This document shows, piece after piece, positions 1 to 64,000 of a stretch of 64,000 bases of DNA. How positions within the stretch are numbered: the first letter of the stretch is position 1; the number at the start of each line of letters is the position of its first letter. The stretch comes from Phaeospirillum sp. (lineage in GTDB: Bacteria > Pseudomonadota > Alphaproteobacteria > Rhodospirillales > Magnetospirillaceae), in the NCBI GenBank assembly GCA_030651575.1, contig JAUSFB010000044.1, positions 124,001 to 188,000 of the forward strand, in the 5' to 3' direction. The notes under the pieces were generated by a model that was not told the origin of the DNA, did not search any database, and saw only the letters and a list, made by a program, of their open reading frames with translations. A program made the position numbers and the translations under genes.

Positions 1-7
1 CTGACTG

Positions 8-1513
8 ATGTCCAGACTTGCCATTCCTGTGCTTGCGTGTGGCTTTCTGCTGATCGCTTCTCCAGCGGAATTGGAAGAACTGCCCGATTCCGCCGTTGCT
101 GCCCGACAGGAAGGAATTGAGAAATTCCAGCAGTGGCGGGAAACCATCCCCGATCTCGAACAGCGGCAGTACGAGCGTGTGAAGCGGATCGGCACGGGAG
201 TGCTGTGGAACACCCGAGCCCTGGTGGCTCTGGGTGTGCTTCAAGTCATCACCTTGTTTATTCTGATCCGCGTCCTCGGCCAATTGGCAAGCCTAAAGAA
301 AATCAGCTTCATCCGGTCGGCAGCGATTGAGCCAATCTCAGACAGCCAGCCCGACGCGACGTCGCCTTCCCACATGCCCTGTCAGTGGAAGGGCCTGTCC
401 AAAACAACCATCAACAATATATTGTTGGTGGTGACTAGTGTCAGCATCGGTATCGGTGCGATCGAGCTTGGCCTGCGTCTCGCTTATCTCGACCAACCCT
501 GGTCAGGGCGCAACTTCGCCGTGGATCCAGTGAATCAGGCGCTCACCAATGCTGGTATCATTCACGACCCCCTAGTCGGCTATATCGCTGCGCCGGGAAT
601 TCGTAGTGGGACTACATACAATCATGGCGACGAAGGCATCCGCCTTAACCGTCAGCCAAAATCGGATGACGACAACCGTATCCGTCAGGGCGGAATCCTT
701 GCGGTTGGGGATTCCTTTGTCTATGGGAGTGAAGTCTCCGACGATCAGTCCTGGCCAGCTCACCTGGAACGGCTAACCGGTCTGCCAGTGATCAATGGCG
801 CGGCGGGGGGCTATGGCTTCGACCAAGCCTATCTGCGGATGGAAAGCCTGATCGCGGCGGTAAAGCCGAAAATCCTCATCCTCGGATGCATTCCAAACTG
901 CATTCAAAGGAACGAACTCCGCTTGAACGCCGGACTGGTGAAGCCCTACTTCAAGGCCGAGAATGGCACCCTCCGGCTGATGAACTCGCCGGTTCGGCCC
1001 TATGCGCCTCAGATCAGGCATGTGGGGGTATGGCGCTATGTCTTCGGGCATCTCTACACGGCTTACTGGCTGGCGGACCGGTTGCGTCTGCGGACCCAAT
1101 GGCTCGTCTATGAGCACGAATACCAGTATGCCGACACCCCCGATGGTCCCGAGGTAACCTGCCTCCTCATGGAAAGGTTCGCCGGGCTGGCACGCCAATA
1201 TGATGCCAAGCCCATCGTCTTGATGGAGTACAGCGGACCGCAGGCTCTGGGAATGGACACGTCGCGCCAGTCGACCAAGGTTCCCTACGTTCTCAAATGT
1301 GCCGCCCAGAACGGGGTCGCGGTCGTGGATAGCTATGCCTATCTGCGCGAGCAGTACCAGCAAAGCGCTCAGGTGTTCTGGGAGCATTGGGTCAAACAGC
1401 CCTATGACACCATCAGCCATACGGGCCATATGTCGGGTCCGGGAAACCTGGCCATGGCCAAACTGCTCGCCGAGGTCATAGGAAAACCCACGGCTCCGGG
1501 AAAGCTTCCATGA
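8..1513 (+). CDS. Membrane-anchored SGNH/GDSL-type hydrolase, N-terminally extended copy
   Basis: 501 aa. An in-frame TGA at 2-4 shows the frame opens inside the window. The N-terminus has a signal-like hydrophobic stretch (about 1-20), a second one (about 70-92) and a third (about 135-158), which fits a membrane anchor. The SGNH domain follows: block I reads AVGDSFVYGSE (about 235), a glycine/asparagine block reads GCIPNC, and the C-terminal block reads TGHMSGPGN. Such proteins in polysaccharide loci are usually esterases or acyltransferase-like enzymes acting on sugar acyl groups; the substrate here is unknown. It overlaps the next gene by 4 bases (ATGA) and the two are close paralogs over most of their length, so they are a tandem duplication. 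The first 125 residues have no counterpart in the paralog and may be a fused unrelated segment. The aspartate expected three residues before the catalytic histidine is not obvious. Confidence 0.75.
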   Translation: MSRLAIPVLACGFLLIASPAELEELPDSAVAARQEGIEKFQQWRETIPDLEQRQYERVKRIGTGVLWNTRALVALGVLQVITLFILIRVLGQLASLKKISFIRSAAIEPISDSQPDATSPSHMPCQWKGLSKTTINNILLVVTSVSIGIGAIELGLRLAYLDQPWSGRNFAVDPVNQALTNAGIIHDPLVGYIAAPGIRSGTTYNHGDEGIRLNRQPKSDDDNRIRQGGILAVGDSFVYGSEVSDDQSWPAHLERLTGLPVINGAAGGYGFDQAYLRMESLIAAVKPKILILGCIPNCIQRNELRLNAGLVKPYFKAENGTLRLMNSPVRPYAPQIRHVGVWRYVFGHLYTAYWLADRLRLRTQWLVYEHEYQYADTPDGPEVTCLLMERFAGLARQYDAKPIVLMEYSGPQALGMDTSRQSTKVPYVLKCAAQNGVAVVDSYAYLREQYQQSAQVFWEHWVKQPYDTISHTGHMSGPGNLAMAKLLAEVIGKPTAPGKLP

Positions 1514-2682
1514 CCGCCAAGCCCCCATTCCACAGAAGGCGAGGGGCTCAGAACGGCCTATTGGTCTTGCTTGCCCTATGCGTGGGTATGGCCATTATCG
1601 AGACCGCCCTGCGGCTAACCACGCTTGAGCATCCGTGGGACCGGCGAAATTTCGCCGTCGATCCGGTCAATCAATCGCTCACCAATATGATGATCGACTA
1701 CGATCCCACCCTGGGCTATGTGGCCACTCCCTATCTGCGTGGACCGAAACACTATACCGGCGCGCCGGGAACCCGCCTAAACAGCACTGCCCAGTTGCTA
1801 AATGCAGACTTCTATAGCCATGGCGAGCGGGGCATCCGCCTTAATAAGGCGCCCGATGCCGGAGGAATCGATGCCATCCGCCAAGGCGGCGTCCTCGCCG
1901 TCGGCGATTCTTTCGTCTATGGCAGCGAGGTCCATGATGCGGATGCTTGGCCGGCCGTCCTGGAGGAGATGACCGGTCTACCCGTTATCAATGGCTCGGC
2001 AGGCGGCTATGGCTTTGATCAGGCGTATCTGCGGATGGCACAACTGATCGATCAGGCCAAACCAAAATATCTGGTACTCGGCTGCATCCCCAACTGCACC
2101 CAACGCAACGAGTTGGCGGTCAATTCCGGTCTCGTGAAACCCTATTTCACAGTGAAGGATGGGGCGCTGGAGCTGGGCAATTTCCCTGTCCCTCCCTACA
2201 AGCCGCAGCGGAAGCATGTGGGAGTCTTCCGTTATGTCTTCGGAAACCTGTACTCACTTTACTGGATCTTTGACCGCCTTCACCTGCGCTCGGCCTGGCT
2301 TGTCTACGAGTACGAGAACCAGTACGTCCTCCCACCCCAAGGCGCCGAGGTCTCCTGCCTGTTGATGAAGAGCTTTGCCGATCTGGCGCGGCAGTCGGAG
2401 GCAAAGCCCATCTTGCTAATGGAATACAGTGGATGGCAGATTAACGGATCGGATCCCTCGCGCGAGACCATGAAGGTCCCGGCGGTGATCCAATGCGCCA
2501 AGAGCCAGGGTGTGACCGTGGTCGACAGCTACCCCTATCTGCGGGAGTTGTATCAACGTTCCCCGGCGGAGTTCTGGGAGAGCTGGATGAAGCAGCCCCA
2601 CGACACAACCGGCCATTCCGGCCACATGTCCGCCCAGGGCAACCGAGCCATGGCAGCATTGGTGGCGGCGGAAATTCACTAA
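1510..2682 (+). CDS. Membrane-anchored SGNH/GDSL-type hydrolase, second tandem copy
   Basis: 390 aa. A single N-terminal membrane segment (about 15-32) is followed by an SGNH domain with the same AVGDSFVYGSE block I, GCIPNC and GHMSAQGN blocks as the upstream gene. Long stretches such as AGGYGFDQAYLRM are identical between the two proteins, so this is a duplicate. It starts inside the stop codon of the upstream gene, which implies translational coupling. It carries an insert of about 20 residues before block I that the first copy lacks. Likely role: removal or transfer of an acyl group on the surface polysaccharide, acting on the periplasmic side of the membrane (inference from the anchor and context). 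Confidence 0.75.
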   Translation: MTAKPPFHRRRGAQNGLLVLLALCVGMAIIETALRLTTLEHPWDRRNFAVDPVNQSLTNMMIDYDPTLGYVATPYLRGPKHYTGAPGTRLNSTAQLLNADFYSHGERGIRLNKAPDAGGIDAIRQGGVLAVGDSFVYGSEVHDADAWPAVLEEMTGLPVINGSAGGYGFDQAYLRMAQLIDQAKPKYLVLGCIPNCTQRNELAVNSGLVKPYFTVKDGALELGNFPVPPYKPQRKHVGVFRYVFGNLYSLYWIFDRLHLRSAWLVYEYENQYVLPPQGAEVSCLLMKSFADLARQSEAKPILLMEYSGWQINGSDPSRETMKVPAVIQCAKSQGVTVVDSYPYLRELYQRSPAEFWESWMKQPHDTTGHSGHMSAQGNRAMAALVAAEIH

Positions 2683-2840
2683 TTTCCGCCTCTCCCCGTC
2701 CGGTCAGAGCGGGCTGCGCGGTGGTTCCCTGTCTCTCCGGCGTTGACACCATCATTCTCTCGGCCGTATTTCTGGGGGAACGACTGGTCCTGACCCAGGG
2801 AAGCGCCATTGCACCCTTCATCGACACCCTGTTCTGAGCC

Positions 2841-3716
2841 ATGGCGCCAGTGCCTCCTGTGATCGAGGCCCCCTGTCCGTCCTGCAACAAGGGCGCGGCG
2901 TGCCGGTTTGGAACGGGGTCACTGTTCCGGTGCGGCGATTGCGACCTGATCTTTCTCAGTCCGCAGCCCGACGATGCCGAGTTGGCCGCCCTTTATGGCG
3001 AGGGCTACTACCATTCCTGGGGCGATGTGGGCGCGGCGGATGGGTACTGGCCGCTGAAACGGGCGCTTTATACCTCCCTGATCCAACGGGTGGAGCTTCC
3101 ACCCGCCGGGGCGCGTATCCTGGATGTGGGCTGCGCCACCGGAGCCTGCCTGGAAGTGGCGACCGAACAGGGTTGGGAAGCGCATGGGGTGGATGTGAAC
3201 CCCTATGCCGTCCGCGTGGCGGCACAACGAGTGCCAACCGCCCATCTGCATCAGGGAACCCTGGAAGCGGCCGGTCTGACTCCGGCATCCTTTCACCTGA
3301 TAATCCTCTCCGATGTGCTGGAACACAGCCGGACCCCCTGGGCTCTACTAAAGACAGTAACCTCACTGCTGGTCCCCGGCGGGCAGGCCGTCATCGTGAC
3401 CCCCAATATCGGATCGTGGTCCGCTACCTTTCTCGGAAGGGTCTGGCCCCATTTCAAACGGGAGCATCTCACCCTATTCGGCTATTCAGGCCTCCGTCGC
3501 GCCATCGAAAGCAGTGGCATGGAGTTGGTCGGTATCGCCCCCATGCCCAAGGCCATGACCGTGGCCTATGCCGCGCATCAACTCGCCAGCTATCCTCTTC
3601 CGGGCGCGACCCAACTGGTGAAGGCGGCCGCTCGTCTGCTGCCGCACAGAATGAGAGAGTGGATCATTAACATCCATATGGGTGAAATGATTGCGATCAC
3701 CCGGCGCGTCGGCTGA
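2841..3716 (+). CDS. Class I SAM methyltransferase with N-terminal zinc ribbon
   Basis: 291 aa. Two CxxC pairs (C12/C15 and C31/C34) form a small zinc-binding domain, followed by a class I methyltransferase fold with motif I ILDVGCATGACLE (about 94-106). A later LSDVLEHSRTP segment matches the post-II motif of the Methyltransf_11/23 group. This architecture is common in O-antigen and capsule loci for methylating sugars. It lies between SGNH genes; the next gene, also SGNH, begins 10 bases after its stop. The 158 bases upstream contain no convincing gene. The substrate cannot be read from the sequence. Confidence 0.75.
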   Translation: MAPVPPVIEAPCPSCNKGAACRFGTGSLFRCGDCDLIFLSPQPDDAELAALYGEGYYHSWGDVGAADGYWPLKRALYTSLIQRVELPPAGARILDVGCATGACLEVATEQGWEAHGVDVNPYAVRVAAQRVPTAHLHQGTLEAAGLTPASFHLIILSDVLEHSRTPWALLKTVTSLLVPGGQAVIVTPNIGSWSATFLGRVWPHFKREHLTLFGYSGLRRAIESSGMELVGIAPMPKAMTVAYAAHQLASYPLPGATQLVKAAARLLPHRMREWIINIHMGEMIAITRRVG

Positions 3717-3726
3717 GGCGCCGCCC

Positions 3727-4779
3727 ATGCCCAGACTGAGGAACGCCATCATCAACCTCGCCCTGGTCCTGCTCTCCCTGGTAGCGGGACTGGGGATGCT
3801 GGAATTGGGTATCCGCGCGGCGTCGCCCAATGCATCCGTCCTGCAATGGCGAAACTTGCTGGACCAGCCGCTGATGACCTTCGGCACCATGCCCTTCCTG
3901 CGTTACGACAGCGAAATCGGCTATGTGATCGACCCCGATGGCCGCCGCTTTGGCCTCAGCCTGGGACCACTGGGCAATCGTCTTGATCATACCCCGCCCG
4001 CCGGCCAGGCCATCCCCGCCCCCGCGCCGAATTCCATCCTGGCGGTGGGAGATTCCTTTGTCTACGGCAGTGAAGTCGAGGATGACGAGACTTGGCCGGC
4101 GCTGCTGGGTGCCAGCATCATGGGCCAATCGGTGGTGAATGCCGGTGTCGGCGGCTGGGGGCTCGACCAGATTACCCTCTGGGCGAAACGGCTAATTCCG
4201 GTATTGAAGCCACCGCTGGTTCTGGTGGGCATCAATCCTTTTGTCCTCGAACGGTGCGAGTTATCTCGCTTCGCCGGCATGCCCAAGCCGTATTTTCGCC
4301 TGACGGACGAAGGAGTGGAAATGTGCAATGTTCCGGTCAGTCCTCCACAACCGCGCCCTCCGCTTGACCTACTTCGGCGGGTTCTCGGCTACAGTTATCT
4401 GGCCTACTCAATGACAGAGCGCCTGGGCTTGGGAGACGCATGGCGCCTGACCCGCTATGCCCGAACCGTGGAGCATCACGATGGCGCCGCCGTGGCATGC
4501 CACCTCATCCGCCAGTTGGATGCGACAACTCGTTCCGTCGGCGGCCGTCTGGTGGTCGTGCTTCAGGTGGCCCGAGGACATCTTCACGATCCCGTCGCTA
4601 TGACCGCCCTCAATACTATTCGTGACTGCGCCGCCATGGCGGTCACGGTGATCGATACGCGGCCGGACTTCGCCGCTTTGCCCGACCAGGATTTGGAACG
4701 GATGTTTGCGCCAGGGGGACATCTTTCGGCGGCAGGTAATCGTCTGGTGGCCAAGCACCTCGCCACTGAACTGCGCTAA
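3727..4779 (+). CDS. Membrane-anchored SGNH/GDSL-type hydrolase, third copy
   Basis: 350 aa from the ATG at 3727, chosen because it directly precedes a basic residue and membrane segment (MPRLRNAIINLALVLL). An upstream ATG at 3691 would overlap the methyltransferase gene. The domain has block I AVGDSFVYGSE and C-terminal block GGHLSAAGN. It resembles the two SGNH proteins at 8-2682 in block I and layout but is clearly more divergent, for example in the middle where it has GINPFVLERCE. It ends the first + strand gene group; about 200 bases without a clear gene separate it from the convergent - strand group. Confidence 0.72.
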   Translation: MPRLRNAIINLALVLLSLVAGLGMLELGIRAASPNASVLQWRNLLDQPLMTFGTMPFLRYDSEIGYVIDPDGRRFGLSLGPLGNRLDHTPPAGQAIPAPAPNSILAVGDSFVYGSEVEDDETWPALLGASIMGQSVVNAGVGGWGLDQITLWAKRLIPVLKPPLVLVGINPFVLERCELSRFAGMPKPYFRLTDEGVEMCNVPVSPPQPRPPLDLLRRVLGYSYLAYSMTERLGLGDAWRLTRYARTVEHHDGAAVACHLIRQLDATTRSVGGRLVVVLQVARGHLHDPVAMTALNTIRDCAAMAVTVIDTRPDFAALPDQDLERMFAPGGHLSAAGNRLVAKHLATELR

Positions 4780-4980
4780 CAGGCTGTTGAAGACGTCACT
4801 CGCGGCGAGCCTTGAGGACGAGGTCCGAAGGACAGCTCAATTTCCAGCGTGCCGTCGTCGGCAAGTTGGGCCGATCCTGAGCCGCTTACTTCGTCGCTGT
4901 CCGCCCATCTGAAGAAGACGATGGTTCGGGCATAAGCATCCCTTTGCCATCCTTAGCCACGCTCGATCTGAGCGCACTAT

Positions 4981-6351
4981 TCAGGCTGACGATATCATCT
5001 TATCGACCAGATGAATGATATGCTCGCCACAACTGATATTGGCGGCTATAAGGCGGGATCCATTGATGTACTCGTTGCCATGCTCGGTGGAAACACGTAC
5101 AACACAGCCTGTATTATTACAAAACTCACCCATGCGTTTCAGGTCGGTTATTTCTAGCCGTCCGGAAGTTGCATGGGAGAGTATTAGGTGACGTAGTTTA
5201 TGACCTGGATAATCCACGAAGGACTGTAGCGATGGCAGTTTCATGGGGCAAAAAAACGTCATCGGCCCATTGGTGGTGACGGCATGGGATAGGCTACGCT
5301 CCGTCAGTGCTAGGGTTAGGACTTCCGCCGCCCTGCGGCATCCGGCGTCATCGACCGCCCGAATCAGCCGCAGCACCTCACGCGAGACCAGTAATCGGTG
5401 GGTGAATAGGTCCGATGCCCGCTCGACCGCCCGCCAGGAGGCTTCATCACGGACCCCCGAGTGGAACCGGAACCGCCTGCGGATGAGTGAGGAAACCAGA
5501 GGGCTGTCCCAGGCCAGGGATTTCAGGGCTAGCCGCTCGGCACTGATTGGCCCGGAGGCTTCATACCAATTAATATCCCGGGACACCGGCCCCAAACTGA
5601 GAAACAGAATATCATCGGACCCCGAAGCCCAATAGATCCGGTCAATTTGCGATGAATGGACCGGAACGGTGAAATTATTGACATCTATGAGGGACGGATT
5701 CACCGCGAACAGCGAATGGGTTATGGCTTCGCGCAGCACATAGCCTTCGTCCCCGACCGGCCACAGCATGTTCTCACCATGATCTGGGAATGCCGGGCTG
5801 TGACGGACGAATACCGATTTCAGAGGATGCATGTTTTCCATGGCGCGCCGCATGAGTTCCGGCCCTGGTAGGGAAATCGGGGCGCACTCGTCGGAAAACT
5901 CCGCCCGCGTGGAATCGAAGAAGGTATCGCTAGCGACTCGGAATCCCGGAAAAAATGCCGCGGCATAGCCCTCGGAAAAGACATCGATCAGCCGGGAAAC
6001 CGATCCATCGGACCATATGGTATCGGGGGCCAGGAAAACAACGGTACCCTTCTCTCTCCGTGCCCGGACCAGAGCATCGGCCCAAATCTGGTGATGGGAA
6101 CTGATGGGAGCCCGATAGTCGATCTTGAACAGAACGAAATCCACTGGGATTGTCGTCTGTAGAGCCACAATCCCAGTCCAGGCCAGGATACTGGCCCGTG
6201 TCGCCGCATCGCAATATATGCGCAGCCGCGCCTCGGCCCGGTTGCCGATAGAGGGAAAGTTGCCATCAGCCAGCATTGATTTAGCCATCAGGCTACAAAA
6301 TACGTCCGTATACCATTCACCCCATAGCGCTACGACAAATGTAATTTTCAT
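4981..6351 (-). CDS. Putative glycosyltransferase-like protein
   Basis: 456 aa. The N-terminus MKITFVVALWGEWYTDVF and a middle block TVVFLAPDTIWSDGS (about 115-130) look like the nucleotide-sugar side of a GT-A fold, with LAPD in the place of a DxD-type motif. I do not recognise a named family. No membrane segment or signal peptide is visible, so it is probably cytoplasmic. It is the last gene of the long - strand polysaccharide group, 37 bases downstream of a TPR gene. Function as a sugar transferase is an inference from the locus and the weak motif. Confidence 0.5.
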   Translation of the reverse strand: MKITFVVALWGEWYTDVFCSLMAKSMLADGNFPSIGNRAEARLRIYCDAATRASILAWTGIVALQTTIPVDFVLFKIDYRAPISSHHQIWADALVRARREKGTVVFLAPDTIWSDGSVSRLIDVFSEGYAAAFFPGFRVASDTFFDSTRAEFSDECAPISLPGPELMRRAMENMHPLKSVFVRHSPAFPDHGENMLWPVGDEGYVLREAITHSLFAVNPSLIDVNNFTVPVHSSQIDRIYWASGSDDILFLSLGPVSRDINWYEASGPISAERLALKSLAWDSPLVSSLIRRRFRFHSGVRDEASWRAVERASDLFTHRLLVSREVLRLIRAVDDAGCRRAAEVLTLALTERSLSHAVTTNGPMTFFCPMKLPSLQSFVDYPGHKLRHLILSHATSGRLEITDLKRMGEFCNNTGCVVRVSTEHGNEYINGSRLIAANISCGEHIIHLVDKMISSA

Positions 6352-6388
6352 GAAGTTACTCTGTTCTTTAACATATTCGAATGATCGC

Positions 6389-7483
6389 TCACGCGATGGG
6401 GCGAATATCCAGCGCTGCGATTCTCTCGGTCAGTTCCTCAATTGCGGCGCCAACGGCACCGCGCCGCACTTCGAGGCAAGCCACTTGAAAGTAATCTTCC
6501 TGCCGCGCCTCTCCCGGAAACCGGGCCAGCGCGGTACGAAGGGCGTCGGCCGCCTCCTGGAACCGGCCCAGCTGTTCTAATGCCTTGGCGAGGATTGCCG
6601 CATTTACCACGCTTCCCTGCGTTTGCTGGCAGGCATGGGTGAGCGCCTCCACCGCCTCCACGTCCCGGCCCACATGATGCAGGCACTTTCCCTTAATGGC
6701 CCAGGCCAAGGATGAGTCCTCCCGGGTAAGGACGAAGTCGCAGAGCGCCAGCACCATGCCCGACAGGTCCAGTCCCGACAGGAAACGGTCCAACTGCTCC
6801 AAGGAGCTGATATGGCCTGGACGAGGCTCTGCCGCCAGGGCGCCACGGACCATCATCAATTCCAGGCAAAGGTTGGCCAGATCGAGTTTGCTGGTGGTGG
6901 AAAGCGCCCCGATCTGACCGAATGACTCCGTCAGGAAAGCTGCGGTATCTTGTGTTCGCCCCCATTTGAAGGCAAGTCTTGCCAGATCGACCAAGGCATT
7001 GGCGTCTCCGCCCTCGACCTCGGCCCGCGCCGCCGTCTCCAGCTTCTGCAACTGACCGCGACGGGTCCATAGCGCAAAGACAGCATGGCGGAACCGCCGG
7101 ATTAAAGCCGGGGATTTTTCGGCAATCAGACAAATTTTCTCGCCGATGTGCTCCTGCACCCTTGAACTGCGAAGGTAGCGCTGCAACGCCCAGATCGGCC
7201 CACGAATCCTCCAACCGAGCGAATCGATGATACGGGCCGTAAGCTTGAATGGCAGGACCATGGCAAGAATTCGCCCGCCCGAGCCCATACGAAGCAAGTG
7301 ACGGTCAATGGCCCGCAATGGCCATTGCACGAAATCAGAGAACTTACCGATGATCTTGGTAATGAGCGACAGAAGCAGATCGTTTACGCTGAACGCATAA
7401 AGAACGAGCAGGAGAAGGCTGAGCCTCAGATGCTTGAAGCTCTCGGAACCAGCACCGCAGAGGCGGGAAATGGGCCTCAGCAT
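6389..7483 (-). CDS. TPR-containing protein of the polysaccharide locus
   Basis: 364 aa. One hydrophobic stretch near residues 22-42 may anchor it to the membrane. From about 150 onward the helical pattern is TPR-like, with repeats such as AWAIKGKCLHHVGRDVEAVE and an adjacent AKALEQLGRFQEAADALRT segment. TPR proteins in such loci usually scaffold glycosyltransferases or methyltransferases. Its start overlaps the stop of the upstream methyltransferase gene by 7 bases, so the two are translationally linked. The exact role is unknown. Confidence 0.65.
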   Translation of the reverse strand: MLRPISRLCGAGSESFKHLRLSLLLLVLYAFSVNDLLLSLITKIIGKFSDFVQWPLRAIDRHLLRMGSGGRILAMVLPFKLTARIIDSLGWRIRGPIWALQRYLRSSRVQEHIGEKICLIAEKSPALIRRFRHAVFALWTRRGQLQKLETAARAEVEGGDANALVDLARLAFKWGRTQDTAAFLTESFGQIGALSTTSKLDLANLCLELMMVRGALAAEPRPGHISSLEQLDRFLSGLDLSGMVLALCDFVLTREDSSLAWAIKGKCLHHVGRDVEAVEALTHACQQTQGSVVNAAILAKALEQLGRFQEAADALRTALARFPGEARQEDYFQVACLEVRRGAVGAAIEELTERIAALDIRPIA

Positions 7484-8700
7484 GCCCGCTCTCCGATCAC
7501 GGAGAATAGACGTCCCATCATCCGAGGATGGCCCGCGGTTCCGGCCGTCAGAACTGTTCCAGAAAATCCGAGAGTGCGCAGCTTTTGTTCCATGACCTGA
7601 TCGTGCAAATAGGCGGTGATGATCACCGTATCGATTTCGGCAAGGGTCAGAGCCGTCGGTGCCTGGGCTGGGATGAAGCCGGTCGGCGTATAGAGACCGT
7701 AATCCAGATTGGCATGGTTGTCGTCGAAGGCAGCAACCACCGTTGACGCATCGAAGCCGGGAAGATTCAGTAATACCTGACCATGCATGGTGACACCGTA
7801 CAGGGCTATCCGCCCCAGGGCGACGAAGTCCACGGCGGCAAGGTCATCGATGCGACACTGCAAGGCGCGGCGCCATTCCTGAAAATCATACTCACCACCG
7901 GAGTGGAGCGGCTGCGCCGGAACCGTGCCTTTACGGAACAAAATCCCGATATCGTGTCCGTCCTTAATGTGGATCATTCGCTCGGCCACCAATCCAGCAT
8001 TCCCAGCCAGTTGGACCAGTCCCTGCGGTGTGAAATACTGGATGTGCTGAACATGGATATCTAAGATAGCGCCATGATTCCGGATGTACTCGGCGTTGGG
8101 AATCTCCACATAGGCATAGCCGTCAGGAGTCATGGTGGCGACGAGAGCGCGGAAAAAGGCGCGCGGATCGGATGTGTGCTCCAGCACCTGACGAGCCAGA
8201 CATAGTCCCGCTGGCGGGATCTCTGCCGAGGAGGGAAAGAGGTCGTGAATCAGATGGATATTGGCTTCCGGCACCAGATCCCGGGTTAGGCCCAGACAGG
8301 GCTCGATCACGGTCACCTGCCGCGCGGCCCTGGCCAGCAACCGGGCGAGATGGCCGCCGCCTGCGCCGATTTCCAGGACATGGTGCCCCTGTACCGCGGC
8401 TTGCGGCAACCATTCGAACAAGGATGTCAGCCGCTGGTGCATGCTGGGGTCGGCGGGGATATTGGTGAGCGCCACGTCACCATACATGCTGTCGGTGGTC
8501 GACGGCACAAAACCATGGTTGAAAACATGGCCACAGACCACGCAGCCGACAACCTCCATCGGCGCGAACAACACGTCATAGCCGTCACGGCGCCGGGTCA
8601 TGGGCAGCAGTGGCGAGTCTCCCGCCCAGATCGCCTCCACCCGTTGACCTTGGCAGATGGGACAGGTGGTGGCGAAGCGACGTGGGGCTTGGTTCGCCAT
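7477..8700 (-). CDS. Zinc-ribbon class I methyltransferase with C-terminal Methyltransf_14-like domain
   Basis: 407 aa. Start set at the ATG at 8700, which shares one base with the stop of the preceding gene (TGATG). Two CxxC pairs (C13/C16 and C53/C56) match the N-terminal zinc-binding domain, then motif I VLEIGAGGGHLARLL, then a C-terminal Rossmann-like part (ALYGVTMHGQVLLN onward). This three-part build is that of the sugar C-methyltransferase family (TylC3/NovU-like, Methyltransf_13-11-14). In that family the substrate is an NDP-4-keto-6-deoxysugar. That substrate is an inference here: no obvious dehydratase for a 4-keto sugar is in the window. Confidence 0.75.
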   Translation of the reverse strand: MANQAPRRFATTCPICQGQRVEAIWAGDSPLLPMTRRRDGYDVLFAPMEVVGCVVCGHVFNHGFVPSTTDSMYGDVALTNIPADPSMHQRLTSLFEWLPQAAVQGHHVLEIGAGGGHLARLLARAARQVTVIEPCLGLTRDLVPEANIHLIHDLFPSSAEIPPAGLCLARQVLEHTSDPRAFFRALVATMTPDGYAYVEIPNAEYIRNHGAILDIHVQHIQYFTPQGLVQLAGNAGLVAERMIHIKDGHDIGILFRKGTVPAQPLHSGGEYDFQEWRRALQCRIDDLAAVDFVALGRIALYGVTMHGQVLLNLPGFDASTVVAAFDDNHANLDYGLYTPTGFIPAQAPTALTLAEIDTVIITAYLHDQVMEQKLRTLGFSGTVLTAGTAGHPRMMGRLFSVIGERAC

Positions 8701-9995
8701 CAACTATAAAAGCTGGTGCCAAACACGTACTGGAAGAAGCGTTCGTCATCGCTGCGAACATCGCCATTGGGCATCAAGGCGCGCTGGAATTTCCGCACAT
8801 CCTCGAACTCGACCTTCGGCTGCCGCGCTGCCCAAGCCCGACCATCCGTTATCTGGCGGTGGACCACGGTCTCGTCGGGCCGGGGAGCCTCGGCTTGCGT
8901 ATTGACCGCATGAAGGAGTTCCACCAGATTCGGCTGGGTCGAGGTCTTGCTCAACAGCCGCCGCGCCACCTTGATCGCAACCGGGATCACACCGCCGTGA
9001 TTGGCGATCTTGCCCCTGATCACCCCGACGCGGCGGCGGATCTTGGCCGCCGTGTTCTGCGGAGCTGGCTGCGACGCCGGCACTCCCGCAGAGGCCTCCT
9101 CCTTGGGAAGGAATAACCGGCTGGCCCGCTCCTCCGGCACCAGGACGTCGATCAGGCCGCCATCCTCGAACACCTGGGTGAATTTGTTCTGGTCGAAATA
9201 ATGGAAGGTGGCTGCGCGGCTGCGCAGCATCTCGCCACCGGTGCCTTCGATGAAGAAGTACCCGTATTTCTCAGACGCTGACAGCATCTGGCGGGACAAC
9301 TTGATCGTGTAACACATGGAATAGAGGTTCATTTCGCACAAGGCGTGATTGGCAATGAATACGTCGATGGGAGTGGTAACCGCCTCAGGCTGGACAACGG
9401 TATATTTCCACCACGGCACATGTAGCACGGCCCCGGAAGGCAAGTCCCCCGTTCCGGTGAAAGCCAAGTCATTTCCGGCCAGTTCGATCAGTCGGTCGCC
9501 GAACATGTATTCCCAGAGATGGCTTTGATAGAGATAAAAACCCTGGGTGATATCGCTGGCGCCATAGCGGTAGCCCGCCGTCGCCAAAAGTGCCCCCAGA
9601 TAGCCGGATCCCGGCCCAATCTCGAACACTGCGGAACCTGGTTCGGCCAGCCAGCGGATGTGGCGGTAGCTCAACATGGCGCGGGTCAAGGCCCCCTTCG
9701 GCAGAACCTTGCGGCCAAACCGGCTTTCGGTGAACTCACCTACCTTGGCCGTGACTTCCTTGAATAAATCGAACTCCTCGGCGGTGAAACCGTGGAGCAG
9801 ATCCTTGTAATCGATGGGATCCCTGTTTTCGTGCATCACATCGGCGAACCGGATCAGACCCGCCTCGGTCTTGACCTCCACCGGATATCCGGCCTTCAAG
9901 AACAATTCCGGTCGGCAGGCCTCGGTGATGCGGTTAGGCTGGGCCTCCATGGCCAGTGCCTCACCCTCGTTGTACCGGGTAACCGTCAAAGACAT
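8700..9995 (-). CDS. Putative sugar O-methyltransferase
   Basis: 431 aa from the ATG at 9995, which sits 8 bases after a GGGAGGG ribosome site; the ATG at 10001 is too close to that site. The SAM-binding motif AVFEIGPGSGYLGALL is near 137-152. The long form (over 400 aa) with a conserved N-terminal helical part and IANHALCEMN matches the putative sugar O-methyltransferase family of polysaccharide clusters. It is coupled to the next methyltransferase by a one-base overlap. No membrane segment is seen. Confidence 0.68.
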   Translation of the reverse strand: MSLTVTRYNEGEALAMEAQPNRITEACRPELFLKAGYPVEVKTEAGLIRFADVMHENRDPIDYKDLLHGFTAEEFDLFKEVTAKVGEFTESRFGRKVLPKGALTRAMLSYRHIRWLAEPGSAVFEIGPGSGYLGALLATAGYRYGASDITQGFYLYQSHLWEYMFGDRLIELAGNDLAFTGTGDLPSGAVLHVPWWKYTVVQPEAVTTPIDVFIANHALCEMNLYSMCYTIKLSRQMLSASEKYGYFFIEGTGGEMLRSRAATFHYFDQNKFTQVFEDGGLIDVLVPEERASRLFLPKEEASAGVPASQPAPQNTAAKIRRRVGVIRGKIANHGGVIPVAIKVARRLLSKTSTQPNLVELLHAVNTQAEAPRPDETVVHRQITDGRAWAARQPKVEFEDVRKFQRALMPNGDVRSDDERFFQYVFGTSFYS

Positions 9996-10010
9996 GGACA
10001 TTCCCTCCCC

Positions 10011-11177
10011 TTAGGCGCTGCCGCCATAATCGCTCTCGTAACATGATTGGCAGACTAAAGGAATGGTGCCGGACAGGTGCGCTTTACGAAATTCATTTAA
10101 AGCCTCGCCACGCCAGACCGACGCGAAGCCATTGACCGCCGACCCCATATCGCTGACATCGGGGTCACCGATAACGCAACAGGGCGATACACGCAGGTCG
10201 GAGCCCACATAGGCTCGCTCGAATGGCCACGGGCAAAGCCCGGCGGGGGAGCGGCTGTGATATTTGGAGGTCACGCTCCAGAACGCGACCTTGACACCCA
10301 GGTTCTCACCACGCCGCAGCAGTTCGCGCGCCTCTCGCATGGTAAAGTCGGCCATGACCGTCACCTGCTCGTTACGAGTTCGCCAATCAGCTATCCCAAA
10401 GTCCACCAGATTCAATGAGAAGGCCATAGAGCTGAAGCCGGTCCGGGCAGCGAGGTCGACCAGATCCGGCAACTGATGGCGGTTGGCTTTCTGGACAACG
10501 GTCCACATCTTGGTCCGCTCGATCCCCTTCTCGGCGCAATAGCCATTGATGAGGGCGCAGTTCTCCACCACCTGCTCGAAGGAGCTTCCCCGGCGGATCG
10601 ACTCGAATGTGTCCTTGTCGGCGCCATCGATGGAAATCTGGATTTCATTGACGCCGCTATCCACCAGCTTGCGGTAATTGTCCTTGAGATGTAGCAGCGA
10701 AGCGTTGGTCGTGGTGCGAACCCAGATATGCCGGGCCCGCGCATACTGGATCATTTCGAAAAAATCGTCGCGCTGGAGGGTTGGCTCACCCAACCCCTGA
10801 ATCTTGATTTCAACCAACCCGACCTGCTCGTCAAGCAGGCGCTTAAAATCGGCCAGGGTCATGTCGGCGGCACGCTGGCCTTTGGGCCATTCGCTGACCT
10901 TGCACATGGTGCAGCGAAAATTGCAGCGGCTAACATTCTCGAAATCCAGGCGGATTGGCAGATAGTTGGGATGAACCGTGCGGCGGTCCGCCCGCATGAA
11001 CATCACGAAATTGGTCAGCCGGGGTATGGACCGGGAAAGGCAAATCCGTCGCTCGCGTAGATAGGTTTCGAGATCGGGAACGGGAATAGGAGTAGGAAGG
11101 CCAGAAACGGCCTCACCTTCATCATCGGCGGCGTAAACTACGCCGCCAACCGCGCCGGTGGAATTGCTGATAGTCAC
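10011..11177 (-). CDS. Radical SAM protein with SPASM-like C-terminus
   Basis: 388 aa. The radical SAM cluster motif is CNFRCTMC (C85, C89, C92), giving a [4Fe-4S] centre that cleaves SAM. A glycine-rich GLGEPTL block follows at the usual place. The C-terminus has further cysteines (SPCCVIGDPD and VCQSCYES), as in SPASM-type auxiliary cluster domains. Start is GTG at 11177 with GAGG nine bases upstream. It sits between a UDP-galactopyranose mutase-like gene and a sugar methyltransferase, so a sugar or glycolipid substrate is more likely than a peptide; no precursor peptide gene was seen nearby. Confidence 0.8.
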   Translation of the reverse strand: MTISNSTGAVGGVVYAADDEGEAVSGLPTPIPVPDLETYLRERRICLSRSIPRLTNFVMFMRADRRTVHPNYLPIRLDFENVSRCNFRCTMCKVSEWPKGQRAADMTLADFKRLLDEQVGLVEIKIQGLGEPTLQRDDFFEMIQYARARHIWVRTTTNASLLHLKDNYRKLVDSGVNEIQISIDGADKDTFESIRRGSSFEQVVENCALINGYCAEKGIERTKMWTVVQKANRHQLPDLVDLAARTGFSSMAFSLNLVDFGIADWRTRNEQVTVMADFTMREARELLRRGENLGVKVAFWSVTSKYHSRSPAGLCPWPFERAYVGSDLRVSPCCVIGDPDVSDMGSAVNGFASVWRGEALNEFRKAHLSGTIPLVCQSCYESDYGGSA

Positions 11178-11198
11178 GTCCGTGGCACCTCGGCTCGC

Positions 11199-12305
11199 TC
11201 AGAGGTTCTTAAACAGGTCCAGACACTGCTCGATGATCAGACCAACATCAAGGTAGCGATAGCTTCCATTCCGGCCGATGGAGTGCACATTGCTGGGCAG
11301 GGCCTCGATGTATTGCCGATGGATGGCCTGATCCTTCTTGCAGGGGAAGGGGTAGAGTTTGTTGTTGAAGGACGGGACCTCGATACCAATCAGCGTATGC
11401 GGTGATTTGTAGCGATAGAACTTCTTGTACTCGACGATCCTGGTGAACGGCTCTGTATTGGCGTAGTACAGGAAGTAGACGTCGTCAGGGAACACCTTCT
11501 CGACGGGCAGGACGATTTTCAAGAAATCCCGGCCCATCCAGCGTAGCGGACCATAGGCATTCTTCAGAAGAACTTCAGGAGAAATGGTGTTGATGATTAA
11601 ATCGTACTGGTGCCATTCATTATCGACCTTGACCCGATAATTAGTGATATCGAAGTCCGTGATCAAGGTATTGAGCAGGACCTTAACATCTTTGGTGGCT
11701 AACGAGAAATAGTCGTCATAGCCGTTGGGCGCCAGTGGGAAGCCGGAAATGGCATCATCCCAGGCCGCCTTGGAGCCGCTCTTCAGCGCCACCCCCTTGG
11801 GTGTGAATCCGAAATCCGTCAGTTCGACATTCGAATCGATGCCCCACATCTTCTTCGAATAGCCATTCACGAATTTGTCGTAGAGGGTTTGTCCGACCGA
11901 GAACAGCCAATACTCTTCCAGATTCGCGGCACCCTCGGGTCCTGGAACGGTTCGTAACTCCTCGAGGATCTGTGAGGAATCCGGCATCTCGGCGACTTCG
12001 TCCCGGTGAATGGGGAAGTGGTAGAAGGCGCTGTCCCGCTCTACATAGGTCAGAAACTCATGCCCCGCATCGTAGCGGTGCATGGGGCACGAGCTGTTCA
12101 AGAAGTTCCATACGTCCTCGCGTCGGGTCAGAAAGTGGCGAGGGCCGACCGTATAGGGATGATTGCCGTACCACTGGGTCCGGCAACTACCGCCCAATTC
12201 GGCGGAGGCTTCAATCAGAGTGACATCATCATAGCCCTTGCCGACTAGCATTTGTGCTGCGATGCAGCCAGCGAATCCGCCACCAATAATGAGTACCTTG
12301 GTCAA
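11199..12305 (-). CDS. glf: UDP-galactopyranose mutase-like flavoprotein
   Basis: 368 aa. The N-terminus has the FAD dinucleotide fold VLIIGGGFAGCIAA, and the C-terminus has the flavin-site signature GRNGSYRYLDVG, close to the GRLGTYRYLD block of known Glf enzymes. The length fits (about 370-390 aa). Glf converts UDP-galactopyranose to UDP-galactofuranose. One conserved block differs: typical GPHIFHT reads GPRHFLT here, so the enzyme may be a divergent mutase or act on another NDP-sugar. Start is TTG at 12305, supported by GGAG eight bases upstream. Confidence 0.75.
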   Translation of the reverse strand: MTKVLIIGGGFAGCIAAQMLVGKGYDDVTLIEASAELGGSCRTQWYGNHPYTVGPRHFLTRREDVWNFLNSSCPMHRYDAGHEFLTYVERDSAFYHFPIHRDEVAEMPDSSQILEELRTVPGPEGAANLEEYWLFSVGQTLYDKFVNGYSKKMWGIDSNVELTDFGFTPKGVALKSGSKAAWDDAISGFPLAPNGYDDYFSLATKDVKVLLNTLITDFDITNYRVKVDNEWHQYDLIINTISPEVLLKNAYGPLRWMGRDFLKIVLPVEKVFPDDVYFLYYANTEPFTRIVEYKKFYRYKSPHTLIGIEVPSFNNKLYPFPCKKDQAIHRQYIEALPSNVHSIGRNGSYRYLDVGLIIEQCLDLFKNL

Positions 12306-12346
12306 TGCGCTATCTCCCCGCTTGGACAGGTGGTGCCGCGCCGAGC

Positions 12347-13486
12347 CTAGCGGCCGCGTGTCAGACTGATATATTGGGTGCCGCAGCCGAACAGCCCGGA
12401 AAAGTGCTGAAGAGATGCCGCCTTTTTCGGGTCGAAGGCCTCCAGGTCAAGAGCCTCCGCCGCCTCGGCCAAGGCTGCGCCAGTCTCCGGGCTGAACGCC
12501 AGAAAGTTATCGGCGATCTCTTGCAGTAGAGTACGGAACTCCGCCAGATGCTGACGATTGCCGTCATGCTCGAACCGCTCGACACAGGCACGGGCGGTGG
12601 TGCAGAGGTCGTAGAGGCGCATATTGGCGTCCGGATCCCGAACCGGAACTCTGCGGCGGAAATCCATCAGGTTATGGGCATTGGCCCAATACTGCTCGAT
12701 TGCATTGATGTTGAAGTCGCAATCGGCGCCGACAATATCCTTATACCAGCGCCAGTCCTGGACAAAATGCGGAGAACTGGCGAGAAACTGGAAGTCATGG
12801 GCCAGGACAGCCACCGCTTCCGGGAAATTGATCAGGGGAATAATGGAGCCGGGGTGAATCAAATTATCGATGACCCAATCGTCCAACCGGCGGCTCATCC
12901 CCTTCAGGGTCTGCAGATGCGACTCCACCATCGGCAGGATCTTACTCACCTTGGTGTCCAGATCATCGTCTTGGGCAATCACTAGGTCGCCGAAGACCCG
13001 ACGGATGGTCTCCGGGAAATGGGACAGGTGATCGACGCAGGTAATGACCAGAGTCCCACCGGGCGCCACGCAGGCGGCCAGGACGTTCAGCACGGCTTCT
13101 GGATTGGGAACGCCTGAGAGCAGGCCTTCACAGAAGACGAAGTCAAAAGGCTTCGGCGGGAATGCCTCGATCCGGGACGCCGTGATGGCGATGTCGGCGG
13201 TCCATTGCGGATAGGAGCGGAACAACTCACGAATATTATCGATACCCGTGGGGTTTCCCTCCACCAACTCGTAATAGGAAGGTTGGAGACTGGCGGTGAA
13301 CACCGAGTTGTAGCCGCTGCCCGGCCCCACTTCGCACACCCGCCGCCCGGCGATATGCTGGGGCAGAATCCCCAGATGACGATATAGCGCCCCTCGCCGC
13401 TGGAAATGCCGGTCGAGATCGCTAATATCCTGGCGGACGGGCGAAATTCCGTATTTCATGTAGAAGTCGAGATGCGAAGCGTTCAT
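12347..13486 (-). CDS. Class I SAM methyltransferase
   Basis: 379 aa from the ATG at 13486 (MNASHLDFYMKYGIS). The frame stays open a further 55 codons upstream but that part looks non-coding. Motif I is VCEVGPGSGYNSVF, followed by FDFVFCEGLL in the motif II position. The C-terminal 150 residues are helical and unrecognised. It is 41 bases upstream of the glf-like gene on the same strand. About 210 bases without a clear gene lie between it and the ABC ATPase gene and may contain its promoter. Substrate unknown. Confidence 0.68.
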   Translation of the reverse strand: MNASHLDFYMKYGISPVRQDISDLDRHFQRRGALYRHLGILPQHIAGRRVCEVGPGSGYNSVFTASLQPSYYELVEGNPTGIDNIRELFRSYPQWTADIAITASRIEAFPPKPFDFVFCEGLLSGVPNPEAVLNVLAACVAPGGTLVITCVDHLSHFPETIRRVFGDLVIAQDDDLDTKVSKILPMVESHLQTLKGMSRRLDDWVIDNLIHPGSIIPLINFPEAVAVLAHDFQFLASSPHFVQDWRWYKDIVGADCDFNINAIEQYWANAHNLMDFRRRVPVRDPDANMRLYDLCTTARACVERFEHDGNRQHLAEFRTLLQEIADNFLAFSPETGAALAEAAEALDLEAFDPKKAASLQHFSGLFGCGTQYISLTRGR

Positions 13487-13699
13487 CGGGTCATATATCC
13501 GGCGGAAGTGACAGCGGGACAAGAAAAATACCCAGGACAAAGACCAGCAGAACACTCCGTCATCACGGTATCTCGCATGGCCGTGAGGATCAGTAAAAAA
13601 GCTGACATCAAGTGCCAGGGGTACTGTTGCACAGGGAAGGCTAACTACCACAGGTATCCGAGGCAGGCCAGCTATATCGGGCGAATCAGCCTCCCCGCC

Positions 13700-14488
13700 C
13701 TATTGGTTGTTGATCGTATGATAGGCCTTGATCACCAAATCCACATCGCCAAACTCCACCATCTCCCCCTTGTGCAGCAACATGGCCTTGTTGCACCACT
13801 GGCGCAGGATCGCCTCACTGTGGCTGGCCACCACCATGATACCGGCATCCCGTACGAAGGTCTTCAGCCGCGCTTCCGCCCGATCCACGAAGGCTGAATC
13901 TCCGGCGCCGATGATCTCGTCCATGAGGAGGATGTCCGGGGTAATCGCGGTGGCGATCGCAAAAGCCAGACGGACCAACATGCCCGACGAATAGGTCCGG
14001 ATGGGCATGTAAAGATATTCCCCAAGCCCGGTGAACTCGGCGATTTCATCCGCCTTGTCCATCAGTTCCCGGCTGAATCCCAGGGTCAGGCCGCGGGTGT
14101 GGATGGCCTCGTAGCCCGTGGAATCCACATCGATGCCGTCGGTGACATTAAAGAGCGGCATGACCCGCCCCCAGACCGACAGGTCTCCAGCCACAGGTTC
14201 ATAAATTCCGGCCAAGGTTCGAAGCAACGTGGTCTTACCAGCGCCGTTATGGCCGATCAGGCCGACCCGATCGCCCTTGTTGATCTCGAAATTAAGACCC
14301 TTGAGGGCGCTGACCAGCATGGTCCCGCGATAGCCCTGCCCGATCACGCCGCCCACTGTGCCGCCCCGGCTTCCCGCCAGCCGATTGGCGATAGGGTTCA
14401 GCATCAGGAGGTGGCGTAACGACCGGGCCTGCACATCGTAGACTGGGTATTCGACAGTGAGATTTTGAGCGTGAATACGAATCATCAT
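13700..14488 (-). CDS. Polysaccharide export ABC transporter, ATP-binding subunit (Wzt/KpsT type)
   Basis: 262 aa. Start placed at the ATG at 14488, which overlaps the permease stop by one base (TGATG). Walker A is GHNGAGKTT, the signature is the YSSGM form typical of polysaccharide exporters, Walker B is ILLMDE and the switch histidine is in VVASHSEA. It has no C-terminal carbohydrate-binding extension of the kind seen in long Wzt proteins, so chain recognition is probably not done by this subunit. With the permease upstream it would drive export of the finished glycan across the inner membrane. Confidence 0.9.
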   Translation of the reverse strand: MMIRIHAQNLTVEYPVYDVQARSLRHLLMLNPIANRLAGSRGGTVGGVIGQGYRGTMLVSALKGLNFEINKGDRVGLIGHNGAGKTTLLRTLAGIYEPVAGDLSVWGRVMPLFNVTDGIDVDSTGYEAIHTRGLTLGFSRELMDKADEIAEFTGLGEYLYMPIRTYSSGMLVRLAFAIATAITPDILLMDEIIGAGDSAFVDRAEARLKTFVRDAGIMVVASHSEAILRQWCNKAMLLHKGEMVEFGDVDLVIKAYHTINNQ

Positions 14489-15291
14489 CAAATCCAATAA
14501 GTCACGCGGCCACGGAACCGGGCAAAAGACAGGAAGGTCCCGATCCATCCGACCACGCCGATGGCAATGACGATCAGATAGACATCCATGCCGGGAATTT
14601 CGCCAAGCAGCGGCAGCCGGACCACATTGATAAGATAGCCCAGCGGATTGAAGGTGATGAGGTACTGGTGCGCCCCCAACTGAGTGGGGTAATAGGCCAC
14701 CGGCGTCACCCAGAACATTACGCTGATCGCATTTTGGATGATCATGGGAATATCCCGAAAGCGAGCGGACAATAAGCCGAAGAGCACCACGCTCCAGGAC
14801 AGATTGAATAGCAGCAGCAGCAGCCCGATGGGCGCTAAAAGAATCGCCGGCCACGGATTAATGCCGCAAAAGGCCGCGACCCCCACAAAGATGAACGACG
14901 CATGGAACAGATTGATGTAGTTCCGCCAGATCACTTGCAGTGCAAATGCAAACAGCGGTCGGCGTATCTGCATCAGATGAGGGGCGGCGCTAATGAAGCA
15001 CATACTGCCTTCCGTCGCCACCGTCGACATAAAATTCCACAGCAGGAACCCACCGCACACATAAGGAAGATAGTTCTGGATAGGCTGACCAAGCAAAACA
15101 CCCATGGTTATTCCAACAACCATGACCTGAATGCCGGTGCTGATGGTCAGCCACCACGGCCCGAACGTGGACCGCCGATATCGTTGTTTGATATCTTGGA
15201 CCGAAAGAATATGCCACACCCTCCAGCAGATGGCGCCGTCCCGTATATCCTTGTATGCATTAACAATATTCTTGGAATTTATGCCAAACAC
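14488..15291 (-). CDS. Polysaccharide export ABC transporter, permease subunit (Wzm type)
   Basis: 267 aa with about six hydrophobic segments. The N-terminal YRRSTFGPWWLTIS block and the C-terminal FNPLGYLINVVRLPLLG block are typical of the ABC2-type polysaccharide and polyol-phosphate export permeases. Start appears to be GTG at 15291, as no ATG lies before the first conserved block. It is translationally coupled to the ATPase gene. Together they define an ABC-dependent, not Wzy-dependent, export route for this locus. Confidence 0.9.
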   Translation of the reverse strand: MFGINSKNIVNAYKDIRDGAICWRVWHILSVQDIKQRYRRSTFGPWWLTISTGIQVMVVGITMGVLLGQPIQNYLPYVCGGFLLWNFMSTVATEGSMCFISAAPHLMQIRRPLFAFALQVIWRNYINLFHASFIFVGVAAFCGINPWPAILLAPIGLLLLLFNLSWSVVLFGLLSARFRDIPMIIQNAISVMFWVTPVAYYPTQLGAHQYLITFNPLGYLINVVRLPLLGEIPGMDVYLIVIAIGVVGWIGTFLSFARFRGRVTYWI

Positions 15292-15437
15292 TTCTCAGGT
15301 CCTTACTTGCGCATACCCAGCCCCATGGACTGCAACCGGCTAACGGCGCTCGCCCAGCTTACCCCGCCACAAAACATGCCGGATCACAACCTCTCACGCA
15401 AACCAATCATGATTTACCCGGACTCCCGGAGTCAAAG

Positions 15438-16691
15438 TTACTTCCTCTCCCCCTGGCCCAGGCTCGCCTTGATATCGTCAGCGAACCGCCGCGCCAGCAG
15501 GCGATTGCCGGTATCATTGTAGTGAATCACGTCCATGTAGATGCGCTCGCGCACATCCGCGAAGAGGGGCCGTAGATCGGTGAACCGCACGGATGGATTG
15601 GCGGCATAGGTCTGGTGCAGCATGGCCTGGGCATCGGCATACTGGTCGAAGATCTCGGTCTGGTGCTGGCGGAAGACGGCGCGGCGCCAGCCCAGCCCCC
15701 ATTGCTTCTCGTAAAGCTCTAAATCGGCGACGATCTTCTCTTCCTCCTCTGGAGACAGGGGCTTGAACTGTTCCGGGTGAGGCTGAAGATAGTGCGCGAA
15801 ACCGATGCCCTGACTGGCGCAGATCGCCGCCATGGCGCCGACATTGTTGCCAAAGATCATTCCGTGGGCCTTTGCCTGTCCCAGCAAGGTCTCGCTGAGA
15901 TGATAGAAGGGTAGGCCGTTATAGGTGGCGACCTTGCGGGCGTCCCCTCCCGTTGCGGTCGGTGCCGAGGTCAAGGTGTCGATCAGCAGCCACGTATAGG
16001 TCATGACCGGGGGTGGAACCCGGGTGAATTCCGATAGACCATGGAAATAATCAAAGTTGGAGTAGGAGAGTTGACTCCAATTCACTATTGGGTGGGGTAG
16101 GCCCTGGCGCAGGTGCTCGATGGTATAGATGGCGTCATTCCAGCCATTCAGAACGATGACGAGATTCGCCTGCAAGAATACGACTTCGTTGACGATCCTC
16201 AGTAATTCGTTGTGGCTGTGCGCCCCGAACATCCCGTAATTGAATACTTCGGCCTTGATGCCGTCGGCAGTCAGCAAGCGTTCGAGATGGGCCGCGATCG
16301 TCTGTGAATTCCGTGAGGCGCCCGCTCCGACCATGCTGCTGCCTCCCAACAGAATGATCCGCATCTTATTGCCCTTGCCTTTGTCGGGAAATACTGGAGG
16401 ATCGCCTGCGTCATCCCCATTGGCCACAAAGCCCCAGCTGTTGGTGCGCAGATCGGCATAGGTGGTGTGAGCCCGCAGGAACTGAGTCCCGATGGGATCA
16501 AAACCGCCGTAGGCATGGCGGCGATGCTGGGACGGATGGCGCAGCAACAGCAGCCGGGAAGCTTCCGTCCAGGTGGTTCCCGCCGCAACTTTGGTTCGCC
16601 AGCAGAGATATGCGAACGATCCCGCCTCGACGCTCCCCACCGTGATCAGGCAGATCAGGGCATAAATGAAAAAACTTCGAAGCTGCTTCAT
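15438..16691 (-). CDS. SGNH hydrolase-family protein, membrane-anchored
   Basis: 417 aa from the ATG at 16691, directly before a membrane segment (about 4-26). An alternative GTG at 16727 would add 12 residues. The SGNH blocks are LLGGSSMVGAG (serine block), a YGMFGAHSHNE block, NGWND (asparagine block) and DVIHYNDTGN (Asp-His block), so a full catalytic set is present. This differs from the three + strand SGNH proteins at the left edge. Likely role: esterase or transferase acting on acyl groups of the exported polysaccharide. Confidence 0.75.
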   Translation of the reverse strand: MKQLRSFFIYALICLITVGSVEAGSFAYLCWRTKVAAGTTWTEASRLLLLRHPSQHRRHAYGGFDPIGTQFLRAHTTYADLRTNSWGFVANGDDAGDPPVFPDKGKGNKMRIILLGGSSMVGAGASRNSQTIAAHLERLLTADGIKAEVFNYGMFGAHSHNELLRIVNEVVFLQANLVIVLNGWNDAIYTIEHLRQGLPHPIVNWSQLSYSNFDYFHGLSEFTRVPPPVMTYTWLLIDTLTSAPTATGGDARKVATYNGLPFYHLSETLLGQAKAHGMIFGNNVGAMAAICASQGIGFAHYLQPHPEQFKPLSPEEEEKIVADLELYEKQWGLGWRRAVFRQHQTEIFDQYADAQAMLHQTYAANPSVRFTDLRPLFADVRERIYMDVIHYNDTGNRLLARRFADDIKASLGQGERK

Positions 16692-16751
16692 ATCCGTTGC
16701 CACCAAGGCCTCGGTAAACTCGCCCACCGGTAACAGGGGGCGATCACCGGG

Positions 16752-17414
16752 TCATTCGAAATATATGAACCCGAAATCCCCAGTATAGCCGCAGGAGCGG
16801 TAGATATGCTCCCAACCTTTGGGGGAGTGGAAGCTCATGCAGGTCAGCTGCCAATACAGCATATTGGCCTTTTCCGTCTCGTTCCGGAACGACTCGACGC
16901 AGATCCATTTATTGCCGCGTCCGACGCGCTCAACCTCGCGCACCGCCTGTTCCAGGTCGAAGATTTCCAGATTGTGGAAGGTGTTCAGGGACAGGACCAG
17001 ATCAAAGCTGTCGTCGGCGAAGGGCAGCGACGTGGCGTTACCGAGGTGCAGGAACGGCCGCATCTCGTCCTTGGCGTTGGCGATGCCGTGTTGGGAGATA
17101 TCCAACCCCGCAACCTGAAGACCCGGCACCACCTGGGTCAGTTCATACAGCAGGAAAGCCTTGCCGCAGCCCACATCCAGTACCCGGTCGCCGGACTTCA
17201 GGCGGTAGTGGGCGGCGATATCCTCGGCGATGGGCCGCCAGCGGCCGTCATAGCGGTAGCCACCATAGCCGAAACAGCGATCGCCATCCCAGTAGTCCTG
17301 GCCCCATTGTTTGGCCACCGCCGCGCACTCGGCCTTATCATGTTCCACCACGCGGGCGACATAATCCCGCTTGGTTGCCTTTTGATATTTGTCGAGGAAA
17401 TTGAGATTATTCAT
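16752..17414 (-). CDS. Class I SAM methyltransferase
   Basis: 220 aa from the ATG at 17414 (MNNLNFLDKYQKATKRDY). The open frame extends further upstream only by overlapping the radical SAM gene. Motif I is VLDVGCGKAFLLYEL and a Methyltransf_11-like LPFADDSFDLVLS block follows. It lies 13 bases downstream of a radical SAM gene and probably forms a pair with it. Substrate unknown. Confidence 0.75.
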   Translation of the reverse strand: MNNLNFLDKYQKATKRDYVARVVEHDKAECAAVAKQWGQDYWDGDRCFGYGGYRYDGRWRPIAEDIAAHYRLKSGDRVLDVGCGKAFLLYELTQVVPGLQVAGLDISQHGIANAKDEMRPFLHLGNATSLPFADDSFDLVLSLNTFHNLEIFDLEQAVREVERVGRGNKWICVESFRNETEKANMLYWQLTCMSFHSPKGWEHIYRSCGYTGDFGFIYFE

Positions 17415-17427
17415 GTTTCCCCCGGCC

Positions 17428-18492
17428 TTAGACGAATACGGCATGGTCGGGATTGAGTGACAGTACTTCGTTGATGGCGAGATTCTTGCCATGGGTGACG
17501 CAATGGTGACGGCAGGATACGGATGGGTCCAGACCGTACAACCGCGCCCGGTTCTCTTCCGAGAACCAGAAATTCTTGAACGACCGCTCCTTAATGCTGC
17601 CCAGCAGGCCACCGGTCGTATAGGCCTTATCCTGGCAGGTATAGACCGAGCAATCGGCGCCGATCACCGTTAGGAACTGGAGGAATGGGCAAGTGTGGTA
17701 GCTTTTTTCGAACCGTTCTTCCAGTTCGTGGTAGTGGTCCACGACGGTGAAATTTGCATCTGAAAGTTCATTGGCGGCACGGATTTGCTGGCCCGCCACC
17801 TCCATGATTTCCCGGTGGTAAAGGTTATTGGCGTGAACCTCGTTGGCGACCACGGCTCCCGATAGTTTGACGTGGTTGACGCCCACATCCTTCAGTAATT
17901 CGCACATCTCGCGGATATGGGTGTGGTTGTCGCGTCCGACAATGAAGCTAACCCCCAGCACGCAGTTGGACTTACGGGCGGCGAAGGCGCGCATATTGTC
18001 GATCAGGCGGGTAAAATGGCCCTCGGGGATAGAGCGGGCGGCGCCATAGCTGGCATCATCCCATCCGTCCAGGGAGACCCGGATCCAGGTGCCGTGTTCG
18101 GCGAAGGCATCAGCCATGCGGCCCTTGAGATTGGCGCCGTTGGTCAGGGTCGCCACCTTGACGCCACCCTTGGCCAGCCGTTCCACCACTTCGGGCAGGC
18201 CCTTATAGAGCAGGGGTTCGCCGCCGCCGGAGAAGGTTACCGCCTTGACCCCCATGGAGATTACATCGGTGACGATCTCGGATATCTTGTCCTCGGGAAT
18301 CCGGTCCCGCAGGTTCATATCCTCGCCGAGCTGGAGATTGTCGGCGCGATAGGCGCAGTACCAGCAGGAATGGTTGCAGTGGTTGATCGGCTTGATGCGG
18401 ATATGAACCGGCGCGACCACCTGACCGGCCTTCAGGGCCTCCATATGGTCGCTGTGACGCAGGAACTTCAGATTGCTGTAGAGCTTCGCCAT
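17428..18492 (-). CDS. Radical SAM protein
   Basis: 354 aa. The cluster motif is CNHSCWYC (C39, C43, C46), with FSGGGEPLLYKG as the SAM-binding glycine block. The C-terminus has more cysteines (DCSVYTCQDK, SCRHHC) that may bind a second iron-sulfur cluster. It precedes a methyltransferase by 13 bases and follows the transketolase genes by about 70 bases. A role in modifying a sugar intermediate is an inference from this context. Confidence 0.8.
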   Translation of the reverse strand: MAKLYSNLKFLRHSDHMEALKAGQVVAPVHIRIKPINHCNHSCWYCAYRADNLQLGEDMNLRDRIPEDKISEIVTDVISMGVKAVTFSGGGEPLLYKGLPEVVERLAKGGVKVATLTNGANLKGRMADAFAEHGTWIRVSLDGWDDASYGAARSIPEGHFTRLIDNMRAFAARKSNCVLGVSFIVGRDNHTHIREMCELLKDVGVNHVKLSGAVVANEVHANNLYHREIMEVAGQQIRAANELSDANFTVVDHYHELEERFEKSYHTCPFLQFLTVIGADCSVYTCQDKAYTTGGLLGSIKERSFKNFWFSEENRARLYGLDPSVSCRHHCVTHGKNLAINEVLSLNPDHAVFV

Positions 18493-18563
18493 TTCGTCTC
18501 ACCCATGAACCGGCAGCAAAAAGGGGGAGCAAGCCGGCACAGTCTCCCTCAGTTGGGTTCCAC

Positions 18564-19496
18564 TCAGCCTGCGGCAATACGCAGCCGTTGGCGCACTGAT
18601 GCGGCGACTTGCGGCGCCAGCAGGCCGAACGTGTCGAACATGGTCTCCTGCGAGCCGTATTCCTTGGGGAAGGCATCGGGCAGGCCCAGGCGCAGCAGCC
18701 GGGGCGCCCGATCCAGATTATCCACCAGCGTCTCGGCGACGGCGCTGCCCAGTCCGCCGGTACGGCTGTGTTCCTCGATGGTCACCACCAGTCCGACGGA
18801 ACCGGCCCATTCCAGCAGGGCGGCACTATCCAGCGGCTTGACCGTATGCATGTGCAGGATCCCGCATCGAATCCCGTTGGCGGCCAGTTCATCGGCGGCA
18901 TCCATGGCCCGCTTCAGCATGACCCCGGTGGTCACCATCAGCACGTCGCCCGGTTCCCGCACAGGAATCGCCTTGCCGATGGCGAAGCCGCGCGCCGGGT
19001 CGGAGACGACCGGATCGCCGCCCTTGGCTAGGCGGATATACATGGGGCCGGGCCAATCCAGGGAGGCGTCCATCAGCCGACGCATCTCCTCGGCATCGGA
19101 GACCGCCACCACGGTCATGTTGGGCAGGACCCGCATGGCGGCCATGTCCTCGAAGGCCAGATGGGTTGAACCCAGCGGGGCATAGACCACGCCGCCACCA
19201 CTGGAGATCATGCGGACCGGAAGGTTGTGCAGGCACAGATCGACCGCGATCTGCTCGTTGGCACGGCGGGTAAAGAACGGTGCGATGGTGTTGAGATAGG
19301 GAACGAAGCCTTCCATGGCCAGACCGGCGGCCATGCCGATCATATTGGCCTCGGCGATTCCCTCCATGAACCAGCGGTCGGGGAATTCGGCCCGCATCTT
19401 GTCCAGGGTGCCTGCCCCCAGGTCCGAACCGATGAACAGCACGCGCGGATCGCGGCGGGCGAGTTCGTGAACCTTGTCGAGTGCGGCCTTGCGCAT
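18564..19496 (-). CDS. Transketolase, C-terminal subunit
   Basis: 310 aa. It has the pyrimidine-binding and C-terminal domains of a split transketolase. The catalytic glutamate is in FMEGIAEANMIGMAAGLA. Later blocks such as YIRLAKGGDP and TIEEHSRTGGLG fit the family. It begins 2 bases after the stop of the N-terminal subunit gene, so both are made together. It transfers a two-carbon ketol unit with thiamine diphosphate. In this cassette it probably makes a specific ketose precursor for the polysaccharide and not housekeeping pentose phosphates (inference). Confidence 0.88.
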   Translation of the reverse strand: MRKAALDKVHELARRDPRVLFIGSDLGAGTLDKMRAEFPDRWFMEGIAEANMIGMAAGLAMEGFVPYLNTIAPFFTRRANEQIAVDLCLHNLPVRMISSGGGVVYAPLGSTHLAFEDMAAMRVLPNMTVVAVSDAEEMRRLMDASLDWPGPMYIRLAKGGDPVVSDPARGFAIGKAIPVREPGDVLMVTTGVMLKRAMDAADELAANGIRCGILHMHTVKPLDSAALLEWAGSVGLVVTIEEHSRTGGLGSAVAETLVDNLDRAPRLLRLGLPDAFPKEYGSQETMFDTFGLLAPQVAASVRQRLRIAAG

Positions 19497-19498
19497 GA

Positions 19499-20329
19499 TC
19501 AGCGACCCCCCAGGGCATCGTAAAGGCCTGCGATCTCGCTTTCCGGCAGCTTTGCCTTGTGGTGCCAGTCGGCGCGGCCTTCGGCGAAGGGGATACCCTT
19601 GCCCTTGACGGTGTGGCAGATAATGGCGGTGGGCTTGTCACCCTGGAGCGGCAGGGAGCGGAACAGGGTCCTCAGCGCCTCGGTATCGTGGCCATTAACC
19701 TCCACCGTGGCGAAGTTGAACGCCCGGAACTTGTCAGCGAAGGGCTCCATGTCCTGAACCTCGGCGGTGGGGCCGAAGGATTGCAGTTTGTTGTAATCGA
19801 TAATGGCCACCAGATTAGACAGTCGGTGCTTGCCCGCACTCATGGCTGCTTCCCACACGCTCCCCTCGTTGGTCTCGCCATCGCCCATCACGACCCAGAC
19901 CTTGTGGGTCTGCTTTTGGATACGGGCGGCCAGCGCGAGGCCGACACCGATGGGCAGGCCGTGCCCCAGGGCGCCGGTCGAGGCCTCGACACCGGGAATC
20001 TTTCCGGCTTCGGGGTGGCCCCCCAGGATGCTGTGGCGCATGCAGAAGGTATCCAGGGCCTCCATGGGAATGAAGCCCTTATCGGCCAGCAGGGCATATT
20101 GGGTCAGGCAGCCATGGCCCTTGCTGAGGATGAAGCGGTCGCGGCCGGGCCATTTGGGCTCGGTGGGGCGATAGCTCATGACGTCGTCATACAGAACCCG
20201 GAGAATTTCGATGGCCGACATGGACGAGCCGATATGGCCGCGCCCGCCTTTATCGAGGGCGCGCACCACCAGACGGCGCAGGTAGAGCGAGCGCTCATCC
20301 AATACGATGGCCTCGGGAGACACGGTCAT
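19499..20329 (-). CDS. Transketolase, N-terminal subunit
   Basis: 276 aa from the ATG at 20329. Upstream codons in the open frame overlap the kinase gene and are not family-like. The thiamine diphosphate and metal motif is VVMGDGETNEGS, with GHGLPIGVGLALAAR before it and DYNKLQSFG after it, as in N-terminal transketolase halves. It is 17 bases downstream of the kinase gene and 2 bases upstream of the C-terminal half. It needs that partner for activity. Confidence 0.88.
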   Translation of the reverse strand: MTVSPEAIVLDERSLYLRRLVVRALDKGGRGHIGSSMSAIEILRVLYDDVMSYRPTEPKWPGRDRFILSKGHGCLTQYALLADKGFIPMEALDTFCMRHSILGGHPEAGKIPGVEASTGALGHGLPIGVGLALAARIQKQTHKVWVVMGDGETNEGSVWEAAMSAGKHRLSNLVAIIDYNKLQSFGPTAEVQDMEPFADKFRAFNFATVEVNGHDTEALRTLFRSLPLQGDKPTAIICHTVKGKGIPFAEGRADWHHKAKLPESEIAGLYDALGGR

Positions 20330-20346
20330 GGAACCCCTCGCATGAT

Positions 20347-21384
20347 TCAATCCTGGTTCAAGGCGGCGCGAACCGCGGTCAATCGTGCTTGGGCCTTGAT
20401 CAGTTGCCGGGCCTGTGTCTCGGCGGCGGTGGCTTCGGCGCCCGCGAATTGACGGCGCAGCCAACGGTCCGGCAGGAATTCGTTCAGCAAAATCATACAC
20501 CAGCGCAACCCGACCAAGGAGTATAGCAAGGAGAGTCGGTGCTGGAAAGCATGGTCGGCACCATAGAGTGCGGCAATCCCCCGACGCCATTGAGTGGCTT
20601 GTTCGGCGGTCAGCACCATGGCGGGGTGCTGGAGGAAATCGGCGGCCAGCCGAACCGGGTCATCCCAGCCGAAATACTCGAAGTCGACGAAGGCCAGACT
20701 ACCATCGGGCCTGCGGATGGCATTATGGAAGCCGAAATCGGACGGGCTGAGGGTCCGGCATCGGTGCGGGATTGGGGCGTCGAAGCTCCATCCTTGCCTG
20801 TCGTAACCCTGACGGGCGCGCTGGGTGGCCTGGTTCAGGGTGGGACGGAAGTCGTCAGACAGGAAGGCTGACAGGGCGGGAAAGAGGGCGGCGCTTTCCG
20901 CCAACCGGGTCTGGCGGCCTTTGATCTGACGAAGGATCTCCTCTGCCGATAGGCAGGCTTCCGAGGCCAGGGGCAACATCTTGGATTCCGGCCGTTCGGC
21001 AAGGCGATGCAGATTCGCGGCGAAGGCGATAGCGGCATTGATATCGTTCGGACGGACTGCTCCGGGTGCGGCGCCCTCGATCCAACTGTACAGGGCGAAG
21101 CCGCCCTCGGGCCAGGCCGCCAGCGCCTTGGGCACCGCCAGACCGTGGGGGGCCAGGAAAGACAGCGCGGTGAATTCGGTGTCCAGGCGGTCGCGTGGAT
21201 CATCGGCCAGACGGGGATAGGATTTCAAGGCGAATGGATGCCCGTTGCCATCCTCGATCCGGTAAAGTCGATTATTGCCGCCGCCGCGTATCGGAACGAC
21301 AGTTGTCGGTTCGCAATTCAGCAGCCGCCGTGCCGCCGCGCCGACCGCGTCAGAATGCGCCGAAGACGGCATGGCTGATCTCAT
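20347..21384 (-). CDS. APH/choline kinase-like phosphotransferase
   Basis: 345 aa (or 341 from the ATG at 21372). The phosphotransferase fold shows PFALKSYPR (ATP-binding lysine), then LSPSDFGFHNAI as a variant of the catalytic HGDxxxxN loop (the His-Gly is Ser-Pro), and VDFEYFGWDDP as the metal-binding DFE-type motif. It overlaps the HAD gene by 35 bases. Family members phosphorylate small alcohols or sugars; within this sugar-activation cassette a sugar substrate is likely. It is not a good candidate for antibiotic resistance. Confidence 0.72.
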   Translation of the reverse strand: MRSAMPSSAHSDAVGAAARRLLNCEPTTVVPIRGGGNNRLYRIEDGNGHPFALKSYPRLADDPRDRLDTEFTALSFLAPHGLAVPKALAAWPEGGFALYSWIEGAAPGAVRPNDINAAIAFAANLHRLAERPESKMLPLASEACLSAEEILRQIKGRQTRLAESAALFPALSAFLSDDFRPTLNQATQRARQGYDRQGWSFDAPIPHRCRTLSPSDFGFHNAIRRPDGSLAFVDFEYFGWDDPVRLAADFLQHPAMVLTAEQATQWRRGIAALYGADHAFQHRLSLLYSLVGLRWCMILLNEFLPDRWLRRQFAGAEATAAETQARQLIKAQARLTAVRAALNQD

Positions 21385-21967
21385 CCCAATGGCTGAAAAC
21401 CGTGAAATCCCCGTGCGGTTCGAGACCCCCGCCGGGATGGAACAGCAGGCGCCGGATCCAGGTGGGAAAGCCGGGTTCGGCGAAGATCTCCTCCAGGTCG
21501 TCGATGAAGACCTGACAACCTAGTTCGGCGATTCGGGCGCATTTTTCCTCCCTGGTCCGAGCGAAGAACACCCGCTCCCGCGGGATGGCGAAGCCCGTCG
21601 CCGCGAAAAATCCCTTGGCCTCCATCCAGGCCAGGGCGGCCTCGCGCAGATTGACGCCGCCCGGGTCGGCCGCGGCATGCACGGTCTTATGGCTGACAAT
21701 GACCACCTCCGCGCCCCGTGTGCGGCAGGTGGTTAGGAAGGAGGCGACGCCATCGATCAGTTCGGCCTCGGCCATGCGCGCGCCATAGGCTATGGCTTGC
21801 AGGCGCATCCACTTGGTCTCGCCGGACTCGAGGCGACGGACATGGTCCCGCACCTCCTTTTTCGACCCGCGAAAGTTCGCGTTCAGCCATCCGGCATCCT
21901 TGCCGATCCGCTCGAACAGGCTGTCGTAACCGGCGATGGTGTTGTCGAAGTCGATCCCGATCCGCAT
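21350..21967 (-). CDS. HAD-superfamily phosphatase-like protein
   Basis: 205 aa. HAD motif I is IDFDNTI (D6 and D8), motif II is VIVSHKT, and the motif IV acidic pair is VFIDDLEEIF. A helical cap lies between motifs I and II. It is placed between the SDR epimerase gene (4 bases away) and the kinase gene. It probably removes a phosphate from a sugar-phosphate intermediate, as HAD phosphatases do in heptose activation. The exact substrate is not visible. Confidence 0.78.
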   Translation of the reverse strand: MRIGIDFDNTIAGYDSLFERIGKDAGWLNANFRGSKKEVRDHVRRLESGETKWMRLQAIAYGARMAEAELIDGVASFLTTCRTRGAEVVIVSHKTVHAAADPGGVNLREAALAWMEAKGFFAATGFAIPRERVFFARTREEKCARIAELGCQVFIDDLEEIFAEPGFPTWIRRLLFHPGGGLEPHGDFTVFSHWDEISHAVFGAF

Positions 21968-21971
21968 GGAC

Positions 21972-22973
21972 TCAGCTCAGATCGACTTGTTGCATTCGCT
22001 TAATGTTGAAATATAGGGGATTGTTCATTGGATCGGACAGCTTGCCTGTCTTGAAGGCGTCAAGCAGGCCCCGTACAGCATCCTCAATAGTGTATTGCAG
22101 CTCGAACCCGATATCGTCGCGGATATTCTTGCCTGACACATGATAGGAGCGCGGATCATTGGTGGGGACTGTCTTGATCTCGACATCTGATCCCACCACC
22201 TCACGCACGATCTCGGCTAGATCCGAGATGGGGAAGTTCGTGTCTCCGGCATTCCAGGTCTTGCCATCGATGGCGGCGTCCGGTTGTTGCAGCAAATAGA
22301 CGTAGAGGTTGCTCATATCCTCGATATGGATATTCGGGCGCTTCTGCGGTCCGCCGGTAACCCTGATTTTACGGTTGTGGAATGCGTGGTTGGCGAAGAT
22401 ATTGACCACCACGTCCAGTCGTTGCCGGGGGGCATAGCCGCAGACGGTAGAGGGCCGGATCACGGTGGTGACGAAGCCGGGGACACGCTCCGCCAACAAC
22501 TCAACCTCGCACATGGCTTTGAATTTGGAATAATCCGTCAGCGGTTCCAGCGGCAGATCCTCAGTGACCTCGGCCTCGTCCTTGACGCCATAGACCGACG
22601 ACGACGAGGCATAAATGAACCGCTTGACCCCAGCGGCCTTGGCGGCACGCACCAGCGGCAGGAAGGCGTCGTGATTGATGGATTTCCCCAAGGTGGGGTT
22701 CAGCTCGAACGACGGGTCGTTGGAGATGCAGGCCAGATGGATCACCGCATCACAGCTTTGCAAGGCGTCCCGGACCACCGTTGGGTCTCTCAGATCACCC
22801 CTCACCTGGCGCAGATTGGGGTGGCTGGCGCAGCTGGGAAAAATATCGTCGCCATAGAGGTAGAGGTCCAGAACGGTGACCTTGTGGCCCTGATTCAGTA
22901 GCTTGGGCACCAGAGAGCTGCCCACATAACCAGCTCCGCCGGTGATCAGGACACTCCACGGTCCGGTAGACAT
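21972..22973 (-). CDS. NAD-dependent sugar epimerase/dehydratase (extended SDR)
   Basis: 333 aa from the ATG at 22973, which has a GGAG site about 8 bases upstream. A TTG at 22991 would add 6 residues. The nucleotide motif is TGGAGYVGSSLV, and the catalytic set is ASSSSVYG with YSKFK (Tyr-x-x-x-Lys). Extended SDRs epimerise, reduce or dehydrate NDP-sugars. It starts 19 bases after the nucleotidyltransferase-kinase fusion, so it probably acts on that enzyme's product. Confidence 0.85.
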   Translation of the reverse strand: MSTGPWSVLITGGAGYVGSSLVPKLLNQGHKVTVLDLYLYGDDIFPSCASHPNLRQVRGDLRDPTVVRDALQSCDAVIHLACISNDPSFELNPTLGKSINHDAFLPLVRAAKAAGVKRFIYASSSSVYGVKDEAEVTEDLPLEPLTDYSKFKAMCEVELLAERVPGFVTTVIRPSTVCGYAPRQRLDVVVNIFANHAFHNRKIRVTGGPQKRPNIHIEDMSNLYVYLLQQPDAAIDGKTWNAGDTNFPISDLAEIVREVVGSDVEIKTVPTNDPRSYHVSGKNIRDDIGFELQYTIEDAVRGLLDAFKTGKLSDPMNNPLYFNIKRMQQVDLS

Positions 22974-22992
22974 CGGATGACTCCGTTTCAAG

Positions 22993-24552
22993 CTATTTCA
23001 GAATGGCGGTAAGGAATTTGACCAGCGGAATCTTCTCCACCGATGTCCGGTGGCCGACGATGCCGACCTTGATGGCGCCCGCCGAGTTGCCTATGAAGCC
23101 CGCCGCGTCCAGGTCGCCCCCGGCGCAGACCAGCGGCGCCGTGACCACGAAAAAGGCGTCGCCCGCACCGACCGTATCCACCACCTGATTGGTGAATGCG
23201 GGAATGCGGGTCACCTCGTTGGTGGCGCGGTTGAAGGTGATGCAGCCATGTTGCCCATGGGTGATGATGATCCGGGGGACATCCACCATCTCGGGCAGTT
23301 TGCGCTGAATAATATCGGCGATATCCGAAAATCGGTCGGCCACCGCCAGACGCGCTTCCGGCGCGTCCAGGCAGATGAAGTCAGCCCGATGGTATTTGGA
23401 GATCAGGTTGTATCCTTGATTGCCCGCATTGGTCTGGGCGTTGACCGCCAGGAAGGGAGAGCATTCGCACAGCACGTCGATGATATGAGGCGTGATCATG
23501 CCATGGCCGAAATCGGTGGCGATCACCACATTGGCGTTCTTGACCTTGTCGCGGATGACCCGGTCCAACTCGGACTCCAATTCGGCCTCCAGCGGGCTAT
23601 CCTCGAAATAATAGACCTCGAATAGCTTCCGGGTATAGGCGGGATCGACGAAGCGGCACTTGCGCGTGGTTGGGGAGTTCTTCCGATACAAGGGAGTCAA
23701 CTTGACGTTGGGGCGCAGGCTGGAGCGGATCAGCTCTTCATAGCTGTCTTCTTCGCCCAAGCAGGTTATGATCTCTATCTCGCGGCAGAATGTGGCCAGA
23801 TGATTGGCCGCCGCCACTACTCCGCCAGCGAAGATTTCGCGGCTATCGAATCGGGATGCCAGGATATTTTCCTTGGCGGCCTTCCCCATGGGGCGGACAT
23901 AGCTGTATTCATCGATGATGGCATCGCCCACCAGGACGACGCGGTAATCCTTGATCCGCTCGATCAGACTGAGCATGCGATTGAGGCCGTCATTGGCCCG
24001 CATCTGTTCCAGCAGGTCGCGTAACGGCGGGTCGTAGACGTCCAGATAGCGGTTGATCAGGGCCGACGAACTGAAAGTGATGTCGCGGGTAAAAACCAAC
24101 TGGCCGCCATGCTTCTCCACGGTCATGCGTTCCGATGAAATCTTTCCGGTGATGTCTTCTTCCGGATTTTCGTAATCGGAGCCTTTGACATAGATGTTCG
24201 GCTTGATCTCATCCAGCACGGTTTCAGCGCTGGGGGCATGGTTAATGCCCACGTAATCGACAAAACTCAGGGCGCCCAGCATTTCGGCGCGGAACGCCTC
24301 GGAGAAGATGGGGCGTCCCGGTCCTTTATTGACGAACTTATCGGCGGTGATGGTGACGATAAGCCGGGTGCCCTTGCTCTTGGCTTGTTCGAGATGGCGA
24401 ACATGGCCGAGATGGAGGAGATCGAATACTCCGTGGGCCAGAACAACGGTTTCACCTGCAGCCTTGAGTGTTTCGGTGATGACGCCGAGATCATGAATCG
24501 AGCGGATCTTGTCACGAGGCGACGTCGCACGCGGGGGAGAAGGCTCAGTCAC
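22993..24552 (-). CDS. Nucleotidyltransferase-PfkB sugar kinase fusion (HldE-like with domain order reversed)
   Basis: 519 aa. The first part (about 25-165) is a cytidylyltransferase-type domain with GVFDLLHLGHVRHLEQ (HxGH motif) and a later FSSSALIN. The second part (about 195-515) is a PfkB-type kinase with VVDTVGAGDAFF as the ATP and catalytic motif. HldE of LPS heptose synthesis has the same two activities but kinase first. It would phosphorylate a sugar and activate it as an NDP-sugar. Start is GTG at 24552 with no clear ribosome site. About 220 bases without a gene lie upstream. Its neighbours (transketolase, SDR, HAD, kinase) suggest a dedicated activation route for an unusual higher sugar. 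Confidence 0.82.
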   Translation of the reverse strand: MTEPSPPRATSPRDKIRSIHDLGVITETLKAAGETVVLAHGVFDLLHLGHVRHLEQAKSKGTRLIVTITADKFVNKGPGRPIFSEAFRAEMLGALSFVDYVGINHAPSAETVLDEIKPNIYVKGSDYENPEEDITGKISSERMTVEKHGGQLVFTRDITFSSSALINRYLDVYDPPLRDLLEQMRANDGLNRMLSLIERIKDYRVVLVGDAIIDEYSYVRPMGKAAKENILASRFDSREIFAGGVVAAANHLATFCREIEIITCLGEEDSYEELIRSSLRPNVKLTPLYRKNSPTTRKCRFVDPAYTRKLFEVYYFEDSPLEAELESELDRVIRDKVKNANVVIATDFGHGMITPHIIDVLCECSPFLAVNAQTNAGNQGYNLISKYHRADFICLDAPEARLAVADRFSDIADIIQRKLPEMVDVPRIIITHGQHGCITFNRATNEVTRIPAFTNQVVDTVGAGDAFFVVTAPLVCAGGDLDAAGFIGNSAGAIKVGIVGHRTSVEKIPLVKFLTAILK

Positions 24553-24776
24553 GACTTTAAATCCACATTTCCAAGAGGCTTGAACTAAACCACAGACACG
24601 GCATCGCCTTCGTCCACTCGCTACGGCTCCGGGAAATTAGCGCATGAAGCGTCGGGATGCATTCACCAACTTCGCGGGCCAGATATCGAGCCTGATAATA
24701 GTCCGATACGGCAATGAAGCGCCACAATGGCGGCGGCTCGATGGTCCGTCAAGCTTGCCTCAATCCGTATTTACTC

Positions 24777-26810
24777 CTACTTCGCCGGTGCGGAGCATCC
24801 GGGGATCAGTTCGAACACCACCGCACCGGGGCTTTCAAAGCGCTCACCCAGGCAGCGACTCGCTCTCATTTCGTCGTGGAGCGGAGCAAACCGCTTCTCC
24901 GATTGTTCACGGGTCAGCAGAACGAATACCGGATCGGCAATCTCGGAGGCAATTCCATCCCAGAGCGCAGTCTTGGTCTCGCCGGGGGTGAACAGCCTTC
25001 GCAGCACTTCTTTGCGGGCTTCGCCCACCTGTCCTGCCGTCGTGAAGTGGCAATTTGAGGAACCGTAGGATCGACGAACACCAACACTGCCCACGAAGGA
25101 CAGGTCACAGAGCCTATTGTCCTCGACGATCACGGCCCGGGATGGGGTGTTCTTACGGATCCAGGCGAGGCCCCGGCTTTGCTCGGGAAATTCGGTCCCC
25201 ACTGCCGCCACACCATCGGCGGTAACCTGGAGGTGGTCGTGCGGCGGCAGGAACCCCCAAAGGAATGCCGCCGGCGCATTGGTGAGCACCGTCGACACCG
25301 CCAGACCCGCAACCAGCCGGGGCACCCATCGGGCTTGGCGTTCACCGACAAGACCCGACAGCCAGTACGCAAGGGCCAGGGCCAGGGGGGTGGAGGCAAG
25401 GGATACCAACTTATACTCGGCCCATTCCAGATTGAGCGGAATGGACATCAGTATCAGAATAAGGCTGAGGCTCAAGAGTTCGCGCGCCGGCCCGGGCGAA
25501 CGCAATAGATGCGGAGCGGCAAAGACCAGCAAGATGAGGTGAACCGGAATGGCCTGGAGAATCATCTCCATATTGCCGATGGGATCGAACAGCGGCACTA
25601 GACCGCTCTGACCGCGCGCCATCGGCGCCAGATACGGAAGGACGGCCAGGGCTGCGACGCCATAGTCCAGCCAGCGGGCCGGCAGTCCCCCGGCGGCAGC
25701 CGCGCGCCATGGACTGTCTCCGGGTTGCCGCGCCTGCCACGCTGAAAGGCACTGCTGCATGGCGATCGCGCCACATGTCGCCGCTCCCACCAACGGATTG
25801 AGCAGGACCATGGCCCCCACCGAGAGACCATAGACCGCATGGAGAAGGCCGGACTTGTGCCGGCAATCACGCAGATTGAGAAGAAGAAGGAACAGCGCGG
25901 CCGTCGGAATGAAACTGGCCGGGCCAATCACCTCGATATAGGCCATGGTATGAAATCCCGGCCCTGGCAAGAAGGGCCGGACCTGTGATGCGTACCAGAC
26001 CCCTGTCCCGAACACTGACCAAGCCCAATCCCCTAAGGCAAGACGACCAAGCAAGGTGAGGGCGCCAATGGCATTGACGCCGAACGCCGCGAAATACGCG
26101 ACCGGCAGAACCATGCGTTGGGGGAGTAGTGAAGACGCCAGCCGCCAAGCCAAGCCACCTACCGCGAAGAGGGAAATCGCGGAGTCGATCAAACGAACAT
26201 GTGTGATCGCGATATTGCCGAAGAGGGCCAGACCGGCATTGGTCACATGCTGAGCCCAGTAGAAGTTGGCGGGAACTCCAGCCAGAAACGGATTCTCGAA
26301 CGGTAGTATCCCTTGAACGACCTCGGCAATGTAAGCCGAGTGAAAATTGCCATGCCCCCCGATATTGACCGTGCCGATGACAAAACCGAGCATTGGCCCC
26401 AGTACTAAGGCATTCCATTTTAGAAATTGCTTAATGGCGGCCCAATCAACGATAGTCACCTGATCACCGGGAAACAGCGCCATCAGTAATAAGCCGAGGC
26501 ACAGCAGCACCGTGAACAGGGCGTTGATGACCGGGATCATCAATCCGATGTACAGGAATGAAACTAGATAAAAGACCGTGCGAATGGCAATGCAGATCGC
26601 CGCCGCTACGTAAACCCCCTGGCGATCCGCGATTAATTCCGGGGCCAGGCGCCATAACAGCACGATCCCGGGTCCGAGCACCCATGCCGGCAGTATCAGC
26701 ACGCTCAACCATGGAGACAGTGGCCCGACCATCATCGTCGCCATGGTGTGACCAGCAAACGGAATCAGCAAAAGAAGCGCAGTTGCTCTGTTCAAACGCA
26801 TAGTTTTCAT
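24777..26810 (-). CDS. Polytopic membrane protein, possible GT-C-type glycosyltransferase
   Basis: 677 aa from the ATG at 26810. More than ten hydrophobic segments span residues 1-530, followed by a soluble tail of about 150 residues that begins GLAWIRKNTPSRAVIV. Membrane segments plus a tail starting with a W-I-R-x-N-T-P motif are seen in many GT-C transferases that use lipid-linked sugars, but I do not see a clear acidic catalytic motif in the first loop. It follows an SGNH gene by 17 bases. Function is not established; glycosyltransferase is the leading guess. Confidence 0.55.
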   Translation of the reverse strand: MKTMRLNRATALLLLIPFAGHTMATMMVGPLSPWLSVLILPAWVLGPGIVLLWRLAPELIADRQGVYVAAAICIAIRTVFYLVSFLYIGLMIPVINALFTVLLCLGLLLMALFPGDQVTIVDWAAIKQFLKWNALVLGPMLGFVIGTVNIGGHGNFHSAYIAEVVQGILPFENPFLAGVPANFYWAQHVTNAGLALFGNIAITHVRLIDSAISLFAVGGLAWRLASSLLPQRMVLPVAYFAAFGVNAIGALTLLGRLALGDWAWSVFGTGVWYASQVRPFLPGPGFHTMAYIEVIGPASFIPTAALFLLLLNLRDCRHKSGLLHAVYGLSVGAMVLLNPLVGAATCGAIAMQQCLSAWQARQPGDSPWRAAAAGGLPARWLDYGVAALAVLPYLAPMARGQSGLVPLFDPIGNMEMILQAIPVHLILLVFAAPHLLRSPGPARELLSLSLILILMSIPLNLEWAEYKLVSLASTPLALALAYWLSGLVGERQARWVPRLVAGLAVSTVLTNAPAAFLWGFLPPHDHLQVTADGVAAVGTEFPEQSRGLAWIRKNTPSRAVIVEDNRLCDLSFVGSVGVRRSYGSSNCHFTTAGQVGEARKEVLRRLFTPGETKTALWDGIASEIADPVFVLLTREQSEKRFAPLHDEMRASRCLGERFESPGAVVFELIPGCSAPAK

Positions 26811-26827
26811 GGCCACCCCCAAGCCAC

Positions 26828-28057
26828 TCAGGGCGACGGGAAGGCCTTCTCCATGATACATTCGGCTACGAGATCGGATCCGTCGGCATTGTAGTGGACA
26901 TGATCAACATACAACATCTTGGAACTGTTCTCCTGCGCGTCGGCACACCAGTGGAAGCCGTCAAACGATCGCATCCGATCCATATATGAGGACAATACGA
27001 CATTGTATCCATACTTTGCCCGAAGGCCATACCGATTGCCTGTTCCGGGCATGGCATCGAGCATTGTCATGGCTTCTTTTTCAAACGGATAGCGATAGTA
27101 GGGGATCGGCTGCCAGATAAAGACCGTCTTCACCCCGTAAGCATCGCCGATGCTTTTGGCCATGCGTCGGTTCGACAGATATCTTTTAATGGAGATCTCG
27201 GCCCTGGCGGAATCATCTACAGCCCCGGTGGGAAGCTCGGCCTGGGGGAAGGGGCTGGGCGTCACGGTGCGTGCCGCCAGACGGTCCGCTACTTCAACCA
27301 TGGGAAGCCGAGCCCAGAATCGGCCGATATGGAAACCCAGACTGTCTTGAGTCACGCCATCCTGGACGATATTCGCCGCGCTTCGCAACAGCGGCGCCAG
27401 GGCCGGTTCGCCATTCCATATGATCATGTCGTTCAGGCCATCAAGGAATATGGCTGTCGTCGGGATGATATCTTGCTGAAGCAGCAGCGTGAACCTCAGC
27501 ATCTCTTGCGTGGACTGATAGGCGCTGACCCCGAAATTATAGACGAACACGTTGTCCTTCCCGGATGCGGCCCGCATCTTGCTTTGCAAGGCCGCAGCGA
27601 TTGTATCCTGATCCTGGACGCCGCCCCCCATGGCCGTCGATCCGCCGAAGATGAATACGACATTGGCATCGGTCGGTGGCGGCCACGGGCCTTGCCGCTT
27701 TCCGATGGAGCGGAAACCCGCTGCATGGACATTGAATGTCTTGGACTCATATTCTGGATAGCGATGTTCGTAGAACGGCTCGTATACGACGTGGACCCGT
27801 GCCGCATCGGCGAATATTTCAACAATATCCTCGTAGCTTTTCCCCGGATGGAGTTTCAGCAACAGGTCCCGATCCCAATTCTGGAGCCAAGCTTTCACAT
27901 CAGCCTGGGCAATGCTGTCCAAAGGGCGCCGTAGATGCGGGAGCAGGGGCAGGCAGGCAAGATTGAGAAGAACAGCAAGAATAAAAAGATTCACGATATT
28001 CAGGACGACTACTTTATATGCGCGCCCCATCATGGAAGCCCATATGTACCGGTTCAT
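26828..28057 (-). CDS. SGNH hydrolase-family protein, membrane-anchored
   Basis: 409 aa from the ATG at 28057 (MNRYIWASMMGRAYK), just before a membrane segment (about 13-38). SGNH blocks are VVFIFGGSTAMGGGV (serine block), NFGVSAYQSTQE, LDGLNDM (asparagine block) and VDHVHYNADGSDL (Asp-His block). It lies between a radical SAM gene (50 bases upstream) and the large membrane protein gene. A polysaccharide esterase or acyl-transfer role is likely; the substrate is unknown. Confidence 0.75.
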   Translation of the reverse strand: MNRYIWASMMGRAYKVVVLNIVNLFILAVLLNLACLPLLPHLRRPLDSIAQADVKAWLQNWDRDLLLKLHPGKSYEDIVEIFADAARVHVVYEPFYEHRYPEYESKTFNVHAAGFRSIGKRQGPWPPPTDANVVFIFGGSTAMGGGVQDQDTIAAALQSKMRAASGKDNVFVYNFGVSAYQSTQEMLRFTLLLQQDIIPTTAIFLDGLNDMIIWNGEPALAPLLRSAANIVQDGVTQDSLGFHIGRFWARLPMVEVADRLAARTVTPSPFPQAELPTGAVDDSARAEISIKRYLSNRRMAKSIGDAYGVKTVFIWQPIPYYRYPFEKEAMTMLDAMPGTGNRYGLRAKYGYNVVLSSYMDRMRSFDGFHWCADAQENSSKMLYVDHVHYNADGSDLVAECIMEKAFPSP

Positions 28058-28107
28058 CGCGGAATCCTTCTCGTGACCTTGGAAACGTGGGAAGTGGCCG
28101 GGGCGCG

Positions 28108-29145
28108 TCAGCTCCTGAGGACTCTCCACAGAATGCGCACCACATTCTTCACGGCGCTGGGGTTGAGCGAGAGAAAGACGTTGTATTCGCCGCCGCAGGT
28201 GATGTTGCATCCCTGGCAGCGGGTCGAGCCGATATGGTCCCAGGCTTGGCGGAAGGTAGAATCGCGCAGGTTAAGTCCCTGTTCGATGCCGATCAGGGAC
28301 GAGCAGGTATAGACAGTGCCATCGGCATCGATATTGGCCAGGGCCTTGCCGTACCAACACTTGATGCTTCCCATCTGGTAATGGTCCCGTGGCTGGTCGG
28401 GCCGCCGGTTCAGCACCTTTTCAATGAACGCCTCCGAGGTAACCACATGAGGATTCTCGCGTCGAAGCATCCGAAGCTCAAGGAACACCTCGTCCAACTC
28501 CTGGTCGTTCAGTTCCAGGCAAGTGACGTCGGGTGATAGGTCGCCAAGCTTGGTCACGGTCTGGAAGGTTACTAGGCAATCATTGGCCCGCGCCAATTCC
28601 GCCATGTATCCGAGGTGACGGCGGCTACGGTTGGTGACCACGCTGATCATGAAGACGGGGACATGGGGACGGGCCGCCTGAATCGCCGCCATGGCCGCCG
28701 CGTAACTGCCCTTGCCCCGAGCGAGGTCATGCACATCTTCCGGGCCATCCACCGAGATGAACAGGCCGTCCAGCAGCTTGATTGTCTCCAGTTTTTTGGG
28801 GACGTAATAGCCGTTTGAATACAACTGGACCATCATGCCCAGGCGCTTGGCATGGGTGACAATCTCGTGAATATCGCTGCGGATCAGCGGCTCGCCGCCC
28901 AACAACCCGACCCGCGTGGTTCCCGCCGCTGCCATTTCGTCCAAGATGGAGAGGCAGCGTTCGGTGGAAAGCTCCTTGCCCTCCCGCGATGGGATGCAGC
29001 AGTATTCACAGCGCAGATTGCAGCGATTGCTTAGCATCCACAACACGGTAATCGGCACCCGTTGTCTGAAAAGACTGACGCGCGCTAGGGACATGGCGGA
29101 GCGCAGAAAGGAAAAATGGCGAGTTCGGGCGGTCGTGGTCATCAT
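28108..29145 (-). CDS. Radical SAM protein with C-terminal cysteine-rich region
   Basis: 345 aa. The cluster motif is CNLRCEYC (C42, C46, C49), followed by GLLGGEPLIRSD as the SAM glycine block. The C-terminal DGTVYTCSSL and CQGCNITCGG segments resemble a SPASM or twitch domain. It is the first gene of the - strand group; about 260 bases separate it from the divergent B12-radical SAM gene, a region that must hold two promoters. Substrate unknown. Confidence 0.8.
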   Translation of the reverse strand: MMTTTARTRHFSFLRSAMSLARVSLFRQRVPITVLWMLSNRCNLRCEYCCIPSREGKELSTERCLSILDEMAAAGTTRVGLLGGEPLIRSDIHEIVTHAKRLGMMVQLYSNGYYVPKKLETIKLLDGLFISVDGPEDVHDLARGKGSYAAAMAAIQAARPHVPVFMISVVTNRSRRHLGYMAELARANDCLVTFQTVTKLGDLSPDVTCLELNDQELDEVFLELRMLRRENPHVVTSEAFIEKVLNRRPDQPRDHYQMGSIKCWYGKALANIDADGTVYTCSSLIGIEQGLNLRDSTFRQAWDHIGSTRCQGCNITCGGEYNVFLSLNPSAVKNVVRILWRVLRS

Positions 29146-29403
29146 GGTTTCCGGGAGGCCCTGGATCTGAACACCTGATCCACCACGTCGATCGAGTTAC
29201 GTGAGGGGCGGATGATTCCACGGTCCCGATCGGGAGCCGCGCTGACGATTTTGCCGCATCCTATCCCGTGGCCTCCTGATATTTCAACGTATTCGTGACC
29301 AGCACCACGGCGGTCATCGTTGATAGGCCGGAGGCAGACTGATACCCTGACGGGGCCAGAGTGGCTACCCTGCCCATGGCTCCGATCAAGGAAGCGTGCG
29401 ACA

Positions 29404-30864
29404 ATGAAGATCCTTCTGTGTGATGTCCCCGTTTCCATGGAAAAGAAGTTTGGATCGTTCAAACGGGCCGGCAGCACGTTTCCACCCTATAATCTGCTTT
29501 TGCTCGGCACTATTCTGCGCCGCCATGGCCATACCGTTCAGGTCACCACCGATGATTATCACCTAGATGACGTCGCCGAGGTAATCCGCTCGTTCGAGCC
29601 GGATCTTATCGGTCTCACCTATATGACCCTGGGCGAGCCCTATGTCGCCGCATTTTGTGACATGACCGAGCGCGAATGTCCCAAAGTACCGCTGGTGGTG
29701 GGTGGCTATCACAGTTCGCTTTATCCCGAACAGACCCTGCGCTGCTTTCCCCGGGTTCTGGCAGTGTTCAAGGGAGAGGCAGAGAAAAGCCTGCCGCAAT
29801 TTCTGGAGCTGTGCGGCTTTGGCTCGCCGGAAGCCTCAGAGCTTAAGGATATCAAAGGGATTGTCTACCGGGATGGCGAGATAGTCGTCGATAACGGCCC
29901 AGCGGAGCGGATCGAAGATCTGGATGACCTGCCTTTCCCCGAATACGACTTGATTCCCGGCTATTTTAGCAATTTCCGCGCAGCCGCCAACCGGCATTAC
30001 TTCAAGTCTCCGCAGGCGTTTTTCCTGACCGGCCGGGGCTGTCCCTATGATTGCCATTTCTGCGGCCGCATGATGCTGGGCCGGACGGTGCGACAGAATT
30101 CCATCGAGTACAATATCGAGCACATCCGCTTCGTCCGGAAATATTACGGGATTCAGAGCATCGTCTACGCTGATGAGTTCCTGACCCAAAACCGGAAGAA
30201 CATGTACCGCTTCAGTGAGGAGTTGCAGCGCAACAACCTGCACAAGGTCCATTGGGCGTGCTCGGGCCGGATCAACAACATGGATGTGGAGTTCGCCCGG
30301 GTTCTCAGGCAGGGCGGCTGCCGCCAAATTGGCTACGGATTGGAATCGGGATCCCAAAAAATCCTCGACCTCCTGAATAAGAAGGCCTCCATCGAGAAGA
30401 TGAGCGCGGCTGTCCGGGCCGCCCATGAAGGAGGCCTGGAGGTTTTCGGTAATTTCATGATCGGCTGCCCCGGCGAGACCCGGGAAACTATCGAGATGAC
30501 CCGGCGCTTCATTCTCGATAACCCCATTGGATTTATCGTGATCTGTTTCTTCACACCCATGCCAGGGACCTTCTATTGGGATCAGGGGACCTATAAGGAG
30601 TACGGCTCGCTGGTGAGCGAGGACTTCTCCATCTTCAACACCTTTGCCGGCATTCCATTCGTGCCCCACGGACTTACCGCCGACGACCTTCAGCAAGCTC
30701 GGAACCGCATTTACCGTGATTTTTATCTGCGCCCGAAACGGCTGATGCGTGAGGCGCGGCACTTGGGCAATCCCAGCAGTTGGGCCTTTGCCGCCCGGCT
30801 GGCCGCCGGTTTAGCCACTGACCTGCCGGTCAACGGACTCAAGCGGCTGTTCCCGACCTTCTGA
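29404..30864 (+). CDS. B12-binding-domain radical SAM protein
   Basis: 486 aa. Start set at the ATG at 29404, with AAGGAAG about ten bases upstream; the frame is open from 29320. The N-terminal part (about 1-150, GLTYMTLGEP and VVGGYHSSLYPE) is a cobalamin-binding-type domain. The radical SAM motif is CPYDCHFC (C213, C217, C220). A later LESGSQKILDLLNK block is typical of the B12-rSAM group, which often methylates or rearranges carbon skeletons. It is the first of six consecutive radical SAM genes. It is followed by a small hairpin and a 105-base gap. Confidence 0.85.
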   Translation: MKILLCDVPVSMEKKFGSFKRAGSTFPPYNLLLLGTILRRHGHTVQVTTDDYHLDDVAEVIRSFEPDLIGLTYMTLGEPYVAAFCDMTERECPKVPLVVGGYHSSLYPEQTLRCFPRVLAVFKGEAEKSLPQFLELCGFGSPEASELKDIKGIVYRDGEIVVDNGPAERIEDLDDLPFPEYDLIPGYFSNFRAAANRHYFKSPQAFFLTGRGCPYDCHFCGRMMLGRTVRQNSIEYNIEHIRFVRKYYGIQSIVYADEFLTQNRKNMYRFSEELQRNNLHKVHWACSGRINNMDVEFARVLRQGGCRQIGYGLESGSQKILDLLNKKASIEKMSAAVRAAHEGGLEVFGNFMIGCPGETRETIEMTRRFILDNPIGFIVICFFTPMPGTFYWDQGTYKEYGSLVSEDFSIFNTFAGIPFVPHGLTADDLQQARNRIYRDFYLRPKRLMREARHLGNPSSWAFAARLAAGLATDLPVNGLKRLFPTF

Positions 30865-30865
30865 G

Positions 30866-30888
30866 AAGCCATGAAAATATTATGGCTT
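30866..30888 (+). terminator. Small inverted repeat after the first B12-rSAM gene
   Basis: Seven-base arms AAGCCAT and ATGGCTT flank a 9-base AT-rich loop, starting 2 bases after the stop codon of the gene at 29404-30864. The T tract after it is very short, so it may be a weak terminator or only a processing hairpin. It separates the first radical SAM gene from the tightly spaced genes that follow. Confidence 0.35.
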
Positions 30889-30969
30889 TCGAAGCCCGTC
30901 AGAAACGCTCTAAGTTGGCGACCGATGCAGTGGGGGGGGAATGAAGTTACCTCAAAGCGATAGGACTCC

Positions 30970-32067
30970 ATGCTGACCAAGGCCCACTCCGACGAGATCA
31001 TTCACCAATATGGACGGCTTCGTGCCTGGGCGCCGAGGCTGCTGCGTCGGCCGCTGGGGGTCTTCTTTTACATTACTGGGGCCTGCAACCTGTCCTGCAC
31101 CTACTGTTGGCAGCGAGACCAGGATGCCAATATCCACGGATTGATGGATTCCACCCGTGATCCAATGACGCCCGAGGAATGGGTGAAAGTGGTCCAACAG
31201 TTGCCCCGTCCGTCCTTTCTGGGGATATCTGGTGGCGAAAGCACCATTTCACCCAGCTTGGGACCGATCATCCGGGCGGCAGCGGATCGGCGAATTCCGG
31301 TCACGGTGAATACCAATGCCCTGACCATCCGCGACGAGCATCTGGAGATCTTGACCGCGCCCAATGTGCGCAACATCTCCATATCCATCGACGGCTTTGC
31401 CGCCATCCACGATGTCAGCCGCAATCGCAAGGGTCTGTTCGACAAGGTTGTCGTCAATATCGGCCGCCTAAACACCGCGCGCGGTAACCGCCGTTATCCC
31501 CGCATTTCCATCAAGACCGTTCTGTTGAATGAGACCATTGGCCAGCTGGCGGAATTCCGCCGTTTCTGCGCCGAGATATTGGGGGCAAGCACCCTCAATA
31601 TCTCGTTCCAGAAACTTGACGAGCATTACCAGTTTTCCTTGCTGTATCAGCATGATCTTGACGCGGTGTTTGGGACGTCCCACTCTCGCCTCTACCCGTA
31701 CCGGGACCGCGACGAGGTGATCCAGGTGCTGGGTGACCTGATCGACGGCAACGAACGGTCGCACTGCGAAGTGGTGCTATATCCGCGAATGAAAACCCGC
31801 GCTCAAATCCGGCGGTTCCTGGAAGGTGATGGCGTCGGCGTTTATGAGCCCTGTTATCTTCCTTTGTCCATGGTGGTGGTTTTACCCGATGGCGAGGTGA
31901 TTCCCTGCCAGTCTTTCGGTCTTGGAAATCTTCGGGATAGCGGGTATAGCCTGCGCAAAGTGCTAAAGGCGGAGCCGTATACCGCCTTTCTCAAGCGGCT
32001 GGAATCCTACGGCAAGGCGCTACCCAGCGGATGCAGTGTCTGTTGCTTTTCCAAGATCGAAGGCTGA
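30970..32067 (+). CDS. Radical SAM protein
   Basis: 365 aa. Start ATG at 30970 has AGGA about five bases upstream. The cluster motif is CNLSCTYC (C39, C43, C46), followed by LGISGGESTISPS. The C-terminal part has LPDGEVIPCQSFGLGN and a terminal CSVCC, a SPASM-like auxiliary site. It begins a compact operon: the next gene starts 4 bases after its stop. The product or substrate cannot be read from the sequence. Confidence 0.82.
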   Translation: MLTKAHSDEIIHQYGRLRAWAPRLLRRPLGVFFYITGACNLSCTYCWQRDQDANIHGLMDSTRDPMTPEEWVKVVQQLPRPSFLGISGGESTISPSLGPIIRAAADRRIPVTVNTNALTIRDEHLEILTAPNVRNISISIDGFAAIHDVSRNRKGLFDKVVVNIGRLNTARGNRRYPRISIKTVLLNETIGQLAEFRRFCAEILGASTLNISFQKLDEHYQFSLLYQHDLDAVFGTSHSRLYPYRDRDEVIQVLGDLIDGNERSHCEVVLYPRMKTRAQIRRFLEGDGVGVYEPCYLPLSMVVVLPDGEVIPCQSFGLGNLRDSGYSLRKVLKAEPYTAFLKRLESYGKALPSGCSVCCFSKIEG

Positions 32068-32071
32068 CGGC

Positions 32072-33184
32072 ATGATCACCCATTGGCTCGCTCGGAACAT
32101 CTCTCAGCGAAGCCGCCTGTTCTTCGGGTTGGTCCGCTTTGGCATGACCCGCCAGCCCCGGCCCCTGATCGCCAACCTGTTCATCACCGAGCGGTGCAAC
32201 GCGCGCTGTCTTTACTGCTATGTGGCCGACGTCAACCGGCCCGATGGCACGCCCGAGACCCAGCGCCGCATGAGCGGCCCCGAATGGCTGGACCTGATCG
32301 ACCGGTTGATCGACCGGGGGGTCCGCTATTTCACTCTGGTCGGCGGCGAGCCGATGGTAAGCCCGGACTGCGCCACGATCATCGACCACTTATATCGCCG
32401 CAATGTCTTTTTCAACCTGACCACCAACGGCTCCCTGGTTCCCAAGCAGCTCGACCTTGTGCGTAAGGCGTCGCAGCTGACGATCAGCCTTGATGGCGAC
32501 GAGGCCGCCAACGACGCCCTGCGCGGAGCCGGTTGGCACGCACGGGCGATGAAGGCCATCGATGCCGCCATCAGCGCCGGTGTGCCCGTGCGCATTAACA
32601 CCGTGGTCACCAAGGCCAATCGCGATCAGATCGGCAGCATCGTTGCCCTGTGCGAGGATCGCAATCTGTTCGTCACCTTTTCACCCTGCATCGACGCCCC
32701 CGAATTCCGGCAGGCGGAAACCCGCAAGTGGATGCTGGACGATAAAGACGTCAAGGCCTTCTTCACGGACCTGCTGGCATGGAAGCGGCGGACGAACCGC
32801 ATCATGAATTCCGACGTCTCGATCCAATACATGATCGACTACCCCACCGATTTCGAACGGGTCGTGATGCGAGATGACCCAGAAGCCGGCTATTATGAGG
32901 CGCCGTGTACCTATGGCCGCATCCAGTACCACTTCAACGAATTCGGTGAAGTCTTCCCCTGCGGCATCTGGTGGAACCGGCCGGATTATGCGGCAAAGAC
33001 GGTGTTTGACGGCGGCCTTGACATGGCTATCGCCAATGCCTCGGACCGGCCGTGCCAATATTGTTCGTTCTGCAACCGCGTCGACTGGGATGAGATGACG
33101 CGCCCGCGCAGCCTGCTGAAAGGGATCGACATGACCGTCCGTCAAGCGCTAGGCGCCCGCAGCAACCTCACGGCCAAAGACTGA
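32072..33184 (+). CDS. Radical SAM protein with SPASM-like C-terminus
   Basis: 370 aa from the ATG at 32072, four bases after the stop of the previous gene. An in-frame start at 32036 would overlap it. The cluster motif is CNARCLYC (C42, C46, C49), with TLVGGEPMVSPD after it. The C-terminus carries GEVFPCGIWWN and CQYCSFC, consistent with extra iron-sulfur ligands. Second gene of the compact radical SAM operon. Function unknown. Confidence 0.82.
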   Translation: MITHWLARNISQRSRLFFGLVRFGMTRQPRPLIANLFITERCNARCLYCYVADVNRPDGTPETQRRMSGPEWLDLIDRLIDRGVRYFTLVGGEPMVSPDCATIIDHLYRRNVFFNLTTNGSLVPKQLDLVRKASQLTISLDGDEAANDALRGAGWHARAMKAIDAAISAGVPVRINTVVTKANRDQIGSIVALCEDRNLFVTFSPCIDAPEFRQAETRKWMLDDKDVKAFFTDLLAWKRRTNRIMNSDVSIQYMIDYPTDFERVVMRDDPEAGYYEAPCTYGRIQYHFNEFGEVFPCGIWWNRPDYAAKTVFDGGLDMAIANASDRPCQYCSFCNRVDWDEMTRPRSLLKGIDMTVRQALGARSNLTAKD

Positions 33185-33197
33185 GGAGCCGACAGCC

Positions 33198-34217
33198 ATG
33201 GGCACCCTCGCCAACCGAGTTCGCATGGTGTCCGCCTATTACCGGGGCGAGCCGGACGGCATAATCTGGCCACAGGAAGTCGTGGTCGAGCTAACCAATC
33301 ATTGCAACCTGGCCTGTATCATGTGCCCGCATGGGGCGATGCAGCGCGACAAGGGCTTTATGGATTTCGACCTGTTCAAATCCATCATCGACCAGATCAA
33401 GGGCCGCGCCGAACTGGTCTATCTCTACGGCACCGGAGAAAGCCTTCTGCACAAGAGCTTTGCAGAGTATATCGACTATGCTGCCGCCGCCGGGCTGACG
33501 ACCATGCTATCCACCAACGGCATCCCCATGACCGAAGCCAATGCGGTCAAGCTGCTGCAAAGCCGGTTGGACTATCTGGTCATCGCTCTTGATGGCGGCA
33601 CCCGGGAGACCTATGAAAGCATCCGGATCAAGGGCAAGTTCGACCTGCTGCTGGCCAATATCCGCACGCTGCTGGCCAAGCGGCGTGAGTTGGGTTCGAC
33701 CGTCCGTGTTCAGCTGCAAATGATCGTCATGGAGGAAAACGCCCATGAGATTGCCCAGTTCAAGGCCTTGTTCGATGAGGACGAGCAGCGTCAACTCGAC
33801 CAACTCCGGCTGAAGCCTATATTCAAGACCTACGCCAATCCCGATGGGTCCATCCGCCACACCCGACCGTGTTATTGGCTGTGGAATATGATGTCGATCA
33901 CTTGGGACGGACGGGTGCAGCTATGCTGCATGGACTACGACGCCACCGGCCTATCGGCCAATATGCGCGACCAACCACTGAGCGAGATCTGGAATTCCGC
34001 CGAAATAAACGGCCTGCGTCGCCGCCATAAGGCGCTCGACTATGATTCCATGCCGCTGTGTAGAGGCTGCGATATCCCCGAGCAGGGCTATTTCAACAAC
34101 GCGACCATTCTGGCCTCGACCCTTCTGAATGCTGGTGCCGTGCGTCGCATCATGCCAGCCTACGAGAAACTGGTTTTACTTAAGGACTGGTTCTCTGGCC
34201 GACACAAGACGGCTTGA
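33198..34217 (+). CDS. Radical SAM/SPASM protein
   Basis: 339 aa, with GGAG nine bases before the ATG. The cluster motif is CNLACIMC (C36, C40, C43), and YLYGTGESLLHK stands at the SAM glycine block. The C-terminus has WDGRVQLCCMDYD and LCRGCDIPEQG, a clear SPASM pattern. It is 13 bases downstream of the previous gene and 20 upstream of the next. SPASM proteins often modify peptides, but no small precursor gene was seen here. Confidence 0.82.
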   Translation: MGTLANRVRMVSAYYRGEPDGIIWPQEVVVELTNHCNLACIMCPHGAMQRDKGFMDFDLFKSIIDQIKGRAELVYLYGTGESLLHKSFAEYIDYAAAAGLTTMLSTNGIPMTEANAVKLLQSRLDYLVIALDGGTRETYESIRIKGKFDLLLANIRTLLAKRRELGSTVRVQLQMIVMEENAHEIAQFKALFDEDEQRQLDQLRLKPIFKTYANPDGSIRHTRPCYWLWNMMSITWDGRVQLCCMDYDATGLSANMRDQPLSEIWNSAEINGLRRRHKALDYDSMPLCRGCDIPEQGYFNNATILASTLLNAGAVRRIMPAYEKLVLLKDWFSGRHKTA

Positions 34218-34237
34218 GTAGAAGATTTGGAGTAGAG

Positions 34238-35308
34238 ATGGCTTCCCCCATTCAGAAATTACGGCATTTCGCCTATAACTCAAGCCTCCTGTGGAAGAAC
34301 CGGGGGGTTCTGCCTATGGTCGTTTCCGGCTACGCCAAGGCGCTACTCCTGAAAAAACCGGTACTTCGAAGCCTGGAATTCGCCATCACCGCCAATTGCA
34401 ACGTCAATTGCTCCATGTGTTACGCGACCAAGATTCAAGACAAGAAACGTCAGTTGCTGAGCCCAGCCGAATATGGCGAGATCTACGCTCAAGCCCGCGA
34501 ATTGGGCTGCTTCACCGTCCACCTGTCCGGGGGGGAGCCGACCCTGCGCAAGGATCTGCCAGAGATTCTGGCAAATCTGATGCCCGGCAGGACCATCATC
34601 AGCATGACCACCAATTCAACCCTGCTGGAGCCCACCTATCTGGAGACTCTGCGCAAGGGCGGCCTCAGCGTGTTGCATTACAGCCTGAACAGTGTCGATC
34701 CGGTGGTCAATGACCAGGAACGTGACTTCAAGGGTCATCACGAGCGGATCATGCAGCAATTGGCCGTGGCTAAATCCCTGGATTACGAAGTCTGTCTGTC
34801 CATCGTGATCGCCCACGGCAAGCTTGACGAAATGCGCCGCCTGACCGAATTCGCCAGCGCCAAGGGGATTGGCGTGGTCTACTCCCTGGCGACACCGGCT
34901 GGTAATTGGACTGGCGCCACCGAGCAACTGCTGACCCCCGAGGAATGGACCGAGGTCGATGCCTATATGGCGGCCAATGCTCATGTACGTTCTGACTGGA
35001 CCATCAACCTGACCATGACCAAGGGCTGCCCCGCCGGATTCGAGAAAATCGCGCTATCGCCTTATGGCGATGTCCAAGGCTGCGCTATGAGCTTCATCTC
35101 CCACGGCAATGTGCGGGAAGAACGCCTGGAGCCGATCTGGCGGCGCATGATGGAGTTCGAACCCTTCCGCAAGCGTTCGGACAAATGCCTGATCGGGCTT
35201 GATCGCGATTATATCGATGAATACCTGCTGCCGGTCAATTCCGCCAATATCCTGCCGGTGCCCATTGAACGGCATCCTGTCCACCCGCTGATCCGGGATG
35301 GAGGGTGA
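34238..35308 (+). CDS. Radical SAM protein
   Basis: 356 aa from the ATG at 34238, chosen because GGAG lies 6-10 bases upstream; a TTG at 34214 also opens the frame. The cluster motif is CNVNCSMC (C54, C58, C61), with VHLSGGEPTLRKD as the glycine block. A later SPYGDVQGCAMSF segment is the position where SPASM-like cysteines would be. Only three bases separate its stop from the next start. Function unknown. Confidence 0.82.
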   Translation: MASPIQKLRHFAYNSSLLWKNRGVLPMVVSGYAKALLLKKPVLRSLEFAITANCNVNCSMCYATKIQDKKRQLLSPAEYGEIYAQARELGCFTVHLSGGEPTLRKDLPEILANLMPGRTIISMTTNSTLLEPTYLETLRKGGLSVLHYSLNSVDPVVNDQERDFKGHHERIMQQLAVAKSLDYEVCLSIVIAHGKLDEMRRLTEFASAKGIGVVYSLATPAGNWTGATEQLLTPEEWTEVDAYMAANAHVRSDWTINLTMTKGCPAGFEKIALSPYGDVQGCAMSFISHGNVREERLEPIWRRMMEFEPFRKRSDKCLIGLDRDYIDEYLLPVNSANILPVPIERHPVHPLIRDGG

Positions 35309-35311
35309 GGC

Positions 35312-36817
35312 ATGAGCGGCAGTATCATTCTGATTCAGCCCAATTGCGGAAAATACGATATGTTCATCCGCGACATGCCGCTGGGGTTGTTGTACATCGC
35401 CCGCATGCTGGTCCAGGAGGGCTATCAGGTCCATATCGTGGACCAGCGAGTGCTGGGCGATGACACCCATGCCCGATTAACGGAGTTATTGAAGACGGAG
35501 CCGCTGTGGATCGGCATTACCGCCATGACCGGCGAACCGGTTCACCACGCATTGAAGCTATGCCGGTTCCTGCGCGAGCGGACCAGCGCCCCCCTGGTCT
35601 GGGGCGGCATCCATCCCACTGTCCTGTCCGAGGTCACCATCGTCCACCCGCTGGTGGATTACGTGGTCCGCGGCAAGGGGGAGCATTCTGTGCTGGAGTT
35701 GTCGGCGGCTTTGCGCGATCAACGCCCCCTGACCAAGGTTCCCGGACTGACTTGGCAGGACGAGAACGGCACCGTATTTTCAAATCCCGAGGATGACGAC
35801 GATTCCTGGGGCGAGATGCCCATGGTGCCTTATGAATTGGTTAATATTGATGACTACGCCCGCGTCGGGTTCGAGCGGCGGGTCTTCCCAATCATGACAA
35901 GCCGCAATTGCCCACACAAATGCACCTTTTGCTACAATAGCGCCATCAAGCAAAAGCTTCGCTGGGCGCCGGACAGCAACGACTACACCCGTCGGCATAT
36001 CGATTATATTCTTAAGAACTACGACCCCTCCTACCTCTCCTTCATCGACGATGATTTCTTTGTCGACCGCCTGCGGGCGCGGGAAATCCTGGAGTATGTG
36101 GAGAAGGTCAAGCCGCCCCATATCAAAGTCGGCTTCCGGGGAATCCGCATCTCAGACCTGCGCCTGCTGACCGATGACGACATGGACCTGATCGTGCGCA
36201 TAAACACTGTCCATCTCAATATTGGTATCGAATCTGGCTCAGACCGGATACTAAAAATGCTGAAGAAGGGCATGAAGGCCGAACACGCGGTTGAGGTGAA
36301 CCGGCGGTTCGCCCAATACCCCAGCCTTGTCCCACTCTATAATTTCTTCTCGGGGGTTCCGGAAGAGACCGAGGAGGATATCCGCGCCTCGACCCGGCTA
36401 ATCCTTCAGTTGACCCGGGAAAACCCCAACTGCCAGATTTCCGGCTTCCACCAGTATACGCCCTATCCCGGCAACGCACTGTTCGATGAGGCTGTTAAAC
36501 ACGGTTTCCACGTTCCCAGCACGCTGGAGGAATGGGGTGATCAGAAGTTCGAAGAGAACGCCAGGAATTGCCCCTGGATTGACAAGCGACGCCGTGCCTT
36601 ATTGGAAATGATCTATTGCATGATCTATTTCGTAGATAATAAATACGACATGTATTTTGCCAACAACAACTGGTACCTCAAGGCGCTTCAGCCACTCATC
36701 GGCCTCTATAAGCCCGTGGCCCGGTTGCGCCTGCGCTATCATCTGACCGTATTTCCGGTGGAAATTTACGCCAAGGATCTGTTCTATAAACTATTCTACC
36801 GCCCGTCATCCAGTTGA
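35312..36817 (+). CDS. B12-binding-domain radical SAM protein
   Basis: 501 aa, start ATG at 35312 with a strong GGAGGGTGAG stretch just upstream. N-terminal cobalamin-binding-type domain (about 1-145; VWGGIHPTVLSE), then radical SAM motif CPHKCTFC (C200, C204, C207), then IESGSDRILKMLKKG as in the first B12-rSAM gene of the series. Two such enzymes in one operon would be a source of methyl transfer or ring-type chemistry on an intermediate. It is the last of six consecutive radical SAM genes. Confidence 0.85.
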   Translation: MSGSIILIQPNCGKYDMFIRDMPLGLLYIARMLVQEGYQVHIVDQRVLGDDTHARLTELLKTEPLWIGITAMTGEPVHHALKLCRFLRERTSAPLVWGGIHPTVLSEVTIVHPLVDYVVRGKGEHSVLELSAALRDQRPLTKVPGLTWQDENGTVFSNPEDDDDSWGEMPMVPYELVNIDDYARVGFERRVFPIMTSRNCPHKCTFCYNSAIKQKLRWAPDSNDYTRRHIDYILKNYDPSYLSFIDDDFFVDRLRAREILEYVEKVKPPHIKVGFRGIRISDLRLLTDDDMDLIVRINTVHLNIGIESGSDRILKMLKKGMKAEHAVEVNRRFAQYPSLVPLYNFFSGVPEETEEDIRASTRLILQLTRENPNCQISGFHQYTPYPGNALFDEAVKHGFHVPSTLEEWGDQKFEENARNCPWIDKRRRALLEMIYCMIYFVDNKYDMYFANNNWYLKALQPLIGLYKPVARLRLRYHLTVFPVEIYAKDLFYKLFYRPSSS

Positions 36818-36827
36818 CGAGACGGGC
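36801..36827 (+). terminator. Candidate terminator at the end of the radical SAM operon
   Basis: Perfect 7-base arms GCCCGTC and GACGGGC flank a 13-base loop that contains the stop codon of the second B12-rSAM gene. A T-rich stretch (tcaattctttc) follows. This fits an intrinsic terminator or attenuator between the radical SAM operon and the glycosyltransferase gene 83 bases further on. Confidence 0.45.
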
Positions 36828-36909
36828 TCAATTCTTTCAAGAGTGTTGATGGTGCCGGGTAAGGTGCGGCCAGTGACGGGGATGGCATGATGCGTGGATT
36901 GACGGCCCG

Positions 36910-38118
36910 ATGAACTTCAGTCTGATGAGAAGAGTGGATCGTTATGCCGGCGCAGTCATTTTGCTGGCGCTTCGTCCCATCATTGCTCTGTCGAATATGA
37001 TGAGAAGGTCCCGCATGCTGGACCCAGAGATGACTCGTACCGTCCTTATCGAGAAATTTTTCGGTATCGGTAGTATCGTCAACCTAACGCCGACAATCGA
37101 TGCCTTACGAGGACACTACCCGAACGCAAAAATAATCTTTATCACGTTCACAGAACAGCGGGATTTTCTCAATCTCACCGGCATCGTTGACGAAGTCATC
37201 TGCATTAATGCTCATGATCCACTGAGGTTCATCGTTTCGACCATGACAGCGTTGTTCCGACTGTGGCGGACCGGTGTCGATGTCTGCGTGGACGCCGAAT
37301 TCTTTTCCAAATTTTCGGCGACTGTATCAAGCCTGTCAGGCGCACGGGTGCGCGTCGGCTTCTTTGCCTATTACAACAGCCGCAGCCCGCTGCTGACTCA
37401 TCCGGTATCGTTTAATCACTACGTTCACATCTCACGCAGCTTTCTGGCCCTAGCGGAGACGCTGGGAGCACCCCTGCCGGCCGAGACCACATCGGTGACG
37501 CTTCCCCGGCTCTCCGGCAGCTACGACACCGAGTTAAAGGCAGTCTGGCCCGAGATCGATGACGGCCCTTATGCCCTGATCAACTGCAATATTTCAGCCT
37601 TGAGTATTCGGCGAAGCTGGCCGATGGACCGTTTCGCCAAACTGATCCGGCAACTGGTCGCCAACCATCCCGATCATCGGTTCGTACTGATCGGAGCGCC
37701 GTCGGAACGGCCGCGGGTGGAGACGCTGCTGCGCATGGCGGGCCATTGCGGAGACCGTGTGGTCAACATTGCCGGGCGGACCAGCTTTGGCGGCCTGATG
37801 AAACTGATCGAGCGCGCGTCGCTGCTGATCACCAATGACAGTGGTCCGGCCCATATCGCCGCCGGCTACGGCATTCCCGAAGTGGTTCTGTTCGGGCCAG
37901 AAACTCCGGTTCTGTACCGCCCCCTCAATTCTCAGGCCGTCAGCCTTTACGTACCGCCTTATTGCAGCCCTTGTCTCAGCGTCCTTGATAATAAGCGGGG
38001 TGAGACCTGCAACGACATTCTGTGCATGGCGGGGATTTCCATCGAGTCGGTCTGTGCGGCGGTTGATCCTATTCTGCGCCGGTCCATGGCGGCCCCGACG
38101 AGGGCCGCGATCCCATGA
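36910..38118 (+). CDS. Glycosyltransferase family 9 (heptosyltransferase-like)
   Basis: 402 aa. The C-terminal half has the GT9 signature LLITNDSGPAHIAAGYG followed by VVLFGPETP, and the N-terminal half has the usual IEKFFGIGSIVNLTPTI opening. Such enzymes transfer heptose or related sugars onto lipid A core or other glycans. The nucleotide-sugar source could be the HldE-like fusion at 22993-24552 (inference). Its stop overlaps the start of the methyltransferase gene (ATGA). Confidence 0.85.
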   Translation: MNFSLMRRVDRYAGAVILLALRPIIALSNMMRRSRMLDPEMTRTVLIEKFFGIGSIVNLTPTIDALRGHYPNAKIIFITFTEQRDFLNLTGIVDEVICINAHDPLRFIVSTMTALFRLWRTGVDVCVDAEFFSKFSATVSSLSGARVRVGFFAYYNSRSPLLTHPVSFNHYVHISRSFLALAETLGAPLPAETTSVTLPRLSGSYDTELKAVWPEIDDGPYALINCNISALSIRRSWPMDRFAKLIRQLVANHPDHRFVLIGAPSERPRVETLLRMAGHCGDRVVNIAGRTSFGGLMKLIERASLLITNDSGPAHIAAGYGIPEVVLFGPETPVLYRPLNSQAVSLYVPPYCSPCLSVLDNKRGETCNDILCMAGISIESVCAAVDPILRRSMAAPTRAAIP

Positions 38119-39035
38119 GCGCGGCCGCCCTGGTCAGTCCCATGACCGGCCACCCGCTGATGGGACTGCCCACTGGGTTTCAGGCCGAGGATGGAACCCT
38201 GTATCCGACCACCAACGGCATTACGGATCTGCTTGATGTCCGGCTAGCTGATGCCGCCATGCAGGCCGAGTTGGATGTCTTCGAAACCATCCCTATCGAA
38301 AAGGTCTGCTATTTCCGCTCAGTGCTGTTCCAACGCATCCTGGGGCTGGTGCTGCCTCTGATGCGGGCGGCGGGGGTGCCCCCAGCCTGTGTGGAGATCG
38401 GCGGAGGTGAAGGCTATCTGGCTGGGGCCTTCCATCATGCCGCACCCGATCACACCGGTTATGTCTGCGATCTATCGATCCGTGCCCTGGGCAATGCCGA
38501 CCCCGCCTTGGTGCGTCTGCGCGCCGATGTGCGCTTCCCGTATCTGCCCCCGAATAGCCTGGGACTGGCGGCATTCTGGGTCAGTCTGCACCATTTCTCA
38601 TCGGATGATGCCCGCCGCAGTCTGGACGTTGCGGTCAGTAGCCTAGCTCCTGGCGGCCTGCTGCTGGCGTTCGAGCCCAACGACGACTTTCTTCCTCGGC
38701 ACCAGTTCTCCCGGATGCGAATAAGTCGCCAAGTCTATTTCGACGACGAGGAAAAGTCTCTCAACTGGCGCACCATCGACGCGCTGGCGAGGGCGGCGGA
38801 GTTGCGGCTCCGCCATTGCGTCGGGGTTAATCCGCCCTACTCCTTGCCGTTCCTCCGCCATTTTCGCCTGTGGCCGCTTTTTCTTATCGCCACCGAAACG
38901 CTATACCGCTTCGACCGGCTGTTCAAACATGACTCCCGCTGGTGGCGGGCCGGTGAAAGCGGACCCCTGGGCCTGGGCACCGGCTCCTATCTTCTCGGCG
39001 TCTGGCAGAAACCATTTTCGGGTACGGGGCTGTGA
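38115..39035 (+). CDS. Class I SAM methyltransferase
   Basis: 306 aa. Motif I is CVEIGGGEGYLAGAF, then a Methyltransf_11-like FPYLPPNSLGLAAFWVSLH block. The short N-terminal region ALVSPMTGHPLM looks like the start of a Trm112-type segment. It is translationally coupled to the GT9 gene, so it may methylate the sugar that enzyme adds. It is the last recognisable gene of the polysaccharide locus before the insertion remnant at about 39.1 kb. Confidence 0.72.
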   Translation: MSAAALVSPMTGHPLMGLPTGFQAEDGTLYPTTNGITDLLDVRLADAAMQAELDVFETIPIEKVCYFRSVLFQRILGLVLPLMRAAGVPPACVEIGGGEGYLAGAFHHAAPDHTGYVCDLSIRALGNADPALVRLRADVRFPYLPPNSLGLAAFWVSLHHFSSDDARRSLDVAVSSLAPGGLLLAFEPNDDFLPRHQFSRMRISRQVYFDDEEKSLNWRTIDALARAAELRLRHCVGVNPPYSLPFLRHFRLWPLFLIATETLYRFDRLFKHDSRWWRAGESGPLGLGTGSYLLGVWQKPFSGTGL

Positions 39036-39070
39036 AGGGTGGTCCGTAGAATCGCCGGATCTCCGCTCTA

Positions 39071-39262
39071 GAGCGATTCGCGATCATACTGAATCGTAGG
39101 GGATTCACAGGCGAGGCTAATCGTGATTCACTTCCTGTGGAGATGATCCACGATGACTCGACCTTTATCCGTAGATCTGCGCGATATGTTCTGGCTGGCC
39201 ATTCGCGCCGACAGGCGGCCATCCGTCACACAGTATCAATAGTTGCTAAATCGCGTAGCAAC
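39071..39262 (+). pseudogene. IS630-family transposase 5' remnant
   Basis: From 39153 one frame reads MTRPLSVDLRD, the usual N-terminus of IS630 transposases. After a frame change the next frame reads RRQAAIRHTVSIVAK from 39206, matching the CRQAA-type segment that follows it in intact copies. The upstream part from about 39071 looks like the IS end. The rest of the transposase is missing, so this is a broken remnant. It lies at the border between the polysaccharide locus and the accessory region. Confidence 0.55.
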
Positions 39263-39302
39263 GTCCATCATCATTGACATCCAGACTAGCCATGGTGCAT
39301 TG

Positions 39303-39944
39303 ATGGAAAAAATCTACAATATATTCATATTTTTCGAAAATGATAAATGCTCTGCCGTTGGCTACAAATCTCACGATTATCGTGGCAGCGATGATGAAAG
39401 CCTCGAATTCCTAAAATCATATCTTTCTGATGACTTCAAGAATTCGCAAAGGACCTCTATCTCAAAGCCATTTACGCGCTCTGAATACAATGCGAAATGC
39501 AGGCTTGGCGAAGGACAACACCTTTATGATGAGGTGTTTCTTGCGGTTGGTGACACTAGCCCTGCCCCATTGTTCATAGCCACTCCGGTTAAGGATGGAG
39601 AGCTATTTTTTCACTATAGCTCAAAACATGGGGAATTTGACGTCAATGCAGCATGGAATGCGCAAGGCGAAGAGGGGCATATGGAAGACTGGTTGTTAAA
39701 ATACACCAACGAAGATGGAATCGACCTATCGAGGCTGATCCACGATGACTACTACCTCAAGGCCGAACTCAAGCGCCAGGGGATCACGTATGACGACCTG
39801 GCTGCCCGGCTGAATGAGATGGGGTTCGTCGAGACGAAGGCATCAATTGCCAACAAGGTGAGCCGGGGGGCGTTCACGGCTGCGTTCTTCCTGGCGTCAC
39901 TAAGGGCGGCAGGCACGCAAACATTACGTGTTGAAGACCTGTGA
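39303..39944 (+). CDS. DUF6471-like protein
   Basis: 213 aa from the ATG at 39303; the frame is open from a TTG at 39243. The last 65 residues read like a DUF6471 domain (LKAELKRQGITYDDLAARL, then IANKVSRGAFTAAFFL). The first 140 residues are unrecognised, soluble and acidic. The gene is visibly more AT-rich than the polysaccharide genes to its left, which suggests acquisition. DUF6471 has a helix-turn-helix look, so a regulatory role is possible but unproven. Confidence 0.6.
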   Translation: MEKIYNIFIFFENDKCSAVGYKSHDYRGSDDESLEFLKSYLSDDFKNSQRTSISKPFTRSEYNAKCRLGEGQHLYDEVFLAVGDTSPAPLFIATPVKDGELFFHYSSKHGEFDVNAAWNAQGEEGHMEDWLLKYTNEDGIDLSRLIHDDYYLKAELKRQGITYDDLAARLNEMGFVETKASIANKVSRGAFTAAFFLASLRAAGTQTLRVEDL

Positions 39945-40007
39945 ATCTTGGCCGTTGATGGTATGCTGGCGCTGATGCACCGGATGATCCAGCCATAACG
40001 TCGCACT

Positions 40008-40919
40008 GTGCCAAGCGAAGAAAATACCAGCACACAGAAAGGCCATAGCGAAGCCCACCCGCCACACGCGGGAAAGGCTTCGAGCATCTATGCCGAAGCC
40101 GAATCGCAAATCGTGACTGGAGGAGACGGCGAAGGCGCTCATAAGGATACTCGCCATGAAAAAAATGGCAGACGCGATAAACTCTACGACAAGCTGAATA
40201 GTCTTGTACGAAGGGTTGAGGTCACTGATTGGATAGTTGCGATTTGTACAATTGTAATTGCCATCGCAACGGTTGTCAGCGTTGTTATCGTTAAGGGCCA
40301 GCTGGACGAAATGAAGTCGTCCTCGTCTCAAGCCGACCAACTCGTTGCTGCGGCAACTATGCAGGCCAATGCCATCAAGGATCTGAGGGATTTGGCAAGC
40401 GGTCAGCTTCTCACCCTCCAAGAACAGCTGGGGGCGATGAAGAAACAACAGGAAATTACTCAGATACAAATGCGCGCAAACATCAGGCGCGAAGGAATTT
40501 CCGCTAAGCCTGTAATGGCGGGTAGTTATAAAGTTGGTTGGCACCTTAATTCCCTGCTCCGCAATGTGGGGGGCACCGACGCTACGGACTTTTTCATGAT
40601 TTGGAAGATTTTTCCCGATGAGCCCAAAACTTCGGACGGAAGAGCTTGTCCAATCATCATCAACCCCTTGGATAGGCGGTTTCCGATGTTGATGACCCCA
40701 GGGCAACCCGTAACTCAAGCAGCTATCATGCTCCGCATGGAAGATGCCATAAGAGCAAAGCAGGGCCTTCAGGACATTTATGTCGTGGGTCGCGTCGAAT
40801 ATAGAGATGTCTTTAATGGCACGAAGACTCACAATTATGCGTGGTGTGTCCACGTTGTTCCTCATGACCTGGAAAAAGACGAGTTTTCCTTCTTGAATGT
40901 TTCCGAAGAGCGTGATTAG
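40008..40919 (+). CDS. Hypothetical protein with one membrane segment
   Basis: 303 aa from a GTG at 40008; no ATG lies before the membrane segment. A long polar N-terminal tail (about 1-70) is followed by one membrane segment (DWIVAICTIVIAIATVVSVV, about 74-93). Then comes a short coiled-coil (about 95-150, LLTLQEQLGAMKKQQE) and a soluble C-terminal part. I do not recognise the family. The lower GC content fits acquired DNA. An open frame on the other strand over the same bases has an implausible composition and was rejected. Confidence 0.62.
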   Translation: MPSEENTSTQKGHSEAHPPHAGKASSIYAEAESQIVTGGDGEGAHKDTRHEKNGRRDKLYDKLNSLVRRVEVTDWIVAICTIVIAIATVVSVVIVKGQLDEMKSSSSQADQLVAAATMQANAIKDLRDLASGQLLTLQEQLGAMKKQQEITQIQMRANIRREGISAKPVMAGSYKVGWHLNSLLRNVGGTDATDFFMIWKIFPDEPKTSDGRACPIIINPLDRRFPMLMTPGQPVTQAAIMLRMEDAIRAKQGLQDIYVVGRVEYRDVFNGTKTHNYAWCVHVVPHDLEKDEFSFLNVSEERD

Positions 40920-41081
40920 GAGCAGGCCAATAGCTGCAAACATCATGCACCTACTTGGTCGCAGGTGAATGACTGTCGGGAACGCTTGGTGAGTGTCGGT
41001 TTCAGGGATAGCTGGGACTGGGACGAGGCTGCGGGCCATGATTTGGGCCTATAGCCAGGATTGCGTGGCACTCATAAATGG

Positions 41082-41126
41082 GACCGATCCGAAGCATCCA
41101 GCTTTAGGCAGGATCGATTGTCGCCC
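41082..41126 (+). repeat. 45-bp direct repeat, left copy
   Basis: This 45-base unit starts GACCGATCCGAA and ends ATTGTCGCCC. A second copy in the same orientation is at 45242-45286; 40 of 45 bases match. GGATCG near the end can pair imperfectly with CGATCC near the start. The two copies flank a four-gene module of about 4.1 kb, so they could be integration scars or recombination sites. Confidence 0.7.
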
Positions 41127-41130
41127 GCCA

Positions 41131-41442
41131 TCACCCTTTCTCAGCAGCCCGTTTGCGTAAACGCGCCTTGGCAGGCTTGGCTTCCAAGATGTCCCACTGC
41201 GGCTCGTCCAGGAAATTGCCGACGTCGTCGAGCTTGATCCGACCGCTGACAATATCCTGAACAAGCTTTCTCGCCAGTGCACGAACCAGTTCCGAAAAAG
41301 CGTGGTCAACCTGAGCTTTGCCTCGGACAAAAGCCTCTTCTGGCGTCTCGTCTGGGCGTCTGGTCAGGATATAGGTAATCCGGTTTACGATGTCAGTCAC
41401 GCCGTATTCGGGCATTGAAATGCTCTCGACCTTGTCCTTCAT
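41131..41442 (-). CDS. Small hypothetical protein
   Basis: 103 aa from the ATG at 41442, with GAGGAG five bases upstream. It is soluble and rich in charged residues, with a basic C-terminus (ARLRKRAAEKG). No family is recognised. It is divergent from the gene at 41552 and its 3' end lies 4 bases from the left copy of the 45-bp repeat. It could be a small DNA-binding or accessory protein, but nothing in the sequence shows this. Confidence 0.5.
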   Translation of the reverse strand: MKDKVESISMPEYGVTDIVNRITYILTRRPDETPEEAFVRGKAQVDHAFSELVRALARKLVQDIVSGRIKLDDVGNFLDEPQWDILEAKPAKARLRKRAAEKG

Positions 41443-41551
41443 CACCGCTCCTCATCCGTCAGGATATTGCAGGCTGATACGCCTCTGTTGACGGCGCCTG
41501 ATCCCACAAGCATGTCCCAGCCGATAGCGGTGTCTATCTCTGGAGAGCTAC

Positions 41552-42724
41552 ATGTCTGAGAAAACCAAGGGCCTTACCCGTAAGGATCTCTACGATGCGG
41601 TTTGGGCCGAGCCGGTCTCCCGGCTCGCCTTGAAGTACGGGATTACCGATGTCGGCCTCGCGAAAATCTGCCGTCGTTCAAACATCCCGCTGCCGCCCCG
41701 GGGATATTGGCAACGGAAGGCTGCTGGAAAAGCGGCTCCGCAAAAGCCGCCGTTGCCGGTAATTCCCAATCGACATCGTCCTGACGCCATCCTTCTGACT
41801 ATGCGTCTGGAGGAAGACGGCCAGGCGCCCGAACCGGAACGTCCCAAGATCCATGTCGCCCAGAATGTCGATGTCTTGGCTCTCCATCCCCAGGCAAATA
41901 CGGCGTTTATCCATCTGCAAAAGGTGAAGCCCTCCAAGGATGGAGCGGTCAGGAGCAAGTCCCTTGGAATTTGCGTTCGTCAGGAGAACCTCACGCGAGT
42001 CGTCTGCATCATCGACGCGCTGGCAAAAGAGTTCGAGACCCGAGGCTACACCTTCGATGCCGGCTCCGAGGGGCGGGGATATGTCCGAATGGCACCGGAC
42101 GAGGTCTCCATTACCCTGATCGAAAGCCCCGAGACCGGGCGCCTTTCCCTGTGCTGGGGCGGCCCGCTGACCGGGCGCAAAACCTGGAGCGATGGGGCGA
42201 GGAATTCGGTCGAGCGTCAGCTCGGGCATTTTGTGGTCGCCGTCGAACAGGCCATCGGCAGGCTGAGAGCGGAAAGGCTCGAAAAAGAGCGGATTTCCGC
42301 AGAGAGAGCGAGGCTAGCCAAGCGCGAGGCTGAGCGTCGTCAGGCCGCCGAAGCGGAACGCGCGATGGCGAAGAAAGTGCGTGCCGCCATGGCGGCATGG
42401 GAGGAGGCCGGACGTCTTCGAGCCTTTGCCCAGGCCCTTGAGAAGGCGGGTGCCGCAGGTCAAGTCTCAGCCTCAACGGCCGAGGAGTGGGTGCCATTCA
42501 CAATGGGGTTGGCGGATCGCGTCGACCCTCTCATCCCGGAAAAACCGGTCGAACTGAAGACGTGTGACTATATGCCCTTCGAGGATTGGCATAGCGAACT
42601 GCTCGCGACTCTCGGGAAGACGCTGGAACACCGAAGCTATCTCGTCGAGCGGGTCTATAACGAGCGTCGCACGCCGGCAGAAGCCGCCGCCGAGGTCGAT
42701 TGGGAGCACTCATACTGGTGGTAA
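41552..42724 (+). CDS. HTH-like protein with central coiled coil
   Basis: 390 aa, with GGAGAG five bases before the ATG. The N-terminus (about 8-60) reads LTRKDLYDAVWAEPVSRLAL then ITDVGLAKICRRSNIPLPPRGYW in parts, a helix-turn-helix pattern seen in accessory-region proteins. A middle soluble domain (about 85-230) and a charged coiled coil (about 235-290, EKERISAERARLAKREAE) follow. The family is known to me only as a hypothetical of mobile regions. It may bind DNA; no catalytic motif is seen. Confidence 0.6.
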   Translation: MSEKTKGLTRKDLYDAVWAEPVSRLALKYGITDVGLAKICRRSNIPLPPRGYWQRKAAGKAAPQKPPLPVIPNRHRPDAILLTMRLEEDGQAPEPERPKIHVAQNVDVLALHPQANTAFIHLQKVKPSKDGAVRSKSLGICVRQENLTRVVCIIDALAKEFETRGYTFDAGSEGRGYVRMAPDEVSITLIESPETGRLSLCWGGPLTGRKTWSDGARNSVERQLGHFVVAVEQAIGRLRAERLEKERISAERARLAKREAERRQAAEAERAMAKKVRAAMAAWEEAGRLRAFAQALEKAGAAGQVSASTAEEWVPFTMGLADRVDPLIPEKPVELKTCDYMPFEDWHSELLATLGKTLEHRSYLVERVYNERRTPAEAAAEVDWEHSYWW

Positions 42725-42753
42725 CGACGGTTCGTCCCGTCATGGTGGCCGCA

Positions 42754-42787
42754 GTTATACTCACCATCCGCTCCATGTGAGTATAAC
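42754..42787. repeat. Perfect 11-bp inverted repeat
   Basis: Arms GTTATACTCAC and GTGAGTATAAC are exact complements with a 12-base spacer, 30 bases after the stop of the gene at 41552-42724. There is no T tract, so it is not a standard terminator. It could be a protein-binding site, a small mobile repeat end or a hairpin. Confidence 0.7.
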
Positions 42788-42974
42788 CGGCCATCACGCG
42801 GAACAGGCTGCACGCCATCGGCATCCATCGCCCTTGCAATGAGCCGCGGCTCGGCCTAGATTTCGCTCGCGCCTTAGATCTTTATCATAACAGGCCCTTG
42901 CGCCACCCTGGACCGACCGGAGCCTTCCGTGTCGGATTTTTGCGTTGGCGGCCCGACAGTCACGGGGGCCGGCG

Positions 42975-44201
42975 ATGATCGACGTCCTCCTGAACTTCAT
43001 CGCGAATCAGGCCGGGAACGAGGTATTCTCCGGCGGACTGGCCCTGGGCTTTCTCGGTGGAGCTCTGGCCTTCGCCACGGCTCTTGCCCGGAATGCCGTT
43101 CGCAGACTGGCGTCCCACGCCCTGCCCACCTTGCGGGTTGATGGCCGGACCAAGGCCTTCCGTCATCTCGAAGCCTGGCTGCACGATCACCCCTATACCC
43201 GCCGGTGCCGGAATCTTGCGGTGGCCTGTTTCGTCCGGGAGAGTTTCCATGAGCCCGAGGAACAGCCTGTGTGGCTGGTTCCCGGTCCTGGCAGCCATTT
43301 GCTGCGACATCGCGGCGGCTGGCTGCTGCTGCTGCGCGAGGCGGTCGAGGCCGATGCGAGGCAGAAGGATCGAGAGGTCATCACCCTGACCGCCCTCAGC
43401 CTTCGCCGCGATTACCTGCGGTCGTTCATGGAGGAACTGGCCGCCCGCTATGACCAGCGGGCCAATTCGGTCATCGTCCATGGGCCGTCGGAGTTTGGCG
43501 AGTGGGAGGAGATCGCCCGTGCGCCCCGCCGTCCGCTGTCCTCGGTCATCACCGCTCCCGGTCTCTCGGAATCGCTGCTTCAGGATGCCCAGATTTTCCT
43601 GGAGCGTCGCGACTGGTACGCCGAGCGAGGCATTCCCTGGCGGCGGGGCTATCTGTTCCAGGGGCCGCCGGGAACTGGGAAAACCAGCCTGATTCGTGCC
43701 CTGGCCAGCGAGCTGGACATGGACCTGGCCATACTCGATCTGGCGTCGCCCAGGCTGGATGATGCCGCCCTGCGCCGCTATCTGGCCGCGGTGCCGAGCA
43801 AAGCCGCCCTGGTGTTCGAGGATATCGACGCGGCGGCCCCGACACGGGAGTCCGCCGAAGCCAAGATCACCCTGTCCGGCCTGCTCAATGCCTTGGACGG
43901 TGTCGCGGCGGCCGAGGGAAGGCTGCTGTTCATGACCACCAACCATCCGGAACGTCTCGACCCGGCCCTGATCCGGCCGGGACGCATCGATCGGATCGCG
44001 GAGATTGGGCCACTGGGACCGGCGGATGCGGGCCGCATGGTCCTGCGCTTTCACCCGGAACTGCCCGAACTTGCCCAATCCGTGGAAGCGGCGCTGGCCG
44101 GTGGTGGCATTTCGGCCGCCGCTTTGCAGGGACACCTCCTGCTCCACCAGAGCGATCCGTGGCGGATCCCGCAGGTTCTTTCCCAGGGCAGAGAGGGCTA
44201 A
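42975..44201 (+). CDS. BCS1-like AAA ATPase
   Basis: 408 aa from the ATG at 42975. An N-terminal hydrophobic stretch (about 18-38) may anchor it to the membrane. A domain of about 180 residues follows, then the AAA core: Walker A GPPGTGKTS (about 230), Walker B ALVFEDIDAA, sensor FMTTNHPERLD and arginine finger RPGRID. This layout matches BCS1, the mitochondrial AAA translocase family, and its bacterial relatives of unknown role. It converges with a metallophosphoesterase gene, their 3' ends overlapping by 4 bases. It sits inside the repeat-flanked accessory module. Confidence 0.75.
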   Translation: MIDVLLNFIANQAGNEVFSGGLALGFLGGALAFATALARNAVRRLASHALPTLRVDGRTKAFRHLEAWLHDHPYTRRCRNLAVACFVRESFHEPEEQPVWLVPGPGSHLLRHRGGWLLLLREAVEADARQKDREVITLTALSLRRDYLRSFMEELAARYDQRANSVIVHGPSEFGEWEEIARAPRRPLSSVITAPGLSESLLQDAQIFLERRDWYAERGIPWRRGYLFQGPPGTGKTSLIRALASELDMDLAILDLASPRLDDAALRRYLAAVPSKAALVFEDIDAAAPTRESAEAKITLSGLLNALDGVAAAEGRLLFMTTNHPERLDPALIRPGRIDRIAEIGPLGPADAGRMVLRFHPELPELAQSVEAALAGGGISAAALQGHLLLHQSDPWRIPQVLSQGREG

Positions 44202-45082
44202 ATCTCGATGACAGCCGGAACGAAATCCGCCGCTCCGGCTTCGCTGCCGAGATAGCCGCGCTGAGCCGACACGACGGGAATGCCGCCCACGTCGATCCGG
44301 CAGGAATGATGGGTGTGGCCGAAAATCCAGGCGAGTGGGCGCCAGTCACGGATCTCCGCGGTCAGATTCGAGGCGAAGGCCGGAGCCAGATCGCCGGTTC
44401 GGAATTGAGGGGCGCTGGCATCCTGATGGGGCGCATGGTGCGTAACGATCAGGATTTTCGCTTCAGGCCCCTCGGTCGAGCGGATATGGGCGACGCTGCG
44501 CCGCAGCCAGTCGAGACTCTCCTGGTGCAGTTCTCTCGCCCGTTCCGGCGACAGCAGCCGTCCCCGCAGGAATATCCGGCGATGATCGTTCAAGCCGTTC
44601 GCCGCCTTGGCCATCGCCGTTTCGGCCGACCCGAGCAGTTGGTAATCCGTCCATAAGGTGCAACCGAGCACATGGAGACGGCCATCCGGCAGGTCGAAGG
44701 GGGCGGCCTCATTCTCGAGAAACCTGACCCGTCCGTCGGTTGCTCGCGCCGCCGAGCGAAATTCCGGGACCAGAAGATCGAGATCCCGGCCGCCATAGCC
44801 TTCGTGATTGCCCATGACGAGAATGACGGGGACGCCGAGGAACAGCGCCACCTTGTCGGCATAGGCGACGGCTTCCTCCCCGATGTCGATGTCACCGGCC
44901 AGGAACACGAGGTCCAGCTTCGTGCCCCGTAATCCATCCAGCACCGGACCGGTTCTGGGGTGGCTTTGGATCGACGTCCGGCTCTGCTTCAGGCTGAACC
45001 ATTCACGCTCCGGCCGGGCCGGCCCGCGGCCGCGCTCAAACTCATTATGAAGGTCGCTCATGTAGCCGATGGTGATGGACAT
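44198..45082 (-). CDS. Calcineurin-like metallophosphoesterase
   Basis: 294 aa. Metal-binding motifs in order: SDLH (D10, H12), FLAGDID, VMGNHEG, VTHHAPH and FGHTHHS. All the expected ligands are present, so it should be active. No signal peptide is seen, so it is cytoplasmic. Family members cleave phosphodiesters, nucleotides or phosphoproteins; the substrate here is unknown. The position opposite the BCS1-like gene suggests they form one accessory unit. Confidence 0.8.
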   Translation of the reverse strand: MSITIGYMSDLHNEFERGRGPARPEREWFSLKQSRTSIQSHPRTGPVLDGLRGTKLDLVFLAGDIDIGEEAVAYADKVALFLGVPVILVMGNHEGYGGRDLDLLVPEFRSAARATDGRVRFLENEAAPFDLPDGRLHVLGCTLWTDYQLLGSAETAMAKAANGLNDHRRIFLRGRLLSPERARELHQESLDWLRRSVAHIRSTEGPEAKILIVTHHAPHQDASAPQFRTGDLAPAFASNLTAEIRDWRPLAWIFGHTHHSCRIDVGGIPVVSAQRGYLGSEAGAADFVPAVIEI

Positions 45083-45509
45083 GGAGGCTCCGATTTATCC
45101 TTTCGGCGTCAGGATATCATGTGAGGGACGCTGACAGATCCTTCCTCCATGGCGGTGGCGCACGCCTCCCCCCTTTGGACTCCTACGCCTCGCTAAGAGG
45201 GGGCGTACCTCAGACGGGGTACATTTGTGGGGAACAGGTCAGACCGATCCGAAAAATCTAGCTTTGGACAGGATCGATTGTCGCCCCATAGATGTGAGAT
45301 GCTGAAGCTGCTGATCTACAGGGTATAGATTAAGCGCGGAAAGGGGGCGTCGAGAGCACACTGACTAGCGGCCGTTTCTCTCCAACCCAAAAGGGCGCAG
45401 AGTTGGCACTGCGTACAACCATCTTAGGTTGATAGTTTGTCGCAATCCACTATTATGCTTTGCGCTGATGCGGTCAGCCGACACCGCTGCGGTTCAGGCA
45501 GGAGGCACA
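45083..45509. other. 427-base stretch without a gene
   Basis: It holds the promoter side of the metallophosphoesterase gene, an imperfect GC-rich inverted repeat around 45160-45210, the right copy of the 45-bp repeat and the leader of the HNH gene. No convincing protein frame or RNA gene was seen. The change from module to defence island falls here. Confidence 0.6.
45242..45286 (+). repeat. 45-bp direct repeat, right copy
   Basis: Same orientation as the copy at 41082-41126, with five mismatches. It marks the right side of the module that holds the small hypothetical, HTH-like, BCS1-like and metallophosphoesterase genes. Confidence 0.7.
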
Positions 45510-46268
45510 GTGGCCAACCCAACTCAAGCGACGCTCAAGCGCCTATTTGCCCAATCAGGCGAATTCTGCACGCACCCCAATTGCGGTCGCCATGTGATCG
45601 ACCGCGCCACGGGAGTGGTTATGGTGGAAGTCTGCCACATTAATGCGCGAAGCCCTCGTGGCCCCAGATATGATCCTGCGCAGACCGACAAAGAGCGGAA
45701 TGCCTATGACAACCTAATCCTTCTCTGTGGAGACCATCATAAGTTGGTGGATGCTCAGCGAGAGGAATACTCATCCGAAAAGCTGCGCGAGATGAAACTG
45801 ACCCATGAACGCAGCTTTGGGCGCGATGTACAGGCGGGCGACGCTGCCATCGCCAAAAGGCTCCTGCAGGTGTACGTCCAGAACCTCTCCGTGGGGCACA
45901 TATCGGGCGACGTTGTCGTCAACGGCGCCAAAACCGTGAACATTCGAACCTCGACCAAGAAAGTGACGATAGCGCCAGCGCTAGGTACTATCGGCGCGGA
46001 CCAGCAACTGCTCCGCTACATCGACTACCTGATCAGGCGATACATCGAATTTGCGAGCAAGGACCCATTCCAGGCCCGCAGCTTTAACCCCGGTAGGTTC
46101 CGAAAGAACTTGGAGAGACGGTTCCGAGCGCATTGGAAAAATCTGTCTGTCGAGCGGGCCGATGAGTTGATCAAGTACCTTCAGGCCTGCATCGATAAGA
46201 CTGGCCTTGCGAAGCTCAACAGGAGCAAAGGGCACCGCTCCTATTCAAACCTCCAAGAATATGAATAA
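45510..46268 (+). CDS. HNH nuclease-domain protein
   Basis: 252 aa from a GTG at 45510, chosen because a perfect GGAGG lies four bases upstream (45501-45505). The frame is open from 45429 but that part has no ribosome site. The N-terminal HNH fold shows CTHPNCGRHVI, EVCHINARSPRGPRY, and NLILLCGDHHKLVD, which give the zinc cysteines and catalytic histidines. A short beta-type linker (VNGAKTVNIRTSTKK) precedes a helical C-terminal domain of about 80 residues. It probably cuts DNA or RNA. It is followed after 151 bases by a dGTPase gene, with a GGGG/CCCC mini-hairpin at 46344-46357 between them. Confidence 0.78.
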   Translation: MANPTQATLKRLFAQSGEFCTHPNCGRHVIDRATGVVMVEVCHINARSPRGPRYDPAQTDKERNAYDNLILLCGDHHKLVDAQREEYSSEKLREMKLTHERSFGRDVQAGDAAIAKRLLQVYVQNLSVGHISGDVVVNGAKTVNIRTSTKKVTIAPALGTIGADQQLLRYIDYLIRRYIEFASKDPFQARSFNPGRFRKNLERRFRAHWKNLSVERADELIKYLQACIDKTGLAKLNRSKGHRSYSNLQEYE

Positions 46269-46419
46269 CCGCCTCGATCTGGGTGGCAAAATGCATCTCT
46301 AAGCTGACATCCGAGCCTGCCAACGATTCCACAAGAGCGGACATGGGGAAAACCCCACGCTTCAGGCCCAGATGGCCTTCTATGATATGATGGCCACAGA
46401 CGTATAGGGGGGCATAATA

Positions 46420-47760
46420 ATGGTTTGGCTTGAGCGGCGGTCCGGCTGGCAAAAAAAGTCCCAGGATGCTCGTACACCAGGCGATGTCGATTACGGGCGT
46501 GTGATCCACTCCGCTTCGTTCAGGCGGCTACAAGGCAAGACCCAAATCCTCAATCTAGGTGACAGCGACTTCTATCGCACCAGGCTGACACACTCCCTTG
46601 AGGTTGCCCAAATTGCAGCGGGCCTCGGCGCCCAGTTGCGCCACAGTTTCCCTGATCACGATGCGGTTAGTTATGTTCCAGACCGCAGCATGATACAGGC
46701 CATCGCCTGCACGCACGATCTTGGCCATCCGCCGTTCGGACACGGTGGGGAGGTTGCGCTGAATTACTGCATGCGGGAGAGCGGTGGCTTCGAGGGGAAC
46801 GGACAAACTCTTCGGATTCTCTCAAGATTAGAAAAATTCTCGCGAGCCGATGGTGCGGACCTCTCCCGCGAGGCGTTGCTTGGTGTACTGAAATACCCAG
46901 TGGCCTATAGTGCCGCTGCAAATCCAAGAATCGTTCCGAGGATGCTTATCGACACTAGTGGCACCCCACTGCTTGATCGCAAGGCGTCCAAGCCGCCCAA
47001 ATGCTACATGGATAGCGAGGCAGGCGTTGTTTCCTGGTTGCTTGAGCCGCTTTCTGAGGGTGATAGATCTCTCTTTCAAGCTAGTGACCAGCAACCGGAG
47101 AAGCACGCCAAGGCGCGGCACAAGTCCTTTGCATGCAGCATCATGGATCTCGCCGACGACATAAGTTTCGGCATCCATGACATGGAGGATGCACTGGCAT
47201 TGCGGTTGGTCGACGAAGCTGGGTTCCGTAGGCACGTGACTCCCAAGAGGTGCGAAGGTCTGCTCGACTATCTCAATTCCAGCTACGCCGGCAAATATGG
47301 AAACGACGTCTATGAAGGTCTTATAGGGCGAATTTTTGCTGATGGTTCCGAGCGAAAACACCAGATCAACCGCATCCTGAATTTTGTCATCCCCAGCGTA
47401 GAGATTGAGGAGTTTCCTGAATTTGAGGAACCGCGCCTGCGCTTTCGCGCTCATCTCCCTAAGCCTGTTGCACAATTCGTCGAAGCTGTGAAGGACTTCG
47501 TTCGTGAAGAAGTCATACTAACGCCGAGCGTCCAGCATCTGGAATTCAAAGGACAGATGATGGTGATTTCGGTATTTGAGGTTCTGAAATCTGACCCTAA
47601 GAGCTTCCTTCCGTCAGATATTTTTGCCAGATACGAGCGTAGCTCTGACCCGCTCCGCGATATCTGCGACTATGTTGCGGGAATGACGGACACCTACCTT
47701 TTGAAGACATATGAGCGTCTCTTTTCGCCGAGGATTGGGTCTGTCTTCGACAAGCTGTAA
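46420..47760 (+). CDS. dgt: dGTPase-family HD phosphohydrolase
   Basis: 446 aa, with a G-rich ribosome site before the ATG. The dGTPase pattern is complete: RTRLTHSLEVAQIA (H58), HDLGHPPFGHGGE (H99, D100, H103) and a later aspartate block DLADDISFG. The enzyme splits dGTP or other dNTPs into nucleoside and triphosphate. Stand-alone dNTPases of this family lower the dNTP pool and can block phage. It lies between an HNH nuclease gene and the Wadjet-like operon, which supports a defence role (inference). Confidence 0.85.
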   Translation: MVWLERRSGWQKKSQDARTPGDVDYGRVIHSASFRRLQGKTQILNLGDSDFYRTRLTHSLEVAQIAAGLGAQLRHSFPDHDAVSYVPDRSMIQAIACTHDLGHPPFGHGGEVALNYCMRESGGFEGNGQTLRILSRLEKFSRADGADLSREALLGVLKYPVAYSAAANPRIVPRMLIDTSGTPLLDRKASKPPKCYMDSEAGVVSWLLEPLSEGDRSLFQASDQQPEKHAKARHKSFACSIMDLADDISFGIHDMEDALALRLVDEAGFRRHVTPKRCEGLLDYLNSSYAGKYGNDVYEGLIGRIFADGSERKHQINRILNFVIPSVEIEEFPEFEEPRLRFRAHLPKPVAQFVEAVKDFVREEVILTPSVQHLEFKGQMMVISVFEVLKSDPKSFLPSDIFARYERSSDPLRDICDYVAGMTDTYLLKTYERLFSPRIGSVFDKL

Positions 47761-47899
47761 TGTGTGCTGCGGGTGCAGTTCGGTCGCTCAGAAGCCTAGT
47801 TGCCTGTATCCACAATCAGTTCGTTATTACAATTTTTCGCCCATTATTGCCGTTCAATGTGAACTTGACCCGCCATGGGAATATTCCTCCAATCTGAAG

Positions 47900-49084
47900 T
47901 TAGGGTTCCGGACCTGGAGACGGACTCTGCCTCAGGTTGGGAAAATTATCAGAAAACGGGTCAGTGGCTGCCGGCGCATAGGGATGCAAAACGATTTCTC
48001 CCGGCCACGGGTCGCAGACCGCCTCCTGATCTACAGCCCTGTCTTTCACAGCTTCGAGAAGCGTAAACAGGGCTGGGTCGTCCAGGGCAGCACTCCTCTG
48101 GTCGGTACTCTTGCCTGCAAAGGAACCGTATGGGTGGCTGTTGCCGCGCCGTAACTCGGCCTCCATGAGACCGTAGGCAGCAGACAACCTGAGGCCGGGA
48201 ATGGCTGACCGAAGGCTCGCATAGATCCGCAGTCCTTCGCGGTCCAAGTCTCCCCAGAAAAGAATGCATTGCGCGGAAGCAAGAATTTCCGCCAGGGCGT
48301 ACCTGGGGCCCACGGCCGGACAGGACCGGAGACCGCCAACCTTCAACCGCAATCCGAGATTTTCCATGGATAATCCATACCCAAAGGAGCAGATGGCCAG
48401 CGCTTGATTGCGCGTTTCTGAACCCGCAAAAGCGGAAAAGGCGGCCATGTTCTCGATAATAAGCACGGTGTCGGCGCGGCCGTCGTCCGGACCTGCTGTC
48501 AGCACGTGTTGGATGCGATTGAGGGATGCCTCCGCGGGAATCCCAAATGCGGAGGCGACCTGTGTTCCGACGATGTCGAGGGCCTTCGACGAGCCGAGGA
48601 GAAATTTCGCCGAAGTGATATAGGTGTCCGCCAAAGTACCGTTCCGAACGGCCTCAGAGAGTGAGAGAAGGCCTTCGATCAGGGCGGCTTGGTCAGCCGG
48701 ATTAAGGGAAAGGACCGCAGAAGGGGCGCACATGAGGGCATCGAACTGAATGCGAGAAAGATTGTCTTCTCTGCTCAAAATAGCCTGCTGCCACATTTTG
48801 ACGTTTTCCGGGCGCTCTTCCTCTGGGAGAGCGAGGGAAACATTGGTCAATGGACGCATGCCGTGGGCGAATTGCCCTGCGACGATCCCGCATTCTTGCA
48901 GGCAACGTAAAACCTCTGCGATCACCGGCGCGTTGAACCGCGCTGGCAGGTTTTTCTCCAGGATCGTCCAAAGATGACCCTTCCGGATCTGCCGGCCATT
49001 CGTTTTGGTGCGAAGGACGGCGAGAACGATTTCAAGATCACCTGACTCAAGAAGGCCCATGTTCGTGCTTTCCGTCAGTTCCAT
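47900..49084 (-). CDS. jetD: Wadjet-like TOPRIM nuclease subunit JetD
   Basis: 394 aa from the ATG at 49084, which has AAGG six bases upstream; this overlaps the jetC stop by 38 bases. The C-terminal TOPRIM domain shows LIIENMAAF (E211) and FWGDLDREGLRIY (D279, D281), matching the E and DxD metal ligands of JetD proteins. The N-terminal half is helical with winged-helix features. In known Wadjet systems JetD cuts the plasmid DNA held by the SMC complex. It is the last gene of the operon and converges on the dGTPase gene. Confidence 0.75.
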   Translation of the reverse strand: MELTESTNMGLLESGDLEIVLAVLRTKTNGRQIRKGHLWTILEKNLPARFNAPVIAEVLRCLQECGIVAGQFAHGMRPLTNVSLALPEEERPENVKMWQQAILSREDNLSRIQFDALMCAPSAVLSLNPADQAALIEGLLSLSEAVRNGTLADTYITSAKFLLGSSKALDIVGTQVASAFGIPAEASLNRIQHVLTAGPDDGRADTVLIIENMAAFSAFAGSETRNQALAICSFGYGLSMENLGLRLKVGGLRSCPAVGPRYALAEILASAQCILFWGDLDREGLRIYASLRSAIPGLRLSAAYGLMEAELRRGNSHPYGSFAGKSTDQRSAALDDPALFTLLEAVKDRAVDQEAVCDPWPGEIVLHPYAPAATDPFSDNFPNLRQSPSPGPEP

Positions 49085-52000
49085 CGCCATCCTTCATTAT
49101 GAAGAGGTCACCCCCCTCCGCCGTTTTCGATAAAGGCCTCTTCGCGGGCTTGCGACGGCCGTGCACCGTCGTGACTACCATTTCGCCGGGCTCCGTCTTC
49201 CGAATGGTTCCGTCCCGATTTTGGGTGACAATTTCCGTCCAGACATGGCGTCCGTCCCCATCATGCCCAATAGCGCTCTTTCCGATCAACATGCGAGGAA
49301 AGATGTCGAAGTTATTTCGGTAGTGAGGCGGATGCAAAAACCCAATGATCTGAAAATTGCTCTGAAGCTTCCCGCAATTTCCCAGGGAGAGATCGATCAA
49401 GTCGTCATCCGAAAGATTAGAGAACAACCCATCGATAATTAGCACGCCCTGGGCGCTCTTCTCTGCCTGGCGTCTTTGTGCCTGCGTCAGCGACAACGCC
49501 GAACCACACTCGATGGCATCACGCTTAAAGGCAAATTCCGCCAGCTTCACCGTCCACAGGAGTTCGAGGGATGCAAACTCGCCTTGGCTTACGCCGCTAT
49601 CGAAAGGGAACCGTCCGTCGCCACCGATCGCCTTATGGCGGACGTAAATCCGTGCCTCTGGGAAGAGGCGGGGATAAAGCACATCTGCAATTTGTGCCCG
49701 GATGTCGGCACGATGCAGCTCTTCTTGAGCAGCCCCCTTCTTCTTACTTAGATCCTCTTCTGCCTTTTGCTCGATCCCCTCGATCTTGTCCAGAACATCA
49801 ACCAGGATGCGTTCCCATTCCTTCGCATCGACAATTGTCACGTCAAGTTCAAAAGTCGTATCCGGAGTCGCTTTCAGGATAGATTCAAGGTAACTTAGAT
49901 GTGATTTGACGCCGTCCTCGATCAGGTACTGCCAAGTTTGCATATAAGCCTTGCGAGTTTCCGCAAGGTCGTTGGCCTCGCGATCCCTCTGATCTTCCTT
50001 TTCCTTGAGATCAACTTCAAGAAGTCTAATTTGCGGGCCGACTGCGGTGGGAGAGCAACGGCGGAACTGCTCGAAGATAGGTGCCATCAACTCCTCGCCA
50101 CTCTCATCGCGAAGGAGCTCATCTCGCCTCCTCTGGTATGCGTCTAGTGTGTTCCTCGCCTTGTTGAAAGCGGTTTTCGCGCGTTCTTCCTCACTATCGC
50201 GGCCCTTCATATAATCCATAACGGTGCTGGCCTGACTTATGAAGCTCGTTCTGCTGGCGCTCTCAAGATAGATATTGGGGTCATTTAGGAGATCGCGAAG
50301 ATTCTCGATCGTTCCATAAAGGGAATCTTCCTCATCCAGCTGGGGAGAAATTTCCGTCATCTGGCGAGAGGCTTCGATGAAATCCTGTACCTTCCGATAT
50401 CGATAGATGGTCAGTGCGGCGAGATTGTCTAAGGCAACCTCAAGGTTCACCAAACCGGAAACCGCACCAGTCAGAGCGGTCCTCTTTCGCCCGAGGGCGT
50501 CAATGCTCTCCCGCAAAGACTGAGTCGATACGCGGAGACGTTCGATACGTTCGGTCGGATCGTCAGCATTGTCTCGACTATCGACAAATTGTTGGGCCTT
50601 CCCAAAGTCGATACCGTGCTGCCGATCCTCAAGTTGCCGGCGTTCCGCTTCGATAGCATCTAGATGGGTTGCGGATCGGGCGAACCATTCAAAATCGCCA
50701 TTATCTAGCCGCTGCTGCAGTGTTCTGAGCGCGGGAATTTCCATAGCGTTTCGTCGGGCCTCGCTTGCACCTACCTCGGCGGCCTTCCGGGCGGAAACGA
50801 GGCTTGGCAGCTTTTTCCGCAAGGTCGCCACTTCCTCGCCGACCATTTTCTCCATCGTCCGTGCATCGCGATATTCATGATCCCGTTTCGCTAATTCCTC
50901 CTGGCCGCCTGTCGCCAAGAAATCACGCCAATTTCGAATTGCCTCGAATGCCTCCGGCGAGGTCTTGAATTTGGCATTCTCGACAAGCTCCGTTAGATCC
51001 GGAGCGACCGAAAAGGCCGCCAACAAGGCTTCTTCGCCCCCCTTGTCGGCGAAATTACGCGCTGCTTCCGCCGCCCTGACGAGAGGACCTTCCGACCGCA
51101 GACGATGAGCATCTGCCTTGTTAGTTTTATGCAGGTCCGACAAAGTGGACAGCCGTTCCCGCAACTGATCCTTCTGGCGTTCCAAGGCTTTTGGATCGAC
51201 CATGCTTTCCACGATGTCGTTCCGGCAACCCAGCATCATTCCCGCCGCGACAGTTCCGTCCCAGGTGATCCGCTCGCCGCCGTCTTTTAGGAAGTTCGTA
51301 AGGCCCACTGTAAGGAAGACAGGAACCTGAATATCTTTTTCGTCGAGAATGGCGCGGACCCCACGAGCATCCGCCTCGCTGTCAAACACGGGCGCACTTA
51401 GAAGAGGATTGAAGAACGACCCCATGCGGCGACGATCCTCGTCAATCTTGAGGGCGTCGGTGATGACATCGCTTACGGTCCGCCATGTTTTGTCGGCAGG
51501 AATCATATCTACAGCACGAAGCACGTCGCCGGCAGGAGCCACAGCGGCCGTTTTGAGCCGCTCTAGACGCGCTTTTGCCTCATCGATCTCTTGATCCCCT
51601 TGGGCTATGGCGACGGCCAGGCGGTCCCGTTCCCTATCGACCCACTGTAGCCATTCCTGTGCCGTCTGCCCGCCCTCTTCCTCAAAGAAGTGCGCAGCGC
51701 GTTCATTGAGGTCGCTGAGGATCTTGATTATGTCTTGGGTCGCACGGAGATTGGTCTCGGCTGTACTTAAGGCGTCACGAAGATCGTTCTCCATGTTCGC
51801 TTCTGGCTCGCGGTCCCCAAAAAGATCTACATATCTTTTCTGGAAGGACGCCTTTGCCTGAAGTTCCACCAAATGCAGCTCCGCCTTCTGGCGCCGTGTC
51901 TCACAGGTACGGTGAGCACTCTCCCGCTCGGCAAGGTGTGCTTGGCTCGCGTCCAGGGTATCGACAGCTTCTGTAAAGCCGGCCTCAGCCATGTCGAGCG

Positions 52001-53795
52001 CAATCTGGAGGACGTTGGCTTCAGCTTCCGGCGTCCAATTATCATCGGCTGACGTTTGACGGGTGGTGTAGGCGTCATAAAGCGCCTCGAGTTCCCCCCT
52101 GCGTTTGATGATTTTGTGGATTGTCTTGTCGGCGGTCTCAATTGCCTCACGTAACCGCGCACCGGCTTTTCCGGGCTCCTCGCATTCCTCTGAGGAAAAC
52201 CCACGATCCTGCATTGACCGGTAATGGCTTTCATTCTCGGTCAGTTTTTCTTTCTGCACATTCAGTTTGTCGAGCTCACGAGATTCGGTCCCGAGCTTGG
52301 CTTCTAACTCCCTCTGCTTGCTGACAGCATCATCAATTTCCTTCCGTCGCATCCGGCCAAGTGCCCGGAACGGGTTGGTGTCAAGTTTCTCGATAGTGGC
52401 GAACGCTTCCCGGACGGCCTCCTTGATGGCCTGCTTCGGACGCCTCCAGCGGTTAGTCTCCTCGATAAGACGGATTATATCTGCCTCGGTCAGCCAGCGG
52501 GGTGGCTTGCCCCCATAGGTTTTTGGAGTATTTGCGGATCGAATATTACACGTGTTTTCAATTACTTCCCTGGCTTCAAGGCCGTAGCTTTCCCCCAGGG
52601 CACGCCGAAGAACTAGTGGCTGCTCTTCATCGCCTAAACCCGCCAGATCACCCATCACATACCGGCTCCACAGAGCCGGCTGCCCATCCCGGGCACCGTA
52701 CAGGCCGGGAACCCATACTATGTGAGGAAGGATGTCCGCCGCCAAGCCATCGAGGCCGACCTCCTCCGGAGTACGCAATAGGCCGGGAAGTGGTCTTTTC
52801 GTGATGAGATCGTCAAACAGGCCGACCACATGGGAAAGCGCCTTGACTGCCTCGATCTGCTCGCGCTCTGCCCGGACCGCCTCAATGGCCGCCTTTTCTA
52901 GAGGGCGTATCTTATCAAGAGCCTTCTCCACCTTCTTAATGCGCTGCTCCTGGCGTTCGACATGCCGGCTCGCCGCCAGAAGCTCCCTGCCAGAACGGCT
53001 AATAGAGTCCTCGAAATACTGGCCGTCCTGCTCGAATTCTTCGTCTCCGTTCCGTTTCGTGATCGACTGGATGCGCGGGCCAGCCAGCAGCTCAGGAGCG
53101 ATGTGCTGCCAAAAGAAGCGGGTATCGAAGGGCGCTCCGCGCGTGTCTCGGCCGGTCGACACTTTGAACAGTTCCGTTGATTTGTCGCCGGCCCCCCGTT
53201 TCAGATGGCTGACGTTTCGCGCGAGGCTGTTTTTTGGCATGTGATGGTGGACCAGGCTGAGCCACCTGATCTTATCGGCAAAGGGCCTCACATCCCAATG
53301 GCTGCCGGGAATGGCCTTCACTGCATCGCGGAACTCATCATTGGTAAGAAGTTCCCGCGATCCATCCGGAAGGACGTTGAACGTCGGCGCAGCGTCGAAT
53401 TCACGGGGGAAATAATAATAGATGACGTCGCCGTTGGAATTTCCGCACGCGCCAAACGTCGTCCGTCGACCCGGAAGATCCTCTCCCAGGGCAACATGCA
53501 TCTGAGTACCGAGATGGATGTTTACATCGATAAACTCGACCCGGACATGGCTCCAGATTCCCACTTTCTCAGGAGCCATTCGACTCTTCATCTCCGCACG
53601 CAGCGTCTTATCCAGAGATAGGATGCCAAGTACGCTGGAAAGAATGGATGTCTTGCCCCGGCCGTTAGGGATTTGCACGACAGAGCTGAACCCACCAAAC
53701 GAGAACCGCTCCCCGCGGTATCGTGGGTGCCATCCGATCATGGCCTTCTTCTCGTTCAGGAAATTCGTGACTTCGATGCCGCCAAGCAAGGACAT
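49047..53795 (-). CDS. jetC: SMC/MukB-like ATPase, divergent Wadjet JetC-type subunit
   Basis: 1582 aa, longer than usual JetC (about 1100 aa). The N-terminal ATPase lobe has a P-loop IPNGRGKTS (G45, K48, T49) in which the first glycine is isoleucine. Long coiled coils (about 265-310, 450-780 and 870-1350) surround a central hinge-like part (about 790-860, FFNPLLSAPVFDSEAD). The C-terminal lobe has a signature-like SQGEFASLELL (about 1395-1410). Walker B reads GVLIIDGLFSNLS, so the usual catalytic glutamate after the aspartate is a glycine. It may hydrolyse ATP with altered chemistry or may use another residue. It is 16 bases downstream of the KITE gene. Confidence 0.78.
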   Translation of the reverse strand: MSLLGGIEVTNFLNEKKAMIGWHPRYRGERFSFGGFSSVVQIPNGRGKTSILSSVLGILSLDKTLRAEMKSRMAPEKVGIWSHVRVEFIDVNIHLGTQMHVALGEDLPGRRTTFGACGNSNGDVIYYYFPREFDAAPTFNVLPDGSRELLTNDEFRDAVKAIPGSHWDVRPFADKIRWLSLVHHHMPKNSLARNVSHLKRGAGDKSTELFKVSTGRDTRGAPFDTRFFWQHIAPELLAGPRIQSITKRNGDEEFEQDGQYFEDSISRSGRELLAASRHVERQEQRIKKVEKALDKIRPLEKAAIEAVRAEREQIEAVKALSHVVGLFDDLITKRPLPGLLRTPEEVGLDGLAADILPHIVWVPGLYGARDGQPALWSRYVMGDLAGLGDEEQPLVLRRALGESYGLEAREVIENTCNIRSANTPKTYGGKPPRWLTEADIIRLIEETNRWRRPKQAIKEAVREAFATIEKLDTNPFRALGRMRRKEIDDAVSKQRELEAKLGTESRELDKLNVQKEKLTENESHYRSMQDRGFSSEECEEPGKAGARLREAIETADKTIHKIIKRRGELEALYDAYTTRQTSADDNWTPEAEANVLQIALDMAEAGFTEAVDTLDASQAHLAERESAHRTCETRRQKAELHLVELQAKASFQKRYVDLFGDREPEANMENDLRDALSTAETNLRATQDIIKILSDLNERAAHFFEEEGGQTAQEWLQWVDRERDRLAVAIAQGDQEIDEAKARLERLKTAAVAPAGDVLRAVDMIPADKTWRTVSDVITDALKIDEDRRRMGSFFNPLLSAPVFDSEADARGVRAILDEKDIQVPVFLTVGLTNFLKDGGERITWDGTVAAGMMLGCRNDIVESMVDPKALERQKDQLRERLSTLSDLHKTNKADAHRLRSEGPLVRAAEAARNFADKGGEEALLAAFSVAPDLTELVENAKFKTSPEAFEAIRNWRDFLATGGQEELAKRDHEYRDARTMEKMVGEEVATLRKKLPSLVSARKAAEVGASEARRNAMEIPALRTLQQRLDNGDFEWFARSATHLDAIEAERRQLEDRQHGIDFGKAQQFVDSRDNADDPTERIERLRVSTQSLRESIDALGRKRTALTGAVSGLVNLEVALDNLAALTIYRYRKVQDFIEASRQMTEISPQLDEEDSLYGTIENLRDLLNDPNIYLESASRTSFISQASTVMDYMKGRDSEEERAKTAFNKARNTLDAYQRRRDELLRDESGEELMAPIFEQFRRCSPTAVGPQIRLLEVDLKEKEDQRDREANDLAETRKAYMQTWQYLIEDGVKSHLSYLESILKATPDTTFELDVTIVDAKEWERILVDVLDKIEGIEQKAEEDLSKKKGAAQEELHRADIRAQIADVLYPRLFPEARIYVRHKAIGGDGRFPFDSGVSQGEFASLELLWTVKLAEFAFKRDAIECGSALSLTQAQRRQAEKSAQGVLIIDGLFSNLSDDDLIDLSLGNCGKLQSNFQIIGFLHPPHYRNNFDIFPRMLIGKSAIGHDGDGRHVWTEIVTQNRDGTIRKTEPGEMVVTTVHGRRKPAKRPLSKTAEGGDLFIMKDGDGTDGKHEHGPS

Positions 53796-53811
53796 GGATC
53801 ATTCTTCCCTG

Positions 53812-54609
53812 TTACTCGTCGTTCGCCGCGATCGAATCGCCTGTATCGTCCAATGGTGCGCCAATTTGTAAGGCAGCTTCGCTCGGGTTCTGGATCGGCA
53901 GAGTGATCAATTCGTGGAAGCCTGTTGTAACGCACCGCTCCGCCTCCTTTGCCGAAAGGAGGGTCTGCCGGTAGATCGGCTGAACCCCGTCGATAGCCTC
54001 AAGCAAACCGGCCGAAACCATGCCTTCGAGAAACGATTTCACCCGGACGGGGACTTCTGTATGAGGATCTCCGTCAAGCAGCACATCTGCAAATAGCTGC
54101 CGCCTCTCTTCATCAATTTCTGTCCGAGACAATTTCTCGATCCCGTCAATGACAGATTTTGATAGGTGATCGACGTTGAAATCCGCACCGATGAACCGCG
54201 ATATTTCGGACAAAGCGCGGCCTTCATAAAGAAGAGCCATATGATGGGCCCATATAAACAGCCACCATATCCGTGTAACCCTGGGAAGCTCTGATTTCCT
54301 CCTCTTCATCAGGTCGAGCACAGGAGAGCTTCCGCCGAAGGCAGGAGAAGCAAGATGAGGATCTCTGATAAGAAGAAATGTTCTATCCCCGAACTCGGGA
54401 CGGCCCAAACCGCCTTCGGCGATCTCCAGTGAAAAACCAAAAGATTCGAAAATTTCGACGAGTTCATCCCAATGATATTTGCTGGCATTAGATAGCAACC
54501 TGGCCACGCCGCTTTCACCACGGAGAGCCTTGCGACTGCCGCTGCCCAGTCGGGCCTGACGATGCCGCAACATGAACGTCAGGATTTTCCCCTTCTCACT
54601 TGCCAGCAT
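53812..54609 (-). CDS. jetB: KITE/MukE-like subunit, JetB-type
   Basis: 265 aa, mostly helical, with two winged-helix-like stretches (about 30-110 and 125-220). There is no enzyme motif. Position and length match the KITE protein of Wadjet and MukBEF operons, which sits between the kleisin and SMC genes and bridges them. It overlaps the kleisin stop by 14 bases. The assignment rests mainly on gene order and fold pattern. Confidence 0.6.
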   Translation of the reverse strand: MLASEKGKILTFMLRHRQARLGSGSRKALRGESGVARLLSNASKYHWDELVEIFESFGFSLEIAEGGLGRPEFGDRTFLLIRDPHLASPAFGGSSPVLDLMKRRKSELPRVTRIWWLFIWAHHMALLYEGRALSEISRFIGADFNVDHLSKSVIDGIEKLSRTEIDEERRQLFADVLLDGDPHTEVPVRVKSFLEGMVSAGLLEAIDGVQPIYRQTLLSAKEAERCVTTGFHELITLPIQNPSEAALQIGAPLDDTGDSIAANDE

Positions 54610-56119
54610 GTCGTCGCCCCATGTCGTCCGCCTTCATAAGTACGATGTTTCCCCCGACAACCTCGCCGTCTTCGAGATCCAGACGCATATTCCCGTTCAG
54701 GCCAATCGCGACGATCATATTCCCGACATGGAATAAGGGGGGCGCATGAAAGTCAGAGATGATCTCCTCAGCAATGCTAAGGGTGCTTTCCGGGAAAAAC
54801 CCCTCCCTGAAGGCATCAGCCAGCGATAACGGCCCCTCGTCGAGGCGTTTTTCTAGCCTCTCGGCTTCGCGCTCCAGCCACCGTCCGAATTGAAGGGACG
54901 CGCTCTCATCCCTCGCGGGAAATACCGTTCGGACGACGTTGGCCGTACGAGTCGGCACCGCAATGAAGTTTTGAAAATCAATTGGGTGCGGCGCCATGGT
55001 CTGCGGTGGATCCGGCACGAGTAGTCCCATGATCTTCTGCAGCGCTTCGTCGTCCATCGGCGATACAGCCATACGTAAAGACAATTGAAGAAAATCAATC
55101 GGCTGGATGAACCCGCTGCCGCGCTTCTGGATAACATTGATGCACTCAACGAAGATGTCCATAAACCCTTGCAAGGTCTGCAGCAGGTCCCTTAACCCCC
55201 CTTCAATCTCCCACCACAGGACAGCATCATCACCAGTCCTTGCAACATATTCTTGATATCCACTACGACATTGCTGTGAGGCCACACGATCTCTAGCTTT
55301 TTCTAGAGCCTCTAATGCATTCTTCATCGTCTCTTGATAACGGGTCCGGTACTCGACGTAGAACAGCCTGAGGCTATCCATGCCAGGCTGTTCTACAGCT
55401 CTGGTTATATATTCGGCCTCAATATTGATCGAGCGGACCATCTGGCGGCACAATGCGACCGCTTTGGGAAAGTCGTTCCACGCCAGTGCCCTGATGATGC
55501 TTTCGCTGATATCGCCCGTATAGATCCAGTCCCGTGCGGCCTGGGCGATCTGGATAGTTTGGTGCCCGCGCTTTGCAAGGCGCACTAACTCACCGGTTCG
55601 GGAGCGCTCTACCAGGACTGTATCTTTCGACTGAAACGCCTTCTCACCAGCGTCGCTATATCCTCCAGGCCGGCACCATATCGACGTTGGACGGCACAAC
55701 ATGCGCACGATGAAGAGAACATCCTCTTCGTTGATTTGAGGGTGTCTGCCCAGGATCATTTCCGTGAATGGCGCGAGAGGAATAAAGCTACCGGGATTGT
55801 TGAGATCTTGATTGCCAAGATAGCTCAGCAACTGAAGGCCAACATCGAGCCAAATGCCTCGATTTTCTTTGCCGGGTCGCGTCACGGATATGGCCTGCGT
55901 CGTCGATCCCGGTGTCCGCGCCAGATCATGGAGGTCTACGAGCCGGAACGCACCCATTAGCCATTGCATGGCTTCAGGTATGTCAAATTGACCAACCTCT
56001 TCTGTCGCGGAAGTTAGCTCTTCATCCTTTTCCTGCTCACCGAGGCTCATGGCATTCAGACACTCACGAAATGAAAGGCTTGCCCTTGGTGGCGTCACCC
56101 GTATGATCAGGCGATGCAT
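54596..56119 (-). CDS. jetA: Kleisin/MukF-like subunit, JetA-type
   Basis: 507 aa from the ATG at 56119; a second ATG at 56050 (MSLGEQEKDEELTS) is also possible. The N-terminal part (about 40-180) looks like a winged-helix domain, the middle is helical (about 190-310), and the C-terminal part ends in a small beta-type domain. There is no catalytic motif. The order kleisin, KITE, SMC, TOPRIM is that of jetABCD and mksFEBG, and the length fits JetA. Family-level similarity is weak, so this rests on context. Confidence 0.6.
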   Translation of the reverse strand: MHRLIIRVTPPRASLSFRECLNAMSLGEQEKDEELTSATEEVGQFDIPEAMQWLMGAFRLVDLHDLARTPGSTTQAISVTRPGKENRGIWLDVGLQLLSYLGNQDLNNPGSFIPLAPFTEMILGRHPQINEEDVLFIVRMLCRPTSIWCRPGGYSDAGEKAFQSKDTVLVERSRTGELVRLAKRGHQTIQIAQAARDWIYTGDISESIIRALAWNDFPKAVALCRQMVRSINIEAEYITRAVEQPGMDSLRLFYVEYRTRYQETMKNALEALEKARDRVASQQCRSGYQEYVARTGDDAVLWWEIEGGLRDLLQTLQGFMDIFVECINVIQKRGSGFIQPIDFLQLSLRMAVSPMDDEALQKIMGLLVPDPPQTMAPHPIDFQNFIAVPTRTANVVRTVFPARDESASLQFGRWLEREAERLEKRLDEGPLSLADAFREGFFPESTLSIAEEIISDFHAPPLFHVGNMIVAIGLNGNMRLDLEDGEVVGGNIVLMKADDMGRRHAGK

Positions 56120-56142
56120 ATACCCGCCTTTTTGGGAGCTTC

Positions 56143-56156
56143 GCTATATGGATAGC
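56143..56156. promoter_or_regulatory. Palindrome between divergent jet operon and WYL regulator
   Basis: GCTAT and ATAGC are exact complements around a 4-base centre, inside the 68-base gap between the two start codons. WYL regulators of the BrxR/CapW type bind inverted repeats in their own promoters, so this is the best operator candidate. The gap must also hold promoters for both directions. Confidence 0.5.
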
Positions 56157-56187
56157 CTGAGTTAACTGATCGGGAGAGTCAAGCTGC

Positions 56188-57027
56188 ATGACAACTATAA
56201 CAACAAAAAGCATGCCGGACCGGTGGGAAACGCGGCAGCGGCTCTTTTTTATCGAGTCACGTCTCTACTGGACTGGTCGCATCAACCGTGGAGACATCAT
56301 CGGCTATTTCGGGATTTCCATGCCCCAGGCTTCCGCCGACCTGACCCTCTACCAGGAGATGGCACCGGAAAATGCGGTCTATGACAAGTCAGGAAAGACC
56401 TACCGGGCGACCACGCAGTTCCAACCGCTCTTCCTGGACCCCGCTCTGGATCAGTTCCTCGGCCACCACATGCTTGGAGATGGATTCCTAGGAAATGCCC
56501 CCGACCTGGTTCGCATGCCGGCGCCACAGCGGCCCGTCGCTCCGACTGTCATGCGGCAGTTGTTAATTGCCATACGGGAGGAGCAAGCCGCCCACATCTG
56601 CTACCAGTCAATGAGTCGGCCCCAACCTTCTTGGCGTTGGATATCGCCACATGCCTTTGGTCACGACGGATACCGCTGGCACGTACGCGCTTGGTGCGCC
56701 GAGCGGCAATCGTTCCGTGATTTCGTTTTGGGGCGCATAGATCTTGTTGGCGAAACGCGCCAAAGCGACATGGCGCCAGATGCCGACGCGGAGTGGAGAG
56801 AGTGGATAGAGGTGCGGTACGGGCCGCACCCCGACCTGACAGACACGCAAGCCAAAGTCATCGAACGGGATTACGGCATGCGACGTGGCATTGGGATCAT
56901 TAAGGTGCAAAAGGCTATGCTTTTTTACATGCTAACCCACTTGCGCCTGGACAGTGACATCTATCGCCCGCCGTCGACTCAGATCCGGCTCCTTAATCCA
57001 GAAATACGCGATTTAACAATGAGATAG
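56188..57027 (+). CDS. WYL-domain transcriptional regulator, CapW/BrxR-like
   Basis: 279 aa. The N-terminal winged helix-turn-helix (about 12-60, RLFFIESRLYWTGRINR) is followed by a WYL domain (about 125-205, with HICYQSMS, WISPHAFGHDGYRWHVRAW) and a C-terminal extension. This order is that of BrxR and CapW, repressors that control defence operons. A GGGAGAG ribosome site precedes the start. Divergent placement next to the jet operon, and upstream of the Gabija-like pair, suggests it controls one or both. Confidence 0.82.
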   Translation: MTTITTKSMPDRWETRQRLFFIESRLYWTGRINRGDIIGYFGISMPQASADLTLYQEMAPENAVYDKSGKTYRATTQFQPLFLDPALDQFLGHHMLGDGFLGNAPDLVRMPAPQRPVAPTVMRQLLIAIREEQAAHICYQSMSRPQPSWRWISPHAFGHDGYRWHVRAWCAERQSFRDFVLGRIDLVGETRQSDMAPDADAEWREWIEVRYGPHPDLTDTQAKVIERDYGMRRGIGIIKVQKAMLFYMLTHLRLDSDIYRPPSTQIRLLNPEIRDLTMR

Positions 57028-57068
57028 GTGAGCATAGCGAGACCCCACATTCGGCGCGGATGAGGTGG

Positions 57069-57096
57069 TTGCAATAATTGTTTTTCTACTTAAAAT
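57069..57096 (+). promoter_or_regulatory. Candidate promoter of the Gabija-like pair
   Basis: TTGCAA (57069-57074) and TAAAAT (57091-57096) are 16 bases apart in an AT-rich gap of 143 bases before the OLD nuclease gene. They fit a sigma-70-type promoter. No clear operator was seen next to it. Confidence 0.4.
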
Positions 57097-57170
57097 AAAA
57101 GCAAAAGCCGCATAGACGCGCATCACCGCTTTCGCCGTCACGGCGCCCCACAATTCATGGCAGCAACAGC

Positions 57171-59372
57171 ATGCATCTTTCGTCAATCCGAATCAGGAAC
57201 TACCGCAGGCTTAAGAACGTGCGCGTGGACCTCGACAGCCTGATCTCAATCTTCGTGGGCGCCAACAACAGCGGAAAAACCTCGGCCACACAGGCCATCC
57301 AGATGTTTGTAGGTGGAGCAAAGGAGAAATTTTCCATCCACGATTTCAGCGCGGAATGCTGGCAGGCGTTCAACCACGCCGGTGGCCTGTTCCCCATTCC
57401 TGATCCTGCTCCTGCTCTCCCCACAATCAGCCTGGACATCTGGTTCACGGTCACCGAGGCCGACCTTCATCGTGTGATTGACCTTCTGCCGAGCTTGTCT
57501 TGGGAGGGAACCATGCTGGGCGTCCGGGTCGAATTCGGGCCGAAATCCGTCGACGACCTCCTGAACCGCTATCATGAGGACAGCCACAAGGCCCAGGAGG
57601 CGGCCGGTGGCGGATACCGCCCTTGGCCCAAAAACCTCACGGACTATCTCTCGCGCCGCCTCCACGCCGAATACGAGCTCCGCCACTATGTGCTCGACCG
57701 CGCCCGGTTCGAAGACAAATTGGAAGAGATGCCGGGCTATACGCCCCGCCTTCTGGCTTCCGAGCCAGGCCGGGGCGGAGCAAAGGTGCTCAAATCCCTG
57801 ATCCGCGTGGACTGCCTGAACGCGCAGCGGCATCAATCCGACGATGCTTCGGGAGGGCGGTCGGAGGACCTATCGAAGTGCCTGAGCCGCTTCTACACGA
57901 AGCATCTGGAGAAAAGGGCCGACGACCACGCCGCGCTGGGCGCGCTCGCCGAGTCCGAGGCGAAGTTCAACGAGCACTTGGAAGCCGTCTTCGAGAGCAC
58001 GCTCGGACGGCTGCGGCAGCTTGGATATCCGTCCAATCCACGCCTCCAGATCAAGGCGGACCTCAAGCCTGAAACTCTGCTGAAGCAGGAGGCGCGGGTC
58101 CATTACGTGCTGGGGGATGCCAAGGAGGGCGAGCCGGCGACCTTGCCCGACAGGTACAACGGGCTTGGCTACAAGAACCTCGTCTACATGGTGGTCGAAC
58201 TGCTCAGCCTCCATAACCAGTGGCTGGACGAGGAGGAGGACGTTCCTCCGCTTCATCTGGTGTTGGTGGAGGAGCCGGAAGCCCACCTGCACGCCCAACT
58301 CCAGCAGGTGTTCATCCGCGAGGTACTCGATCTGCTGAAGGTCGAGGCCCCCGACAACGCCGCCTGCGCCAGCCAACTCGTGGTGACGACGCACTCCCCG
58401 CACATCCTTTACGAACGCGGTTTCCGGCCAATCCGCTACTTCCGGCGGATGGGTAACTTCTCGGAAGTGCTGAACCTGTCCGCGTTCTACGATGCCGAGA
58501 AGGAGGAGCGCGACTTCCTCGAACGTTACATGAAGCTGACGCATTGCGACCTGTTCTTCGCAGATGCGGCCATCCTCGTCGAAGGCAACGTCGAGAGGCT
58601 ACTCCTGCCGCTCATGATCGAGAAGGCCCAGCATGACCTCCGTTCGGTCTGTCTGAGCATCCTTGAGGTTGGCGGGGCGTTCGCCCACCGGTTCAAGACC
58701 CTTCTCGAATTCCTCGGGATCACAGCACTCGTGATAACGGACATCGACAGCGTGGTCGCCTCCCCGCCACCGGCCGAGGGCGAGGAGGACGAGGACGCAG
58801 TAGAAGAGGAGGTCGACGAGACAGACGGAGACGCGGCGCCTGTGAGACGCATTAAGGCGTGCATGGTCGGGGCGGAAGGGGCGGAGACGTCCAACCAAAC
58901 GCTGATCAAATGGCTGCCTGCCAAGCGGACCGTAGCCGAACTCCTTGGATGCGCCTCTGCCGAACGGACGCAGGAACCCGACGGAAAAAGCCTCGCCTCC
59001 GTCATGGTCACCTACCAGACGAAGCGACCGGTGCGGTGGGGAACAGAGGAGGCCGACTTGGCCGGCCGGACACTGGAAGAGGCATTCGCGCTGGAGAACC
59101 TCGACTGGTGTCAGACACCTGCCCGGAAGCATCTGGGCCTGCATGTCGCGGGCAAGGGCGACACGCAGCCGCTTGAAACGATGGCGGCCAAGCTCCATAA
59201 GCGCGTGAAGGGCTCGGGATTCGACAAGACGAAATTCGCCCTCGGGGTGCTCGCCGAAGGCCCCGAAGGTTGGTCAGTCCCCCATTACATCGCAGATGGA
59301 TTGGCTTGGCTGGCAGGGCGGATGAACCCGCCTGCTCCCGCCGAGGTTCCTGCAGAAGGGGACGAAGGATGA
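57171..59372 (+). CDS. gajA: OLD-family ATP-dependent nuclease, Gabija GajA-like
   Basis: 733 aa. The ABC-type ATPase has Walker A GANNSGKTS (about 30-38), Walker B LVLVEEPEAHLHAQ (about 363) and switch histidine VVTTHSPHIL. The C-terminal TOPRIM nuclease shows ILVEGNVERLLLPL (about 468-481) and VITDIDS (about 522-528). An acidic insert (about 533-555, rich in Glu and Asp) lies right after the DxD motif. GajA proteins are near 580 aa, so this is an enlarged form. It overlaps the helicase gene by 4 bases (ATGA). It probably nicks or cuts phage DNA. Confidence 0.82.
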   Translation: MHLSSIRIRNYRRLKNVRVDLDSLISIFVGANNSGKTSATQAIQMFVGGAKEKFSIHDFSAECWQAFNHAGGLFPIPDPAPALPTISLDIWFTVTEADLHRVIDLLPSLSWEGTMLGVRVEFGPKSVDDLLNRYHEDSHKAQEAAGGGYRPWPKNLTDYLSRRLHAEYELRHYVLDRARFEDKLEEMPGYTPRLLASEPGRGGAKVLKSLIRVDCLNAQRHQSDDASGGRSEDLSKCLSRFYTKHLEKRADDHAALGALAESEAKFNEHLEAVFESTLGRLRQLGYPSNPRLQIKADLKPETLLKQEARVHYVLGDAKEGEPATLPDRYNGLGYKNLVYMVVELLSLHNQWLDEEEDVPPLHLVLVEEPEAHLHAQLQQVFIREVLDLLKVEAPDNAACASQLVVTTHSPHILYERGFRPIRYFRRMGNFSEVLNLSAFYDAEKEERDFLERYMKLTHCDLFFADAAILVEGNVERLLLPLMIEKAQHDLRSVCLSILEVGGAFAHRFKTLLEFLGITALVITDIDSVVASPPPAEGEEDEDAVEEEVDETDGDAAPVRRIKACMVGAEGAETSNQTLIKWLPAKRTVAELLGCASAERTQEPDGKSLASVMVTYQTKRPVRWGTEEADLAGRTLEEAFALENLDWCQTPARKHLGLHVAGKGDTQPLETMAAKLHKRVKGSGFDKTKFALGVLAEGPEGWSVPHYIADGLAWLAGRMNPPAPAEVPAEGDEG

Positions 59373-61240
59373 CGACCCGCGCGGGAAAGCCCGACACGCC
59401 GGCCGATGTCGAACTTCGCGGATGCCTGGATGCCGGGCGCAGCTTTGTCATGGTCGCCGGGGCCGGCTCGGGCAAGACAACTTCCCTCGTGAAGGCTCTG
59501 GACCACCTCGGAAAATCTCGCGGAGCCAAGCTCAGGCGTTCAGGGCAGAAGATCGCCTGCATCACCTACACCGAGATCGCCAAGAACGAGATCTGGGGCG
59601 ACGTCGGCAACGACCCTCTCTTCCATGTCTCGACGATCCACAGCTTTCTCTGGAGCCTCGTGGCGCCGTTCCAGAACGACGTGAAGGAATGGACCCTCCG
59701 CCGCATCGAGGCCCGGATCGCCGAACTGGAGGAAACGGCCGTCAGCTTCGGTCCCCGGACGCAGGCGCGGACGCGCGAGAAGAACCGCGATGACATCCTT
59801 CGCTACCAGGCATACCGGGAGCCGGTTGCGCATGTCGGGCGGTTCACCTACGGAACCGGAAGCGACTACCCAAAGGGCATTCTGGGCCATGACGACATCC
59901 TGCGGATGGGTGCGGCCTTGATCGGTGAACGCCCGATTCTCCGCTCGTTGTTCGCCCGCAAGTATCCGGTTGTTTTCGTCGATGAAAGCCAGGACACGAA
60001 TCCCGAAGTGGTGGACGCGCTGATTGCTGTCGACCGGCAGGAGGGGGAAAGGTTCTGCCTTGGCTTCTTCGGCGACCCGATGCAGAAAATCTACACCTCC
60101 GGCTACGGCGCGATTCCATGCGAGCCGGGGTGGACGCAGATCACCAAACCAGAGAACTTCCGCTGTCCGACAAGCGTGCTCGAAGTCGTCAACCGTATCA
60201 GGGCTGACGGCGACGGACTGGTGCAGGTCCCCGGCAGGGAGGCTGTCATCGGAACGGCGCGGATCTTCATTCTTCCCGCTGACGGGCTGAGGAGCGCCCG
60301 CCTCCGTTCGGTGCGACGCTGGTTGTCGGAAGCCAATGGCGACCCTCTGTGGCTGGACGACGGTTCGGATGGGGACGTCCGGGTGCTCGTCATCGTCCAT
60401 CGAATGGCCGCTCTCCGACTCGGCTTCGGAGACCTGTACGCAGCGATGAACGATCGTGCGCCCTCGTCTCTGAAGGATGGGTTCCTCGACGGCACATCGT
60501 GGGCGGTCCGCCCTTTCCTCGACTATCTCCTGCCCTTGGCCGACGCAGTGGATGCCGATGACGGGTTCGGCGTCGTTTCGCTCCTGAAGGCTAACTGCCC
60601 GAGAATGGCAAAGGAGGCGGTCGCGGGCACCGAGCTCGCCGCGCTTCTGACGGAACTTCGAGAGCAGGTGCAAACCCTTGCTGGCATGTTTGCCGAAGTC
60701 GCAGATGCGTCAGTAGGGGATGTCGTCAGGTTCGTCCGCGAGACAAGATTAACGAACCTTGATGAGAGGTTCCTTCCCTATCTGGTGGGGGCAGGCGGCG
60801 GGGCTAACGCGGAAGAAAACGACGAGGTGGCCGCCATGGCGGCCTACTTCGACTGTCCCGCGAAGCAACTTCGGGGCTATCGGACCTATATCGAAGACGA
60901 ATCCCCGTTCGCCACCCATCAGGGCATCAAGGGTGCGGAATTCGAGCGCGTCCTTGCGGTGCTCGACGACGCGGAAGGCCGCCACAACCAATTTTCCTAC
61001 GAAAAGCTCTTCGGCATCGCCCCGCCATCGAAGACCGACGAGCAGAACGCCGCCGAAGGCAAGGAGACGGTCTTTGACCGAACCAGACGCCTATTCTATG
61101 TCTGCTGCTCGCGCGCAGTCAGAGATCTGGCTGTAGCCCTGTTTTCTTCTGACGTCTCTCTTGCGGAACGGAAGATAAAGGAAAGCGGAATATTTTACGA
61201 AGATTGCGTTCACGTGTTCGATGAGCTGCCTGAAGTTTAG
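59369..61240 (+). CDS. gajB: UvrD/Rep-like helicase, Gabija GajB-like
   Basis: 623 aa from the ATG at 59369, coupled to the OLD gene. Superfamily 1 motifs: Walker A VAGAGSGKTTSL (about 29-40), ITYTEIAKNE in motif Ia position, FVDESQDTNPE as motif II (about 201), QGIKGAEFERV as motif V and RRLFYVCCSRA as motif VI. GajB of Gabija is shorter (about 500 aa). The pair OLD plus UvrD is the hallmark of Gabija. The extra length is in the middle region. Confidence 0.85.
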   Translation: MTTRAGKPDTPADVELRGCLDAGRSFVMVAGAGSGKTTSLVKALDHLGKSRGAKLRRSGQKIACITYTEIAKNEIWGDVGNDPLFHVSTIHSFLWSLVAPFQNDVKEWTLRRIEARIAELEETAVSFGPRTQARTREKNRDDILRYQAYREPVAHVGRFTYGTGSDYPKGILGHDDILRMGAALIGERPILRSLFARKYPVVFVDESQDTNPEVVDALIAVDRQEGERFCLGFFGDPMQKIYTSGYGAIPCEPGWTQITKPENFRCPTSVLEVVNRIRADGDGLVQVPGREAVIGTARIFILPADGLRSARLRSVRRWLSEANGDPLWLDDGSDGDVRVLVIVHRMAALRLGFGDLYAAMNDRAPSSLKDGFLDGTSWAVRPFLDYLLPLADAVDADDGFGVVSLLKANCPRMAKEAVAGTELAALLTELREQVQTLAGMFAEVADASVGDVVRFVRETRLTNLDERFLPYLVGAGGGANAEENDEVAAMAAYFDCPAKQLRGYRTYIEDESPFATHQGIKGAEFERVLAVLDDAEGRHNQFSYEKLFGIAPPSKTDEQNAAEGKETVFDRTRRLFYVCCSRAVRDLAVALFSSDVSLAERKIKESGIFYEDCVHVFDELPEV

Positions 61241-61260
61241 ACAGCGTTGGCAGATAAACT

Positions 61261-61320
61261 CACCGTGCCGCCTTTCAGGCGGCAGAACGGGCGCTCGATG
61301 AGGTTTCGTCGCTTGTAGGC
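61261..61320 (-). pseudogene. IS5-family transposase C-terminal remnant
   Basis: The reverse strand reads AYKRRNLIERPFCRLKGGTV without a stop, which matches the YKRRNxIERxFxRLK block near the end of IS5/IS427-group transposases. No further transposase sequence is seen to either side. It is a scar of a past insertion between the Gabija-like pair and the next gene. Confidence 0.55.
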
Positions 61321-61324
61321 AATC

Positions 61325-62413
61325 CTAGCGAGGGGATAGGACTTGGCTCGCGAAATGCTGCGCCACTTGGGCCACCATGCCGCAATATTCTTCCATCCCG
61401 TTTGCCATCGAAGAGTACAGCACTGCTAATCGTGTGTGGATCGGTAGCGGGGTTGAAATGGCAAGCATTCTTCCGGCTTGTGCTGACCAGTGCTGCGCCG
61501 CAAATATCTTGTTCTTAAGGTCGCCGTTTATTTTCATTACATATGCGACATCACGCTCATTGGCAGCCATGATGAAGGTGTGTTGGATATCGGCTAAGTG
61601 CTGGTGGCCTAAGTCGAAATATCCAAGCCTGCTAAGCTCCGACTCTATTTTTTTGCCGAGGAATTCTCGCTCCTTAACGTCTGGGTATGAGATGGCACTA
61701 ATGATGTCGCCTAAGTTGCCCAATCCATCGCCCGGGAATGATGAAGATCTTGCGGCTCTACCTACATTTTGAGCGAATTTATTGTAAACAAAGCGCTCTA
61801 TGAAACGGTTTTTACCAATATACGAGTTGGCCATAGACTTATGCCGGTCTGCGAGTAATTCTATTTCAAACAGATCGTCCGGGGATGCTGCCGAAATCTT
61901 CTTTAACACTTCGCCCCTAACCGGCCAGAGGCTGCTGTAGACGCTAGCGAGAAGGTTTGGAGTTATTTGACTGGCAGCTTTTCCCCTCACCAATTCCATG
62001 CCAGCTACCGAATAAGCCGCCGCAACCAGTTCGGAGCAAAAATGCTTTCTGCCGGCTTTGGCGAGCCACGGCGCCTTTGTTGCAATTGCGCCACGCATGT
62101 CGTACCCGGAGAAAGCCCAGCGCCTTGGCGCTTCGGTAATAACATCAATTTGCGTTCGGCTGAGTAAGTCTGATGGAAGACGCCAGACCTCGAAATCGCG
62201 AGGATACTTGGTGACGATGCGGGCCGTTGGGAAAATTATTACACCGCCACTCACAGCTTCCGCTAACTGTCCGTTGCCAATGTACAAGATTGCATGGGAA
62301 AATTTGCCATCAAACGCCTTAACAACGGCACTCGCCTTCTCCCGGCCGTTTTCAAGAATGACGTCTCCAGGAAAAAGCTCGCGCTCGTCAAGCTGATACC
62401 ACTGTTCAACCAT
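61325..62413 (-). CDS. Permuted papain-like (C92/YiiX-type) protein
   Basis: 362 aa from the ATG at 62413 next to a GGGGGG stretch; an ATG at 62440 is an alternative, and the open frame goes up to 62608. The N-terminal domain has LFPGDVIL, then FSHAILYIG (histidine) and HFCSELVAAAY (cysteine). That order, His before Cys, is the permuted NlpC/P60 pattern of the YiiX/YebB (C92) family, which are amidase or peptidase-like. The C-terminal 180 residues are helical and unrecognised. The gene is more AT-rich than its neighbours. Confidence 0.72.
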   Translation of the reverse strand: MVEQWYQLDERELFPGDVILENGREKASAVVKAFDGKFSHAILYIGNGQLAEAVSGGVIIFPTARIVTKYPRDFEVWRLPSDLLSRTQIDVITEAPRRWAFSGYDMRGAIATKAPWLAKAGRKHFCSELVAAAYSVAGMELVRGKAASQITPNLLASVYSSLWPVRGEVLKKISAASPDDLFEIELLADRHKSMANSYIGKNRFIERFVYNKFAQNVGRAARSSSFPGDGLGNLGDIISAISYPDVKEREFLGKKIESELSRLGYFDLGHQHLADIQHTFIMAANERDVAYVMKINGDLKNKIFAAQHWSAQAGRMLAISTPLPIHTRLAVLYSSMANGMEEYCGMVAQVAQHFASQVLSPR

Positions 62414-62582
62414 ACTCCCCCCTATCGTCTCACTTGGCATTCGACGAATTGATTCCCGACAATCCACAGCTAAGGCCGCTGCGTTCAACTTCGCTACCGC
62501 AGCCCCTTTCGCTCCGGCGCGAGAAGAGCATAAAGCGGGGTTATCTGGTAGTATGAGAGCCAGAGAACTCGCGACATACCTC

Positions 62583-63482
62583 TTACCTTGCCGCCCGTCT
62601 CCTCTCACTCGGCATCGTCCATGGCACCTGATCCAGCGTGCCCATGTCGATAATCTCTCGGCCGGAGTGAATTGACGTCTCAGCGGCGAGAGCCAACAGT
62701 TTGCAGGTCTCCCCGGTCAGGCCTTCCGACATGGCGTGGATGCGTCCGATCAGTTCCTTGGAGCGGAAGTCACTCTCCTGCCTCAGCTCCAGACTCTGGG
62801 CGTAGCGCGCCACGAACAGGGCGTACTCCCGGCTAACGCTCCAGCGCGGGATGCCGATCGGCTCGAAGCGGTTCCCCAGTTGCTGGTCGGTCTGGAAGAC
62901 CCGGACCGCATCCTGAGTGCCCATGGCCACCACGGGAATCTTCAGCTCGTTGCTGAGGCTCTTCAGGCTGTTCAGCACCATGGAGCGCTGATCGACCTTG
63001 CCGATGAGGAAGTTGCTGACCTCGTCGAGGATCAGCACTCGGGTGCCGACGGCGGCCAATAGCTGGAGCAATTGATCCCATTTGGCCTGGGGCCGGGCCG
63101 TCGAACGATAGGGGGCGCCCAGCGATCGCAGGATCGCGTCGTAGAGGCCGCTGATATCGGCATAGGGTGGGGCATGGGCATAAACCACAGGGCGCTTGCC
63201 GAAGTCGGGGCTGTCCTCCGCCGGGCTGTGATCGCGGACGAACTTCTGCGCCAAAGCCGTCTTGCCGTTGTTAGTGTCGCTGTAGATCAGGCTGCATGGC
63301 GGTCGGACCACCTTGGGGTGGTCATAGAGCCAGGCGAGGCGGCCAAGGATCGCTTCGCCCGCCTCGTACGCGACGTAGCGGGGGCTGCGAATGCGGCGGA
63401 TGCGGCCCTCAAGTTCCTCCTGGGGGAAGTCTAGCGGCAACATGGGCGCCGGATTCAGCGCGAACAGATCGGGCGTCACCAT
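62583..63482 (-). CDS. tniB: TniB-like transposition ATPase
   Basis: 299 aa. The AAA fold has a P-loop SDTNNGKTAL (the first glycine of the motif is serine) and Walker B RVLILDEVSNFL. The N-terminal IRRIRSPRYVAYEAGEAI block is typical of TniB. TniB helps the TniA transposase choose the target. The start overlaps the tniA stop by 7 bases. About 170 bases without a gene follow it; no tniQ is seen there. Confidence 0.85.
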   Translation of the reverse strand: MVTPDLFALNPAPMLPLDFPQEELEGRIRRIRSPRYVAYEAGEAILGRLAWLYDHPKVVRPPCSLIYSDTNNGKTALAQKFVRDHSPAEDSPDFGKRPVVYAHAPPYADISGLYDAILRSLGAPYRSTARPQAKWDQLLQLLAAVGTRVLILDEVSNFLIGKVDQRSMVLNSLKSLSNELKIPVVAMGTQDAVRVFQTDQQLGNRFEPIGIPRWSVSREYALFVARYAQSLELRQESDFRSKELIGRIHAMSEGLTGETCKLLALAAETSIHSGREIIDMGTLDQVPWTMPSERRRAAR

Positions 63483-64000
63483 TCTTCTACCCCCCTCTTG
63501 ATCTCGGCATCGTCAAAATCGAAATCGTTGGATGTCGGCCTGGGCTTCGGCGGATCGGCTGCCTGGTTGTCGACCACCAGGGCTAGATGACCGTCGCGCC
63601 GCCGCGTGGCCTTGGGCTTCGCCGGCGTTTCCGGTGGTGGGCGCGGCGGATCCAGGGTCAATTCCGCGCGGTGCTTGCCGAGTTCCCGCTTCTTGGCCTG
63701 TTCGCGGCGAGCACGCTTGGTCTTGCGGGCCGCCTCGGTGGTGATGCGGTGCATGTCCTCATAGGCGTCGAAGATCGCCTGTTCGTTCTCCGCGGCCTTG
63801 CCCTGGCGGCGCAGCCAAGTCTCGACCGCCCGATATTCCCACAGCGAGATCGATGGCCGGCCGATGTCGCGGTAGGGAATCTCGACATAGTCGCTGAGCC
63901 TCGGATCGAGGAAGTAGAGCTTGGAGATGTCGGTCGGATCGCGGCGGACCTTGAACTTTCGCCTGCGCCGGCCTTCGTCGGCCCGAACCCACTGGGACAG
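63476..64000 (-). CDS. tniA: TniA-like transposase, C-terminal part (5' end beyond the window)
   Basis: At least 174 codons, open up to the window edge. Coding beyond an internal ATG at 63754 is shown by an uninterrupted frame with KFKVRRDPTDISKLYFLDPR and then EIPYRDIGRPSISLWEYRA, which is the Mu-type C-terminal domain of TniA. The end is basic and proline-rich. The catalytic DDE core would lie to the right of the window. With tniB it marks a Tn5053/Tn402 or Tn7-like transposon. Confidence 0.8.
   Translation of the reverse strand: MSQWVRADEGRRRRKFKVRRDPTDISKLYFLDPRLSDYVEIPYRDIGRPSISLWEYRAVETWLRRQGKAAENEQAIFDAYEDMHRITTEAARKTKRARREQAKKRELGKHRAELTLDPPRPPPETPAKPKATRRRDGHLALVVDNQAADPPKPRPTSNDFDFDDAEIKRGVEEW

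What the first reader, a model, noticed from the sequence alone, without database searches (positions are those of the whole stretch)
47900..56119. Wadjet-like SMC operon with an oversized SMC that lacks the Walker B glutamate
Seen: four - strand genes with overlaps or short gaps, order kleisin, KITE, SMC, TOPRIM. The SMC is 1582 aa, Walker B is IIDG where DE is normal, and the first P-loop glycine is Ile. JetD-type TOPRIM residues are intact. Known: SMC ATPases need the glutamate for hydrolysis; usual JetC has it. Inference: this is a divergent Wadjet/MksBEFG subtype, with either altered ATP chemistry or a compensating residue.
Basis: partly seen in the sequence, partly recalled or inferred. 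Interest (0 to 1): 0.72.

Follow-up and report, generated by a model that had tools for sequence, protein, structure and literature searches.

The report
Wadjet-like SMC complex lacking catalytic glutamate
A family of bacterial DNA-handling ring machines, related to an anti-plasmid defence system, has in every member examined replaced the residue thought essential for burning ATP with glycine, and many members have also lost the DNA-cutting part, so this SMC lineage probably works by different ATP chemistry.

Summary
At 47900-56119 (-) lies a tight operon: kleisin with MukF/JetA-like fold, KITE-like protein, 1582-aa SMC, and JetD nuclease with intact catalytic motifs. The SMC reads D-G at Walker B and has Ile as first P-loop residue. 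This is no sequencing error: the Walker B glycine is present in 66 of 66 SMCs compared (65 loci plus window), written with all four glycine codons, and in 3 of 3 fragments; the first P-loop glycine is Ile or Met in 65 of 65. The window copy lies among defence genes. In another, unnamed bacterial family the SMC occurs in 58 of 151 species, mostly beside shared housekeeping genes (52 of 59 regions), under purifying selection, and usually (43 of 58) without JetD. Five type I JetCs have D-E. Pfam, NCBIfam and PADLOC do not recognise the window's SMC, KITE or kleisin. Best reading: a distinct Wadjet/Mks-group lineage that binds ATP and engages heads but hydrolyses slowly, not at all, or through another residue (candidates D204, D224). 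No assay exists; Walker B assignment rests on motif order, not on significant alignment; JetC types II and III were not compared.

The parts
54596..56119 (-). kleisin-like gene (507 aa as the longest ORF; true start possibly downstream), MukF/JetA-like fold
53812..54609 (-). KITE-like gene (265 aa); assigned by position, size and co-conservation, no fold test made
49047..53795 (-). SMC gene, 1582 aa
53649..53672 (-). P-loop I42-P-N-G-R-G-K48-T49: first glycine replaced by Ile (Ile or Met in 65 of 65)
53124..53195 (-). N-lobe stretch G201-D224 with invariant D204-K205 and D224, candidates for a replacement catalytic residue
49581..49589 (-). ABC signature S1403-x-G1405 (65 of 65)
49410..49433 (-). 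Walker B and D-loop D1455-G1456-L-F-S-N-L-S1462: glycine where glutamate is normal, serine where D-loop aspartate is normal
49332..49334 (-). H-loop histidine H1488 (65 of 65)
47900..49090 (-). JetD/MksG-type TOPRIM nuclease gene, E213, D281, D283 intact
56188..57027 (+). divergent WYL-domain regulator, 68 nt between the two genes; a WYL gene stands in the same place in the Shewanella operon

Best explanation
This is a distinct, so far unnamed lineage of the Wadjet/Mks group: an SMC-kleisin-KITE complex whose SMC has fixed glycine at the catalytic-glutamate position, and which is optionally coupled to a JetD nuclease. Shown: gene content, order, invariance of the substitution, retention of the residues for ATP binding and head engagement (P-loop Lys, Walker B Asp, signature Ser/Gly, H-loop His), purifying selection, repeated presence/absence of JetD. 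Inferred mechanism: ATP binding engages the heads around captured DNA, while hydrolysis is very slow or absent because both the general-base glutamate and the D-loop aspartate are gone. The complex would then act mainly as an ATP-gated clamp or switch rather than a fast motor; with JetD (as in this window) engaged complexes present invading circular DNA to the nuclease, and without JetD the same complex does a nuclease-free job on DNA. Identity as a Wadjet/Mks-group lineage: about 0.85; hydrolysis poor or absent: about 0.5.
For: Walker B +1 residue is Gly in 66 of 66 SMCs with all four Gly codons and 3 of 3 fragments; seven full-length relatives are only 22-24% identical to the window's SMC. 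Five JetC controls read DE with D-loop Asp (two of them typed as type I by PADLOC, the other three 55-95% identical to one of those). ATP-binding set K48, D1455, S1403, G1405, H1488 invariant in 65 of 65. In the C-lobe no conserved acidic residue near Walker B but D1455 (the next, E1339, is 116 residues away). Kleisin model: nine best VIA rows are chains of MukBEF/MukEF/MukF or Wadjet-II entries, best Z 11.4 (210 residues, rmsd 13.8), 9gm9 Z 11.1 (131 residues, rmsd 2.9), Wadjet-II 9qe0 chain E Z 10.4 (236 residues, rmsd 15.3); Foldseek E 3.6e-5. JetD profile matches MksG, E 0.003. Nine JetD-less pairs keep SMC dN/dS 0.05-0.11. Natural loss of this glutamate has a precedent in a defence SMC-like protein, Lamassu LmuB, E to Q (PMC10586767, section 9 read), and MksB E1042Q is reported inactive (PMC10123090, passages).
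Against: No biochemical data. MukBEF loading is abolished by E1407Q (PMC7617805, passages), so a hydrolysis-dead SMC under such selection is surprising; another residue may hydrolyse ATP, and D204 and D224 are invariant (65 of 65). The SMC C-lobe could not be aligned to JetC or Smc with significance (hhalign probability 0.3 and 0.2%) and its model is poor (pLDDT 55; best VIA rows unrelated), so the Walker B assignment rests on motif order and predicted strand/helix order. For the kleisin, Foldseek TM-scores to MukBEF chains are low (0.14-0.21), and helical bundles reach middling Z by chance (note; first unrelated row Z 9.8).
Confidence: 0.55

Rival explanations
1. Rewired but active motor: ATP is hydrolysed through another carboxylate (D204 of the G-x-x-D-K motif or D224 of the N-lobe, or a residue from kleisin or KITE), with Gly at Walker B and Ile/Met in the P-loop as matched changes, so that the complex still extrudes DNA loops like Wadjet I.
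For: D204 and D224 are invariant in 65 of 65 N-lobes; in two of three alignment modes they have no acidic counterpart in five JetC controls. P-loop and Walker B changes occur together in 65 of 65. SMC dN/dS is low.
Against: In a third alignment mode D204 falls on Asp of three and D224 on Asp of two JetC controls, so they may be ordinary. D-loop Asp is lost too. No model places D204 or D224 at the active site.
Confidence: 0.3
2. Ordinary Wadjet at the remote end of known diversity: JetC types II or III, not examined here, already carry the same motif, so the finding is a member of a described type.
For: One relative (L037) gives a weak PADLOC JetC3 match, E 1.5e-5, best stretch 914-1081, in the coiled coil.
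Against: No other JetA, JetB or JetC match in PADLOC, Pfam or NCBIfam for the window or in PADLOC/NCBIfam for the relatives scanned. JetD is nearest to type I, and the type I JetCs read here have DE.
Confidence: 0.1
3. Decaying or degenerate ATPase carried along by linkage: the operon is a defence remnant on its way out.
For: Degraded copies exist: G699 (L017) with a broken SMC and JetD 88% identical, a truncated copy in P. aeruginosa plasmid pPUV-6 beside a Tn3 transposase, and a broken SMC frame in L067.
Against: SMC frame unbroken in 64 of the 65 loci compared; SMC dN/dS 0.05-0.13 in 15 of 15 pairs tested, 9 of them JetD-less on both sides; invariant Gly with shuffled codons.
Confidence: 0.05

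Closest known systems
Wadjet type I (JetABCD)
   Same: Gene set and order kleisin-KITE-SMC-JetD; JetD matches JetD1 profiles best; kleisin fold like JetA/MukF
   Different: SMC 1582-1734 aa in eight members with matched starts against 1152-1231 in five JetC controls; DG instead of DE, Ile/Met instead of first P-loop Gly; no PADLOC JetA/B match and only one weak coiled-coil JetC3 match in a relative; no full JetD in 43 of 58 genomes of one family
MukBEF / MksBEF
   Same: Best structural matches of the kleisin are chains of MukBEF/MukF entries; nuclease-free trio in one family. A paper says several Wadjet-group members lack JetD (PMC7617805, passages)
   Different: MukB E1407Q and MksB E1042Q are hydrolysis-deficient; here the glutamate is missing in all members compared
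Lamassu (LmuB)
   Same: Natural loss of the Walker B glutamate in a defence SMC-like protein (E to Q, PMC10586767)
   Different: LmuB is about 650 aa with LmuA/LmuC partners; here a large SMC with kleisin, KITE-like protein and JetD

Membership tests
Wadjet (JetABCD) | JetD TOPRIM nuclease with E...DxD | tested here: met
   residues invariant in 21 of 21. No full JetD in 43 of 58 genomes of family f41 and none in G682
Wadjet (JetABCD) | MukF/JetA-type kleisin | tested here: met
   Nine best VIA rows are chains of MukBEF/MukEF/MukF or Wadjet-II entries, Z 11.4-10.1, Foldseek E 3.6e-5; model pLDDT 61, TM-scores low; sequence comparison not significant
Wadjet (JetABCD) | KITE subunit (JetB) | tested here: inconclusive
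Wadjet (JetABCD) | SMC ATPase with complete Walker A, signature, Walker B DE | tested here: not met
   Lys, Asp, signature, His present; Glu replaced by Gly in 66 of 66
Wadjet types I-III as profiled in PADLOC | JetA, JetB, JetC profile matches | tested here: not met
   Window: none at E up to 1. Relatives: one weak coiled-coil JetC3 hit in L037.
Wadjet (JetABCD) | Restriction of circular plasmids by cleavage | not testable with these tools
   needs experiment
MukBEF/MksBEF | SMC-kleisin-KITE without nuclease | tested here: not met
   Window has JetD; a JetD-less trio is the rule in family f41 (43 of 58)
Lamassu | LmuA effector plus ~650-aa LmuB | tested here: not met
   Gene content differs; LmuB hits are weak and in the coiled coil or P-loop (E 7e-4 window; 1.9e-4 P. 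alcaligenes)

The most novel reading that the evidence does not exclude
A class of SMC complexes that has permanently given up glutamate-based ATP hydrolysis on both heads, keeps working by ATP binding alone (or by a new catalytic residue), and in one bacterial family has become a nuclease-free chromosomal complex, with the JetD nuclease as an optional module.
Probability: 0.35. Interest if true: 0.85.

Novelty: new variant of a known kind. Interest (0 to 1): 0.7.

Why it matters
Loop extrusion and DNA loading by SMC complexes are held to need ATP hydrolysis through the Walker B glutamate; the standard proof is the engineered E-to-Q mutant. A natural lineage in which that residue is always glycine, and which selection maintains in distant bacteria (the named carriers are Pseudomonas and Shewanella), is a ready-made test of how much of SMC function needs hydrolysis. 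The repeated presence and absence of JetD gives paired genomes in which defence and nuclease-free roles can be separated.

Tried and rejected
Led nowhere: genome contigs and viral-contig scans with the single SMC and viral contigs with A3 found no relative; tblastn in phages found none. Whole-genome searches with the single SMC found only the window's own genome among 299 and, among 385, itself plus one 49-residue, 13.5-bit hit taken as chance. hhalign of full-length alignments against JetA/B/C and MksB controls was not significant; the N-lobe alone gave probability 86 in forced global mode, the C-lobe 0.3 and 0.2. PDB profile searches with the SMC gave at most P-loop or coiled-coil hits, none better than E 0.02, with KITE and kleisin profiles nothing relevant. 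The SMC C-lobe model was weak; Foldseek E above 0.9. In VIA-align the top rows are unrelated proteins (best Z 6.4); Smc C-lobe 1xex_B came 28th (Z 4.4, 91 residues, rmsd 4.5, over model 100-231), JetC 8dk3_B 34th (Z 4.1) and Rad50 1f2u_B 46th (Z 3.3): suggestive only. A JetC3 search in 170 genomes and 14 controls found nothing anywhere, so type III was not compared; no type II JetC sequence was obtained.

Considered and rejected: sequencing error; decay of the lineage; the patatin gene after the G682 operon as a swapped effector: one case only, 58 nt away, not claimed; DG-SMC as the host's only condensin: canonical Smc (TIGR02168) is found in 62 of 62 genomes, 61 above cut-off, the other (G1157) split over two contigs.

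Rows dropped and limits of the counts: L067 (SMC frame broken, no P-loop in it) left out of the lobe alignments; L017 (remnant) out of all motif counts; L005, L018, L024 counted apart as fragments. L025/L026 and L068/L069 (two copies from one assembly, G1157) are near-copies and were kept, so 66 SMCs are fewer independent cases (about 8-9 effective sequences at 70% identity; 63 different rows of 65). In G1037 (L114) the contig ends 205 nt after the SMC, so absence of JetD there rests on the genome-wide search alone. The neighbour count includes L038, the source of the four query genes. The tree is a quick one; the window and three relatives sit on very long branches.

Full report
OBSERVATION. 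The SMC is 1582 aa, the P-loop reads I-P-N-G-R-G-K-T and the Walker B region D-G-L-F-S-N-L-S. JetD keeps E213, D281 and D283; a JetD profile matches MksG (8b7f, E 0.003; E-N and W-G-D-L-D motifs aligned) and JetD (8q72, E 0.25; W-G-D motif aligned) of known structure.

WHAT THE LIBRARIES SAY. JetD matches Pfam JetD_C (34 bits, cut-off 22) and PADLOC JetD1 (E 1.4e-14). The window's SMC, KITE and kleisin have no relevant match: KITE and kleisin none at E up to 1, the SMC only weak ones (Pfam THO subunit E 0.02; PADLOC LmuB 7e-4 in the coiled coil and HamB 0.02 at the P-loop). SMC, KITE and kleisin of two relatives (PADLOC and NCBIfam) and the SMC of a third (PADLOC) gave only weak hits: SMC to JetC3 1.5e-5, LmuB 1.9e-4 and 0.003, an archaeal SMC-related protein 0.003; kleisin to LeoA 0.003 and a TRAP protein 0.012.

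RELATIVES. A truncated relative in P. aeruginosa plasmid pPUV-6 (29% identity) already carried DG. A two-sequence alignment then found P. alcaligenes (two genomes), P. mendocina (fragment) and a Shewanella MAG; a JetD search gave a same-genus species, G666. Profile searches of the SMC C-lobe matched 2 of 17 genomes of the window's genus, 5 of 55 of its family, 6 of 297 of its order and 3 of 398 of its phylum, the window's genome counted each time and the G699 remnant counted in two of them. In the family of G955, in another class of the same phylum and not named by the tool, 58 of 151 species matched, in 13 of 24 genera (that profile contained two members of this family, so it is tuned to it). 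Among 72,556 plasmid records only two, pPUV-6 and a near-copy, matched three different SMC queries.

THE SUBSTITUTIONS ARE FIXED. 65 fetched loci plus the window: D-G-L-F-S-x-L-S in 66 of 66. The glycine is written GGC 34, GGG 24, GGT 6, GGA 2, so selection acts on the residue. First P-loop residue: Met 61, Ile 3 among 64 loci, Ile in the window; the 65th locus (L067) has a broken frame there. Seven full-length members are 22-24% identical to the window's SMC. Five JetC controls have GxxxxGKS and DE; two of them were typed by PADLOC as type I, the other three are 55-95% identical to one of those. In the lobe alignments (65 rows, about 8-9 effective sequences) K48, S1403, G1405, D1455, G1456 and H1488 are invariant; the invariant acidic residues are D204, D224 and D1455, with E262 in 64 and E87 in 62 of 65. 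Whether D204 and D224 have counterparts in the controls depends on the alignment mode: none in two of three, some in the third. The D-loop Asp of the controls (DESFSKMD, DEAFMKMD) is Ser here.

IS IT THE WALKER B? Significant alignment of the C-lobe to JetC or Smc was not reached. The assignment rests on the order signature - helix - strand VLIID - D-loop - helix - strand - H-loop in sequence and in a low-confidence model (pLDDT 55), and on the non-significant hhalign path, which pairs D1455-G1456 with the DE of JetC. The Smc C-lobe 1xex_B is aligned over model residues 100-231 but only at Z 4.4, rank 28.

THE PARTNERS. The kleisin model (pLDDT 61; 10-residue means mostly 70-89 between 90 and 330) has as its nine best VIA rows chains of MukBEF, MukE-MukF, MukF(1-287) and Wadjet-II entries (Z 11.4 to 10.1); 9gm7 Z 11.4, rmsd 13.8, 210 residues; 9gm9 Z 11.1, rmsd 2.9, 131 residues; 9qe0 chain E Z 10.4, rmsd 15.3, 236 residues; the first unrelated row is Z 9.8. 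Titles name entries, not chains; that these are MukF and JetA chains follows from lengths and residue ranges. Foldseek ranks three MukBEF chains first (E 3.6e-5, 1.1e-3, 0.018; TM 0.14-0.21) and an E. coli Wadjet chain seventh (E 0.11). Z near 11 for a helical bundle is not conclusive alone, but these entries fill the top rows. KITE was not folded.

JETD IS OPTIONAL. Of seven full operons outside the second family (window, G666, two P. alcaligenes, Shewanella, G849, G682) six have JetD. In the second family 15 of 58 genomes have it, in all 15 beside the SMC; three more show only short weak hits elsewhere; 40 show none. On the SMC tree (65 rows, quick method) the label changes 11 times, at least 9 by starred branches; the tree cannot tell gain from loss. 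SMC dN/dS is 0.05-0.11 in 9 JetD-less pairs, 0.08-0.13 in 4 JetD-bearing pairs, 0.12 in 2 mixed pairs; JetD itself 0.22-0.36 in 4 pairs. Of 59 regions of that family 52 have at least one of four housekeeping neighbours of G955 (aminotransferase 26, cyclopropane synthase 34, LysR regulator 40, LysE 35), and 18 have them on both sides: an old chromosomal locus in most. Canonical Smc is present in 62 of 62 genomes checked.

CONTEXT IN THE WINDOW. Neighbours are an HNH gene, anti-phage dGTPase, a divergent WYL regulator, Gabija GajA and GajB, and TniB. The Shewanella copy stands next to a WYL gene, TnsE and SIR2-HerA; one P. alcaligenes copy next to an E2/E1/JAB gene. So the three JetD-bearing copies whose neighbours I scanned sit among defence or mobile genes; G666 and G849 were not scanned.

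MECHANISM. Residues for nucleotide binding and head engagement are kept, the two that position and activate the attacking water are not. By general knowledge of ABC ATPases (recalled) this predicts ATP-driven engagement with poor hydrolysis. Precedent: Lamassu LmuB E to Q (PMC10586767, section 9). Contrary: MukB E1407Q cannot load DNA (PMC7617805, passages) and MksB E1042Q is inactive (PMC10123090, passages); [quoted passage not shown] I therefore favour a slow or hydrolysis-poor ATP-gated clamp, about even odds, over a motor with a new catalytic residue, about 0.3.

PRIOR ART. Nine searches of the open paper library (listings only), and passages or a section of five papers, showed no description of an SMC lineage with glycine at this position. 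Most subscription papers and preprints are not held, so this is not proof.

Noticed in passing
window 42945-63482: Defence island: HNH gene (45429-46268), anti-phage dGTPase (46420-47760), Gabija GajA (57171-59372) and GajB (59270-61240), a BCS1-like AAA ATPase (42945-44201) with weak IetA hits; TniB at 62583-63482.
   Followed up: partly
L022:2873-4603 (own genome, contig C79): One ORF joins a TnsB-like part (PADLOC TnsB E 9e-24) to the C-terminal part of a JetD; a Tn7-like/JetD junction or chimera.
   Followed up: no
L036:4363-5490 (G682): A patatin-like phospholipase gene follows the SMC at the place where JetD usually stands; effector swap or chance neighbour.
   Followed up: no
L005:9430-13140 (pPUV-6): Truncated SMC and a JetD gene beside a Tn3 transposase and a PIN/RHH toxin-antitoxin pair; one of only two plasmid records with the SMC among 72,556.
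   Followed up: partly
L027:701-15000 (Shewanella MAG): Operon next to TnsE and followed by SIR2-HerA: probably cargo of a Tn7-like element.
   Followed up: no
window 55925-55945 (kleisin residues 59-65): Kleisin N-terminal motif R-L-x-D-L-H-D invariant in 64 of 64 members of at least 400 aa; meaning unknown.
   Followed up: no
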